DNA of 64,000 nucleotides from Lunularia cruciata (Eukaryota > Streptophyta > Marchantiopsida > Lunulariales > Lunulariaceae), in NCBI GenBank assembly GCA_948567375.1, contig OX419760.1, positions 61,438,911 through 61,502,910 of the forward strand, read 5' to 3'. Of this stretch, positions 1-64,000 are shown piece after piece. Below the pieces are notes generated by a model. The model did not search any database. It saw only the letters and a program-made list of their open reading frames with translations, and had not been told where the DNA came from. Numbering within the stretch: the first letter of the stretch is position 1; each line of letters starts with the position of its first letter. The position numbers were made by a program, and so were the translations under genes.

Positions 1-871
1 ATCTCAACCTCTCAAACACCTCCAACAAATGTCTCTCATGCTCCTCCATAGTAGTGCTAAGAGAAGCAATGGATTGGGGAAAGTGTTTGCATCAATGAGT
101 AGAGAAGATGATTACGGGTGGGAGGATGGACATGCAACCACATTATTTTGTGCCTTTTGCGGCTCATTTCTACTTTAGATTGAACTTGCTGACTTTGGAG
201 GAGAGAAACAGGATGTAATTGCACTTTTATCCGGATCTGCAGGTGGAGGTGGATGCGGATGAATGATATTACATGGAGTGGGTGCAAGAAGGAGATGAGT
301 TCTACAAAAAGAGTGGAAAGGAGAGAATTGTAGCAGTTGATATCCTCAAGGCAAGAAAGAGGACTAACCTGAAAGTCACCTTGTGGTAGTGTAGCCGCGA
401 AAGAGGCAGAAGCCTAACCCAATGGCAGTGTTGGTGAAAGCAAAGGAATTGACTCTGGAAGAAGAGGAGGATTCAAAAGGAGAAATTGAGTCAAAGGGAG
501 AAGCTTTGGGAGGAGAAGAATAATTCACATTGCAAAGTGAAGAGTCAAGCAGTGGCAACAAAGGAGAGGTAGAGGTTCAACAAACCCAAAGTAGGAATTT
601 ATAAGGAAGTGTCTGATCAGACACTTGAACTCCTACTTCAGCAATTTATAAGGAAGTGTCATCGAGTGAGTTACTTGAGACAATATAGAGGAAGGGGTTA
701 GAAGATACTACTAACAATATAACATATAGGAATGTAATTGTAATTTGTAGTGAAGAATTTGTAGAAATAGAAGAGTTAAGAGTGAAATTGAGTAGACCTG
801 AAGAAGGAGAAATACTTGAAGGAACCTTGGGTTTGGAGGCCAAAATCAAGGTTGACATTGGATTGGATTAG
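1..871 (+). pseudogene. LTR-encoded coiled-coil ORF, C-terminal relic (copy J)
   Basis: Decayed remnant of the protein encoded inside the giant LTR family; the stop codon falls near 869-871 after a DIGLD-like end (DIGSD in other copies). A stretch near 90-330 corresponds to the region around the motif PPHYIVPFAAHFYLG, and 640-860 to the acidic tail. Large internal deletions and many stops and frameshifts leave no usable frame. Assignment rests on comparison with the copies in A, C and K; the function is unknown. Confidence 0.6.
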
Positions 872-1079
872 TAATAGATTGGAGATTTGAAGTGGTAAAT
901 ATGAAGAGGTGCATTGTCATTTTGGATCTATAGGTTAGAAAAGTTGTTGTAAAATGGTATAGTTATTAGTAACTATTGAAGTGATCTGCCTATTTAAAGG
1001 AGACATTCACAATTCAATGTTGTTTAGTATTTGTAATTTTTGAAGATAGATTAAGTGAAGTGCTGATTTCAATGCTCAT
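1..1079 (+). mobile_element. Giant-LTR copy J, first part (host LTR split by K)
   Basis: This is the inner part of a giant LTR on the plus strand, decayed and cut by the window start. It matches the plus-strand LTR of element C at 53020-55140 in order, and carries the end of the LTR-encoded reading frame followed by a TATTTAAA box at 991-998. It stops at 1079, where solo LTR K begins, and resumes at 4898. The five bases CTCAT at 1075-1079 are repeated at 4898-4902, which shows that K inserted here. Confidence 0.8.
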
Positions 1080-1748
1080 TGTGACAACCCGGAAAATATC
1101 ACTTTGCGGTAATCAGGTAAGTAAAGTTCATTCCCGTAGAGATACAAGTCAGAAATGTCCAAATACAAAGCAAAAAATAACAATGTAGTTCTTCTTGAGT
1201 TCTTCTTTAGTCTCTCAGGTAGAAACCACACCTAGAAGAGAGTAACAAGCACTGATTCACAGTCTTGTCACGAATACACGTTTCTTAATCACAACACCTT
1301 CAACTCTTTCCAAACAATCTTGATTGTGATGATTCAGGGTCTCTTGAAAATGGCACTTCATTGCAAAACAACTTTGCCTCAGAATTGTGTTCCACCCCTC
1401 CACTAAAGGCACAACTTCCTCGATCAAAATTGCTTCACATCACCTTTGCACTGCACTCACAAATGTAGAATACTACCAACACTACAATTCCTCTCAGATC
1501 TGTCAAGGCATTGCTTCAATTGCACTTCACTCAAGATCAAACACACAGAATGAAGACCAAGGTTGCGGAATCCAACATCCAACAAGCACCTTGATTTGCA
1601 CTTCAAATTTCTCCACACACTCACAACCACAAACACAAAGTTGATACTAGGAATCAAGCTCAAGCAATGAGTATTGCTTCATAGCACTTCGTTTTATCTA
1701 TTCTCAAAAATAAGGAGCACTGAACAACAATTCCTTGCGAATGCCACT

Positions 1749-1756
1749 CTTAAATA
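1749..1756 (-). promoter_or_regulatory. Second TATA-like box (P2) of solo LTR K
   Basis: The minus strand reads TATTTAAG, about 670 bp before the LTR end and downstream of the LTR ORF stop. The same box is conserved at the same place in both LTRs of A, in I and, with small changes, in J and H. It is a candidate promoter for genomic RNA; this is inferred from position and conservation only. Confidence 0.45.
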
Positions 1757-1874
1757 GTGAAGCAATTGATAATTATCTTCCTAATGTACCTCTTCCTTAC
1801 AACTCTACAAACCTGCAAATCCAAAATGACAATGCACCTCTTCATATCTGCCTTTTCACATCTCAAATCTGTTA

Positions 1875-4338
1875 CTAATCCGATCCAATGTCTACTTCTT
1901 CCTCAGCTTTCAAACCCAAAGTAACTTTACTTCCTACTACTCTGTCCTTGGGTTTCATAACTCCTACATCCTCTACCAAATCTAACAATTCTCTTTCTTG
2001 ATCTAAAATTTCACTAGTGGGTAATCTATCTAACTCCTTATCTCCCTACCCACTCTTCTCCAATGTCTCCAATGGTAACTCCAAAAACATCTGCATTCCT
2101 ACTTTATCTACTTTGGGTTTTGCTCTAACATCTTTCCAAAGTTTATCTATCTCTAATTTCACTAAGTCTAATCTAATTGTGATATTGTCTTCTACTTCCA
2201 ATATCTTCCTATCTACACGAGTTCTGAGACTGATCAACAAAGCATTCAAGTCTATGTCCTTTGCATGTCTCCTCCTCATCTCCTACAAAAACAACTTCAA
2301 CTTATGCAGCCTCCTCTCTTCAATACGCACATTGGCCTCTGTACTCAACATTGCATCATCCTGATTACGATCTCTTTCAATGGCTCCAATCTCATTTTCC
2401 TCTTCCTTTCCCAATCTACAAGCCAATCTTCTCGTTACATTGCCAATTTTGCTTCAAACTCGGCTTTCACAACCTCCTTCTCCTTCTTCTTCTCCTAATG
2501 TACAATGTTCTCTTCCTAATTGCAAAGTTATTCTCTCAACCTTTCTTCTTCTCTATATTGCACTATCAACTCTCATTGCCACAGCTACTTCTTCTCTTCT
2601 ACACTCTCTATCACCCTATTGAGCTCTTGTTCCTTCTCAGCTACTCTTGCCATAGCATGGATAATCTCTAATCTTGAATCAGCAAATTGCTACTTCAAGA
2701 TTTCATTCTCAGCTACTTGTCTTTCCCTTGCTATGTCACTTTGCTTTATGAGTTCCTCTCAATTCCTTGCTTCTCTCCTCAAGTTCTCAATTACTTGATT
2801 CTATACTACTCCATCTACTTGTAGTACTTCCCTTTCCTCCTCACCTCAGATTATACTCTTCTTCAATTCCAAGTTTTCTTCTTCCAATTGGGCTAATAGT
2901 TGCAACACAGTCTTCACCTTTGGACACTTTGGCTGCATTTCCTTCTTCCGGTGTTCCAACTTCACCAATGAAGGACACATAACCTCCCACAAGTACTCCA
3001 CTCCTTCACTCGTGGCTACTTTGACTTGCGGAGTTATCTCCTTCTTCACCTCTTCTTCTCTTGATACTCATCTTCTTTGCTGCACTCGTCGTATCGGAAT
3101 AGATGCTTCACTTCCCAAACTTACATTCTCCTCTTCTCTTACCTTGCTTGGACCCACTTCACACTTCGCCTTTTGCTTGGAACAAACTCCTTTTTGAATG
3201 GTAACTTTTCTTTCCTCCTGCTCTAGCATTTCATCTTCTAACTTCACGTTACCTTCCTCCTATGTCTCCATCCTGGCTTCTTCTTCTTTTGTGGGTACCG
3301 ATGTCATCTCTCCTCCATCATTGCTATCACTACTCGTGTCTCCACTCTGTAGTGTGAGCTTGGGTTCTTCTTCTCGTTCCGAGTCTTTGGACTTGCACTC
3401 GGCTTTGCCCTCCAATTCTTCCTCTGACGACATGATTACTACCATACCTTTCCTCAGGTTTACCCTTCTAGTCTTTTGAGGTCTTGTTCTTTCAACATCT
3501 TCTCCTTCTCCCTGTCAACTCCTCTTCTTTGACTTCGGAGTACTCACATCCACCTGCACACTCTTCCCCGTTTGCGCGTATTACTCATCGCTGCTCCTGA
3601 TTTGAAGAATGTACTGCTATTCCTCCATGTCGACCTCCTTTCTTACGTCAGGATGGAAATGCGACACCATTCTGTTGCACTACGCCACATTGAGCAAATT
3701 CAGCCCTAGATAGAAATGTGCTGCAAATAGCACAATGTAATGCGGAGGCAATTTATCTCACAAATTCCACACCATCTGTCTTGTTTGCCCATAAAAACAC
3801 TTTGCCCAATTAATCGGCTCTCCTGCAAACATCTTATAGAAGAACACCGCTTGGTGCTTCATCACATAAGTTGTTCTTTCTGGCTTCAAGATTGCCATGA
3901 TCTTCAAGATTGCCACTCACGATCCCTTGCTTGATAAGATCCTTGTAACTCTCTACTTTGTACCCATTCTTCATGGGTACAAAGTAGAGAACAAAAAATG
4001 CTTCAACAAAAAATGCATCTCTCACTTCTTGGGTTTCTTCTGCTACCTCTCCCTTCCCCAAGAACGTGGTACCTTGCTCCGTGCCTCCTTCTCTCCCGAG
4101 TACTAATCTCCAATCCGACTCTATCCAGCGAGCCAAATTTCCTCTCTTCCCTTCTTACTCGGGGCCATCGAGACATCTACTCTCAATTATCTCAATCATG
4201 AATCTTGGAAAGCTCACATTCTAGTTCCACGCCAAGAATGTGATCCGAAGTCGGCTCAAGACTTCAATTCTTGCGATCACATCTAACCTCCAAATCGCAT
4301 GATTTCTCACTGCAAATTTGGAGTTCTTCTTCCCTCAT
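1875..4338 (-). pseudogene. LTR-encoded coiled-coil ORF, decayed (copy K)
   Basis: Reading from an ATG equivalent near 4338 to a TAG at 1875-1877 after the motif DIGSD, this follows the LTR ORF seen in A and C. Recognisable pieces are a RNHAIWRL-like segment near 4270-4300, NGYKVESYKD near 3960-3990, the acidic middle near 3260-3445 and the coiled-coil segment near 2846-3049. Frameshifts and stops break it throughout. No known domain is recognised with confidence. The best-preserved copy of this ORF is in A's 5' LTR. Confidence 0.6.
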
Positions 4339-4897
4339 CCTATCTTTCTTTCTTTCTTCCTCATTGTCTCTTGGATTAGCTCTCTTGAATTCTCCTCTAC
4401 ACACCAACGTGTCTTCGACTCTACTTCCCTTCCCATGATCTCCTGTAGAACGACTCCTCAACGACAAAGGAAAATTACTTGTCATTGCTTTGTCTTTAGC
4501 CTGATTTTCATAGAGTCGCGCCTTCTTCATCTCTCTTCAATTTGAGTTTCTACCAAGAAATCACACCTCTTGCATGCTCCTGTCAACGTCAAGTTTCCTT
4601 CACGCGTATGACCGCCGGTTTTTGAACGGTCTCTTCTTGAATTTCTTGCCCCAAAGGAAAGTTGTTACACTGTCCTTGCCTTGGGTTGAGCACCCTGACA
4701 TGAAGACTTCTTACTTTGGGTTGTATGCTGACAGGGCAATTCCGAGTACTTTGCCTTATGACCCAAAGTCACGTTACCTTGGGTTTCATCCCAAAGACTC
4801 TTTTCTTTGCCTTCTTTGGCCATACAGGTGCAATATGACTTCCCTATACACTTCTTCTTCTCTACTTCAAAAAAAAACAAAAAATGTGGGTACCACA

Positions 4898-5493
4898 CTC
4901 ATCACTTGAGCTTAATTTTGAGTATCAACTATGTGTGTGTATTTGTGAGTGCGTAAAGAATTTTGAAGTGCAAGTTAGTGTGCTTGATGGATGTTGGATT
5001 TCACAACCTTGATCTTTGTTCTGTGTGTTTGATCTTGAGTGGAGTGCAATTGGAGCAATGCCTTGACAGATCTGATAGGAATTATAGTGTTAGTAGTATT
5101 CTGCATTTGTGAGTGCAATGTTGGGTTGATGCAAAGCAATTTCAATTGAGGAAGTTTTGCGTTTAGTGGAGGGGTGGAACATAATTCTGAGGCAAAGTTG
5201 TTTTGCAACAAAGTAGCCATCTTTGGAGAAATATGAATCATCACAATCAAGATTTGTTTGGACAGAATTTGATAGAGTTGTGATTATGGGTGACAAATTG
5301 TTGTGACAAGATTGTGAGTCAATGCTTGTTACTCTCTTTTGGGTGTAGTTACTACCTAAGAGATTAAAGACATAATCAAAAAGAACTATAGTGTTACTTT
5401 GCTTTGTATTTGACCAATTTTGCCTTGTATCTCTATGGGAACAAACTTTACTTACCTGATTACCGCAAAAGTGATATTTGCTAGGTTGTCATA
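4898..5493 (+). mobile_element. Giant-LTR copy J, end part
   Basis: This continues copy J after solo LTR K. It matches the last 600 bp of element C's LTR (57000-57595) and ends GGTTGTCATA, where intact copies end GGTTGTCACA. What follows is the RT remnant of element B, so J probably inserted in B; the five bases after it (TAGGA, 5494-5498) would be its target duplication, whose partner lies left of the window. Confidence 0.8.
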
Positions 5494-6060
5494 TAGGATC
5501 TTGTCCATGAGCCTGTGGAACTCAATAGGAGTGTTCTTTAAGCCAAGTGGTAATAACTTCCACTAATATAACACATCCTTACTATGAGGATCAATAGCCT
5601 AAAATGTTATCTTGGACTTATCCTCCATGATAGTATCAATTGACAATTGATGATATCTTGCTTGAAGATCCAAAGTACTCAAGACCTTTGCATGCCCAAT
5701 TGCATCAAAGATCTCCTCTAATGTAGGCATGGTATACCAATCAGCCCTAGTCTATTAGTTGATAGGAATGTAATCTCCACACATTCGTCTATATGTGTAA
5801 TTGCCATGCATATCTTTCTTGGCTTGCATCACTGTTGTTGATGCATACTCTCCATGTAAAATCTCCACCAAACCAGCCTCAGAAAGGTCACTACTCCGGC
5901 TTTGAGTCAATGTCCTCTCCATATTACTATATTGATAAGGACGTCAAAAAACTAGTGTATTGCTAGTCAGCTCAATCCAAATACCAGGTCCTTTTAGAGC
6001 ACCCAAACCCTTCATACTAAAGGAAAAACAACTCTTGTAGCTCCTCAAGAACCTCTTAAC
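5494..6060 (-). pseudogene. Ty3/gypsy reverse transcriptase remnant of element B
   Basis: Minus-strand translation gives an RT N-terminal half: an ERTLTQSRSS-like lead-in, then GEYASTTVMQAKKDMHGNY, RRMCGDY, DAIGHAKVLSTLDLQARYHQL (here split over frames) and FHRLMDKIL. These correspond to the gypsy RT blocks before the YxDD active site, which is missing because giant LTR J interrupts the gene at 5493. Several stops and frameshifts are present. The remnant lies directly downstream of the methyltransferase-like block, so the two were parts of one polyprotein. The rest of RT, RNase H and integrase would lie left of the window. Confidence 0.8.
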
Positions 6061-6840
6061 TTACCATCTTTCCTCTCTTGTAAGCTTGGGTCCAAGATCT
6101 AGCTCCCATGGATCCTCTGTAACTATCATAGGAGTAGAAGATGGATTGACTGGCTGCTACACTAGGCCCTTGGGAGAAGTAATGGCATGCCCCCAACCAC
6201 TAGAGGTTCCAACCTTTGTGTGAAAAACTCCCTCCACTCTTGATCCCATCATATGCACACTATAGAACCTCTTTGGGTAAGAGGTTTGTCCACCAAAGAT
6301 GAAGACAATGAGCACGTGATCCCACTCAGGCTGTATCTAACAAAACAACAAGTCCCATCCAAGAATGGACCTAATGTGTACTTACCACCACCCTAGTGCA
6401 AGAATCACCCATCAAATGGATGTTTCCCAAAATGTAAGCTGGAGAAATGGATTGATGAACCTCCAAAAGTTATAATATCCGTAATATCTCCCAAAACACA
6501 CCTAAATGAAGATCTTGAAGATCCAAACCTTGGCCAACATGTGAATGTCCTTGACATGGCCATCTAGAAATCACCAAATGAACAGGCCCATGTCTCTCTA
6601 AATTATGTGCCTCTAGTAAGGAAATGTTTGCTAGTAGGGCCTTTTGCTAATCCCTAATTATTGACATCAATAGTAACTCAAGATATTGATAGGACACGTG
6701 TACCACATGATGGAGCAAAAATTGCCTAGTAGTCTTATCTCTCTCCACATACAAGTACCTATGTACTCATATACTCACCTGTAATACCGCAACTAGTCTA
6801 GTGCTAATCCCACCAAACAACTCCAATAGATATACTCTCT
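6061..6840 (-). pseudogene. C5 cytosine DNA methyltransferase-like domain carried by element B
   Basis: One minus-strand frame from 6838 reads through a cytosine-5 methyltransferase fold. Motif I is LELFGGIST (about 6800-6826). A YLYVERDK block follows as motif II. Motif IV is WPCQGHSHVGQG, with the catalytic Cys codon at 6554-6556, followed by FWEILRIL. Motif VI appears as YILGNIHLMGDS (6405-6439), where ENV is expected, so the Glu looks lost. Then come LLDTA, VGSRAH and WWTNLLPKE (6281-6344). Seven in-frame stops make it non-functional. It lies between the retropepsin and RT of the same element. C5 methyltransferases inside gypsy elements have been described in charophyte algae; activity of this copy is excluded by its damage. 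Confidence 0.8.
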
Positions 6841-7351
6841 CTATTGGATACTACCAAGCAATGAGTGTGGTATCCAAAGGTGTCAAGGTAATCCACTCTA
6901 GAGGCTCATCCTCACATTGGTCTCCTGGTGGTACAAAGGATCCACTCCAAGCCTATTGCACCAATCGATCTACATGCTACTACAATGCTTCCTCTGAACT
7001 CCACAATAGGACATTCAAGGTGGATGGAACAATCTCACTCATACTCCAAATCCAAGTGATCTCCTCTAGTACTGGAGTATCCTCTACATGGACGTTCCCC
7101 TCCCATAAATCACCAAGCCAAGTAACTGCACCATTGAAAGCTGAAACTGATGCTACCATGGTCTTGGATTGTAGTGAGCCAAGATTGTCATTGCTGAAGC
7201 ATATAAGTAGGCAACATACTTGTTCCTCACCTGAATACCAACCTAGTCTATAGGAGGTTATCTACTCCCAATAGTCAATACTAAAACCCATGGAGTATAA
7301 CACTGCTCCACCAACTAACACATCATATGACTCAACTATTGTTGCAATAGC
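6841..7351 (-). pseudogene. Element B retropepsin C-terminal part and linker to methyltransferase
   Basis: The minus strand continues the frame interrupted by element A: AIATIVESYDVLVGGAVLYSMG, here split over two lines of sequence, then FSIDYWE and a stop. The DVLVGG segment is the end of the retropepsin fold (compare LLLGRPWL in other elements). After it, 7250-6841 holds about 130 codons of acidic, Trp-rich linker (VTWLGDLWEGN, ITWIWSMSE) which I cannot assign; it may be the methyltransferase N-terminus. A TTGAG duplication at 7352-7356 marks the insertion of element A into the pro coding region. Confidence 0.65.
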
Positions 7352-7356
7352 TTGAG
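7352..7356. repeat. Target-site duplication of element A (left copy, TTGAG)
   Basis: TTGAG directly before the LTR start TGTGACAACC; the same five bases follow the other LTR end at 21532-21536. Removing A and one copy restores the retropepsin reading frame of element B. Confidence 0.9.
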
Positions 7357-8025
7357 TGTGACAACCCGGCAAATATCACTTTTGCGGTAATCGGGTAAGT
7401 AAAGTTTGTTTGCGCAGAGATACGAGTCAAAATTGTCCAAATACAAAGCAAAGTAACAATTGTAGTTCTTCTTGGTTGCGTCTTTAATCTCTTAGGTAGA
7501 AACCACACCCAGAAGAGAGTAATAAGCACTGACTCGCAATCTTGTCACAAATTCACACTCCTTAATCACAACTCCATCAAATCTTTCCAAACAATCTTGA
7601 TTGTGATGATTCAGGCTCTCCCGAAAACGGCACTTCATTGCAAAACGACTTCGCCTCAGAATTGTGTTCCACCCCTCCACTGAAGGCACAACTTCCTCAA
7701 TCAAAATTGCTTCACATCAACTTTGCATTGCACTCACAAATGCAGAATACTACCAACACTACAATTCCTCTCAGATTTGTCAAGGCATTGCTTCGATTGC
7801 ACTTCACTCAGGATCAAACACACAGAATGAAGATCAAGGCTGTGGAATCCAACATCCAACAAACACTCTGACTTGCACTTCGAATTTCTCCAAACACTCA
7901 CAAACACAATCACAAAGCTGATACTCAGAATCAAGCTCAAGCGATGAGCACTGCTTCACAGCACTTTGCTTTATCTATTCTTAGAAATAATGAGCACTGA
8001 ACAACATCTGACTACGAATGCCACT

Positions 8026-8033
8026 CTTAAATA
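8026..8033 (-). promoter_or_regulatory. P2 TATA-like box, 3' LTR of A
   Basis: TATTTAAG on the minus strand, about 670 bp upstream of the LTR end, after the LTR ORF stop. Conserved in position between copies. Confidence 0.45.
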
Positions 8034-8155
8034 GTGAACAAATCGACAGTTCTAACAACTATACCGTTCTACAACAACTGTTCTAACTTGCAGATCCAAA
8101 ATGACAATGCACCTCTTCATATCTGTCTATTCAAATCTCAAATCTGTTACTACTC

Positions 8156-10241
8156 CTATCCAATGTCTACTTCTTCCTCGGCTTTCAAACCCAAACCCAA
8201 AGTAATTTTACTTCCTACTACTCTAACCTCGGGTTTCGTATCTTCTACTTCTTCTACCAGATCAAGCAATTCTCTTTCCTGATCTGAAATTCCACTAATG
8301 GGTAATCTATCTAACTCCTTATCTCTCGACCCACTCTTCTCTAATGTCTCCATTGGTAACTCCAAAGACATTTGGACTCATATGTTATCTACTTCGGGTT
8401 TTGCTTCAACATCTTTCCGAAGCTTTTCTATCTCTATTTTCACTAAGTCTAGTCTAATTGAAATGTTATCTTCTACTTCTAATATTTTCTTGTCTACACG
8501 AGTTCTTAACTGGATCAACAAAGCGTTCATATCAGTGTCTTTTGCCTATCTTCGCCTCGTCTCCTGCACCAACAATTTCAACTCGTGCAGTCTTGTCTCT
8601 TCAATTCAAACGTTGGCCTCTGTACTCAACATTGCATTCATTTGGAGGACAATCTCCTTTATCGGCTCCAATCTTGTCTTCCTTTCTCGTTCCCAATCTG
8701 CAAGCCAGTCCTCTCTGTACATTGCCAACTCCTCCTCAAATTTGGCTTTCATCATCTCCTTCTCCTTCTCCTTTTGTACTACCTTCTCCTCCTGATTACA
8801 AAGTAATTCTTGTAATTGGTCTTCTTCTCTTTATTGTGCCGCCAACTCTCGTTGCCAAAGTTGCTTCTTCTCTTCCATATTCTCCATCACTCTATCGAGC
8901 TCTTGATCCTTTGCTGCTACTCTTGCCATAGCATGGATAACTTCTACTCTTGAATCAGCAAATTGCTGCTTCAAGATCTTGTATTCAGCTACTTGTCTCT
9001 CCCTTGCTATGTCACTCTTCTTCACAAGCTCCTCTCGATAGCTCATTTTGGGTTACACTCTTCTTCAACTCCAAGTTCTCTTCATCTAGTCGCGCTAACA
9101 CCTACAACATAGTCTTCACCTATGGACATGTCGACTGCATCTCCCTCTTCTTGTGCTCCAACTTCACCAACAATGGACACACAATTTCCTGCAGGTACTC
9201 CACTCCATTTCTTGCAACTACTTCTTCTTGCATAGAAATCTCCTTCCTTACCTCTTCTTCACCCGATACTTGCCTTCTCCTTTGCAGTCTTTGTATCGGA
9301 ATTGACGCCTCACTGCCCCAGCTTTCTCTGACCTCTTCCTTCACTTTACTCGGCCTTGCTTCACACTTTGCCTTACTTCTTGAGCGAACTCCTTGCTGTA
9401 CTGTGATCTTCCTTTCCTCGGGCACAGTTACTTTGTCCTCCAACTGTGTGTTGTCTTCGGCCTCTATCTCATCATGCACTTCTTCTTCCTCGTATTTGTC
9501 AACTGCTCGCACCAATGTCATCTCTCCCACTTCATCACTATTGCTGCTTGTATCTCCACTCTGCAATGTTAGCTCAGGCTCCTCCTCGTGTTCTGAGTTT
9601 TAGTTCCGAGTTCCGCCGAATTGAGCAAATTCAACCCGAGGTAAAAATATGCTGCAAACAGCACGATGTAGTGTGGTGGCGACTTATCCCGCAAATTCCA
9701 CACCATCTGTCTTGTCCTCCCATGGAAGCACCTTGCCCAATTAATAGGCTCTCCTGCAAACAACTTATGGAAGAACACTGCTTGGTGTTTCATCACATAA
9801 GATGTTCTCTTTGGCTTCAAGATTGCCATGAGAGCACTCACGATCCCTCTCTTCACTGGATCCTTGTAACTCTCAACCTTATACCCATTCTTCGTTCTCT
9901 TCAAAGAGAAAGTGTCCCTCACTTCTTGAGTCTCCTGAGCTATCTCTCCCTTCCCTTAGAACGTGGCCCCCTGCTCCGAGCCTGCTTCCTTCCCGAGTAC
10001 GAGTCTCCAATCCAACTCTGTCTAGCAAGTCGGATTTGCTCTCTTCCCTTCTTTATCGGGTCCATCGAGACACTTACTCTCGATGATTTTTTGTCATGAA
10101 TCCTAGAAAACTTACATTCTAGTTCCATGCAAGAAATGTGATCCGAAGTCGGCTCAAGACTTCGATCCTTGCTATCACGTCTAACCTCCAAATTGCATGA
10201 TTTCTCACTGCAAATTCGGAGTTCTTCTTCCCTCCTCCCAT
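8156..10241 (-). pseudogene. LTR-encoded coiled-coil ORF (3' LTR copy of A)
   Basis: The frame begins at ATG 10239-10241 (MGGGKKNSEF-like) and ends at a TAG at 8156-8158. Visible blocks are NGYKVESYKDPVKRG, then VMKHQAVFFHKLFAGEPINW, then PPHYIVLFAAYFYLG, an acidic region with ELTLQSGDTSS, and a long heptad-like stretch (VKKSDIARERQVAEYKILKQQ) followed by an acidic tail. Two deletions and several stops and shifts break it. The N-terminal part is globular-looking and the second half is a predicted coiled coil. I do not recognise the family. Confidence 0.6.
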
Positions 10242-10398
10242 CTCTTTTACCTTTTCACTCTCTCTCTATTTCACTCTTGCGACTTCTCCCTTGCGCACTA
10301 ACACGATCCCAACTCTATTTCCTTTTCTCCGATCACCTGCAAGATGACTTCTCAACAACAAAGGAAAATTACTCGACATCTCGTCGTTGCAGGTTCAA

Positions 10399-10406
10399 TT
10401 TTTATA
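10399..10406 (-). promoter_or_regulatory. P1 TATA box, 3' LTR of A
   Basis: TATAAAAA on the minus strand in the context CAACTCTATAAAAATTGAA, about 390 bp into the LTR and 150-170 bp before the LTR ORF start. It is identical in A's 5' LTR and in C (52328-52335), and mutated in K. Confidence 0.5.
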
Positions 10407-10792
10407 GAGTTGCGCTTCTTTGTCTTTTGTTGCTTCGAGTTTCTACCAAGAAATCACACCTCCGGCATGCACTTGTCACTGTCAATAAACCTTCGCGAGT
10501 ATGGGCTGCCTATTTTAAACGGCCCCTTCTTCAATTTCTCGCCCCGACGAAAGGTTGTTAGACTGTCTTTGCCTTGGGTGGAGCTCCCCCCAATAGGAAG
10601 ACAATTTACTTCGGGTTGTATGCTGACAAGGCATTTCCGAGTACTTCACCTTATGACCCGAAGTCACTTTACTTCAGGTTTCATCCCAAAGACTCTTTTC
10701 TTTGCCTTCTTCGGCCATACATGCGCAATCCAACTTCTCTATACACTTCTTCTCCTTTATTTTGAAAAAACCAAAAAAATGTGGGCACCACA

Positions 10793-10806
10793 TACCCCCT
10801 CCCTCA
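10793..10806 (-). other. Polypurine tract of element A
   Basis: The minus strand reads GAGGGAGGGGGTA immediately upstream of the 3' LTR (TGTGGTGCCC). This is the position and composition expected of the plus-strand DNA primer site of an LTR retrotransposon. Confidence 0.8.
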
Positions 10807-11562
10807 AATGTGAGAGTCCCCGCAAACATAGACCTCGGGTGTTTTAGAAACTTCCGAGTCTATGGTCCAATATTTCCGCACTCTCCACCTGTTTACTCGA
10901 GTGGCAAAAGGATTACCTTCCAAGTCTACAAGCTGCAGGAACCCATTTTCGTAAAGATGAACAACTCGATAGGGACCCATCCATCTCAAATGCAACTTGC
11001 CTGGAAAAAATATTTGGCGATTGTCATATAACAAAACCAAATCTCCTTCTCTTACAGTCACAGGCTTGATTCTCTTATCGTGCGTAACTTTCCTCTGTGC
11101 TTGTACTTCTTTTGTGGTTTGCATTGCATCGTCTCTTTTCTCTTCTAACCACATCAGTTGATGAATCCGAAGATCCTGACTTTCTTCTTCAGACATTCGT
11201 TCTTTGCAAAGAACCCGATATGTCGGAACTTCAAATTCAACTGGCAGTATGGGATGCAAGCCATATGTCAAGAAGTATGGAGTTTGTTTGGTTGTAATCT
11301 TCTCTGTCGTTCGATATGCGCACAACACGGCTGGTAATTTTGTATCCCAGTCATAGGCATAATTGATAGTCACCTTATTCAAAATTTTACAAAGTAACCC
11401 GTTCGCTTTTTCCGTTAAACCATTTTCTTTTGGGTTATAAGGAGTCGTCTTCCAATGTTTAATCTGAAAGTACTTGGTTAACGCCTCCATTATAGAGTTC
11501 AAAAAATGTGTTCCTTGGTCACTGACCAATTCTAGAGGACACCCATATCGGGAGATGATGTT
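10804..11562 (-). pseudogene. Integrase C-terminal half of element A
   Basis: This continues the pol frame after a TGA at 11563-11565. It begins NIISRYGCPLELVSDQGTHF, which holds the second catalytic Asp, and includes ENGLTEKANGLL with the catalytic Glu. The C-terminus reads GPYRVVHLYENGFLQLVDL and ends near VNRWRVRKYW, which resembles the non-chromodomain ends of Tat/Athila integrases (VNGQRLKxY). The frame is open from the stop to the end, close to the polypurine tract. Together with the preceding part it completes a DDE integrase apart from one stop. Confidence 0.85.
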
Positions 11563-13533
11563 TCAAAAGAAGAATTCTGCCACAGTTTCAGCATCATCTC
11601 TGCGAGTTGCTTCAGCTTCGACCATCTTGGTAGCATAGTCAATGCAAACCAAAATGTATCTCTTTCTTGTGACTCGGGTCATTGGTTGAATGGGACCCAC
11701 AAAATCAATCCCCCATTTCTCAAATAGGGCCAAAGGAAAAATTGGTCTCAAAGGCCATTGAGAAGTAGCCGTTGGCTTCCCCGTTCTCTGACAAGCATCA
11801 CAACTTTGGATATGAGCATGCACGTCTTTGTACATTGTAGGCCACCAATACCATGCCGAAAGAATTTTCTTTATAGTATTCTTTAGAGCATAGTGTCCTC
11901 CCGATGCTTCGGAGTGTAAAGATTCAATCACGCCTCCTACTTTGTATGACTCCAAGCATCGCCGAAGTACTTCGTCTTCACCCATCTTAAATAAAATGCT
12001 GTGTTTAAGCTGGTACGGCCCCATTTTCCTGAGAAAGACTGCCTGCTGTTCCGGGTCCATCCCCTTAGGACAATGAAGAGTATTCAGATAATTATATTCA
12101 GCTGCATACCTTGTACTTTGTATTGCTGATAAGTGATACAACTCTTTGTCAAGGAACCGATTGTCCATTTCCCACTCCTGGTCTTGAGTTTCTAACCTGG
12201 ACAGGAAGTCTGCATTCGAATGCAAAGCTCCCTTCCTTACTTGTACAGTATACGTGAACTCTTGTAGCAACAAGATCCATCTTGCAATTCGTCCCGATAA
12301 ATCTGCCTTCTTGACCAAGTGTTGCAATGCGTTATGGTCCACATAGAAGACAAACTCATATCCCAACAAATAATGACGAAATTTCTTGTAGGCATACACC
12401 ATTCCGAGTGCTTCTCTTTCAGTCGTAGAATAATTCTTTTCAGAAACTGAAAGTTGTCGGCTGGCATAATACACCGGGTAGTCCTTCTTCTTCTCGTCCT
12501 TCTGACTTAAGATGACTCCAATGGCCATGGACAAAGTGTCCACATATACATGAAAAGGGACGTCCCAGTTTGGGGCCCTCATAACTGGTGCTTCAACCAG
12601 CTTCTTCTTCAACACCTGGAAAGCTTCTTCTTGATTTGCTTCCCACAGATAGTCTTTGGATTTCTTCAGAAGCTTTGTAAGTGGTGCAGCAAGTACTGCA
12701 TAGTTTGACACGAAGCGTCTGTAATATCTGACATGTCCCAAGAAGGCTCTCAGCTCCCGGATGTTCTTTGGGGATTCCAAAGCTGCGATTATCTTAATCT
12801 TCTCAACATCAACTTCAATACCTCGGCTTGACACCCAATGCCCCAGAAGAATTCCCTCCTTCAATGCAAAGAAGCATTTCTCCGGGTGTAATGACAAGCC
12901 GGCAAAATGACACCTTTCAAACATTTGGTGAAGGTAATCTAAATGTACATCTCTTCGACCAAACACACAAAAGTCATCAATAAAAACTTCCACAAATTTG
13001 CGCAGGAAATCTTTGAAGATTGAATTCATCATCTGTTGGAAAGTAGCGGGAGCATTACACAACCCAAAGGGCATTTGATTATTAGCAAAAGTGCCCCAAT
13101 CGGTCGTGAATGTAGTTTTATCCTTGTCTTCTTCTCGGATGGATACCTGATTATACCCTGAAAATCCATCGAGAAAACTATAACAAGGATGCCCAGCTAC
13201 CTGATCTAAAATTGCATCGGTAAAAGGCAAGGGATGATGATCTTTCCTTGTGACTGCGTTCAACTTCCGGAAGTCTTGGCACACTTGGATCTTCCCTGTT
13301 TTCTTCTTTGGAACAATGACAATGGGGGAAACGCATTCACTACTTAAGACAGGGAAGATGATTCTGGCTCCTAAGTACTTGTTGATTTCATCTTTTACCA
13401 AAAGCGAGTACTTTGGGTTCAGACGGTATTGTCACTGCCAAACCGGAACTGCACCTTCAACCAGATCAATCCGTTGTTCTCCAAATTCTTGTGGAATACC
13501 CGGCATTTGATCAATAGACCAGGCGAATACATC
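11563..13533 (-). pseudogene. Reverse transcriptase, RNase H and integrase N-terminus of element A
   Basis: About 610 open codons lie from 13401 down to 11566. RT blocks: VSPIVIVPKKKTGKIQVCQD, YSFLDGFSGYNQV, MPFGLCNAPATFQQMMN and the active site EVFIDDFCVFG. RNase H: FHVYVDTLSMAIGVILSQ, then YYASRQLSVSEKNYSTTERE and VDHNALQHL. Integrase: a GGHYALKNT to CDACQR zinc-binding region and FEKWGIDFVGPI with the first catalytic Asp. The stretch 13402-13533 is the N-terminal lead-in (VFAWSIDQMPGIP) with one stop at Gln-Arg (CGG in element C). It is Ty3/gypsy by its RT-RH-INT order and clearly related to C. Confidence 0.93.
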
Positions 13534-14592
13534 TTAGAATTCTATAAACAGGGCAGTGTATCCTGCCAACTCATCCAAAGTAACTGTCTTCAAGATTTTT
13601 AAAATTTTTCCTTCAGTTAATAAAACATCTTGACAGTCATCGGAGTTGATGACTCCTTCAACGTGGCTTACTCGGCTTAATCTGAGGCAAGCTGCCATCA
13701 AACCCCCTTCCTCCAAGTCCGGTTCACCCGAGGTGAGGTCATATGGATCTTCGTCTTCAACATCCACCTCGTAGCATTCCAAGTAATTAACTTGGACTTT
13801 GTCTTTGGATTCGTCTGAGGACAAAGACGATGAGTCTTCGGATTTTTCCTCCTCTTCCGACGAACTTGTTTCCCCCAGATGGGGAACCTTCGTCCAACTC
13901 ACAGTCACCAGCTTCTAATCTTTGGATGAAATGTCCTTGAATCTTAACTTCTACTGATGCCAATCCACTACAACTTGGGCACTGTACAATCAGGGTCTGC
14001 CAATCAATAGAGGGCAACCAGTCTTTGTCACTGGTCACAACACAATATAATTCAACTTGAAGGGTACTCCTCCAATGATCGTGGTAATGTTTGACAGCAT
14101 GCCCAAAGGCCGTCTCCTGGTTTGGTCTGCAAACTTCAACACTCGGGGTGTTGGTTCAAACGTATGATAGTCGAGTCGATTTGCAGTATCCTCGGTCATG
14201 ACATTCACACCGGACCCAGAGTCAATGGGAATCGATGTGATCATGCACCCTGCAATCTTTGCGTCTACCTTGGGAGATCCCAAATCTTCTTGCTCAATAC
14301 GATAGATAGCAGGCAGGTCCTTCTTTGACATCAACCTCACCTTCTTGAGGGCCGAATTCAGGTGTCTCTTGTACAGCTTGTTATCTTTCCACAATTGCTT
14401 GAATGTTATGTTGGCATTTGTGGTTGCCAGATTTGCTACAATATCATATTGGGGAACTCCTCCCAATTTGACTATCTTCGCCTTCGGCTTTGGATCCGAA
14501 GTCTCTCCATGTCTCATCTTGACTTTGAGATGCTTCAAAATGGTGACGGGCTTGCTGATGGCCTTTACCCGAGGTTCCTCGGGTTGGCCCAC
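13534..14592 (-). pseudogene. Retropepsin and acidic linker of element A
   Basis: The protease motif IDSGSGVNVM is at about 14190-14220 and is followed by PLGMLSNITTIIGGVPF. A TGA at 14035-14037 stands where element C has CGA in LRPLTKTGYPLLIGRP. After the fold comes VVVDWHQQKL-like sequence and then a long acidic Ser-rich linker (SSSEEEEKSEDSSSLSSDES) leading to RT. The TAA at 13534-13536 matches CAA in C. The parts lie in one original frame, except for a shift near 13900-14000. Retropepsins work as dimers and cut the polyprotein; this copy is inactive as a whole gene. Confidence 0.85.
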
Positions 14593-15000
14593 CTCGGCTT
14601 GGATCAGACCCTTTACTTTGGATCAGATGTCCACCGGAAAAATTGGAGACTTCGTCTTTGTCTCCTCTTCCAAACTCAGTTCCTGAGTCCTAAGTAGTGC
14701 TTCCTTTAGTTCTTTCTGCAAGGCTTTAGCTTTAGCTTTTGCGTGGATCTTTTCCTCCTTAGCAGAAAGAATTGCTTTTGGGTGCCGTCTTTTTGCCTTT
14801 CTCAAAGACGACAAGGTCGTACTCAGTTCTTTGGGATCACGCTTCTTCTTACTAGAGCGTGTCTCAACCTTCAAAATTTCAAAGTCCGGCCATTCTCCTT
14901 CTGAGGCCGGACTCCCTTCTTGAGGTCTTTCTTCCTCAAGGGTAATGCAATTTACATTTGTATCCCCCTTTGGCTGAAGTGCTGCACGCTCAGCGGGGGT
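14593..15000 (-). pseudogene. Basic gag-pro linker of element A
   Basis: This Lys/Glu-rich stretch (KVETRSSKKKRDPKEL, then AKEEKIHAKAKAKALQKELK) joins the gag zinc knuckles to the protease. It is flanked by stops at 15001-15003 (TAG, CAG in C) and near 14623 (TGA, CAA in C). Element C has the same stretch open at 59540-59972, so gag and pro-pol were one frame in the ancestor. Confidence 0.75.
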
Positions 15001-16916
15001 CTATACATACTTTACAAGCAGCTTCGGGTTTGGTGGGTGAGGACATTGGTTGCACGTATGCCCCGATCCTTTACAATTTCCGCACAAGGGAACGTACCCA
15101 ATTTGCCTTCTTGGCTCGGGACAGTTTGGAGACCAATGTCCCATCGAGCCACAATTATAACAGGCTTTGGGTGCAACATTCTGATGCCGATTTTGGTTGC
15201 TCATCGGTGGTCTTTGTGGGGGAGCATTGGGGTTATACTCCCTGGGTCCATACCTCAGACCTTGATACAATGTGCTTGCTTGAGGTTGTACTTCCTGCTT
15301 TTGGTACACAACCTCTTCATCCTCGTCTTGGTTCCATCTTGGAACCCAATCAATTTGTTGCACTGGGAATGCATTACGAGTATTGCATTCTTTGTTGGCG
15401 TGGCCTGATTTGCCACATGCGGTGCACCATACATTAGATCTTCCAAACACTGGGGCCTTCCTTCGATCCTTTGCCCCAATCATCTGGATCTTGAAATCCA
15501 AAAACTCCTTGATGAGGGCATCTAGCTTGGTATCCGCCTTATGTACACTCTTGGCTGGAGGAGTCACTGGTTTCTTGCCTCCACGTCTACTTCTGACTTG
15601 TCTTGGCTTTGATTCTTCTTTGGATTCCGAAGAAGAGCTCAAAGACGTAGAGGATTTGTCCAAAGAAGGGGAGGTGCTGCGCGAAGCTCTCCTTCTAGGC
15701 TTCTTGCCTTTCTTCTCCCGATTTCTCCGGTTACCGGCAGAGTGAGAGTGGGCCGCTTCATAACAAGCGACATGTTTGAGTACTTTGTCCAGGGAAGTTA
15801 CATTCCTCTCCTTGGCAAAGATTTGTATCTCTGGTGAAAGGCCCCCGAGGAACCAGGTAATGGCTTGGGCATCGGAGTAACCCACCACCCCCAATTGCTT
15901 GGGAACTCGGTTCACCAGTGCCATGAACCGCTCAGAGTAGTCTCTCAACTTCTCCTTTTTGACTCGGTCCAAATCGTTGAGTGCCGCAAAGACACTCGTG
16001 TCGTAGTCAACCTCCCGGAATTGTTCAAGGAAGTTGTTTCTCAAGTCTGCCCAGTCCGCTGGTACGAACCCCTTTTGGGTCACATGGGTGTACCAACTCC
16101 GAGCTTTCTTGCGGAGCAAACTTGGGAAAATTCTCAATCGAACTGCCGAGTCATGCTCCTTGTTAGCAAAGGAGATGACTTCGAATTCTTTGATGAATTC
16201 ATCGGGGTCTTTGTCTTGTTCTGTCCCCTTGTACTTCTGATAGGCGTGTCGGGTGACAGGGAGCAAAGTCATTGTTCGATGCACTGGGATTGGCTGAGGT
16301 GGTGTTGAACTTGACGGAACTGAAAGATTGGCTGGTATTGACACCGTGTTGTCAGCCCAAGGATTCCAATTCGTCAAATTCAAGGTGGGGTCTTCCTCAA
16401 CAATTTTTGCTATGAGGGTGTCGACTTCAACCCAAGTGGAAGATTCAGGATCAACACCTTCGATTGGTTCTTCAAACTTCCTTTGGGACAACCAAGGAAT
16501 CATTTGTAGAAGATGTTGACACTCGTCTTCAGTAAGTGTTTGTGCTGTCTTTTCTTGAGCAAAGTGCTTCAAGGAAACAACTTCCTTTACAACTCTAGGG
16601 GAAGTTGGTGTACTCGGCCACATGCATATGTTTGCCCACTCAATTCTTTCTTCTTCTTGGAAGAAGAGAGAGATGCGAAGTAGCCTTGCCAACCGCCTTT
16701 GTGTTTCTTGTGATCGAGTTCTCGCAAGGCTTCTTGCACTTCGTGAAGGAGTTGAAAATCCAACGCCTCTTGTTCAGTTTTGTCAACGAGGGATGGGACG
16801 TTCAGATGTTCTTCTTCTTCACGCTGAAGTGCTCGTCTTTGAGCTCTGTCTTCCTGTTGTTCTTTGAGCTCTGTCTTCCTGTTGTCTTCCTGTGTTCTCT
16901 CGATGCAGACATTCAT
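15001..16916 (-). pseudogene. Gag polyprotein of element A
   Basis: From an ATG near 16916 (MNVCIERTQ) a coiled, charged N-terminus runs to about 16615, where one base is missing relative to element C and the frame shifts. The following 560 codons contain the capsid-like retrotransposon gag domain (ARSWYTHVTQKGFVPADWAD, FLEQFREVDYD, ITWFLGGLSPEIQIF), an Arg/Ser-rich stretch, and three CCHC-like knuckles: CTACGKSGHANKEC, CYNCGSMGHWSPNC and CGNCKGSGHTCNQC. These bind nucleic acid in the particle. The TAG at the end (15001-15003) is a mutated Gln codon, so the original product continued into protease. Confidence 0.9.
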
Positions 16917-16975
16917 ATTGCATTGATACCTAGTTTCCAATTTGGCTTTGTATTCTTCCACTTTCGAGATTTGTA

Positions 16976-16994
16976 TCCCCAGCAGGAAGGCCAA
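16976..16994 (-). other. Primer-binding site of element A (altered)
   Basis: The minus strand reads TGGCCTTCCTGCTGGGGAT six bases after the 5' LTR end. Element C has TGGCGCCGCTACCGGGGAT at the same place, close to the tRNA-Asp-type site of plant Tat/Athila elements. Outer bases agree but nine central bases differ. Confidence 0.7.
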
Positions 16995-17669
16995 AAATCA
17001 TGTGACAACCCGGCAAATATCACTTTTGCGGTAATCGGGTAAGTAAAGTTTGTTCCCGTAGAGATACAAGTCAGTTATGTCCAAATACAAAGCAAAGTAA
17101 CAATTGTAGTTCTTCTTGGTTGCGTCTTTAATCTCTCAGGTAGAAACCACACCCAGACGAGAGTAACAAGCACTGACTTGCAGTCTTGTCACAAATTCAC
17201 ACTCCTTAATCACAACTCCATCAAATCTTTCCAAACAATCTTGATTGTGATGATTCAGGCTCTCCCAAAAACGGCACTTCACTGGAAAACAACTTCGCCT
17301 CAGAATTGTGTTCCACCCCTCCACTGAAGGCACAACTTCCTCGATTGAAATTGCTTCACATCAACTTTGCATTGCACTCACAAATGCAGAATACTACCAA
17401 CACTACAATTCCTCTCAGATTTGTCAAGGCATTGCTTTGATTGCACTTCACTCAGGATCAAACACAAAGAATGAAGATCAAGGTTGTGGAATCCAACATC
17501 CAACAAACACACTGACTTGCACTTTGAATTTCTCCAAACACTCACAAACACAATCACAAAGCTGATACTCAGAATCAAGCTCAAGCGATGAGCACTGCTT
17601 CACAGCACTTTGCTTTATCTATTCTTAGAAATAATGAGCACTGAACAACATCTGACTGCAAATGCCACT

Positions 17670-17677
17670 CTTAAATA
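17670..17677 (-). promoter_or_regulatory. P2 TATA-like box, 5' LTR of A
   Basis: TATTTAAG on the minus strand, 130 bp after the LTR ORF stop and about 670 bp before gag-side LTR end. It is the best candidate for the start of genomic RNA of A. Confidence 0.45.
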
Positions 17678-18265
17678 GTGAACAAATCAATAGTTCTAAC
17701 AACTATACCGTTCTACAACAACTGTTCTAACCTGCAGATCCAAAATGACAATGCACCTCTTCATATCTGTCTATTCAAATCTCAAATCTGTTACTACTCC
17801 TATCCAATGTCTACTTCTTCCTCGGCTTTCAAACCCAAACCCGAAGTAATTTTACTTCCTACTACTCTAACCTCAGGTTTTGTATCTTCTTCTTCTTCTA
17901 CCAGATCCAACAATTCTCTTTCCTAATATGAAATTCCACTAATGGGTAATCTATCTAACTCCTTATCTCTCGACCCACTCTTCTCTAATGTCTCCATCGG
18001 TAACTCCGAAGACATTTGGACTCTTATGTTATCTACTTTGGGTTTTGCTTCAACATCTTTCCGAAACTTTTCTATCTCTATTTTCACTAAGTCTAGTCTA
18101 GTTGAAATGTTATCTTCTACCTCTAATATTTTCTTGTCTACACGAGTTCTTAACTGGATCAACAAAGCGTTCATATCAGTGTCTTTCGCCTATCTTCGCC
18201 TCGTCTCCTGCACCAACAATTTCAACTCGTGCAGTCTTGTCTCTTCAATTTGAACGCTGGCCTCT

Positions 18266-19006
18266 TGTAATACTCCGAGGACAAGAGAAGAGAGAAAACA
18301 CAGATTGCACACTCAAACATTCAATGTCCCAAGGGAGCACCTTCTCTTTATTATATAGACAAAGAGGATCTCCTCCAAGGAAGCTCCACCATAGGATTAG
18401 GGACACAGATAGGTGACATGTCAGCAAGCTCCACCCTTGGATTACTTACTTGGATGGGTGACCTGTCTGGTCTAGGTCCTATCTGGTTGGTCAAACAAGC
18501 TTAGACGGAGGGAATCTTTTAGGGAATCTTCCTGTAGGAATCTCAAAATCACGTGAGTAAGGTACCGTTGGAAAGCTCTCGACAAGACAAAGCAAGGGGG
18601 AGGGAAGGCCAGCCTTTCCTCTGTTGGGGGGGGGGGAATCTACACATTTTCGAGGCCTAATTCATTCGTTTAGGCCTCCAAAATTGCCTTCAAAGATTTC
18701 AAGTATATTTCGGTTCCTACTCTATTAGTAGAAGTCCCCTTTTGGTGATACCTCTTTCTGATCTGTTTAGTCCATCATGTGTAACATCCTTCTAGATGTT
18801 ACCAAACCAATTCTCACCTTTAAATCATATGTCTAGCTATTGGTTCTAAGGTTCTCAAGTCTATTTCGGTTTCTGCCCTATTAGTAGAAGTACTCTTTTG
18901 GTGATACTTCTATCTGATCTATTTTGACCATCATGTATAACATCATTCTAGATGTTACCGAACCAAATTTCACATCTAGATCATATGGCTAACCCTTGGT
19001 ATTACA
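18266..19006 (-). mobile_element. Family G solo LTR (741 bp) inside A's 5' LTR
   Basis: The insert runs TGTAATACTCC to GGTATTACA, with an 8-bp terminal inverted repeat TGTAATAC/GTATTACA. It is flanked by CCTCT at 18261-18265 and 19007-19011. The uninterrupted site is visible in A's 3' LTR (GGCCTCTGTACTC near 8610). In its own orientation a TATATAATAAAGA box lies near 18350. It matches the G LTR at 45414-45971. Confidence 0.93.
18700..19006 (-). repeat. Tandem duplication (~155 bp unit) inside family G LTR
   Basis: Two diverged copies, 18700-18855 and 18856-19006. Both include TTAGTAGAAGT, TTTTGGTGATAC, a GATCTGTTTAG/GATCTATTTTG segment and CTAGATGTTACC. The G LTR at 45414 has only one unit, which explains most of its shorter length. 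The repeat lies in the first part of the LTR (U3). Confidence 0.8.
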
Positions 19007-21138
19007 CCTCTGTACTCAACATTGCATTCATCTGGAGGACAATCTCCTTTATCGGCTCCAATCTTGTCTTCCTTTCTTGTTCCTGATCTGCAAGCCAGTC
19101 CTCTCTATACATCACCAACTCCTCCTCAAATTTGGCTTTCATCGTCTCCTTCTCCTTCTCCTTCTGTACTACCTTCTCCTCCTGATTACAAAGTAATTCT
19201 CGTAATCGGTCTTCTTCTCTTTACTGTGCCGCCAACTCTCGTTGCCAAAGTTGCTTCTTCTCTTCCATACTCTCCATCACTCTATCAAGCTCTTGATCCT
19301 TTGCTGCTACTCTCGCCATAACATGGATAACTTCTACTCTTGAATTAGCAAATTGCTGCTTCAAGATCTCGTATTCAACTACTTGTCTCTCCCTTGCTAT
19401 GTCACTCTTCTTCACAAGCTCCTCTCGATAGGTCACTTCTCTCTTCAGGTCTTCAATTACCTGACTTCTCTCTACTGCCTCCACTCGGAGTACTTCCCTT
19501 TCCTCCTCACCTCGGGTTACACTCTTCTTCAACTCCGAGTTCTCTTTGTCTAGTCGCGCTAACACATGCAACACAGTCTTCACCTCTGGATATGTCGACT
19601 GCATCTCCCTCTTCTTGTGCGCCAGCTTCACCAACAATGGACACACAATTTCCTGTAGGTACTCCACTCCATTTCTTGCAACTACTTCTTCCTGCATAGA
19701 AATCTCCTTCCTTACCTCTTCTTCACCTTATACTTGCCTTCTCCTTTGCAGTCTTCGTATCGGAATTGACGCCTCACTACCCGAGCTTTCTCTGACCTCT
19801 TCCTTCACTTTACTCGGCCCCGCTTCACACTTTGCTTTACGTCTTGAGCGAACTCCTTGCTGTACTGCAATCTTCCTTTCCTTGGGCATAGTTACTTTGT
19901 CCTCCAATTGTGTGTTGTCTTCGGCCTCCATCTCAGCATGCACTTCTTCTTCCTTGTATTTATCAACTGTTGGCACCGATATCATCTCTCCCACTTCATC
20001 ACTATCGCTGCTCGTATCTCCACTCTGCAACGTTAGCTCAGGCTCCTCCTTGTGTTCCAAGTCTTCCATTTTGAGCTCGGTATCTCCTTCTGAGTCCTCA
20101 TCCTCCAACTCAATCACCATCATACTTCACCTCGGGTTACTTCTCTGCATCTTTTGAGGTTTCTTGATATCTTTGGCTGCACCTTGCTGACCTCTCTTCT
20201 TCGATTTTGGAGTGCTTGCTTCTATCTCCACGCTCTTACCTATCTTCATGTAGTATTCATCAGTCCTTTGGATTTGGAGAATGTACTGCTGTTCTTCCAC
20301 GTCAACTTCTCTTCTTAAGTTGGGATGGAAATGAAACACAATTCTGCTTTGCTCCGCCAAATTGAGAAAATTCAACTTGAGGTAAAAATGTGCTGCAAAC
20401 GGCACAATGTAGTGTGGTGGCAACTTATCCCGCAAACTCCACACCATCTATCTTGTCCTCCCATGGAAGCACCTTGCCCAATTAATAGGCTCTCTTGCAA
20501 ACAACTTATGGAAGAACACCGCTTGGTGTTTCATCACATAAGTTGTTCTCTCTGGCTTCAAGATTGCCATGAGAGCACTCACGATCCCTCTCTTCACTGG
20601 ATCCTTGTAACTCTCAACCTTATACCCATTCTTTGTTCTCTTCAAAGAGAAAGCATCCCTCACTTCCTGAGTCTCCTGAGCTATCTCTCCCTTCCCCAAG
20701 AACGTGGCCCCCTGCTCCAAGCCTGCTTCCTTCCCGAGTACGAGTCTCCAATCCGACTCTGTCCAGCGAGCCGGATTTCCTCTCTTCCCTTCTTCCTCGG
20801 GTCCATCGAGACACTTACTCTCGATGATTTTTGTCATGAATCTTGGAAAACTTAAATTCCAATTCCATGCCAAAAATGTGATCCGAAGTTGGCTCAAGAC
20901 TTTGATCCTTGCTATCATGTCTAACCTCCAAATTGCATGATTTCTCACTACAAATTCGGAGTTCTTCTTCACTCCTCCCATCTCTTCTACCTTCTCACTC
21001 TCTCTTGATTTCACTCTCGCGACTTCTCCCTTGTGCACTAACATGATCCCAACTCTATTTCCTTTTCCCTAATCACCTGCAAGACGACTTCTCAACGGCG
21101 AAGGAAAATTACTCGACATCTCATTGTTGCAGGTTTGA

Positions 21139-21146
21139 TTTTTATA
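21139..21146 (-). promoter_or_regulatory. P1 TATA box, 5' LTR of A
   Basis: TATAAAAA on the minus strand, about 390 bp into the LTR and 95 bp upstream of the first ATG of the LTR ORF (21044). Conserved with C and with A's 3' LTR. Confidence 0.5.
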
Positions 21147-21531
21147 GAGTTGCGCTTCTTCGTCTTTCGTCGCTTCGAGTTTCTACCAAGAAATCACACC
21201 TCCAGCATGCACCTGTCACTGTCAATAAACCTTTGCAGTATGGGCCACCTGTTTTAAACGGCCCCTTCTTCAATTTCTCACCCCGATGAAAGGTTGTTAG
21301 CTGTCTTCGCCTTGGGTGGAGCTCCCCCCGATACGAAGACAATTTACTTCGGGTTGTATGCTGACAGGGCATTTCCGAGTACTTTGCCTTATGACCCAAA
21401 GTCACTTTACTTTGGGTTTCATCCCGAAGACTCATTTCTTTGCCTTCTTTGGCCATACAAGCGCAATCTGACTTCTCTATACACTTCTTCTCCTTTATTT
21501 TTAAAAAAACCAAAAAAATGTGGGCACCACA

Positions 21532-21536
21532 TTGAG
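21532..21536. repeat. Target-site duplication of element A (right copy, TTGAG)
   Basis: TTGAG directly after the LTR end ACCACA; identical to 7352-7356. Confidence 0.9.
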
Positions 21537-22101
21537 CTCTCACCATTGAGCTATCAATCAAATAACTAGGCTGAATCTAAACAACTAGCTCTCCACATGT
21601 GATGTAATATGTCAAACCACCTTGTAGAGATGTTTGGATCTGAAATGGACACCTCTCCACATTCGTCTTCCGTTACTCTAGACCGACAACTGTAGCCTTC
21701 CCCAACATAAGGAGTTACGCACTAGAGTCTAATAAGCCTCTATGAGGTGTATAGACCTTCCCTAAAGATTCCACCAAACAGAAAATCCCCCTTTGGTTAT
21801 CCAATAAGACAACACCAAGTGTGAACCGTGTTCTCTCAAAGGCCGGTCTAGCTGGCAACTCTTCCAATCTAGCCATTGCTACCTGCCATAAACCACTGGT
21901 CGCTGAGCGGATCCCATGCTCCTCAACCAAGTCAGCTCCACTATCAACCACCTTTGCTCTAGAAGAAAGAACCACATCATCCCTACTCTCACAAAGCATG
22001 GCAGCCAATTGGAACATTGGGGTTGGGTCAACTCCCAATGTACACATGTCATTGGCTGAAAATAAAGGATAAGGCATAATCAGCTGAGCCACTCCTAACA
22101 T
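21537..22101 (-). pseudogene. Element B gag-pro junction and retropepsin N-terminal half
   Basis: The minus strand reads a 128-codon open stretch (21715-22101) with LIMPYPLFSANDMCTLGVD, then LWQVAMARLEELPARPAFE, then VYTPHRGLLDSSA. The last part is the retropepsin active-site region, DSGA changed to DSSA, and is followed in frame by stops and LLMLGKATVVGLE, VERCPFQIQTSL and YLIDSSMVRAQ. The same frame continues at 7351 beyond element A. The block therefore holds the protease of the methyltransferase-bearing element. The part before the active site is a linker of unknown role. Confidence 0.75.
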
Positions 22102-23830
22102 TGTGCTAGATTGAGTCTATGTAGTAGTAGGTGGCTGACTAGTAGGTAGTCCATCATGCACCCATCATTACCTACCAAACCTCCACTAGGACATCTAGGA
22201 GCCATGGATGACGTCTATAAGGCCTCAAAGAGCATGAAAGATTGAGGAAGTTTGACTTATCTCCCAACCTCTCTTCTTTGTAGGTCCAACTCCACTGATG
22301 CTCCTCTATGCTCTAGAGCACATATTGCACTCCTGGTCATTGTGGCATATGCATCCACTTGTGCTACTCTACACATGAAATCCAAGGCATCTCTATCACC
22401 AACATATGAGGTGGAAGCCTCAACACCCAAATCTGATCTCCTCTGAGCAATGGCCATATTAGCCAATCTCTACTCCAACTGCTCAATCCGAGTAGCCATA
22501 GTTGTCTTAGAAGTAAGTGCAGGTACTGCACCTCTACTAGGTGTAGATCCTCTACCACCACCTCGTCCTCCATGAACTAGAGCTCCCCTACTACCTACCA
22601 TAACAACCCTACCACTTTGTAACTCTAGGTGTAGGTCAAAGCATCGGTCACTAGAGTAACCATATATGTGATCATGCTCACACTATCTCTGTGTTGGTTG
22701 TGATCCACTAAGAGTATCACGTTTGTTACCCTAAGTGCACTCTCTTCTATGGTGAGGTCCATCACAAGTCTAACAAGCAATGCCACCACTCATTGGCTAC
22801 TACTGACCTAAAAATGAAGGTAAGGGTCTACCTCTACTAGGCCTTCCACTCGCTCTATAGGATCTAGGCTGTCCACCCTGTCCTCAAAAACCAATTGGAC
22901 ATGGTGCACCCTGCTGCACTCTAGAAGAAGTCATAGTTATGGATAAGGTCTTCCTACCAAATCCAGATGTCACCACTCTCTCCTCCACCATGTTGAGCTC
23001 AATATGCCCAGCAAAACCAAAGACCACCACCAAAGTAGGCAAAGTAGCCTATAACAATGCAGTATCACGAACTCTACATTGCAACTCCCTATCCAGTATC
23101 CCATACCAAAATTGTATTGCTTGGCCTCAATAACTCCCTAAGTGAAATTGATCAGCCTTCTCATGCAAGTGTATCCCTCATATAAGCTCTCTCCAACCTT
23201 CCATTGGAACTCCTACAAGCTCCTTAGCTTATCAGTCCACACTTTCTGGTAATTGTACCTCAAACATTGGAAGAACTCCACCATGGAGTTAAATCCCAAT
23301 ACTATATCACCTCTTATAGTGGTACCTCCACTCGTAGTAGCACTATCTCCAACAAGGGCACCTCCACTAGCTCTACCAACGCTACTTGAGCTAGAACTCA
23401 TGGTATAGCCAATCTACCCCTAGCAACCAAGCTTGAAGTGATGGAGACATAGTTTGGAGACCAATACTATCTCCATAACTCAATCTCCTCCAAGTAAGCT
23501 CTCTTGAACTCATGGTACTTGTCCATTGGCGGATCCTCCAAGTGCTGAAATAATCCCTTCTAAGCCATGAAAGGTATGAACAAAGTAAGGTTCCGCATTT
23601 GCTACAGATCACACCAACTATCAAACTCCTGGATGAAGTCATCCCACTCAATGGTACCCATTGTACCAAAGTAATGCCTAGGGCCTTTAGAGGCCCCATA
23701 GCTGTCATCCATATCCCATAACAATGGCACGGACACGCCAAGTGCACTCTCAACTCAATCAACTCCTATGTCAAACTCCAGCTCAAAGTCAATCTCCTCC
23801 CTCATTGGAACTTGAGATACAAGCTAATAC
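22102..23830 (-). pseudogene. Gag of element B (methyltransferase-bearing family)
   Basis: It corresponds to the plus-strand gag of element D: ALGVSVPLLWDMDDSYGASK, a WDDFIQEFDSWCDL block and PPMDKYHEFKRAYLEEIELW near 23450-23800, a Ser/Thr/Gly-rich low-complexity spacer near 23290-23400, then the second half of the capsid-like region. A CCHC-like knuckle of form C-x2-C-x3-H-x4-C (CDGPHHRREC) lies near 22740-22780, and a coiled-coil C-terminus near 22257-22466 (ALDFMCRVAQVDAYATMTR). Many stops and shifts are present. The gag is recognisable by comparison rather than by an open frame. Confidence 0.75.
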
Positions 23831-24332
23831 AAAGTGTCACTCCAAGTAAACCCATTGCGTACTACAGGGCTATCTCCTCTAGAATCCCCAAAGAACTCCG
23901 TCATGACAAAGTAACCATAAACCGCCAACTGCAACCGCAACAACAATCATAAGTACCCCACCAAGAACTAACACCACCAAGTACCAACACCAATTGAAAC
24001 ACCACCAAGTGCCAATACAAACAAAACACTACCCACTAATGTTACTCTATTTGAGATAACTACAGTAGGAGAAAGTGCAACTTGTAACTTGCCATCACAA
24101 CACCCACTCTCACGGTCTATGGGTCATCACTTCTTGCCTCATCAAAAATAAAAAAAGGTAGTATGATTGGTCTTCACTCTAGCATCACCATCAAGAGCAC
24201 ACCGGAGTACCAACGCTCTAAATCTAGGGTACCTCACAAAAGCCTGGTGCACAAACAAGAAGTAGAGAATGGAGGGGGTCCAACCATTAGAAATCTAAAT
24301 GAAAACCCTCCATCTCATTAAGCAACACAAGA
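23831..24332 (-). other. 5' leader of element B
   Basis: Non-coding leader upstream of gag. It matches the leader of D at 62230-62700 in opposite orientation, including GAGATGGAGGGTTTTCATTTAGAT and CATTCTCTACTTCTTG (shown on the element strand). The match ends at 24332, where the family E cluster begins. I see no gene here. Confidence 0.7.
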
Positions 24333-25015
24333 CTAAAACATCCATTTATGCATGTGTGTCGTATAATGATATTTAGCTTGGTATTCCAAATACTTGAGCG
24401 ATATTATTTATATAGAGATAAATGATGGTTCTACATTAGTCATGATTAGCTAAAGTTAGTCATAGTTAAGATAGTGGGGACCTTTACTTTAGAGGAAGTG
24501 TAAAAGATGAGCACCACTATTTTGGATTCTAGTGTGTTGACTTTGTATTATTCCTAAGTATTTGGCTTTGAGGAAAGAGTTGAGAACTCTTGGGCCCACA
24601 AGTCTTTTTGTTTTTAAATTTTCTATAGTCCAAGGATAGCCCATGTGAAGGAATCCTTGACTTAGTGGTTGGGTCAAGATAAGATCACATGCTTAGTGGA
24701 ATATGCCCATGTGGATGGATATTCCTTTGTACTTTTTGACTTTTAGCCTAATAACTTGAGTTATTATGGTGAATTGTAACTTAGTGCGTAACTATTTCAC
24801 AAGTATATTAACAAGGGGTGAGTATGTACTCATTATCCTTTCATTTGCAACTATCTTTTTCTCATTGAGTTCTCTAGTGAGCAATGTCTTGAGTCTTGGA
24901 GTATTAGCCTTGGAAGAGTATGATGGAGTTAGGGTTCTTTGCCTTCTTAGTCTATGGTGTGCTACCATAATAGCCATCAAAGGTTCATCCTTAGTGAGAG
25001 ATAGATTGGCTCACA
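24333..25015 (+). repeat. Family E LTR, outer left copy
   Basis: It starts with a degraded TGTAACACCC (TAAAACATCC) and ends GGCTCACA. It is followed by a 22-base primer-site remnant ATTTTGGTTCTATTGGCGGG plus AA (25016-25037), then immediately by a second E LTR. It is about 88-90% alike to the next copy by eye. Confidence 0.85.
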
Positions 25016-25037
25016 ATTTTGGTTCTATTGGCGGGAA
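25016..25037 (+). other. Primer-site remnant between two E LTRs
   Basis: GGTTCTATTGGCGGGA resembles the E primer site GGTTCCGTTGCCAGGA at 25730-25750. Only about 22 bases of internal sequence separate two LTRs. The mirrored arm has the same arrangement at 36478-36487. Confidence 0.65.
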
Positions 25038-25729
25038 TGTAACACCCATTTGTGCATGTGTGTGGTATTGTGATATTTAGCTTGGTACTACAAGTACTTA
25101 AGAGATATTATTTATATAGAGATAAAGGATGGTTCTATATTAATCATGGTTAGCTAAAGTTAGTCATAGCTAAAGTAGAGGGGGCCTTACTTTAGAGGAA
25201 GTAGAAAAGATGAGCATCACTATTTTGGATTTTAGTGTGTTGACTTGGTATTATTCCTAGGTGTTTGGCTTTGAGGAAAGAGTTGAGAACTCTTGGGCCC
25301 GCAAGCCTTTTTGTTTTGGATTCTTCTTTAGTCCAAGGATAGCCCATGTGAAGGAATCCTTGACTTAGTGGTTGGGTCAAGATAAGACCACATGCTTAGA
25401 GGAATATGCCCATGTGAATGGATATTCCTTTCTAATTTTTTACTTTACTTGACTTTTAGTTTAGTAACTTGAGTTACTATGGTAATTAGTAACTTTGGTA
25501 CGTAACTATTTCACAAGTATATAAACAAGGGGTGAGGAGGTACTGATCATCCTTTCATTTGCAACTATCTCTCTCTCATTGAGTTCTCTAGTGAGCAATA
25601 TCTTGAGTCTTGGAGTGTTAGCCTTGGAGGAGTATGATGGAGTTGGGGTTCCTTGCCTTCTTAGTCCATGGTGCGCTACCATCATAGCAATCAGAGGTTC
25701 ATCCAGAGTGAGAGACAGGCCGGCTCACA
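25038..25729 (+). repeat. Family E 5' LTR (692 bp)
   Basis: TGTAACACCCATTTGTGC to CCGGCTCACA, followed by the primer site. A TATATAAACAAGGGG box near 25517 is a likely TATA region, present in other E LTRs as well. Confidence 0.9.
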
Positions 25730-25750
25730 TTTTTGGTTCCGTTGCCAGGA
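25730..25750 (+). other. Primer-binding site of family E
   Basis: TTTTTGGTTCCGTTGCCAGG follows the LTR. It has the shape of the plant TTGGCGCCGTTGCCGGGGA site with several changes. Confidence 0.65.
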
Positions 25751-26585
25751 CCTCTCTAGAAGGCAAGATAATGTTCCGCATTCAATTCTACATTAGGCAG
25801 AAGGAGGCTATGAGAGCTCACTTGGAGAGAACATTAGGAGAAGAGAGTGCTGAACTTATGTTAGAGAACCAAGATCCATTTGTATACCCTGTAGTTCATT
25901 ATGATGTCTTTGAGATGATTTTGTACATCTTGAACACATGAGAGGAATTGGAGAGATTGTGTGAGGTGGATTGCAGATTTTGGGGATTAGGGTGATTTTG
26001 GGCAAAATCTCAAGTTTGAGATCTAGACTTGAAATTTCTACACATGATAGCTTGGGTTGTCCTTCAATTAGCACACATAAAATTATTGTAAGAGCTACTA
26101 TGCGCACTGGGCTAGAATTTTTGAAAGTTGATAGGGTAAAGTGCTCCCGCAACTGCATGCTCTGTGGAAAATTGTATAGAGTCTACCATTTCTTCAATTT
26201 TAAGTGAATTGTCCTAAAAATTTCCAAGAAAATTGAGTGCATTGTTTCCTACCTGCTGCCACAAAAATTAGAGAGAGATCGTTCTTGCGCAGAGAGTTAT
26301 GAGTTTTTGAAGTGAGGGGGGTGGTTTTCAGACTAAATCTGAAATATGTGTGCGGAATAGAAAGGTGTCTAGGCCAAATAGCTCAATGAAAAGATCTGAA
26401 ATTTTGCAGGGAGGGACGCCCTAGAGTTGTGATGAAGTATGGAAAATTTTATAGGACTGTGACGTATTGGTTGTGAGATTTGGGTGACATTGTGAGGAAG
26501 GGTTTTGCAATTTCGCAGAGTGGAGATCTCATGCATGAGGAGTTTGAGATCAACATGTTTGAGTGTTTAGATTCATCTTGGGAAC
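25751..26585 (+). other. Leader region of family E with short ORF traces
   Basis: About 830 bp between primer site and the first clear ORF. A short open piece near 25771-25941 (MFRIQFYIRQKEAMRAHLER) and one near 25971-26207 are shared with the copies at 32312-32830 and 35340-35740, but with stops in each, so they may be conserved leader rather than protein. No known domain is seen. Confidence 0.5.
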
Positions 26586-27059
26586 ATGGAGGGTCATGAA
26601 GAGTGGAAATTGAGACTATGCAAGGTTCCCCAAGGGTTTGAGGTGATTGTAGAGGTGGATTTGAGGAAAAGAGAGTTTACAATAGAATTTGAAGAGAGTG
26701 TTGAGAGGATCCAAAAACCTACACCACTTGGAGGAAAAAGTGAGTCTAAATGCTTTCTGTGTGGAGAGAAGGGACATAAGGCAAGTTCATGTCCATTGAC
26801 CTTTGAGAGCAAGAGATTAAGGGAAAGGAGAGGCTTACTTGACTTGGGTTTGCATGTTGGACCTTCTTCACCAAGATTGGGAGGGAGAAGATCTAAGACC
26901 AAGGAGTTGTGTGAGGTTTGTGGAGTTGAAGGACTTGCAAAAGGACATGAGTGTAGTGGAGTAAAATCACTTTTGGAGACTTTGGTGAAGGATCTTGGAG
27001 AGAGTCTTAGTACAGCTACAGAAATACTACCACCTTCATCAGCTAGTTCTCAAGATTAG
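26586..27059 (+). CDS. Pre-gag zinc-knuckle ORF of family E
   Basis: An open frame of 157 codons between the 5' LTR and gag. Residues 14-45 (LCKVPQGFEVIVEVDLRKRE) form a beta-rich block. CFLCGEKGHKASSCP (about 57-71) is a perfect CX2CX4HX4C knuckle, and CEVCGVEGLAKGHEC (about 107-121) is a second cysteine cluster. The pattern of a VEVDL-type strand segment before a CCHC knuckle recalls the DUF4283/zf-CCHC_4 region of plant LINE ORF1 proteins, which is inference. The ATG and frame are shared with the inverted copy at 34569-34934. It may be a nucleic-acid-binding accessory protein. A frame upstream of the ATG may once have extended it. Confidence 0.55.
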   Translation: MEGHEEWKLRLCKVPQGFEVIVEVDLRKREFTIEFEESVERIQKPTPLGGKSESKCFLCGEKGHKASSCPLTFESKRLRERRGLLDLGLHVGPSSPRLGGRRSKTKELCEVCGVEGLAKGHECSGVKSLLETLVKDLGESLSTATEILPPSSASSQD

Positions 27060-27295
27060 TGATGGAGATAATCTTTCAACGTATAGATAAGCTATCCATG
27101 AGGGTTTGATTAATATGCACTCTAGGATTTGATGTTGCTATAGAAATCTTGGAGCAACCTGAACCTTTTGTGTTCCCTAGGGTGGATTACTCTCAAATGG
27201 TGTTAGTCATGTATATACTCTATTAGTTATAGAGTGAGAGAAAAGAAAAGAGAAAAAGAAAAATTGAGAGAAGAGAAAGATAGTGAGAGGTTAAG

Positions 27296-28290
27296 ATGGG
27301 GGAACTTCCGGTTTTCTTTGGCAAGGATGGAGAAGATGTGGAGGCCTTTGTGAGAGACTTCAAGAGAGCTTGCATGGGAAACAATGAGAGGAGGAAGAAT
27401 GAGTGGGCCTCATTATTACCAGATTTCTTTGAGGATGCAACACTTACATGGTATGAGTCAGAATACCAAAAGAGAGAGAGGAGAGATGGGGAAGAGGAGA
27501 CTTTGGGAGACTTTGACTTCAGCACTCATTGAGAACTTTCTTCTTGATGAGAGTTATGAGAGATTGATGAGTGAGGTTACATTTCTCAAGCAAAGAGATG
27601 GAGAGAAAGTGAGAGTCTATGTGGAAAGAGTGGAAAAGTTATAGTCTAGATTTCGCATAGTGTTGAGGAAGGGTGGAGATGATGTGGAGACTACAATGAT
27701 TGGCATAGGGGCCATGCTCACCAAGAATTTTGTGGGAGGGTTGAGACCACAAATTAGAAGCAAGCTGAGATATGAGAAACCTTCTTCCAAGGTTGAAGCT
27801 ATCAAGATCATTATCCGTATGGAGGAGAGTTTGGAAGGGGATGAGAGTGATTTGGTGGTGAAGGAGATTGTGCATCCTCCTCAAGGCTATAAGTATGGTG
27901 GAACTTCTGATACTTTGGTGACAAGGGTTGCACCACAAGTAGTAGTTTCTCCAATTCTTGCACCTCCACCAAAGGATCTACTTCAAACCATCACAGAACA
28001 ACTTGCGGATCTCAAGATCAATGTGGTGCAACTATGGGAGAAGAGAGAGGTAGATCAGAATGCAGGGAGAGGGCCTAGGAGTTATGGAAAATATCCATAT
28101 AGAAGAGTTCAACCAGCCAACAATTCCAATGATAGAAATTGTTTTGGTTGTGGAGGAAGAGGCCATATCCAAAGGAATTGCCCAAATTCCACTTACCATG
28201 GAGGAAGGGGTTATGAAGGAGCCAATAGAGGGAAAGAGGGTGGTAGTGAAACCCAAGTGGCTCCTAATCCAAACAAAGGTAAGGGGATAA
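27296..28290 (+). pseudogene. Gag of family E element
   Basis: Starts MGELPVFFGKDGEDVEAFVR at 27296. The capsid-like gag domain includes LTWYESEYQKRER, a frameshift near 27480-27530, LIENFLLDESYERLMSEV, a stop near 27642 and GGLRPQIRSKLRYEKP. A single CCHC knuckle, CFGCGGRGHIQRNCP, lies at about 28140-28185. The reading frame continues into the protease without a stop. Typical Ty3/gypsy gag, broken by one shift and one stop. Confidence 0.85.
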
Positions 28291-29174
28291 CATCCATAGC
28301 TATGGTGGAGAGCAAGTATGAGAAGGGAGAGTGCTCAAACTCCAAGAGTCTTAATTTGGAGCTTTTGGCACAAGAGAAGAAGAGAGCTCATTTTGCAGAG
28401 GATGTTCACTCTTCTCAAGGATTTACTCCAAGCAAGAATACTCCTATGTCTACTAGGAGCACTTGCACCTCAACACCATCAACAACAAAGACTCCAAGGA
28501 AGAAGTTGGGGATGGAGGATTTCTTGATTTCAAAGCAACAATGGAACTACAATGTGTTGGAGGATGTTGGTAGTCATAAGGCTAACATCACAGTGGGCCA
28601 ATTGATTGCTTTGAACCCTACCTTGAGAAAGGAGCTTAGAGGTGGTTTGAGTTCTACAAGGAACAAGAAGAAGAAGAAAGCAAAAACTCTAGTATCAATG
28701 GGGGTGGTGGATGCCAAGCCAGCACCATGGGAGGCTTGTGAATATGCCTCCAAGATTGATGTGAGAGTGAATGGTCACAACATCAAGCATGCATTGGTTG
28801 ATGGAGGATCAACAGTAAATGCCATGTCAAAAAGGTTGATGAAGAAGTTGGGTATGATACCCTCTAGACCTTCAACATTTGTGGTGAGCATGGCAAACAA
28901 GCATCAAGTTCAACCAGTAAGGGTGATGGATAAAGTGGTAGTTTCAATTATGGGAGTTGAAAATCTCATGACTTTCCAAGTCTTGAAGGATTCAAGCTAT
29001 GACTTACTTCTTGGGAGGCCATGGTTGAGAGCAGCAAGCACAACTGATCGACGGCACAAAGGGTACTTGAGGATTGGGCCATCAAATCATAGAGTCAGAG
29101 TTCTTGTGACTAACACCACCAACACTTCACATTCAGATACACCATCTTCTGATTATTGGGAATCAGATTCTTAA
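28291..29174 (+). pseudogene. Retropepsin of family E element
   Basis: It continues the open frame from gag (27660-29174 in total). A Ser/Thr-rich linker is followed by HALVDGGSTVNAMSKRLMKK, an active-site loop with DGG instead of DSG or DTG, and ends LKDSSYDLLLGRPWLRAAS, the usual C-terminal block. The TAA at 29172 is followed by more coding-like sequence. The inverted arm lacks this part. Confidence 0.85.
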
Positions 29175-30137
29175 GAAGGAGTTTCAGGTGTGGACACAAG
29201 CATGGAAGAGGAGACTTCCACGGAGGAGGATGAATCTGAATCTGATTCAGATGTGTATCCTTTGTGTGCTATGGAATTTGCACCTAAGCCAGAGGTTTTG
29301 AAGGACCCAGATAAATCGCCATTGATACTTGAGTAGGTAGAGAGAAGGTTATCTACCCTAAAGTATGGTCCAAATGTTACCAAGGAGGAGAAGGTGAGAT
29401 TTGAGGAGATTTTCTACAAGTTTATCCATGTGTTTGCTTTTAGTTACAGGGATTTGAAGGAAGTCACCTTGGAGGAGCACAAGATAGAGGTGGAGTCATA
29501 TGCAAGACCAATCCGCCAAAAGCAACGTTGCATTAGCCCACCAATATTTTTGGTTGTGAAGGAGGAGATTGATAAGCTCAAGGAGGCTGGATTTATCTTT
29601 GAGGTAGAGAATTCAGAATCAATGTCTCCAATTGTCATTGTGAAGAAAAAGAATGGCAAGCTTTGGGTATGTGTGGATTACAAGAAGCTCAATGCTGTTA
29701 CCAAGAAGGACTACTACCCATTGCCATTCATTGATGAGATCTTGGAGGAGGTTGCAGGTCATGAGAGGTACAGGTTTGATGATGGTTATAGTGGATACAA
29801 CCAAATCAAGATTGCACCAGAGCATCAACAACTCACCACGTTTACCACACCTTGGGGAACTTACGCTTTCAAGGTCATGCCTTTTGGGCTTTGCAATGCT
29901 CCAGCCACATTCCAACGGTTCATGAACAAGGTATTTGAACCTTTCATTGGGAAATTTGTGAGAGACTTCATTGATGACTTTTTTGTCTATGGGAGCAAGG
30001 AGGAGCACTTTGAGCACCTAATCAAAGTCTTGCAATGCTTGGATGAGGCAAATGCATCACTCAACCCAAAGAAGTGCATGTTTTTGGATGTGAAGAAGGT
30101 CTTCTTTTGGGGCACATCATCTCCAAGGATGGAATAG
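29175..30137 (+). pseudogene. Reverse transcriptase of family E element
   Basis: Lead-in (FEEIFYKFIHVFAFSYRDLK) then RT blocks SPIVIVKKKNGKLWVCVDYK, YRFDDGYSGYNQI, MPFGLCNAPATFQRFMNKVF and the active site FIDDFFVYG. The frame shifts by one base near 30100 (KKVFFWGT against GLLLGHIISKDG in the next frame). The position between protease and RNase H makes this a Ty3/gypsy pol. Confidence 0.9.
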
Positions 30138-30970
30138 CAGTTGATCTTGAGAAGGTGAGGAAAATCTCAGACCTTCCATTCCCTTCAAGCTTGACAAAGT
30201 TATGCCAATTCTTGGGGATGGTTGGGTACTATAAGAGGTTCATCTTCTCATTTTCCAACAAGGCTTATGCATTGACCATCTACATGAAGAAGGGTGTGGA
30301 TAACATGGTGATTTTGGAAGACATGGAGGCTCTCAAAGCTTTTAAGGAGCTCAAGCAATCCCTTGTTGTAGCTCCAATTCTGGCTAAACTTGATTGGAGT
30401 AAGCCTTTCATCCTCTACACTGATGCTTCTAATGTAGCTATAGGATGCACTCTTAGTCAATTAGACCAAGATGTGCATGATCATCCAATAGCTTATGCTA
30501 GTAGGCAGATAGTTTCAATAGAGAAGAACTACTCTGTCATGGAGAGAGAAGGGTTGGCAGTGATCTTTGGTCTCAAGAAGTTTAAACACTACTTGATTGG
30601 AGGGAAAGCCACCATTTTCATAGATCACAAGGCTTTGAAGTATATCTTTAGCAAGCCTAATGTTGAAGGGAGACTAGCAAGGTGGATGATACTCTTGTCT
30701 GAGTATGCCTACACCATTGAGGATAGGCCAAGAAAGAAACTTGCAAATGCTGATTTGTTATCTAGAGCCTATGATCATGATGGAGATGAGCCAGTGGATG
30801 ATTCCTTCTCGGATGAAGAGCTCATGACAATCTCAGTCACTCAAGAGGTTCCAATGGAGTATAAGGAGATTGTGGATTTTGTGACAAGAGGTAACTATCC
30901 AGAAGGGATGCATGCTAGGGAGAGGAAGGCCCTTGCAGCAAGATCTAGACCTTCTTTGAGATATTCTTGA
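30074..30970 (+). pseudogene. RT connection and RNase H of family E element
   Basis: Open for about 298 codons: GLLLGHIISKDGIAVDLEKV, LGMVGYYKRFI, then RNase H with FILYTDASNVAIGCTLSQ, YASRQIVSIEKNYSVMERE, FIDHKALKYIF and LANADLLSR. The first Asp (YTDAS), Glu (MERE) and the second Asp (FIDH) are all present. The frame ends shortly before the integrase zinc region. Confidence 0.9.
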
Positions 30971-31826
30971 GATTCTTCCTGAGATATTCTTTTTCACCAA
31001 GGAGCAGATGGTCTACTTCAAAGGGCAGTGGGTAAGGAAGAGTCTATCCTACTCATAAAGGAGTTTCATGAAGGTTTAGTATGTGGAGGACACTTTGCAT
31101 GAAAGGTGACTGCTTTCAAGATTCTAAATGTAGGTTACTATTGGAGAGGGATTTTCAAGGATTGTCTTGATTATTGCAAAACTTGTCATGTTTGTCAAGC
31201 TTTTGCTAGAAAGTCTATATCCACTCCACCACTTAGATCAATTCCATTGCTAGGACCTTTTGAGAAGTGGGGAATTGATTTTGTAGGTCCTCTCAATAGA
31301 ACCCCAAGGAACAATCGGTACATTGTGGTAGTTACTGATTACCTTACCAAGTGGGTAGAGGCTAGACCATTGAGGGACAAGAATGAAGATGAAGTGGGTA
31401 GATTTTTTTATGAACGCATTATCACTAGGTTTGGATGCCCTTTGGAGTTGGTTTTTGATAGAGGAGGAGAGTTTACAGGAAGCATTACTACAGCCATGCT
31501 ATGACATTTCTCTATCACACATAGAGTAACTACATCTTATAAGCCAAATTCCAATGGCGTGGCAGAGAGAACCAATCAGACCTTGTGCATGATGTTGGCC
31601 AAAGATGCAGAAATGGAGGAGGCTAAACATCATTGAGACAAGAGGATTCATGTAGTTTTGTGGGAGTATAGGACAACCATGAAGACTTCCACCAGATATT
31701 CTCCATTTCAATTGGTGTATGGTATTGAGTCTACCTTACCTATTCACTTTGATCTTCCTACCCTCCAAAGCATTCATAGGAGATTGAAGAAAGCACAAGG
31801 AGGTGATGCAGAGAAGTCAAGTGTTG
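30971..31826 (+). pseudogene. Integrase of family E element, C-terminus lost
   Basis: Contains CKTCHVCQ (zinc region), FEKWGIDFVGPL (first Asp), LELVFDRGGEFTG (second Asp region) and NSNGVAERTNQTL (Glu). Stops lie at about 31501 and 31636. At 31826-31830 the sequence jumps into the middle of an E LTR at GTTGATTTGGTATTATTCC, so the integrase C-terminus, the purine tract and the start of the 3' LTR are deleted. Confidence 0.88.
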
Positions 31827-32307
31827 ATTTGGTATTATTCCTAGGTGTTTGGCTTTGAGGAAAGAGTTGAGAACTCTTGGGCCCGCAAGCCTTTTTGTTT
31901 TGGATTCTTCTTTAGTCCAAGGATAGCCCATGTGAAGGAATCCTTGACTTAGTGGTTGGGTCAAGATAAGACCACATGCTTAGGGGAATATGCCCATGTG
32001 TATGGATATTCCTTTCTAATTTTTTACTTTACTTTACTTTTAGTTTAGTTACTTGAGTTACTATGGTAATTAGTAACTTTGGTACGTAACTATTTCACAA
32101 GTATATAAACAAGGGGTGAGGAGGTACTGATCATCCTTTCATTTGCAACTATCTCTCTCTCATTGAGTTCTCTAGTGAGCAATGTCTTGAGTCTTGGAGT
32201 GTTAGCCTTGGAGGAGTATGATGGAGTTGGGGTTCCTTGCCTTCTTAGTCCATGGTGCACTACCATCATAGCCATTAGAGGTTCATCCTGAGTGAGAGAC
32301 AGGCCGG
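31827..32307 (+). repeat. Family E LTR, partial
   Basis: Matches E LTR from its middle (compare 25233) to GCCGGCTCA. The first 200 bp are missing. It is followed by leader sequence AAGGACCTCTCTAGAAGG with the primer site deleted. Confidence 0.85.
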
Positions 32308-33160
32308 CTCAAAGGACCTCTCTAGAAGGCAATATAATGTTACGCATACAATTCTTTATTAGACAAAAGGAGGCTATGAGAGCTCACTTGGAGAGAACTT
32401 TAGGGGAGGAGAGGGCTGAACATATGTTAGAGAACTTGGACTCATTTTTATAACCTTGTAGTTTATTATGATGTCTTTGAGGTGATTTTGTACATCTTGT
32501 ACACATGAGAGGATTTGGAGAGATTGTGTGAGGTGAATTGCAGATTTTGGGGATTAAGGTGATTTTGGGCAGAATCTCAAGTTTGAGATCTGGACTTGAA
32601 ATTTCAACACATGATAGCTTGGGTTGTCCTTCAATTAGCTCACTTGGAATTATTATGAGATCTACTATGCGCACCGGGCTAGAATTTTTGGAAGTTGATA
32701 GGTAAATTGCTCCCACAACTGCATGCTCTTTGGAAAATTGTGTAGAGTCTACTATTTCTTCAATTTTGGGTGGATTGTTGTGAAACTTTCCAAGATAATT
32801 TAGTGCATTATATCCTATGGTTAACACAAAAATTAGAAAGAGATCATGCTTGCAGAGAGAGTTATAAGTTTTTATAGTGAGGGGGTGGTTTTTAGACCAA
32901 ATCTAAAATATGTGTGTTGAATATAAAGGTGCTTAGGCCAAATGGCTTGATGAAAAGATCTGAAATTTGGGAATCAGATTCTAAAGAAGGAGCTTCAGAT
33001 GTGGACACAAGCATGGACAAGGAGACTTCCACGGGGAGGATGAATCTGAATCTGATTCAGATCTATATCCCTTGGATCCTATGGATTTTGCACCTAAGCC
33101 AGAGGTTTTGAAGGACCCAAATAAATCACAATTGACACTTGAGGAGATAGAAAGGAGATT
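32308..33160 (+). pseudogene. Internally deleted family E fragment
   Basis: 32308-32965 matches the E leader (25744-26400); at about 32966 it jumps to sequence equal to 29157-29340 (GGGAATCAGATTCT onward). About 2.7 kb comprising pre-gag ORF, gag and protease is missing. At about 33160 it meets an inverted copy of the same family. Confidence 0.8.
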
Positions 33161-34250
33161 CTCTTCTTCTCTTGTGCCAAAAGCTCCAAATTAAGACTCT
33201 TAGAGTTTGAGCACTCTCCCTTCTCATACTTGCTCTCAACCACATCTATAAATGCTTTCCCTTTATCTTTGTTTAGATTAGGAGCCACTTGGATTTCACT
33301 GCCTTCTTCTTTCCCTCTATTGGCTCCCTCATAACCCCTTCCTCCATGGTAAGTGGGATTTGGACAATTCCTTTGGATATGGCCTCTTCCTCCATAACCA
33401 AAACAATTTCTCTCATTAAAATTGTTGGTTGGTTAGCCTCCTCTATATGAATAACTTCCATAACTCCTAGCCACTCTCCTCACATTCTGATCCACCTCTC
33501 TCTTCTCCCATAATTGCACTACATTGATCTTGAGATCTGCAAGTTGTTCAATGATGGTTTGAAGTGGATCCTTTGGTAGGGGTGCAAGAACTAGAGCAAC
33601 TACTACTTGTGGTGCACCCCTTGTCACCAAAGTATTAGAAGTTTCACCATACTTGTAACCTTGAGGAGGATGCATATTGTTCTTCACCACCAAATCACTC
33701 TCATCTATATGAATTGCGATCTTGATAGCTTCAAACTTAGAAGAAGGTTTCTTGTATTTCACCTTGCTTCTAATTTGTGGTCTCAATCCTCCCACAAAAT
33801 TCTTGGTGAGCATGGCTCCTATGCCAATCATAGTAGTCTCCATATCATCCCTACCTTTCCTCAACACTATGCAAAATTTGGACTCTAACTTTTCCACTCT
33901 TTCTACATAGACTCTTGCTTTCTCTCCATCTCCTTACTTGAGAAAGGTAAACTGACTCATTAATCTCTCATAATTCTCATCTAGAAGAAAGTTCTCAATG
34001 AGTGTTGAAGTCAAACTTTCCCAAGACTCTTCTTGCCCATGTCTCTCTTTTAGTATTCTAAGTCATACTATGTAAGTGTTGCATCCTCAAAGCAATCTGG
34101 TTATAATGATGCCCATTAATTCTTTCTTCTCTCATTATTTTCTATGCAAGCTCTCTTGAAGTCTCTCACAAAGGCCCCCACATCTGCTCAATTTGTGCCA
34201 AAGAAATTTGGAAGTTCCCCCACCTTAACTATCTTCACTATCTTTCTTTT
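33161..34250 (-). pseudogene. Family E gag relic, inverted arm
   Basis: The minus strand repeats gag from the E element: GIGAMLTKNFVGGLRPQIRS, SDLVVKNNMHPPQGYKYGET, DPLQTIIEQLADLKINVVQL and a linker near 33273-33461. The knuckle region near 33370-33420 is degraded. It starts near 34215 and is broken by several stops. Confidence 0.8.
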
Positions 34251-34568
34251 CTCTCAATTTTTCTTCTTTTCTCTTTTCTTTTCTCTCACTCTATAACTAC
34301 TAGAGTACGTACATGACTAACACTATTTAAGAGTAATCCACCCTCGAGAACACAAAAGGTTTAGGTTGCTCTAAGATTTCTATAGCAATGTCAAATCCTA
34401 GAGTCCATATTAATCAAATTGTCATGGATAATTTATCTATAAGTTGAAAGATTATCTCCATCACTAATCTTGAGAACTAGTTGATGAATGTGGTAGTATT
34501 CTTGTAGCTATACCAAGACTATCTACAAAATCCTTCACCAAAGTCTCCAAAATTAATTTTACTCCACT
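34251..34568 (-). other. Spacer between pre-gag ORF and gag, inverted arm
   Basis: Corresponds to 27060-27295 of the plus-strand copy (AGAGTGAGAGAAAAGAAAAG-type purine-rich stretch). I see no gene in it. Confidence 0.6.
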
Positions 34569-34934
34569 CTACTCAAGTCCTTTTGGAAGTCCTTCTACTC
34601 CACAAACCTCATACAACTCCTTGCTCTTAGATCTTCTCCCTCCCAATCTTGGTGAAGAAGGTCCAATATGCAAGCCCAAGTCAAGTAAGCCTCTCCTTTC
34701 CCTCAATCTATTGCTCTCAAAAGTCAATGGATATGAACTTACCTTTTTTCCCTTCTCTCTACATAAAAAACACATAGACTCACCCTTTCCTCCAAGTGGT
34801 GTATGTTTTTTGATCCTCTCAACACTCTCCTCAAATTCTATTTTAAACTCTCTTTTTCTAAAATCCACCCCTAAAATCACCTCAAACCCTTCGGAAACCT
34901 TGCATAGCCTCTTTCCACTCTTGGTTACCTCCAT
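34569..34934 (-). pseudogene. Pre-gag zinc-knuckle ORF, inverted copy
   Basis: About 121 codons from MEVTKSGKRLCKVSEGFEVI, colinear with the ORF at 26586-27059. The knuckle is damaged: CFLCREKGKKVSSYP has lost the His and the last Cys. It ends early at a stop where the other copy reads on to a second cysteine cluster. The shared start and length support a real ancestral protein. Confidence 0.6.
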
Positions 34935-35776
34935 GTTCCCAAGATGAGTCTAAACACTCAAACATGCTTTTTTTTGCTCTCACACTCCTCATGCATGAGA
35001 TCTCAACTCTGCAGAATTGACTCCTCCTCACAATGTCACTCAAATATCTCAACTGGTATGTCAAAGTCCTCTAAAATTTTGCACACTTGATCAAAAGTTT
35101 AGTGGGTCCATCCTTGAAAAATTTTAGATCTTTTCATTAAGCCGTTTTGCCTAGGCACCTTTCTATTCAACACACATATATCAGATTTGGTCTAAAAACT
35201 ACCCCACTCAATTTGAAAACTCATAACTCTCTATTCAAAAATGATCTCTCTCTAATTTTTATGTCAACAACTAGGATATAATGCACTTAATTTTATTGGA
35301 AAGTTTCACAAAAATCCACTTAAAATTGAAGGAATGGTAGACTTTGTACAATTTTCTAGAGAGCATGCAGTTGTGGGAGCAATTTCCCCCTATCAATTTT
35401 CAAAAATTCTAGCCCAATATGCATAGTTGGTATCAAAATAATTTCAACTTTGATAATTGAAGGATAACCCAAGCTATCATGTGTAGAAATTTCTATTCTA
35501 GATCTCAAAATTGAGATTTTGCCCAAAATCACCTTAATCCCCAAAATCTGCAATCCACCTCACACGATCTCTCCAAATTCTCTCATGTGTACAAGATGTA
35601 CATAGTCCCCTCTAGGACATCATAATGAACTACAAGTTATAAAAATGGATCCAAGTTCTCTAACATAAGTTCAACTTTCTCCTTCCCTAAAGTTCTCTCC
35701 AAGTGAGCTCTTATAGCCTCCTTTTGTCTAATATAGAATTGTACATGGAACATTATCTTGCCTTCTAGAGAGGTCA
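34935..35776 (-). other. Leader region, inverted arm
   Basis: Matches 25751-26585 in reverse. The primer site next to the LTR is mostly deleted (TGACCTCTCTAGAAGG follows the LTR end directly). No intact gene seen. Confidence 0.65.
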
Positions 35777-36477
35777 TGTGAGCCGGCCTGTCTCTCATTG
35801 AGGATGAACCTCTGATGGCTATTATGGTAGTTCACCATGGACTAAGAAGGCAAGGAACCCCAACTCCATCATACTCCTCCAAGGCTAACATTCCAAGACT
35901 CAAGACATTGCTCACTAGAGAACTCAATGAGAGAGAGGGAGAGAGAAATAGTTGCAAATGAAAGGATGATGAGTACCTCCTCACCCCTTTTTTATATACT
36001 TGTGAAATAGTTACACACCAAATTTACTAATTACCTTAGTAACTCAAGTTACTAGACTAAAAGTCAAGTAAAGTCAAAAAGTAGAAAGGAATATCCATTC
36101 ACATGGGCATATTCCACTAGCTTGTGATCTTATCTTGACCAAACCACTAAATCAAGGATTTCTTCATATGGGCTATCCATGGACTATAGAAGAATCCAAA
36201 ACAAAAAGGCTTGTGGGCCCAAGAGTTCTCAACTCTTTCCTCAAAGCCAAACACTTAGAAATAATACCAAGTCAACACACTAGAATCCAAAATAGTGGTG
36301 CTCATCTTTTCCACTTCCTCTAAAGTAAGGTCCCCTCTATCTTAGCTATGACTAACTCTAGCTAATCATTACTAATGTAGAACCATCCTTAATCTATATA
36401 TAAATAATATCTCTCAAGTACTTGTAATACCAAGCTAAATATCACAATACCACACACATGCACAAATGGGTGTTACA
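35777..36477 (-). repeat. Family E LTR, inner right copy
   Basis: On its own strand TGTAACACCCATTTGTGC to CCGGCTCACA, about 700 bp. It mirrors the LTR at 25038-25729. Confidence 0.88.
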
Positions 36478-36487
36478 GTCCCGACAA
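36478..36487 (-). other. Primer-site remnant between mirrored E LTRs
   Basis: TTGTCGGGAC on the minus strand, corresponding to TTGGCGGGAA at the end of the left remnant (25016-25037). The join to the inner LTR lies at the same base in both arms. Confidence 0.55.
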
Positions 36488-37178
36488 TATGAGCTGACAT
36501 GTCTCTCATTGAGGATGAAACTTTTATGGCTATTATGGTAGCGCACCATGGACTAAGAAGGCAATGAACCCCAAATCCATCATACTCTTCCAAGGCTAAC
36601 ATTCCAAGACTCAAGACATTGTTCACTAGAGAACTCAATGAGAGTGAGATAATTACAGAATGAAAGGATGAAGAGTACCTCTTCACCCCTTGCTTATATA
36701 CTTATGAAATAGTTACTCACTAAAGTTACTATTTATTACAATAACTCAAGTTACTAGGCTAATATTCATGTAAAGTAAAAAGTATAAAGAAATATCCATT
36801 TACATGGGTATATTCCACTAAGCATGTGATCTTATCTTGACCCAATCACTAAGTCGAGGATTCCTTCACATGGGCTATCCTTTGACTATAGAAGAATCCA
36901 AAACAAAAAGGCTTATGGGCCCAAGAGTTCTCAAATCTTACTTCAAGTTAAACACCTAGGAATAAGACCAAATCAACACACTAGAATCCAAAATAGTGGT
37001 GCTCATCTTTTTCACTTCCTCTAAAGTAAGTTCTCCACTATCTTAGCCATGACTAACTTTAGCTAATCATGAGTAATGTAGAACCATCATTTATCTATAT
37101 ATAAATAATATTTCTCAAGTATTTGTAATACCAAGCTAAATATCACAATACCACACACATGTACAAATGGATGTTATT
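36488..37178 (-). repeat. Family E LTR, outer right copy
   Basis: Minus-strand E LTR starting at a degraded TAACATCC (compare TAAAACATCC at the left end) and ending AGCTCATA. The outer flank is the LTR of element B, as the left outer flank is the leader of B. Confidence 0.82.
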
Positions 37179-38115
37179 GTCTTTTTTTTCACTTTGAACC
37201 CTCTCTAAATGTGGCAAAACTCCTCCAAATTTGGTCAAAATCTGACAAAAATCTAACATAAAATCTGACAAAATTTCTTAAAGTTGGCTGACCGGCAAAT
37301 CCTCTACTAACTCTTCACTTGAGCCAAATTGAAAAAATGGGTTTCACCAAATCACAAAATCAAAAGGGTGGGTTCCCAACTCCACCTTCAATTTCACTTT
37401 TTGAGCCAAACTCGCAACAAATTGGTCATGTTTTCACCTCTTGAGCTCAAAATCACAACTAGCGCTTGAAAATTGCTTCTCTTTGCTTGAAATTTGTCTA
37501 GCACTTCCGCACACCGTCTACCTCACTGCCAAATCTGCATCAATCAAACAAGTTTCTGCACACTAGGGAAAATTTGAACTCTGATTGAGCTACCAATGAT
37601 CAATGAGTCTTGGAGATACTACCAATACTCTCAATTCATGTTCCCAATTTCCCCTTGACCTGAATTCTTTGATGTAATAAGTTTGTTTACACCACTCAAA
37701 TCAACATAATTCAGATTAGTACTTGATCTGTCACTTTATAAATTGCCAACAATTGGGCATTGATTATAATCAAGCCACACCCACTCTAGTTAAGAGAATC
37801 CAAGTGACGCTTGCTGACCTTTGTCCACCATAGCCAAGAACTCAAAGGCTTAACATCAGAGAAGTGAGCTCTTTGGAGCTGCACTTTGAAAGTATACCCT
37901 TGGACTTGAGATAGGTTTGAAACCCTAACGGTCTCACTGATGGCACACCCAATGGTGCAAAGTGACGGTGAGCTCCACCACAAGATCAATACCTTGAACA
38001 TGGAATCTGACCGTCGGAAAGTAGTCTATGAGTGATTGCTAAAATATCTCTGACTACTATCACTGCAACTCTAGTGTTCGAGCAATCTAGATGTGACACT
38101 ACAAATGACATGACA
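37179..38115 (-). repeat. 5' LTR of element B
   Basis: On the minus strand it begins TGTCATGTCATTTGTAG and matches the LTR of element D (61150 onward), including GTGAGACCGTTAGGGTTTC and GAGCTCACTTCT. A TATAAA box is at 37735-37740. AATTG at 38116-38120 would be the right target duplication. It is cut at 37178 by the family E cluster. Confidence 0.82.
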
Positions 38116-39451
38116 AATTGCATGGACAAGCAATTTATTGAACTTCTCAAATCAACCAAAATTCTACAACTATGATTGGATATCATACCTTGCAAGTGAA
38201 GCAAACTTGCATAGGTCAAGCCTTTGATCCTATTGGAACTAATCAACTTCCCAATAGATGGCTCAAAATCTCCTAATAGGATTCCTCATTTCCTTGATCA
38301 TTTTTCTCCACAAACTCTATCTGGGCAACTTGTTGAGGTCACCCATTCTTGAGTGGACATTCAATGATGCAATGTCCAATTTGGTGACAATAAAAACAAC
38401 CATCAATTTGTCACAATTTTTCTTTATATGTAATGCCAAGTAGTCTCCATTGAATGACATCAATCTCCATTGGTGCTGGCTCCTCCACCCTTGTGTAGTG
38501 TATTGGTAGGTTTTCTGGAGGTCAAGGTCAAGACCAAGTTGTTACAACCAAGGAATCAAAGTGTTCAACCAACCGCATGGCTTCCTCTAAGTGTTGTGGT
38601 TCTTGCATAGTTACCTCTAATTTGGTTTGTGATTTCAAGCCACTCACAAATTGATCCAGAGCTTCACCTTCTAGTATATTTGGAATTTGCATGATGGTGT
38701 TTTGGAATTACGTGATGTAACTTCTTACAAAGCCAATCTACTTAAACTCTACCAACCTATCTTGTGCAACCCATGTGGCATTTGTAGCTTGGAATTGACC
38801 AATTATTGCACTCTTGAATTCTGCCCATGTCAAGAATGGTGCAACAATTTGCCATTTAGCTTGCTCTACTGAGAATTGCCATCATAGCTTTGCTACTCCA
38901 TCCAATTGGCTAGAAGCAAAGAGAATCTATTTTCATTCATCTTGAAGGTTGGTAGCCTCAAAATAGCATTCACAATCAAACACAAAATTCTCCACTGCAC
39001 CCAAAAGATTCTTGCCTTCAAAAACCTTGGGTTTTGGAAATCAGATTTGGTCTTCTCCTTCTTGAATTGGTACTCTCTCTACATGCTCTTGTCATCAATG
39101 ATCTTGTTCATCCAACAATCAAATATGGTGATCAATTTTTTGCTTCATAGCAATGATAACCTCAAGCATTGCCACCATGGTTACTATTCTATCACACCAC
39201 CCCCAATCTATCTAATTTTTTTAACACATAGATGCAACACATCCATTGGTCTCCATAAGGTACAACTAGAAGTACCAAGGGATCCTCGGACAAGGTGATT
39301 GTCTTCAAAAACTCTTACCCAAAGCATGAGATGATGAATTGTGTAAAATGATGCTTGGGTAGTAGTTGGACACAAAAATCTTGATTGTTTGGTGTAAATG
39401 GATTTGGTAGTCCATAAATTCTATCCATCCTATTCCCTCCTCTAATACCAA
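38116..39451 (-). pseudogene. Family F gag and protease start, copy F1
   Basis: Minus-strand relic of gag: EHFDSLVVTTWSxP-like segment near 38500-38580, a CCHC knuckle CFYCHQIGHC near 38350-38400, and a retropepsin-like LVDLRSSINCLS stretch near 38110-38190 where element B is inserted. It parallels the F2 copy at 41880-43380. The frame is heavily broken. The primer site TTGGTATTAGAGGAGG lies at about 39437-39451. Confidence 0.75.
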
Positions 39452-39863
39452 TGTAAAAGACCAAGATCAAAGAGAGAAATAAGAGAATAGAAGCTCATAT
39501 TGGGACACTTGAATGAAGGAAACTCCAAATGCCTAGCATAAGCTTTGGCTCTGGTATTTATAGGGAGCATACAAGGCTCTTGAGAAGCTTCTCAAGAAGA
39601 TTCCTTGAGCCACTTTCTTGGAGTGCAAGCCAAGTTAACCGAGAAGCTTCTCAAGAAGCTTCCTTCTCAAAGCTGTTTACTTGGCTTGCGAGCTAAGCTA
39701 TTTGGAAGCTTTTAGAAGCTACTTACTTAGGGTGCAAGCTAAGCTAACCAAGAAGCTTCCCAAGAAGCTACCTAGATCCTTTTGCAATTTTCTATGCTAA
39801 TTTTTCCTATTTACTTCTTCATTAGCCTTAACTAATTTTATTTCTAAACTCCATATTGTTACA
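39452..39863 (-). repeat. Family F LTR (412 bp), copy F1
   Basis: TGTAAAAGACC to ATTGTTACA on the plus strand. It is rich in AAGCTTC repeats (AGAAGCTTCCCAAGAAGC). The primer site next to it is tRNA-Met-like. It sits inside the RT of F2; ATAAC at 39864-39868 is the candidate target duplication. Confidence 0.82.
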
Positions 39864-40861
39864 ATAACTTCCTTATGCCCAACGGCACACTTTGACTTCT
39901 TGTATTAAAACTTCCACAAATGTAGTTGTCTTAGGACTTCTCACACATGATTTGCGTGTTCTGTCTCTATCTTGCTGTACATTAAAATATCATCCAAGAA
40001 CACTACCACATACACATCCAATAGCCCATCCAACGCCCAATGCATTTGATCCATGAAGACTATTGGAGCATTAGTGAGCCCAAAAGGCAAAACTCTCTAC
40101 TCAAAATGCCCATACCTTGTGCAAAAATTAGTCTTTTCTACATCTTCTTTATCAATGGGAATTTGCCAATACGTGCTTCAAGATCCAACTTGGAAAAGTA
40201 CTATGCACCATTCAATTGATCAAGCAAGTCATCAATTTGAGACAAGGGATATTCATTCTTCATTGTTTTTTTATTGAGGCTACAATAATCAGAATCACAT
40301 TAATTGCCCAATTGAAATGTTTCCTAGATATAGCTTGCAGTGTGGTCCACACATGAGCTAGCAATATCAAGGGATAGTCCTAACTCATTGCCAAGTAGAC
40401 CTGGTGGGTGATTGTCCCAATTGCATGGATTATGGAGCTAATCCCAAGGGCGCCAATTAGGGAGTGGAGCTCGATCATGTTTAGCCGGCATGTTGGATTT
40501 GAGTGATATAGGATTCATCCCATCAATCAATTTGAAGGGCTCAATTCACTCCTTGATGTGACATTTGTAGGGGCGGTTTGTAGTTGGACATCAGTTCTCA
40601 ATGGGGTTCTTTGTAGCATTGCTTCTTGTAGGGCTTGTATCCATATACAAAGGTTGCAAAGGCTCAAGTGCACGTGGTTCTTGGAACAAATAGTACCAGT
40701 GCTCCCCAAGGAGATATACTATGTCATATGAAATCCTTCTCTAGCAACTCCATTAATGTTGTTTGGTGCTCAACCAACTCCTTTGATGAGAGTTGATAGA
40801 TTAGTCTACTCATTGGAGTACTTCTAGGTAATATCTCAATCTCAAAGAGCATACCATGATC
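39864..40861 (-). pseudogene. Reverse transcriptase remnant of family F (copy F2)
   Basis: Minus-strand traces of a Ty3/gypsy [29 protein letters not shown], a [17 protein letters not shown] segment near NAPxxF, and a VxVFLDDIL-like active-site region near 39990-40020 spread over frames. The Met-type primer and the FLDDIL style fit the chromovirus side of Ty3/gypsy rather than Tat/Athila. It is cut at 39863 by the F1 LTR and at 40862 by a family E solo LTR. Confidence 0.7.
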
Positions 40862-41557
40862 TGTAACACCTATTTGTGAATGTGTGTGGTATTTATGATA
40901 TGTAGCTTGGTATTACAAATACTTGAGAGATGTTCTATATAGAGATAAATGATGGTTCTTCATTAGTCATGATTAGCTAAAGTTAGTCATAGCTAAGATA
41001 GTAGGGACCTTAATTAGAGGAGGTGGAACAGATGAGCACCACTATTTTGGATTCTAGTGGATTCTAGTGTTGACTTGGTATTATTCCTAGGTGTTTGGCT
41101 TTGAGGAAAGAGTTGAAAACTCTTGGGCTTGCAAGCCTTTTTGTTTTGGATTCTTCTATAGTCCAAGGATAACCCATGTGAAGGAATCCTTGACTTAGTA
41201 GTTGGGTCAAGATAAGATCACATGCTTAGAAGAATATACCTATATGGATAGATATTCCTTTATACTTTTTGACTTTACTTGGCTTTTAGCCTAGTAACTT
41301 GAGTTATTGTGGTAAATAGTAACTTTAGTGAGTAATTATTTCACAAGTATATAGACAAGGGATGAGGGGGTACTCATTAGCCTTTCATTTGCAACTATAT
41401 CTCTCTCATTGAATTCTCTTATGAGTTATGTCTTGAGTCCTGGAGTGTTAGCCTTGGAGAAGTATGATGGAGCTGAGGTTCTTTTCCTTCTAAGTCCATG
41501 GTGCGCTACCATAATAGCCATCAAAGGTTCATCCTGAGTGAGAGACAAGCCAGATCA
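40862..41557 (+). mobile_element. Family E solo LTR
   Basis: TGTAACACCTATTTGTGAATG to about CCAGATCA, about 690 bp, full length compared with 25038-25729. No E internal sequence follows on either side. It lies within family F pol. The target duplication is unclear; GATC flanks it if the end is drawn at GCCA. Confidence 0.82.
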
Positions 41558-42284
41558 AAGGGTAATCTCTTTGGTAGATCATCCAAAAATACATTTGAAA
41601 ACTCTTAGACTATTTGTTCAACCATTGCTTGATGAGGCTTTTGATCCTCCTTAGATCCTCCATGCACAATCTGCTTGATCTACACCACAAAAATAGACTT
41701 ATCTCCCTCAAAAGCTTGCTTTATGGTTGCTTCACAAACAAAATTCTATCTTGTGATTGACTATTTTCAAGTGTCTTACTCAAAGGTGCCAGACATCCTG
41801 ATTGAAAATTTGTACCTTGGTGTTGTACTTGAATTTGTTGTTAAATCTTATCAAATTGAACCTTTTGTCATTCAAGCCAAGGTAGACCTAGAATGACATC
41901 ATAGTATAAAGGTGCCACTACAAACCTCATACACTCCAAATACTCCTTCCAATCTTCAAGGTAATAGGATGCAAGGTACAAAATGCAAAATCCTTTCTAC
42001 AATCCATCATCATCAATTTACTTTCAATTATTGGCTTGATAGGAATACTTAATTCCTTTGCTAATTTTATAAACATAAAATCCTTTGAGCTTCCAAAATC
42101 AACCAAAATCAACCAACACAATCCAACATCATACCTTGGAAGTGAAGCAAACTTGCATATGTCAAGCCTTCAATCCCATTGGAATTAATCAAGTTCCCAA
42201 TAGTTGGCTCAAATTCTCCTATTGGGATTCCTCATTTCCTTGGTCATTCCGCTCTACAAACTCCATTTTTGTGATTTGTCAAGA
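41558..42284 (-). pseudogene. Family F protease and linker (copy F2)
   Basis: The minus strand has YDVGLCWLILVDFGSSKDFM, the retropepsin active-site region with DFGS in place of DSGA, then LAKELSIPIKP and CTLHPITLKIG. Further down, 41558-41900 is a diverged linker to RT. The protease follows the knuckle directly, as usual. Confidence 0.75.
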
Positions 42285-43386
42285 TCACCTATTATTGAGT
42301 GGACATTGGACAATGCAATGTCCAATTTGGTGACAATAAAAGCAATTGCCATTTTGCCACAATTTTTCACAATCTGCTTTGCCAAGTAGCCTCTGTTGGA
42401 TAGCATCAATCTCCAATGTGACAGCTCTTCCACCTATGTGTAATGTGTTGGTAGGTTTGGGAAGGTGAGGTTGAGACCAAGTTATCCCAACCATCGAATC
42501 AAAGTGCTCAACCAATTGCATGGTTTCTTCTAAGTGTTTTGGCTCTTGCATAGTCACTTCCAATTTGGTTCGTGACTTCAAGCCCCTCACAAATTGATCC
42601 AAAGCTTCACCATCCAATATATCTAGAACTTGCATAATGTTATTTTGGAATTGCATGATGTAGCTTCTTACAAAACCAATCTACTTTAACTTTGCCAACT
42701 TATCTTGTGCGGCATGTGTGGCATTTATCACTTGGAATCACCCAAATATTACACCCTTGAATTCTTCCCATGTCAAGATTGGTGCAACAAATTGCCATTC
42801 AACTCGCTCCACTCAAATTTTGCCACCATAGTTTCACCACTCTATCCAATTGGCTTGAAGCCAAGAGGAGCCAATTTTTTTCATCTTGAGATTTGTAGCC
42901 TCAAAATAATGTTCATAGTCAAATAAAAAATTCTCCTTTATGCTTGGGAGATTCTTGCCATCAAATACCTTGGGTTTTGGAAATCAAATTTGCTCTTCTC
43001 CTTCTTGAAATGGTGTTCTCTCTATGTGCTCTTGTCGTTGGTAGTCTCATTCATCCAACAATGGAGTAAGGTGCTTGATTTGTTACATCATAGCAACAAT
43101 AACCTTGGGCATTGCCACCATGGCTACTACTCTATCACACTACCCCAGTTTATCTAAATTAGCACACATATGCAACATGTCCACCGGTCTCCATAAGTTA
43201 CAACTAGAAGTACCAATGGTTCCTCAAATAAGGTGATTGTATACAAAAAGTTTTGCCTAAAGTGTGAGGTGATTAATTGCATGAAATGATGCTTGGGTTG
43301 TACATAGACACAAAAATTCCAATGGTTTGGTGGAAGTGTAATTGGTGGTCCATAAATTCCATCCATCCCATTCCTACTTTGATACC
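42285..43386 (-). pseudogene. Family F gag (copy F2)
   Basis: An open piece of 123 codons (42285-42656) reads LDGEALDQFVRGLKSRTKLE, EHFDSMVGITWSQPHLPKP and the knuckle CFYCHQIGHCIVQCP (CX2CX4HX4C). Upstream, 42660-43380 is a decayed N-terminal gag and leader. A primer site TTGGTATCAAAGTAGG (initiator-Met type) is at 43371-43386. Same family as F1. Confidence 0.8.
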
Positions 43387-43819
43387 AAAGACTAAGACCA
43401 AGGAGAGAAATAGGAGAATAAAAGATCACATTGGGACACTTGAATGAGGGAAACTCCAAATGCCTAGCATGAACTTGGGTTTTGGTATTTATAGGGAGCA
43501 TACAAGGCTCTTGAGAAGCTTCCTAAAGTGCTTTCTTAGAGTGCAAGCCAAGTTAACCGAGAAACTTCCAAGAAGCTTCCTTCTAGAAGCCGCCTACTTG
43601 GCATGCAAGCTAGTTGGAAGCTCCCTTCAAGAAGCTACCTACTTGAGGTGCAACCTAAGATAGCGGGGGAAACTAGTAACCACTTGGCATGCATGTTACC
43701 CAATACTTGGAAGGTACCAAGTAGCTTCCTAGATACTTCTTGAGTATTCTAGGCTAATTTGGCCTATTTGCTACTTCATTAGCCTTGACAAACTCATCAA
43801 TAAACTCCATATTGTTACA
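43387..43819 (-). repeat. Family F 5' LTR (433 bp), copy F2
   Basis: Ends in ATTGTTACA on the plus strand like F1, with the same AAGCTTCC-rich centre. It marks the right end of F2. Confidence 0.8.
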
Positions 43820-45413
43820 ATTATACTTATTTAGGTACTCAGTAGCATGTACACTTGCATTGTAGTAGTTAGAATAATAAGTTTTAGTTTCTTAATCTTG
43901 TACATGCATTTCAAAGACTCTATTTTTGCAATAGTTGTTTGTGCAAAGTTGATTAATTGAGAAAATCTAGTTGATGTTGGATTTTTGAGATTTATTGTGT
44001 CCTTGACCATAAACAAAAACCCTTCTTTATCCATCATAATTGGAGGTAAATATAGAAACTTTAGTTGAAGGAAGTATTAAAATAGATAATTTTTCATAAT
44101 TTCTTTAGCATAAAATTGTCCAACAAGTTTAGAAGATTAAGCAAAACCAAATTAATAGTCCTAAATAAGCCAAAATTAGTAATGGAAGTGCTCTTATTTC
44201 CAAGAAAACTAAACAATACATCATATATTAAGTCATTGAAGAATGCAATTAATGATTGTGATCAACAAAAGTAGTAATGTAAGGAAGTTATCTTTAGAAG
44301 TAAAGGACTTCCAATAAGTACTCTTTGATTAATTTGTTCTTATTTTATCCAAATATCATAAAATTTATGTTTTAGAACAAGCACAAAACTTATATTTTCT
44401 TTTTAGAACAATCCAAAGGTCTATTAAATCATTTATATAATCTAATACAATAAATAAGATGAGTGTGATTTGCAATTATAAAAAAGATGATGATTGCATT
44501 AATTTTTTCTTTCAATGTGGGTTGTTTTAATCACATAAGATAATTACATTCATACTGGTGGTTTTTGCACTTACTACTATAGCCCTTATTGCAAGTGTTT
44601 GTCTATTTCATTGCATATATGAGCTTCAATGATGTTTGAGTTTTTTGAGGAGAAAGTATTATTATTTGAGCTTGATGCGTGTGATTCTTAAAACTTTGCT
44701 TAAATCAGATCTAAATGATTGTACTATATATATAATTTTTTCTATTAGTTTGCCTTGTAGGATGAAAAAATTCACTTCACAATAATAAAATTTGAAGCCT
44801 TGTAGTTTGTGTAAGTGTAGTATATGTATGTATTCTATCAAGCCTTTGCATAGTTATGATATACTTATTCCACTCCAATAAGTGGAAGAGTTTGGCATGG
44901 TAACAACCAAGGATTAAGGTGGCTTACAAAGTGATAAAGAGTTAACAAAGAGAAGCTAGCATATTTTCAAAGGAGTTTTTTCTCTAATACTATAATTCAA
45001 ACATTAAAAGGATATACAATGTGCTCAATTATAAGAGTATAAGTACATTTTATCAAGTGGTACTATCTTTGTGTAGCCATAGGACTAAATGTAAGAGTCT
45101 ACCTTGGTTAGTGATATATCTATCAACTGAAATTAATATTGGTCTATGTTCTATAGTGCTAGATTATGCAATTTATTATCTAAATGTTCCCATTGGTGCT
45201 ATTTTAGATATTAGTGATTCTTGTTAATATAGACAACAATGTTAGATAATCCATATTCCAACACTAACTTTATTGGTAGAATAATTTCCAATCCTTTCAC
45301 CAAGGAAGAGAGAATAGCAGAAGATGATTATACAAGTCATACAATGCTCAAAGTGCTATAATAAATTTTCACCTCTATACTTATATGAGTATATCATTCA
45401 TTTTGTTAACATA
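43820..45413. other. AT-rich stretch without an assignable gene
   Basis: About 1.6 kb, richer in A+T than its flanks. The plus strand near 45040-45190 reads KCKSLPWLVIYLSTEIN and GLCSIVLDYAIYYLN, which faintly recalls a Ty1/copia RNase H block (LSTTEAEY then LCS..DA). That is weak. No open frame over 75 codons and no RNA gene is seen. It may be old host intergenic sequence or a very old element. Confidence 0.4.
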
Positions 45414-45971
45414 TGTTATACCATTAGCTAGACATATTATCTAGAGGTGAAATTTGGCTTGGTCATATCTAGAAGGATGTTATATATGATGGACTAAGTA
45501 GATCAGATAGAGGTGTCACTGAAAGAATATTTTCACTAATAGTGCAAGAGTAAAAAATACCATGAAATCTTTAGAGCCAATTTTGGAACCCTAAATGGAC
45601 AAATTAGGCTTTGAAAAAAGGATAGAAATTGATTGTCTTGTTGAGCTTTCCAACAGTACCTCACCCATGCAATTTGGAGCTTCCTAAAATTCTATTCCCT
45701 AAATATTCCTTCCAATTGAACTTGTTTGACCAACTAGATAGGACAAGAACGAACATGTCACCCATCCATGCAACTAATCTAAGAGTGGAGCTTGTTAGTA
45801 TATAACCAATCCATGTATTTGATACAAGGGTGGGGCTAACTTTGAAAGAATTCTCTTTGCTATATAATAAAGACAAGGTGCTCTTTTGGGGCATTGGAGT
45901 ATTGAGGGTGAAGTTTTGTGTTTCTTCTCCTATATTTTTTTTGAGAGTTTTTCTATCCTTGGAATATTATA
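45414..45971 (+). repeat. Family G 5' LTR (558 bp)
   Basis: TGTTATACCATTAGC to CTTGGAATATTATA, matching the reverse complement of the solo LTR at 18266-19006. It contains a TATATAATAAAGACAAGG box near 45860. One copy of the 155-bp unit is present instead of two. Confidence 0.82.
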
Positions 45972-45972
45972 A

Positions 45973-45984
45973 TGGTATTAGAGC
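45973..45984 (+). other. Primer-binding site of family G
   Basis: TGGTATTAGAGC, one base from the classic plant initiator-Met primer site TGGTATCAGAGC, directly after the LTR. Confidence 0.85.
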
Positions 45985-47059
45985 TTGGATTTCAATCCAA
46001 GAGAGTGGATCATCCTTCTTGGAGGAATATGGGCTAGTGAGATTGAGTAATTTTGAAGGGAGAAACCAAAGTGCAATCAATAGATTAGGATTTTTTAGAG
46101 AGAGGATGGGATGGAAGCTCCCAAAGGACAATTTCATGTACCTTGCTTTTTGTTCTTGAATCCATTCATATCAAGATTATATACATATAGTGTGAGAAAG
46201 TGAGGACATATCTTGTTTACTATTTGAAGCAAAGTTCATGGATGTAGTGATTAATTCACCAAACCCAATGGTTCTACGTGTGGTGATATATAATAGAGAG
46301 TGGGATTTGGAATTTACATTCTATTATGATGCAAGGGATTTGAAAAACCCCAATCCTCTCCCTTTCAACACTCAAGTATAAGTCCTAATGGTAACTTCAA
46401 TACTTTGTGCCCCCTCCCAAGTGATCATATTAACTCTCTATTGAAGTAAAAAGTAGCAATAGAGTTTGTTATGTGTAAGAATCATGGATCCATAATTGCA
46501 ATATCTATTGCAAGGAATGCAAGGGATATTGAATGAGTTTCAAGACATTAAGATGACCATGGAAGCATTGCAAAGCTAAGTACATACTTTCATGAATGAT
46601 CAAGCAATGCAAGAAGGAGAACCGTCCCAAAACCCAATACCAATGGCCAAAGTACTTGGAGAGTCACTCATGCCAATGACACCAACCTTGGTCAACAATG
46701 AAGCCATATTGTTACTAAGGATGAAGAAGAAATGCAACATAGAGCATTGAAAATTACAAGGGACAACATTCCATGTGTTTTCATGTGGGTACCTAGCCAA
46801 TAAAGCCTTCACATGGTACAATGCTTGGGAACAATCAATGTTGGCAAAAGAGAGGAAGATAGGTCACTTGGATGGTGATGCAAGAAGTGCTACTAAATAA
46901 TTTTCAATCTATGAATTCCATGTAGATAACTTAAACCTAACTACAGGAGTTGAAGCAAAAGAACTACGTACAAGAGTACATGGAGGTATTTCTTGATGTG
47001 CAAGTTGCAATAATTGATATGAGTCTAGTAGAATATCTAGAAAATTTCAAATTAGGGTT
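45985..47059 (+). pseudogene. Gag relic of family G element
   Basis: Decayed coding traces: GEPSQNPIPMAKVLGESLMP, LANKAFTWYNAWEQSMLAKE near 46795-46855 and FHVDNLNLTTGVEAKELRT near 46918-46975. The AFTWYN block resembles the W-containing centre of retrotransposon gag domains. Stops are frequent. The gene is cut at 47059 by giant LTR H. Which superfamily G belongs to cannot be decided, since no pol is present. Confidence 0.5.
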
Positions 47060-50000
47060 TGTGACAACCTAACAAGTATCACTTTTGTGGTAATTAGTAA
47101 GTAAACTTCATTCCCATAGCAATACAATTCAGAAATGGTCAAATACAAAGTAAAGTGTCAAAATGAGTTTTTCTTGGTTGCATCTTTAATCTCTCACGTA
47201 GAAACCATACCTAGAAGAGAGTAACAGGCATTGATTCACAGTCTTATCACAAATCAAAACACCCATAATCACAATTCATCAAATCTTCAAAACAAACTCT
47301 AATTATGATGATTCGGACTCTTCCGAAGAAGGCTACTTCACTATGAAATGACTTCACATCAAAATTATTTCCACTCCTCCACTGAAGGCACAACTTCCTT
47401 GAACAAAGTGGCTTTGCATCAACCCAATGTTGCACTCACAATTGCTGAATACTACCAACACTACAATTCCTCACAAATTTCTCAAGGCATTTTTTTGACT
47501 ATTATCCACTTAGGATCAAACACACAAAATGAAATCAGCACTATGGAATCTAACATCCAACACATATTGACTTGGACTTTGAATTTCTCCAAAAACTCAC
47601 AAAAACACATAGGATTGATACTCAGAATTAAGCTGAAACAACAAGCACTAAGTTATATGACTTTGCTTTCCTTAACTTCAAAAATATGAATATTGAACAA
47701 CATACTACAAATGCTTCCTTTAAATAGGCAAAGTAGTAGAAAGTTACTAACTAAAATACCATTGCTAACAATCTCTAGATCCAAAATGGCAACCCACTCT
47801 TCATATCTATCAATGAAAATTTCAATCAATTACAAATCCAATCTGATGTTTACCTCTTCTTCTACTACACCTGATTGTAAATTCCTTCATATCTTGTACT
47901 TTGGACTTATCTACTACTACCAATCCTTCCTCTATTTTTATAATCTTGTTAGTCTGGACTGCAATTGAGGTCATGGGTAATCTATCTCCATCTCTATTCT
48001 CTACCCCACTCTCTTTTAATGTCTTAAGTAACTCACCCACCAGACACTTGCACTCCTACTTCACTTACTTTGCATTGGGTTTCTACTTTCATGCCACTTC
48101 AAATCTCATCTAACTCTGATCTAACTAAATCTAGTCTAAGATAGACATTATCTCCTACTTTTAACATCTTTTGATCCATTCTCTCTCTCAAGCAAATCAA
48201 CAATCTATTCATATATGTGTCCTTCGCCTTTCTCTTCCTTGTCTCCTACACTAACAACTTCAACTTGTGCAATCGTGCTTCTTCCAACTTAACTTCAATC
48301 ATAGTACTAAGCATCACTTTTACTATCATGATCACTTTTGTTTCCATCTCTAATTGACTCTTCTTTTCTTTCTCTCTTTCTACTTGCAACTCTTCCTGAC
48401 ACATCTACAACTCCATATTGAAATCTACTTTTAGTACTTCCTTCTCCTTCACATATTGACCAAGTTGAGCTTCCATGCTTCTAATCAAGCTTTGCAACCG
48501 TTCTTCTTCCCAATGTCTTAAAATCAGTTCTCTTTGCCATGCTTGATCTTCCTCTACTGCCTTTGACTTTCAACTGTTGCTCCATTACTGTTGAATGTAT
48601 GGCTTCAACTCATGCTCCATCAAATTCTGCATACAATTCTCAATCAACTTCTTCCGCTTCTTCATCTATTCAGACTGCTTGTCAATCTCCTCACCTTGCT
48701 TCACAAACTCCTCATGTAGATTCTTGAAGCTCTTCTTCCAAAGTACCACATCCACCCAAAGTACTTTGGCTTCCTCCTCTCCTCGGGTTAGCTTCTTCTT
48801 CAACTTTGATGTCTCTTCTCTCTAGTATCCCACTACTTGCAGCTCATCTTTCTTTAGCTTTGCTTGCTTTTCCTACAAGTACAACATCAATGGACATATG
48901 ATCTTTGACAAGTATGCTACTCCACCAATAACCTCTACTTCTTCATTGTCTTTGTACTTGGCTTCAATCGGCTCTTCTTCTGTTGGCACTTTACCCCAAA
49001 GTCTTGATCTTCTCACCTTCAGAGTAACTTTTTTCAAGCCATCCCTTTCATCTTTATTTGCTTTACTCAATCCTACAAGTGCAAGCTGCAAAATTCTCTT
49101 TGATCTCACCCCTCATTGGAATACCATCTTTGACTCATCTTGGTGCTCTTTTGTTTCAATCATAGGTAATTCCAAATAGGGAATGTCTCCACCTTTCATA
49201 TGCTAAATTTCCACATGGAATTCCAGATCTTCTTCTTCATCAACTTCCTCCACTTACTGCTGAGCTTTGGGTTTGCTCTCACTCCCGCTGCTTGACTCCT
49301 CACACTACAATGTGAGTTATGCTTCTTCTTCTTTGCTGGAGTTTTTTTGACTTGTACTCGACTTCTCCTTCTGACTCTTCTCCCGACAATGGTGCTTGCA
49401 AGACTACCCCATGTCTTGGGTCTACTCTCCTTGTCTTTTGTGGTTGTATTAGTGACACCAATTCTTTGGGTTAGGTCCGCTTCTTCATCTTTGGAATGGT
49501 CATCTTCACTCTCTTTTGTTGTCCCATTTTGGCAAAAAAGTCATTGCTACTTGGCCTTTAGTGGATGTATTGCTGCTCTTTTGCATTTGCTTCTCTTTGT
49601 AAATCTAGGTGAAAATGAGACACCATCTTTTGTCTTTTGGCTGCACTCAGCAACTTCAATCCAAGGTAAAAGAAATAATGGAACAAAATAATAGGATGGT
49701 GATTTGTCTCTTGAATTCCAGATCATTTGCCGTGTTTGTTGGTGAAAGCACTTTGCTCAATTCACTAGTTCTCTTGCAAACATTTGATGGAAGAATACTG
49801 CTTGGTGCTTCATTATGTATGTGGTTTGCTTTGGCTTGAAGATCACCATCATCACCTTGACAATACTTTGCCTTATTGGGTCGCAATATGTATCTACTTT
49901 TGTAGCCATTCTTTGTATGCGGAGCACTAAAGGAGTTTTGTACTTCTTTGGTCTCTTTTGCCGATTCTCCCTTCCCATAAAACATAACCCTAGACTCCTC

Positions 50001-50475
50001 ACTAGCCTCCTTCCCAAAGACTAATCTCCAATCCAACTCTGTCCATTGGGCCAAATTGCCTCTCTTTCCCTCTTCTTGAAGATCCTCCTCACAATTACTC
50101 ACAGTTATTTTTGCGATGAAACCTGGAAACTCAGGTTATTCTAGGCCAAAAAAGTGATCTGCAATCTACTGAAGGCCTTGATCTAAGCTACAACATCTAA
50201 CCTCCAAATCATGGGATTATTCATTGTGAGTGAGAGACTCTTCTTCCACCCCTCATTGGCATTGTTCAATCTCTATCTCTTCATCTTTGGAAAAATATCC
50301 CTTCCCCTAGATGCAAATCCTCACTCCCTTAGGATTCTAGAAAATCAAACTCTTGGTTGGCTTTGTAATATGCATTCCTTGGAGATGACAACTTAGTGGC
50401 ACAAGATACTTTTGTGACATTTTGAAAATCTGTTGACAAAGTGTCAATCTTATAGTTCTTCATTGCATTGTCACT
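47060..50475 (-). mobile_element. Giant-LTR copy H, diverged and interrupted
   Basis: Starts TGTGACAACCTAAC at 47060 and follows the giant LTR pattern (compare 17001-20960) with many changes. The expected last 600 bp are missing because another giant LTR (I) begins at 50476. GGGTT at 47055-47059 would be its left target duplication. A TATTTAAA box is at 47718-47726. It is the most diverged copy in the window. Confidence 0.8.
47830..50230 (-). pseudogene. LTR-encoded ORF, old relic (copy H)
   Basis: Minus-strand pieces near 49656-50102 (a KTKEVQNSFS and NGYKSRYI segment, then KQTTYIMKHQAVFFHQMFA) and 48873-49109 correspond to the N-terminal block and the acidic/coiled part of the LTR ORF. The segment KHQAVFFH is kept even in this old copy. 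Broken throughout. Confidence 0.5.
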
Positions 50476-51939
50476 TGTTACAACCTGACAAATATCACTT
50501 TTGCAGTAATCAGGTAAGTAAAGTTTGTTCCCGCAAAGATACTGGCCAGGATTGGTCAACTATGAAATCAAATCTCACAATGTAGTTCTTCTTGATTTTG
50601 TCTTTAATCTCTCAAGTAGCAACTACACCCAGAAGAGAGTAACAAGCACTAACTCACAGTCTCATCACGAAGTAACACTCCTTAATCACAACTCCATCAA
50701 ATCTTTCCAAACAATCTTGATTGTGATGATTTAGGCTCTCCCAAAAATGGGACTTCAATGCAAAACAACTTTGCTTCAGAATTATATTCTACCTCTCTAC
50801 TAAAGGCACAACTTCCTCAATCAAAATTGCTTCACATCAACTTTGCACTGCACTCACAAATGCAGAATACTACCAACACTACAATTCCTCTCAGATCTGT
50901 CAAGGCATTGCTCCGATTGCACTTCACTCAAGATCAAACACACATAATGAAGATCAAGGCTACTGAATCCAACATCCAACAAGCACACTGACTAGCACTT
51001 CAAAATTCTCCCAACACTCACAAACACAAGCACAAAATTGATACTCGGAATTAAACTCAAACAATGAGCAGTACTTCACAACACTATGCTTTATCTATTC
51101 TCAGAAATAATGAGCATTGAAAAACATTTTACTGCAAATGCCACTCTTAAATAATGAAGCAAATGATAATTGCTAACAACTATACCGTTCTATAACAACT
51201 CTTCTAACCTGCAGATCTGAAATGACAATGCATCTCTTCATATCTGCCTCTTCAGATCTCAAAATTGTTACTACTCCAATCTGATGTCTACTTTTTCCTT
51301 GGCTTCCATCTCAAAGTAACTTCACTTACTACTCTATTCTCAAGTTTCACAACTCCTAATTCCTCTACCAATTCTAACACTTATTCACTCTGATCTACAA
51401 TTACACTAGTAGGTAATCTATCTAACTCCATATCTCCCGACCCACTCTTCTCTAATACCTCTACTAGTAACTCCAAAGATATTTGTACTCCTATGTCATC
51501 TACTTTGGATTTTGCTCTCACATCCTTTTGAAGTTTATCTATCTCCAGCTTCACTAAATTTAATCTAATCGTGATATTATCTTCTACTTCTAATATCTTC
51601 TTATTGACACGAGTTCTGAGACTGATAAGTAAAGCATTCAAGTCTTTATCCTTTGCATTTTTCCTCCTTGTCTCATGCACCAACAACTTCAACTCATGTA
51701 ATCTCATCTCTTCAATTTGCATGCTGGCTTCTGTACTCAACATCCCTTTCATCTTCATCACAATCTCCTTCAATGGCTCAAGTCTCATTCTTCTCTCACG
51801 TTCTTGATCTGCAAGCCAATCTTCTCTATACATTGCTAGTTCTGCCTTGAACTTGGCTTTTATTGTCTCCTTCTCCTTCTGCAAATCTTCTCCTCCAGAT
51901 TACAGAGTAACTCTCTTAGTCTTTCTTCTTCTCTATATC
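50476..51939 (-). mobile_element. Giant-LTR copy I, first part
   Basis: TGTTACAACCTGACAAAT at 50476 begins a further giant LTR inside H, with TCACT at 50471-50475 as candidate duplication. It follows the consensus until 51939, where element C begins. The rest would lie right of the window. The TATTTAAG box is at 51146-51153. Confidence 0.82.
51270..51939 (-). pseudogene. LTR-encoded ORF, C-terminal part (copy I)
   Basis: Open from 51884 to 51381: EKETIKAKFKAELAMYREDW, ADQERERRMRLEPLKEIVMK, MRLHELKLLVHETRRKNAKD and ALLISLRTRVNKKILEVED. This is the C-terminal coiled coil of the LTR ORF, open over 167 codons. It is cut at 51939 by element C. Confidence 0.65.
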
Positions 51940-52327
51940 TGTGGTGCCTACATTTTTTGTTTTTTTTCAAAATAAAGAAGAAGAAGTGTATAGAGAAGTT
52001 GGATTGCGCCTATATGGCCAAAGAAGGTGAAGAAAAGAGTCTTTTGGATGAAACCCAAAGTAAAGTGACTTTGGGTCATAAGGCAAAGTACTCGGAAATG
52101 CCCTGTCAGCATACAACCCAAAGTAAGGTGTCTTCGTATCGAGGGGAGCTCAACCCGAGGTGAAGACAGTCTAACAACCTTTCGTCGGGGCGAGAAATTC
52201 AAGAAGGGACCGCTCAAAAACCGGCGGCCCATACGCGCAAAGGTTGATTGACAGTGATAGGTGCATGCAAGAGGTGTGATTTCTCGGTAGAAACTCAAAG
52301 TGAAGAAAGACAAAGAAAGCGCAACTC

Positions 52328-52335
52328 TATAAAAA
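52328..52335 (+). promoter_or_regulatory. P1 TATA box of element C LTR
   Basis: TATAAAAA in CAACTCTATAAAAATTGAA, 388 bp into the LTR and about 165 bp before the ATG at 52494. Confidence 0.5.
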
Positions 52336-52435
52336 TTGAATTTGCAATGATGAAATGTCGAGTAATTTTCCTTTGTTGTTGAGAAGTCATCTTGCAGGTG
52401 ATTGTGGGAAGGGAAATAGAGTTGGAATTGCGTAA

Positions 52436-54941
52436 GTGTGTAAGGGAGAAGTCACGAGAGTGAAATCAAGAGATAGTGAGAAGGCAGAAGAGATGGGAGG
52501 AGGAAAGAAGAACTCTGAATTCATAGTGAGAAATCATGCAATTTGGAGGTTAGATGTGATTGCTAGGATCAAAGTCTTGAGCCGACTTTGGATCACTTTC
52601 TTGGCATGGAATTGGAATGTGAGCTTTCCAGGTTTCATGACAGAAATCATTGAGAGCAAGTGTCTTGATGGACCCGAGGAAGAAGGGAAGAGAGGAAATC
52701 TGGCTCACTGGACAAAGTTGGATTAGAGACTTGTACTCGGGAAGGAAGCAGGCTCGGAGCAGGGGGCCACGTTCTTGGGGAAGGGAGAGAAAGCTCAAGA
52801 AACTCAAGAGGTGAGAGATGCATTCTCGTCAAAGTGGACGAAGAATGGGTACAAAGTTGAGAGCTACAAAGATCCTATGAAGAGAGGAATTGTGAGTGCA
52901 CTGATGGCCATCCTAAAGCCGGAGAGAACCACATATGTGATGAAACACCAAGCGGTGTTCTTTCACAAGTTATTTGTAGGAGATCCGATCAATTGGGCGA
53001 GGTGTTTCCATAGGAGAATGAGACAAATGGTGTGGAATATGGGGGATAAATTGCCTCCACACTACATTGTGCCGTTTGCAGCACATTTCTACCTCGGGTT
53101 GAATTTGCTGAACTCGGTGGAGCGAATGCGGATGGTGCCGCACTTCCATCCTGATTTGAGAAAGGAGGTCGATGTCGAGGAGCAGCAATACATTTTGCAA
53201 ATCAGGAGCACCGATGACTACTATATGAAGACAGGGAAGAACGTGGAGATCAAAGTGAGTACTTTGAACTCAAAGAAGAGAAGTTGGCAGGGTGAAGCCT
53301 AAGACACAAAGAAACCTTGAAAGACCAGGAGAGGCAACCTGAGGCAAGGTATGGTGGTGATTGAGTTGGAGGATGAAGACTCAGAAGGTGATGCCAAGCT
53401 TAAGACCGAAGACTCGGAACACGAGGAGGAGCCTGAGCTAACGCTACAGAGTGGAGATACGAGTAGCAACAACGATGAAGGAGGAGAAATGACATTGGCA
53501 TGAGCTGCTGCAGAAGAAGAAGAAGTGCAGGCAAAAATCGAAGCCGAGGACAACACACAGTTGGAAGACAAAGTAACTAAGCCCAAAGAGAAGAAGATCG
53601 TAGTGCAAAGAGGAGTTCACTTGAGATGCAAGGCAAAGTGGGAAGCAGGTCCGAGTATGGTGAAAGAAGAAGCACATGAAAGCTCGGGAAGTGAGGCATC
53701 TATTCCGATATGATGACTGCAAAGAAGAAGGCGAGTATCGGGAGAAGAAGAGGTAAAGAAGGAGATCACTCCACAGGTTGAAGTAGTTGCTAGTGATGGA
53801 GTGGAGTACCTGCAAGAAGTTGTGTGCCCGTTGTTAGTAAAGCTAGAGTACAGGAAGAAGGAGATGCAGTCTACTTGTCCAGAGGTGAAGACTGTGTTGC
53901 AGGTGTTGGCGGGATTAGAAGAAGAGAACTTGGAGTTGAAGAAGAGTATAACTCGAGGTGAGGAAGAGAGAGAAGTACTACAAGCGGAGGCAGTAGTGAG
54001 GACTCAGGTAATTGAATACCTGAAGAGAGAAGTGCATTATCAAGAGGATCTTGTGAAGAAGAGTGACATAGCAAGGGAAAGACAAGTAGCAGAGTATGAG
54101 ATCTTGAAGCAACAGTTTGCTGATTCAAGAGTTGAGGTTATCCATGCTATCGCAAGAGTAGCTGCAAAGGATTAGGAGCTCGATAGGGTGATGGAGAGTG
54201 TCAAGGAGAAGAAGCAACTCTGGCAACGAGAGTTGGTAGCACAATATAGAGAAGAAGAAAGATTATGAGAGTTACTTCGTAATTAGGAGGAGAGAGTTGT
54301 ACAGAAGGAGAAGGAGAAAGAAACAGTGAAAGAAACGGTGAAAGCCGAGTTCGAGGCGGAGTTGGTAATGTACAGAGAGGATTGGCTTGCAAATCAAGAA
54401 TGTGAAAGGAAGATGAGATTGGAGCCATTGAAGGAGGTTGTCCTCAAGATGAATGCGATGTTAAGTACAGAGGCCAACATTCGGATTGAAGAGATGAGGC
54501 TGCACGAGTTGAAGTTGTTGGTGCAGGAGACAAGGAGAAGACAGGCAAAGGACACAAATTTGAATGCCTTGTTAATTAGTCTTTGAACTTGTGTAGATAG
54601 AAGATCTTAGAGGTAGAAGACAACATTTTGATTAGATTAGACTTAGTGAAAATAGAAATAGAAAAACTTCAGAAAGATGTTAGAGCAAAACCCAAAGTAG
54701 ATAAAATAGAAGTGCAAATGTCTTTGGAGCTACCGGTGGAGACATAAGAGAAGAGTGGGTTGAGAGATGAAGAGTTAGATAGATTACCCACTAATGCAAT
54801 TTCAGATCAGGAAAGAGAATTGTTGGATTTGGTAGAAGAGGTAGAAGATATGAAACCCGAGGAAAAAGTAGTAGGAAGTAAAATTACTTCGGGTTTGGGT
54901 TTGAAATCCGATGACAAAGTAGACGTCGGATCGGATTAGTA
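52436..54941 (+). pseudogene. LTR-encoded coiled-coil ORF (element C, first copy)
   Basis: The frame runs from MCKGEVTRVKSRDSEKAEEM, or the internal MGGGKKNSEF at 52494, to TAG at about 54939 after GSD. Well-kept parts: VSFPGFMTEIIESKCLDGP-like N-terminus (as SFPGFMTEIIESKCLDG), VMKHQAVFFHKLFVGDPINW, PPHYIVPFAAHFYLGLNLLN, EVDVEEQQYILQIRSTDDYY, the acidic middle and the coiled coil (VKKSDIARERQVAEYEILKQ). Stops at about 52724, 53300, 53502, 53714, 54173 and others break it. The protein would be about 830 residues, likely soluble and elongated. No family recognised. Confidence 0.65.
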
Positions 54942-57503
54942 AGAGTTTTGAGATTTGAAGAGGCAGATATGAAGAGGTGCATTGTCATTTCGGATCTATA
55001 GGTTAGAAAAGTTGTTATAGAACAGTATAGTTGTTAGAATTGTTGATTGCTTCACTACTTAAGACTGGCATTTGCATAGAATTGTTGTTTAGTGCTCATA
55101 ATTTCTGAGAATAGATAAAGCAAAGTGTTGTGAAGCAGTGCTCGTTGCTTGAGCTTGATTTTGAGTATCAACTTTGTGTCTATGTTTGTGAGTGTGTGAA
55201 GAAATTCAAAGTGCAAGTCAGTGTGCTTGTTCGATGTTGGATTCCACGGCCTTGATCTTCATTTTGTGTGTTTGATCCTAAATGAAGCGCAATCGAAGCA
55301 ATGCCTTGACAGATCTGAGAGGAATTGTAGTGTTGGTAGTATTTTGCATTTGTGAGTGCAGTGCAAGGTTGATGTGAAGCAATTTTGATCAAGAAAGTTG
55401 TGCCTTCAATGGAGGGGTGGAACACAATTCTGAGGCAAAGTCATTTTGCAGTGAAGTGCCATTTTCGGGAGAGCCTAAATCATCACAATCAAGATTGTTT
55501 GGAAAGATTTGATGGAGTTGTGATTAAGAAGTGTGAAATTTGTGACAAGACTACAAATCAGTGCTTGTTACTCTCTTCTAAGTCTGGTTTCTACCTGAGA
55601 GATTAAAGACGCAACCAAGAAGAACTGAAATTGTTACTTTGACCACAGGTTGAAGTAGTTGCTAGTGATGGAGTGGAGTACCTGCAAGAAGTTGTGTGCC
55701 TATTGTTAGTAAAGCTAGAGTACAGGAAGAAAGAGATGCAGTCTACTTGTCCAGAGGTGAAGATTGTGTTGCAGGTGTTGGCGAGATTAGAAGAAGAGAA
55801 CTCGGAGTTGAAGAAGAGTATAACCCGAGGTGAGGAAGAGAGAGAAGTACTACGAGCGGAGGCAGTAGTGCGGACTCAAGTAATTGAAGACCTGAAGAGA
55901 GAAGTGCATTATTGAGAGGATCTTGTGAAGAAGAGTGACATAGCAAGGGAAAGACAAGTAGCAGAGTATGAGATCTTGAAGCAGCAATTTACTGATTCAA
56001 GAGTCAAGGTTATCCATGCTATGGCGAGAGTAGCTGCAAAGGATCAGGAGCTTGATAGTGTGATGGAGAGTGTTGAGGAGAAGAAGCAACTTTGGCAACA
56101 AGAGTTGGCAGCACGATATAGAGAAGAAGAAAGATTACGAGAGTTACTTTGTAATCAGGAGCAGAGAGTTGTATGGAAGGAGAAGGAGAAAGAAATGGTG
56201 AAAGTCGAGTTCAAGGCAGAGTTGGCAATGTACAGAGAGGATTGGCTTGCAGATCAAGAACGTGAAAGGAAGATGAGATTGGAGCCATTGAAGGAGATTG
56301 TCCGCAGGATGAATGCAATATTAAGTACAGAGGCCAACATTTGGATTCAAGAGACGAGGCTGCATGAGTTGAAGTTGTTGGTGCAAGAGACAAGGAAAAG
56401 ACAGGCGAAGGACACGGATTTGAATGCCTTGTTAATTAGTCTCAAAACTCATGTAGACAAGAAGATCTTAGAGGTAGAAGACAACATTTTGAGAAGATAA
56501 GACTTAGTGTAAATAGAAATAGAAAACCTTCAGAAAGATGTTAGAGCAAAACCCAAAGTAGATAACATAGGAGTGCAAATGTCTTTGGAGCTACCGGTGG
56601 AGACATTAGAGAAGAGTGGATTGAGAGATGAAGAGTTAGATAGATTACCCACTAGTGCAATTTCAGATCAAGAAAGAGAATTGCTGGATCTGGTAGAAGA
56701 GGTAGAAGATATGAAACCCGAGGAAAAAGTAGTAGGAAGTAAAATTACTTTGGGTTCGGGTTTGAAAGCCGATGACAAAGTAGACATCGGATCGGATTAG
56801 TAAGAGTTTTGAGATTTGAAGAGGCAGATATGAAGAGGTGCATTGTCATTTTGGATCTGCAAGTTAGAAAAGTTGTTGTAGAACGGTATAGTTGTTAGAA
56901 CTGTCGATTGCTTCACTACTTAAAAGTGGCATTCGTAGAGAATTGTTGTTCAGTGCTCATAATTTCTGAGAATAGATAAAGCAAAGTGTTGTGAAGCAGT
57001 GCTCATCGCTTGAGCTTGATTCCGAGTATCAACTTTGTGTCTATGTTTGTGAGTGTGTGAAGAAATTTGAAGTGCATGTTAGTGTGCTTGTTGGATGTTG
57101 GATTCCATAGCCTTGATCTTCATTCTGTGTGTTTGATCTTGAGTGAAGTGCAATTGAAGCAATGCCTTGACAGATCTGAGAGGAATTGTAGTGTTGGTAG
57201 TATTCTGCATTTGTGAGTGTAGTGCAAGGTTGATGTGAAGCAATTTTGATTGAGGAAGTTGTGCCTTCAGTGGAGGGGTGGAACACAATTCTGAGGCGAA
57301 GTCGTTTTGCAGTGAAGTGCCATTTTTGGGAGATCCTGAATCATCACAATCAAGATTGTTTGGAAAGATTTGATGGAGTTTTGATTAAGAAGTGTGAAAT
57401 TTGTGACAAGACTACAAATTAGTGCTTGTTACTCTCTTCTAGGTGTGGTTTCTACCTGAGAGATTAAAGATGCAACCAAGAAGAACTGAAATTGTTACTT
57501 TGA
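53771..57503 (+). repeat. Tandem duplication (~1.87 kb unit) inside C's LTR
   Basis: Both units start CCACAGGTTGAAGTAGTTGC (53771 and 55643) and end at ATTGTTACTTTGA. Each holds the C-terminal half of the LTR ORF, the P2 region and most of the U5-like end. Confidence 0.92.
55643..56800 (+). pseudogene. LTR-encoded ORF, duplicated C-terminal half (element C)
   Basis: Second copy of the coiled-coil half. 55925-56500 is open for 191 codons (SDIARERQVAEYEILKQQ, DWLADQERERKMRLEPLKEI, NALLISLKTHVDKKILEVED), then 56573-56800 gives the acidic tail ending VDIGSD and TAG. It is better preserved than the first copy, with fewer stops, but has no N-terminal half in front. Confidence 0.65.
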
Positions 57504-57602
57504 CTTTGTATTTGACCAATTCTGACTCGTATCTCTGCGGGAACAAGCTTTACTTACCCGATTACCGCAAAAGTGATATTTGCCGGGTTGTCACATGATT
57601 TT

Positions 57603-57621
57603 TGGCGCCGCTACCGGGGAT
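57603..57621 (+). other. Primer-binding site of element C
   Basis: TGGCGCCGCTACCGGGGAT, seven bases after the LTR, close to the TGGCGCCGTTGCCGGGGA site of plant Tat/Athila elements. Confidence 0.88.
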
Positions 57622-57683
57622 ACAAATCTTGGGAGTGGAAGAATACAAAGCCAAATTTGAAACTGGGTATCAACGCAATATGA

Positions 57684-59560
57684 ATGTCTGCATCAAGAGA
57701 ACAACGGGAAGAGAGAGCTCCAAGACGAGCACTTCAGCGTGAAGAAGACAAACGTCTGAACGTCCCATCTACTGTTGATGAAACCAAACAAGAGGCGTTG
57801 GACTTTCAACTCCTACATGAAGTGCAAGAAGCCTTACAAGAACTTGACCACAAGAAACACAAAGGCGGTTGGCAAGGCTACTTTGCATCTCCCTCTTTGA
57901 CCAAGAAGAAGAAAGAATCGAGTGGGCAAACATATGCATTGCGGCCCAGTACACCGACTTCCCCTAGAGCTGTAAAGGAAGTTGTGTCCTTGAAGAACTT
58001 TGTTTGAGAAAAGACAACACGAACACTTACTGAAGACGAGTGTCAACATATTCTACGAACAATTCCTCAGTTGTCCCGTAGGAATTTTGAAGAACCAATC
58101 GAAGGTATTGAACCTAAATCTTCCACTCGGGTTGAAGTAGACACCCTCATAGCAGAAATTGTCAAAGAAGACCCACCTTGAATTTGACAAATTGGAACCT
58201 CTGGGCTGACAACACGGCATTGATACCAGCCAATCCTTTAGTTCTGTCAAGTTCAGCACTACCTCAGCCGATCCCAGTGCATCGAACGATGACTTCGTTG
58301 CCTGTCATCCAACACGCCTATCAGAAGTACAAGGGGACAGAACAAGACAAAGACCCTGATGAATTCATTGAAGAATTTGAAGTCATCTACTTTGCTAATA
58401 AGGAGCATGACTCGGCAGATCGACTCAAAATTTTCACAAGTTTGCTCCGAAAGAAAGCTCGAAGCTGGTACACCCATGTGACCCAGAAGAGGTTTGTACC
58501 AGCGGACTGGGCAGACTTGAGAAACAACTTCTTGGAACGATTCCGGGAGGTTGATTACGACATGAGTGTCTTTGCGGCACTCAATGATTTAGACCGAGGC
58601 AAGAAGGAGAAGTTGAGAGACTACTCTGAGCGGTTCATGGCACTATTGAACCAAGTTCCCAAGCAATCGGGGGTGGTGGGTTACTACGATGCCCAAGCCA
58701 TTACCTGGTTCCTCGAGGGACTTTCACCAAAGATACAAATCTTTGCAAGGGAGAGGAATGTAACCTCCCTTGACAAAGTACTCAAACATGTCGCTTGTTA
58801 CGAGGCGGCCCACTCTCACTCTGCCGATAAACGGAGAAATCAGGAGAAGAAAGGCAAGAAGCCCAGAAGGAGAGCTTCGTGCAGTACATCCCCTTCTTCG
58901 GACAAGCCCTCCATGTCTTTGAGCTCTTCTTTGGAATCTGAAGAAGAATCAAAGCCAAGATGATTCAGAGACGTGGGGCAAGAAACCAGTGACTCCTCTA
59001 GCAAAGAGTGTAAATAAGGCGGATACCAAGCTGGATGCCCTCATCAAGGAGTTTTTGGATTTCAAGATCCAGATGATTGGGGCCAAAGACAGAAAGAAGG
59101 CCCCAGCATTTGAGAGATCGAATGTATGGTGCACCGCATGTGGCAAATCAGGCCACACAAACACAAAATGCAATACTTGTAATGCATTCTCGGTGCAGCA
59201 AATTGATTGGGTTCCGGGATGGAACCAAGACGAGGACGAAGAGGCAGTGTACCAAACACAAGAAGTACAGCCTCAAGTGAGCACATCGTACCAAGGTCTG
59301 AGGTTTGGACCAAGGGAGTATAACCCCAATGCTCCTCCACAAAGACCACCGATGAGCAACCAAAATCGCCCTCAGAATGTTGCATCCAAAGCCTGTTATA
59401 ATTGTGGCTCGATGGGACATTGGTCTCCAAATTGTCTCGAGCCAAGAAGGCAAATCGGGTACGTTCCTCTATGCGGAAATTGTAAAGGATTGGGGCATAT
59501 GGGCAACCAATGTCCTCACCCACCAAACCTGAAGCCGCCTATAAAGTATGTACAGACCCC
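57684..59560 (+). pseudogene. Gag of element C
   Basis: N-terminus MSASREQREERAPRRALQRE, then LDFQLLHEVQEALQELDHKK. A stop is near 58006, and one base is missing near 58172 relative to A. The capsid-like domain (ARSWYTHVTQKRFVPADWAD, ITWFLEGLSPKIQIFARERN) is open over 58178-58963. After a short broken spot the knuckles follow in 58989-59972: CTACGKSGHTNTKC, CYNCGSMGHWSPNC and CGNCKGLGHMGNQC. Very close to A's gag, and useful for reading which A stops are new. Confidence 0.9.
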
Positions 59561-60566
59561 CGCTGAGCATGCAGCAATTCAGCCAAAGGGGGATACTAAT
59601 GTAAATTGTATCACTCTTGAGGAAGAAAGACCTCAAGAAGGGAGTCCGGCCTCGGAAGGAGAATGGCCAGACCTTGAAATTTTGAAAGTTGAGACACGCT
59701 CTAGCAAGAAGAAGCGTGATCCCGAAGAACTGAGTACAACCTCGTCATCTTCCAAAAAGGCGAAGAGACTGCGCCCAAAGGTAGTTCTTTCTGCCAAGGA
59801 GGAAAAGATCCTCACAAAAGCCAAAGCTAAAGCCTTGCAGAAAGAACTAAAGGAGGCACTACTCAGGACTCGGGAACTGAGTTTGGAAGAGGAGACGAAG
59901 ACAAAGTCTCCAGTTTTTCCGGCGGACATCCAATCCGAAGTAAAGGGTCTGATCCAAGCCGAGGTGGGCTAACCCGAGGAACCTCGGGTTAAGGCCATTA
60001 GCAAGCCCATTACCATTTTGAAGCGTCCCAAAGTCAAGAGGGAACATGGAGAGACTTTGGACCCAAAGCTGAAGGTGAAGACGGTCAAATTGGGAGGAGT
60101 TCCCCAATACAATATTGTAGCAGATCTGGCAGCCACAAATGCCAACGTTACATTCAAGCAATTCTGGGAAGATAACAAGCTGGACAAGAGGCAGCTGAAT
60201 TCAACACTCAAGAAGGTGAGGTCGATGTCAAAGAAGGACCTGCTTGCTATTTATCGTATTGAAAAAGAAGATTTGGGATCTCCCGAGGTAGACGCGGAGA
60301 TTGCAGCGTGCATGATCACATCAATACCCATTGACTCTAGGTCTGGTGTGAACGTCATGACCGAAGATACTGCAAATTGACTCGGGTATCACACATTTGA
60401 ACCAACACCCCGAGTGTTGAAGTTTGCAGACCAAACCAGGAGACGGCCTTTGGGCATGCTATCAAACATCACTACTATCATTGGAGGGGTACCCTTCAAG
60501 TTGAACTACATCGTGTTGCGACCATTGACAAAGACTGGTTACCCTTTGTTGATCGGAAGACCCTAG
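59561..60566 (+). pseudogene. Basic linker and retropepsin of element C
   Basis: The frame continues from gag through KVETRSSKKKRDPEEL and AKAKALQKELKEALL to a TAA at 59970-59972 (CAA in A). Then ASMITSIPIDS-type protease: CMITSIPIDSRSGVNVMTED, where DSG is changed to DSR, a TGA at 60378-60380 (CGA in A), PLGMLSNITTIIGGVPF and PLTKTGYPLLIGRP followed by TAG for Trp. Confidence 0.85.
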
Positions 60567-61149
60567 TTGTATAGCGCCCAAGTTGTGGTGGATTGGCATC
60601 AGCAAAAGTTAAGATTCAAGGACATCTTGTCCAAAGATCAGAAGTTGGTGATTGTGAGTTGGACAAAAGTTCCCCACCTCAGGGAAACAAGTTCGTCGGA
60701 AGAGGAGGATGAATCCAAAGACTCATCATCTTTGTCCTCAGACGAATCCGAAGATGAAGTCCAAGTTAATTACTTGGAATGCTACGAGGTGGATGTCAAA
60801 GATGAAGACCCATATGACCTCGCCTCGGGTGAACCTGACTTGGAGGAAGGAGGTTTGATGGCAGCTTGCCTTGGGTTAAGCCGAGTAAGCCACGTTGAAG
60901 GCATCATCAATCCCGATGACTGTCAAGATGTTTTATTAACTGAAGGAAAATTTTTGAAAATCTCAAAGACAATCACTTCGGAGGAGTTGGCAGGATACAT
61001 TGCCCTGTTTATAGAATTCCAAGATGTATTTGCCTGGTCTATTGATCAAATGCCGGGTATTCCACAAGAATTTGGAGAACACCGGATTGATCTGGTTGAA
61101 GGTGCAGTTCCGGTTTGGCAGCGGCAATACCGCCAGAACCCAAAGTACT
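60567..61149 (+). pseudogene. Pol N-terminal part of element C, cut by element D
   Basis: Open from LYSAQVVVDWHQQKLRFKD through the acidic Ser-rich linker (SSSEEEDESKDSSSLSSDES) to VFAWSIDQMPGIPQEFGEHR and VPVWQRQYRQNPKYL at 61149. RT proper should follow, but the LTR of D begins. The frame contains no stop before the break. Confidence 0.88.
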
Positions 61150-62205
61150 TGTCACGCCATTTGTAGTTCCGCATCTAGATGCTTGGACATTGGAGTTCCA
61201 ATGATAGTGGTTAGAGTTATTCTAGCAGTTTCTCAGAGACTACTTTTTGATGGTTAGATTTTGTGTTCGGAGTACTGACTTCACGGTGGGGCCCATTGTC
61301 ACTTTGCACCGTTTGCACCATTGAGTGTGCCGTCAGCGAGACCGTTAGGGTTTCAATGCTAGCTTGAGTCCAAGGAGTATAGTTTTGAAGTGAGCTCCAG
61401 AGAGCTCACTTCTTTGATGTTGAGCCTTCGAGTTCCTGACTATGGTGGACAGAGGCCGGCGAGCGTCACCTAGATTCTCTATGCTTGAGTGGGTGTGGCT
61501 TGACTGTAATCAGTGCCTAGTTGTTGGCAGTTTATAGAGTGATAGATCAAGTACTGATCTGAGTTGAGTTGAGTTGAGAGTGGTTAGCAATCTGATTACA
61601 AGAAGTGAAGTCAGGGGAAATCGGGTGCAGGAATTGTGAGTGTTGGTGGTATCTCCAAGCTTGGTGGATTGTTGGTAGCTCAATTCAAGTTCTATGTTTC
61701 CCTAGTGTGTAGAAGATCAATCAATTGATGCAGATTTGGCAGTTAGGCGGATGGTGTGCGGAAGCGCTGGCCAAATTTTGAGCAAAGAAGGAGCAATTTT
61801 TGAGCAGTGTTGTAATTTTGAGCTTAGGAGGTGAAGGCAGGACCAAGTTGCTGCGAGTTGGGCTCAGAAAGTCAAATTGAAGGTGGAGTTGGGAAGCTCT
61901 TCTCATGAAATTGTTTGCTGGCGTGAGGCTAGCTAGTTTAGAGTAGATCTTGGTCATTGGTTGGCAAAATCTGCCTTTCTTGCTAGATTGTGCACAACAG
62001 GGTTTGACCCCTAGATCTCTTGTTCCTAGACTGGTGCCCTAGCCAACTGGTGCCCTAGCCAACTGGTCCACCCTCACTTGTTGTCATAGTGACTGTGCCA
62101 CTGTTATCTATACACATGTAGCTTTGGCTAGGAGAGTTTGTTTGATCCCATTCTTGGTGATCTTGGTAGCTTAGGACTTAGATACAAACTGCTCTTATGT
62201 CAAAT
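61150..62205 (+). repeat. 5' LTR of element D
   Basis: 61150-61900 matches B's LTR (38115 down to 37375). A TTATAGAG box lies at about 61532. Beyond 61900 D and B diverge. The end is not certain; a possible primer site TGGTGGCAGAGTTAG starts at 62211, weakly like the initiator-Met type. A short direct repeat GGTGCCCTAGCCAACTG lies at about 62033-62068. Confidence 0.65.
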
Positions 62206-62690
62206 GCCAAATGGTGGCAGAGTTAGTCCCTTTTTGTGTTATGAGATGGAGGGTTTTCATTTAGATTTCTTGTTATTAGACCCCCTCCATTCTCTACTTC
62301 TTGTTTGTGCACCACATTTGTGTGAGGTGCCCTGACTTTTGAGTGTTGGTGCTCTGGTGTGCTCTCAATGGTGAGGCTGGAGTGATGACCAATCAGACTA
62401 CCTTTGTTTCTCTCCGATGAGGTAGGAAGTGATGACCTACAGACCGTGAGAGTGCGTGTTATGATATCAAGTTACAGGTTGCCCTTTCCCCTAGTGTAGT
62501 TATCTTGGTTAGAGTTACATTAGTGGGTGGTGCTTAGTTGGTATTGGCACTTGGTGGTGTTGGCACGTAGTGGTGTTGACACTTGGTGGGGTACTTGCGG
62601 TTGCGACTTGCGGTTGCAATTGGTGGTTCGGGTTTGCTATTGTGGTTACTTTGTCACGACGGAGTTCTTTGGAGATTCCAGAGGAGTTAG
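62206..62690 (+). other. 5' leader of element D
   Basis: Matches B's leader (24332 down to 23850) in reverse. It includes a GGTGTTGGCACGTAGTGGTGTTGAC-like short tandem pattern near 62540-62590. No gene seen. Confidence 0.6.
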
Positions 62691-64000
62691 CCCTGCAATA
62701 CGCAGTGGGTTTACTCGGAGTGGTGCTTGGTATCAGCTTGTATCTCAGGTCCTAGTGAGGGAGGAGATTGACTCTGAGTTGGAGTTAGACACAGGAGCTG
62801 ATTCAGTTGAGAGTGCACTTGGTGTGTCCGCACCGTTGTTGTGGGACATGGACAAGATTTATGGGGCCTCCAAAGGCCCTAGGCGTTACTTTGGTACAGT
62901 GGGTACCATTGAGTTGGATGACTTCATCCAAGAGTTTGACAGTTGGTGTGATCTGCAGCAGATGCGGAACCTAACTTTGTTCACACCCTTCATGGCAAAG
63001 AAGGGGTTGTTTTAGCATCTGGAGGGTCCGCCGATGGATGACTACCATGAGTTCAGGAGAGCTCATTTGGAGGAGATTGAGTTATGGAGACAGTATTGGT
63101 CTCCACACTATGTCTCCATCACTTCAGGCTCGGTGGCTAGGAGTAGATCGGCTGTACCCACGAGCTCTAGCTCGAGTAGTGTTGGTGGAGCTAGTGGAGG
63201 TGCACTAGCTGGAGATAGTGCTACTACGAGTGGAGGTACCGCTGCAGGAGGTGGTATGGTACCGGGGTTTAACCCCATGGTGGAGTTCTTTCTATGTTTG
63301 AGGCAGAACTACCAGGGAGTGCGGACTGACAAGCTGAGGAGCTTGCAGGAGTTCCAGTGGAAGGCTTAAGAGAGCCTACGTGAGGCATACACTCGCATGA
63401 GGCGGCTGATCAGTTTCACTCAGGGAGTTACTAAGGCCCAAGCAGTCTAGTTTTGGTATGGGATACTAGATAGGGAGTGCGACGTAGAGTTCATGATGCT
63501 ACGTTGTTGCAGGCTACTTTGCCCACTTTGGTAGTTGTCTTTGGTTTGGCTGAGCGTATTGAGCTCAATATGGTAGAGGAGAGAGTGGTGACATCTGGAT
63601 TTGGAAGGGAGACCTCATCCACGGCTGTGACTTATTCTAGAGTGCAGTAGAGTGCACCACGCCCAGTTGGTTTTTGAGGACAGGGTGGACAGCCCAGATC
63701 CTATGGAGCAAGTGGGGGGCCTAGTGGAGTTAGTCCCTTACCCTCATTTTTAGGTCAGCAGCAGCCATTGAGTGGTGGTGTTGCTTGTTGGACTTGTGGT
63801 GGACCTCACCATAGGAGAGAGTGTACTCAGGGCAGCGGACCTGATACCTTTGGTGCATCACAGCCAGCACAGAGGCAGTGTGAGCATTGCCACAGATTTG
63901 GTCACACTAGTGACCGGTATTTTGACCTACACCCGGAGTTACGGAGTGGTAGGGCTGCTATGGTGGGTAGTAGAGGAGCTCTAGTTCATGGAGGACAAGG
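62691..64000 (+). pseudogene. Gag of element D (cut by window end)
   Basis: One frame reads EEIDSELELDTGADSVESAL, LLWDMDKIYGASKGPRRYFG, IELDDFIQEFDSWCDLQQMR, then a TAG at 63013 and PPMDDYHEFRRAHLEEIELW. A Gly/Ser/Thr-rich spacer follows, then NPMVEFFLCLRQNYQGVRTD, a TAA at 63367 and SLREAYTRMRRLISFTQG. Knuckles near 63786-63905 read CWTCGGPHHRREC and CEHCHRFGHTSDRYFDLH; the second has lost its last Cys. The low-complexity spacer inside the capsid-like region is unusual and shared with B. Confidence 0.82.

What the first reader, a model, noticed from the sequence alone, without database searches (positions are those of the whole stretch)
6061..6840. Gypsy retrotransposon carrying a C5 cytosine DNA methyltransferase domain
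Seen: in one minus-strand frame, LFGGIS (motif I), WPCQGHS with the catalytic Cys (motif IV), YILGNIHLMGDS (motif VI region) and VGSRAH...WWTNL occur in the right order and spacing, directly between a retropepsin (21780-21537 plus 7351-7250) and a gypsy RT (6060-5494). Known: C5 methyltransferases captured by Ty3/gypsy elements were reported from charophyte algae, and in dinoflagellate elements of another class. Inference: this genome holds a comparable lineage, so an element that could methylate its own DNA. This copy is dead (seven stops), but D is a second member.
Basis: partly seen in the sequence, partly recalled or inferred. Interest (0 to 1): 0.92.

Follow-up and report, generated by a model that had tools for sequence, protein, structure and literature searches.

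The report
Bryophyte jumping gene carrying DNA methylase
The window holds a decayed copy of a plant retrotransposon that carries its own DNA-methylating enzyme; its genome holds many younger copies whose methylase frame is still open, and relatives turn up in liverworts and peat mosses, for which my searches found no earlier report.

Summary
Minus-strand 6859-6239 is a decayed C5 methyltransferase (MT) domain of DNMT3 type, between retropepsin and gypsy reverse transcriptase. Read with X at stops it finds 29 proteins (best E 2.9e-64, 55% identity); an intact relative matches DNMT3A at E 6e-12. The copy lacks about 609 bp (TRD, motifs IX-X) and has stops and nested insertions. Of 111 copies scored in the same 566-Mb genome, 66 have no stop in the MT; in none of 8 loci fetched whole is the second frame fully open. 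Seven of the 8 share DIRS-like split repeats A...B-A-B with 4-bp target duplications; 6 of these 7 have a self-complementary primer site. One copy, domain by domain: gag-PR-MT / UAG CAG / RT-RNaseH-IN-PHD. Relatives with an organism name are Marchantia, Calypogeia, Sphagnum: the charophyte case (KnitGypsy-Dnmt3) extends to land plants. In a metagenomic branch the MT sits between RNase H and integrase. Likely mechanism (inferred): MT made at Gag level, packaged, methylating the element's cDNA. MT and RT show similar purifying selection (pN/pS 0.37, 0.35). Untested: activity, readthrough, MT-less family members, homology to the Klebsormidium element.

The parts
37214..38115 (-). E: left terminal A repeat (38115-37695) and start of leader
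   Evidence: 79.7% identical to element positions 1-909 of copy L021; 38115-37695 also matches the right A repeat, positions 9401-9838, at 80.0%
21533..24334 (-). E: leader, gag/CCHC region and N-terminal part of the retropepsin
   Evidence: 84.3% identical to L021 element positions 1411-4209; separated from the part above by other sequence at 24335-37213
6860..7356 (-). E: C-terminal part of the retropepsin and linker to the methyltransferase
   Evidence: tblastn of L021 ORF1 residues 829-1200 on 7354-6239, 71.8% identity; split from its N-terminal part by a nested element 7357-21531 with target duplication TTGAG
6239..6859 (-). E: decayed C5 methyltransferase domain (motifs I, IV, VI, VIII), six in-frame stops, ENV read as GNI
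6238..6243 (-). E: point of a deletion of about 609 bp (TRD and motifs IX-X) relative to copy L021
   Evidence: L021 element positions 5320-5928 without a match
6157..6159 (-). E: stop TAG, followed by CAG CCA, between the gag-PR-MT frame and the RT frame
   Evidence: TAG CAG also in 34 of 34 distinct own-genome copies
5494..6156 (-). E: gypsy reverse transcriptase, N-terminal part
   Evidence: tblastn of L021 ORF2 residues 1-219, 76.0% identity
1..59 (-). E: continuation of the RT (element 6715-6773), then off the window
   Evidence: 94.9% identity over 59 bp
61150..64000 (+). D: second member of the family, from its left end into gag, then off the window; its MT start is in L051
   Evidence: 91.7% and 93.2% identical to L021 element positions 1-769 and 1117-3171; L051

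Best explanation
E and D are copies of a Ty3/gypsy retrotransposon family of a bryophyte (probably a liverwort) that carries a DNMT3-type cytosine-5 methyltransferase inside its gag-protease reading frame. Shown: DNMT3-type domain with catalytic motifs; order gag-PR-MT, UAG CAG, RT-RNaseH-IN-PHD; split repeats A-coding-B-A-B with TGTC...GACA ends and 4-bp target duplications; a site right after the left A repeat complementary to a stretch inside A; small divergence between copies and between their repeats; purifying selection on the MT much like that on the RT. Inferred: (1) the MT is made with Gag, and RT-IN-PHD only by leaky reading of the UAG, so each particle holds many MT molecules; (2) reverse transcription is self-primed, as in Tf1; (3) the MT methylates the new cDNA in the particle, so that it arrives looking like host heterochromatin or is protected; (4) integrase opens a circular or two-LTR form at the palindrome GACAGCTGTC (the B-A joint), which gives the A...B-A-B layout; (5) the PHD finger steers insertion to chosen chromatin.
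For: MT class; model of relative P0001 with mean pLDDT 92.5. Motifs: PCQ, ENV, FGGIS and LGQAMD in 34 of 34, RAMGF 31 of 34, SRAHRLR 29 of 34 distinct own-genome copies. 66 of 111 scored copies without a stop in the MT match (counted by eye). Layout; target duplications 7 of 7 (read); left and right A repeats 96.5-99.3% alike in 7 copies. UAG CAG 34 of 34, CARYYA 33 of 34, and in E. 31 of 36 PR-MT proteins among the relatives end without RT. Self-complement of 12-14 nt in 7 of 8 loci; 12-nt complements within 460 nt upstream at 14 of 30,672 sampled positions. Selection: pN/pS MT 0.37 (34 copies), RT 0.35 (31 copies); fewer replacement changes among widely shared than among single changes, p 0.047 for MT alone, 0.002 for MT plus RT.
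Against: No activity, expression, readthrough or cDNA methylation was tested. In 0 of 8 loci fetched whole is ORF2 open from end to end, and ORF1 has its full span in 5 of 8, so no wholly intact element was seen. The charophyte enzyme gave no methylation in yeast, which its authors call inconclusive (PMC5890265, passages). C>T decay is high at CG and CHG and low at CHH, which a host maintenance system explains without the element's enzyme. The 34 copies come from the best-scoring 111 of 13,360 first-look candidates, which favours intact MTs. L023 breaks the primer complement without a matching change. Five PR-MT gene models run on past the MT into RT or later domains. The stop could also be passed by reinitiation.
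Confidence: 0.5

Rival explanations
1. The MT acts on the host, not on the cDNA: it methylates (and so quiets) rival elements or host genes, or damps the element's own spread.
For: Purifying selection on the MT fits any use; de Mendoza et al. discuss slowing of retrotransposition as an option (Discussion read).
Against: The MT sits in the gag-protease frame, which points to the particle; no direct test either way.
Confidence: 0.2
2. The MT domain serves as a structural or nucleic-acid-binding part of the particle and catalysis no longer matters.
For: Position next to Gag and protease.
Against: PCQ and ENV kept in 34 of 34 own-genome copies; PCQ in 59 of 62 and ENV in 52 of 66 aligned relatives with letters there.
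Confidence: 0.1
3. Host DNMT3 or bacterial methylase sequence lying by chance beside a gypsy fragment.
For: None beyond the decay of the window copy.
Against: The MT is followed by the same stop and RT start in the 8 loci fetched whole, and lies between PR and RT in Marchantia and Sphagnum proteins such as P0038 and P0066.
Confidence: 0.01
4. Several independent captures of DNMT3 by different gypsy lineages, rather than one capture followed by a move of the domain.
For: Two positions of the MT: PR-MT-RT and RNaseH-MT-IN; de Mendoza et al. infer an independent capture in K. nitens.
Against: Rows with the MT after RNase H form one group in the MT tree with two undecided rows (SH-aLRT 82, quick search) and in the RT tree (100/99, six rows). 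But the only cellular outgroup was one DNMT3A fragment, host plant DNMT3 was not obtained, and all rows were picked by their MT.
Confidence: 0.35

Closest known systems
KnitGypsy-Dnmt3 of the charophyte Klebsormidium nitens (de Mendoza et al. 2018, PMC5890265)
   Same: DNMT3-type, non-rearranged MT in a gypsy element; repeats 'the same as that of a DIRS retrotransposon' with gypsy domains (Fig. 4 legend); purifying selection
   Different: Here land plants, many low-divergence copies, MT in the gag-PR frame ahead of a conserved UAG (theirs is described as in the Pol ORF); PHD finger and 4-bp target duplications seen here are not mentioned in the passages I saw. Sequence homology to theirs not tested
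SymbioDIRS-Dnmt3 and SymbioLINE-Dnmt of dinoflagellates (same paper)
   Same: Retrotransposons with C5 MT; A-coding-B-A-B repeats in the DIRS type
   Different: Tyrosine recombinase or LINE machinery there; DDE integrase with target duplications here
DNMT3A/DNMT3B
   Same: Best PDB matches; motif order I-IV-VI-VIII-IX-X
   Different: Part of a retrotransposon polyprotein; the PHD finger is at the far end of another reading frame, not next to the MT
Tf1/Sushi and Tcn1 self-primed gypsy elements
   Same: Primer site complementary to the element's own upstream repeat
   Different: Split repeats, MT and PHD; clade membership by RT not tested

Membership tests
DNMT3-type C5 methyltransferase | Sequence closest to DNMT3 among solved C5 MTs | tested here: met
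   Own-genome copy L021: the best 29 of 54 listed PDB sequences are DNMT3A/B/C, best E 1.8e-11; next HaeIII 5.6e-4, DRM2 0.0034
DNMT3-type C5 methyltransferase | Motifs in order I to X, not rearranged as in DRM | tested here: met
   FGG, PCQ, ENV, SRAHR, RAMGF, LGQAMD in that order in L021 (sequence) and P0001; the window copy itself lacks IX-X
DNMT3-type C5 methyltransferase | Methylates cytosine | not testable with these tools
   Needs an assay
Ty3/gypsy | RT, RNase H, then DDE integrase | tested here: met
   Pfam RVT_1, RT_RNaseH, Integrase_H2C2, rve above cut-off in pieces of copy L021/L022
Ty3/gypsy | Gag and retropepsin upstream of RT | tested here: inconclusive
   Pfam listed only PF00145 in L021 ORF1; zinc knuckles and DSGAQP read by eye; the homologous stretch of P0051 scores as aspartyl protease just below the cut-offs, and one search lists precomputed PF13650 for P0049, P0060, P0067, P0072
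Ty3/gypsy | Two matching full LTRs at the ends | tested here: not met
   A...B-A-B split repeats in 7 of 8 loci; L015 showed no such pair
DIRS | Split direct repeats A-coding-B-A-B | tested here: met
DIRS | Tyrosine recombinase and no target duplication | tested here: not met
   DDE integrase and no tyrosine recombinase listed for L021/L022; 4-bp duplications 7 of 7
KnitGypsy-Dnmt3 lineage | Gypsy domains with DNMT3 and DIRS-like repeats | tested here: met
KnitGypsy-Dnmt3 lineage | Common descent with the K. nitens element | not tested
   No hit named Klebsormidium (one search scored only 8,000 candidates); its sequences were not at hand
Self-primed elements (Tf1/Sushi/Tcn1) | Primer site complementary to the RNA's own 5' region | tested here: inconclusive
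   12-14 nt complement in 7 of 8 loci; RNA start not known

The most novel reading that the evidence does not exclude
A streptophyte-wide gypsy lineage, from charophytes to bryophytes, packages a DNMT3-type methylase at Gag stoichiometry through a leaky UAG placed after the MT, methylates its own cDNA before integration, and integrates from a circular form by opening the palindromic B-A joint with a DDE integrase, the methylase having moved between two sites of the polyprotein during its history.
Probability: 0.25. Interest if true: 0.9.

Novelty: new variant of a known kind. Interest (0 to 1): 0.72.

Why it matters
Retrotransposons are silenced by cytosine methylation, so one that brings its own de novo methylase is a paradox. 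Relatives in Marchantia polymorpha, a genetic model plant (my knowledge), would make the question testable. [quoted passage not shown] the bryophyte hits contradict the wider form of that statement. The placement before a UAG gives a sharp, testable prediction on dose.

Tried and rejected
Host identity by the gag ORF of the nested element: no hit at E <= 1e-10 among 8,000 scored candidates. IMG/VR: no relative with the decayed domain; two weak loci (34% and 28%) with the alignment, not followed. Phages: 4 records, best E 2, 24.5% identity. First structure model from a shallow alignment failed (mean pLDDT 42.6); a diverse alignment gave 92.5. Comparison of that model with PDB folds was not possible. 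tRNA-Met primer site: 4 near matches in the window against 5.06 expected, so dropped. MT-less relatives, copy number by pattern and host DNMT3 genes: not obtained, the genome search machine did not answer. PF00145 family search of the own genome: not completed.

Considered and dropped: DRM capture (motifs are not rearranged); bacterial methylase (DNMT3 matches are stronger); contamination (several named relatives lie on contigs of 15-30 Mb).

Full report
What is there. Read with X at each stop, this domain is weak against Pfam (PF00145, E 0.16) and PDB (13 listed sequences, all DNMT3A, best E 0.13). Against 5.8 billion proteins it finds 29 with E <= 1, best 2.9e-64 at 55% identity; 13 of the 29 carry a precomputed PF00145. 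One of them, P0001, matches DNMT3A at E 6.1e-12. So the C5 methyltransferase (MT) is real and of the DNMT3 type.

The family in its own genome. The window lies in a 565.8-Mb assembly of 74 contigs. A search with P0001 scored 111 of 13,360 first-look candidates; all 111 match nearly the whole query at 72-74% identity, and by my count of that table 66 of 111 have no stop inside the match. These are the best-scoring ones, so the share with an open MT is biased upward and the total is unknown. I fetched eight loci at 18 kb each and 20 more MT regions. With the 12 loci, six of which are among the eight, this gives 34 distinct MT copies.

Anatomy. Seven of the eight 18-kb loci show matching repeats at both ends; the eighth (L015) does not. 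From left to right in copy L021/L022: repeat A (449 bp, TGTCACG...CTGATTA), leader, ORF1, TAG, ORF2, a G-rich tract, then B (about 107 bp), GC, A, B. ORF1 spans 1,428-1,431 codons stop to stop in 5 of 8 loci and is shorter or split in 3; ORF2 would span 1,037 codons but has at least one stop or frame break in 8 of 8. So MT frames are often open, but no wholly open element was seen. In L021, Pfam lists only the MT in ORF1 (PF00145, 29.8 bits, above its cut-off of 22); zinc knuckles and the retropepsin motif are read by eye and supported by relatives. The pieces of its ORF2 give RT, RNase H, integrase and a C-terminal PHD finger (PF00628, E 2.3e-11); L023 and L029 show the same frame end, other loci were not checked for the PHD. 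The ends are TGTC...GACA, flanked by 4-bp duplications in 7 of 7 loci: AATG, CCTA, ACTT, TAGA, CACT, TGTG, GTGC (L017, L019, L021, L023, L025, L027, L029; read by eye; in L029 the duplication ends in the GC that also occurs at the B-A joint). Left and right A repeats differ at 3-15 positions plus small gaps (96.5-99.3% identity), so these are fairly young.

The window copies. E matches L021 at 80-85% in four pieces, 38115-37214, 24334-21533, 7356-6243 and 6238-5494, and at 94.9% in 59-1, all minus strand. Between them lie other elements. About 609 bp of the MT, its TRD and motifs IX-X, are missing at 6243/6238. E is dead: codon by codon, 11 in-frame stops lie in 7356-6239, six of them in the MT; six of the 11 stand for CAG in L021. 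D is 61150-64000 on the plus strand. Its MT begins in L051, keeps FGGIS and PCQ, has one stop, and is then broken by other DNA.

The stop between MT and RT. ORF1 ends in TAG CAG in 34 of 34 distinct copies, and in 33 of 34 the following six bases fit CARYYA, a leaky-stop context known to me from tobamoviruses (recalled). The copies are 97.7-99.3% identical to L021 over the aligned part of 2.4 kb, so this alone says little; but E, at about 84%, keeps TAG CAG CCA as well. Among relatives that show PR and a nearly complete MT, 31 of 36 end without RT, 11-181 residues after the MT, for example P0030 of Marchantia (tail 73) and P0051 of unnamed source (tail 115); whether each end is a stop codon or the end of a contig or model was not checked. 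Five of the 36 run on to RT or later domains (P0034, P0038, P0040, P0042, P0066), which may be splicing by the predictor or true fusion.

Priming. Right after the left A repeat, 12-14 bases are the exact reverse complement of a stretch 180-190 bases upstream inside A, in 7 of 8 loci; L023 has lost it. At 12 bases such a complement occurs at 14 of 30,672 sampled positions, possibly true cases included. E keeps the inner stretch but its primer site is decayed. This points to self-priming; Neumann et al. report self-priming for Tcn1 and TAR lineages (PMC6317226, passages).

Selection and decay. pN/pS over pairs is 0.37 for the MT (34 copies), 0.39 for the linker (33) and 0.35 for the RT (31). Single changes in the MT are 54 replacement to 39 silent, changes shared by four or more copies 4 to 10 (p 0.047; with RT 0.002). 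PCQ and ENV are in 34 of 34 copies; SRAHRLR in 29 and RAMGF in 31. C-to-T differences run at 2.1% at CG, 2.3% at CHG and 0.37% at CHH (29 gap-free copies), and E repeats this pattern (32 of 70 CG, 52 of 136 CHG, 38 of 372 CHH). This is the mark of CG and CHG methylation, most simply by the host; it is not evidence of self-methylation.

Relatives. Hits that bear an organism name are all bryophytes: Marchantia polymorpha (many, several on contigs of 21-30 Mb), Calypogeia fissa, Sphagnum troendelagicum, Sphagnum fallax. The own-genome RT is nearest to Marchantia P0038 (81%), and the MT of E pairs with the own-genome MT (SH-aLRT 100). A liverwort host is therefore likely but not shown. In 12 unnamed proteins the MT lies after RNase H or directly before integrase: both neighbours are seen in three (P0078, P0093, P0097), RT-RNaseH-MT in four (P0094, P0100, P0102, P0103) and MT-IN in five (P0081, P0082, P0086, P0095, P0101); several also have a PHD finger and P0078 a Tudor domain. 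Ten of the 12 were long enough for the MT tree, where they group with two undecided rows (SH-aLRT 82, quick method); six with RT group in the RT tree (100/99). One move of the domain is the simplest reading, but the cellular outgroup was one DNMT3A fragment and the rows were chosen by their MT.

Model. A model of P0001 from 66 aligned proteins has mean pLDDT 92.5 and pTM 0.92; no fold comparison could be run.

What is known. De Mendoza et al. 2018 (passages and two sections seen) described Dnmt3 in gypsy elements of K. nitens, with DIRS-like repeats and purifying selection, and CG methylation in yeast by dinoflagellate enzymes. A 2019 opinion paper holds that land plants such as tracheophytes lack such elements (PMC6338049, passages). 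[quoted passage not shown] Passages of papers on Marchantia methylation and bryophyte chromatin showed no such element (PMC5784723, PMC10952607). I found no report for bryophytes in search listings 9, 10, 21, 22, 38, 39, 80, 81, 82 and 93 of an open-licence library; papers outside it were not searched.

How it probably works. The MT in the gag-protease frame and ahead of a leaky-looking stop suggests many MT molecules per particle and few RT-IN-PHD. The natural substrate is then the new cDNA. The split repeats follow if cDNA forms a conventional B-A...B-A molecule, is circularised, and integrase acts at the palindrome GACAGCTGTC of a B-A joint: the cut joint gives the TGTC and GACA ends with loss of GC, and the other stays whole inside the element, as observed. 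The first is a reading of anatomy, the second a deduction; neither was tested.

Verdict. Observation confirmed, interpretation supported, novelty a new variant of a known kind.

Noticed in passing
7357-21531: Nested minus-strand gypsy element with long terminal repeats (7357-10793 and, with extra pieces, 17001-21532), target duplication TTGAG, gag ORF of 590 and pol ORF of 622 codons.
   Followed up: partly
1-5494 and 47060-57595: Further repeats of the same long-LTR family, in both orientations.
   Followed up: no
27645-31741: Another plus-strand gypsy element with protease, RT and RNase H; Pfam listed no MT in its three scanned ORFs.
   Followed up: partly
24329-28385 and 33160-37183: Inverted pair of about 4 kb at 86.8% identity, with direct repeats of about 700 bp.
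   Followed up: no
P0078, P0081, P0086, P0093, P0095, P0097: Unnamed gypsy polyproteins with the MT between RNase H and integrase, or directly before integrase; some with PHD, P0078 also with a Tudor domain.
   Followed up: partly
L021 and L023, left A repeats: Copies differ in the number of a 9-bp unit inside the A repeat.
   Followed up: no
L051 about 400-2001: Beyond the break in D's MT lies a repetitive pyrimidine-rich stretch whose translation repeats a short phrase.
   Followed up: no
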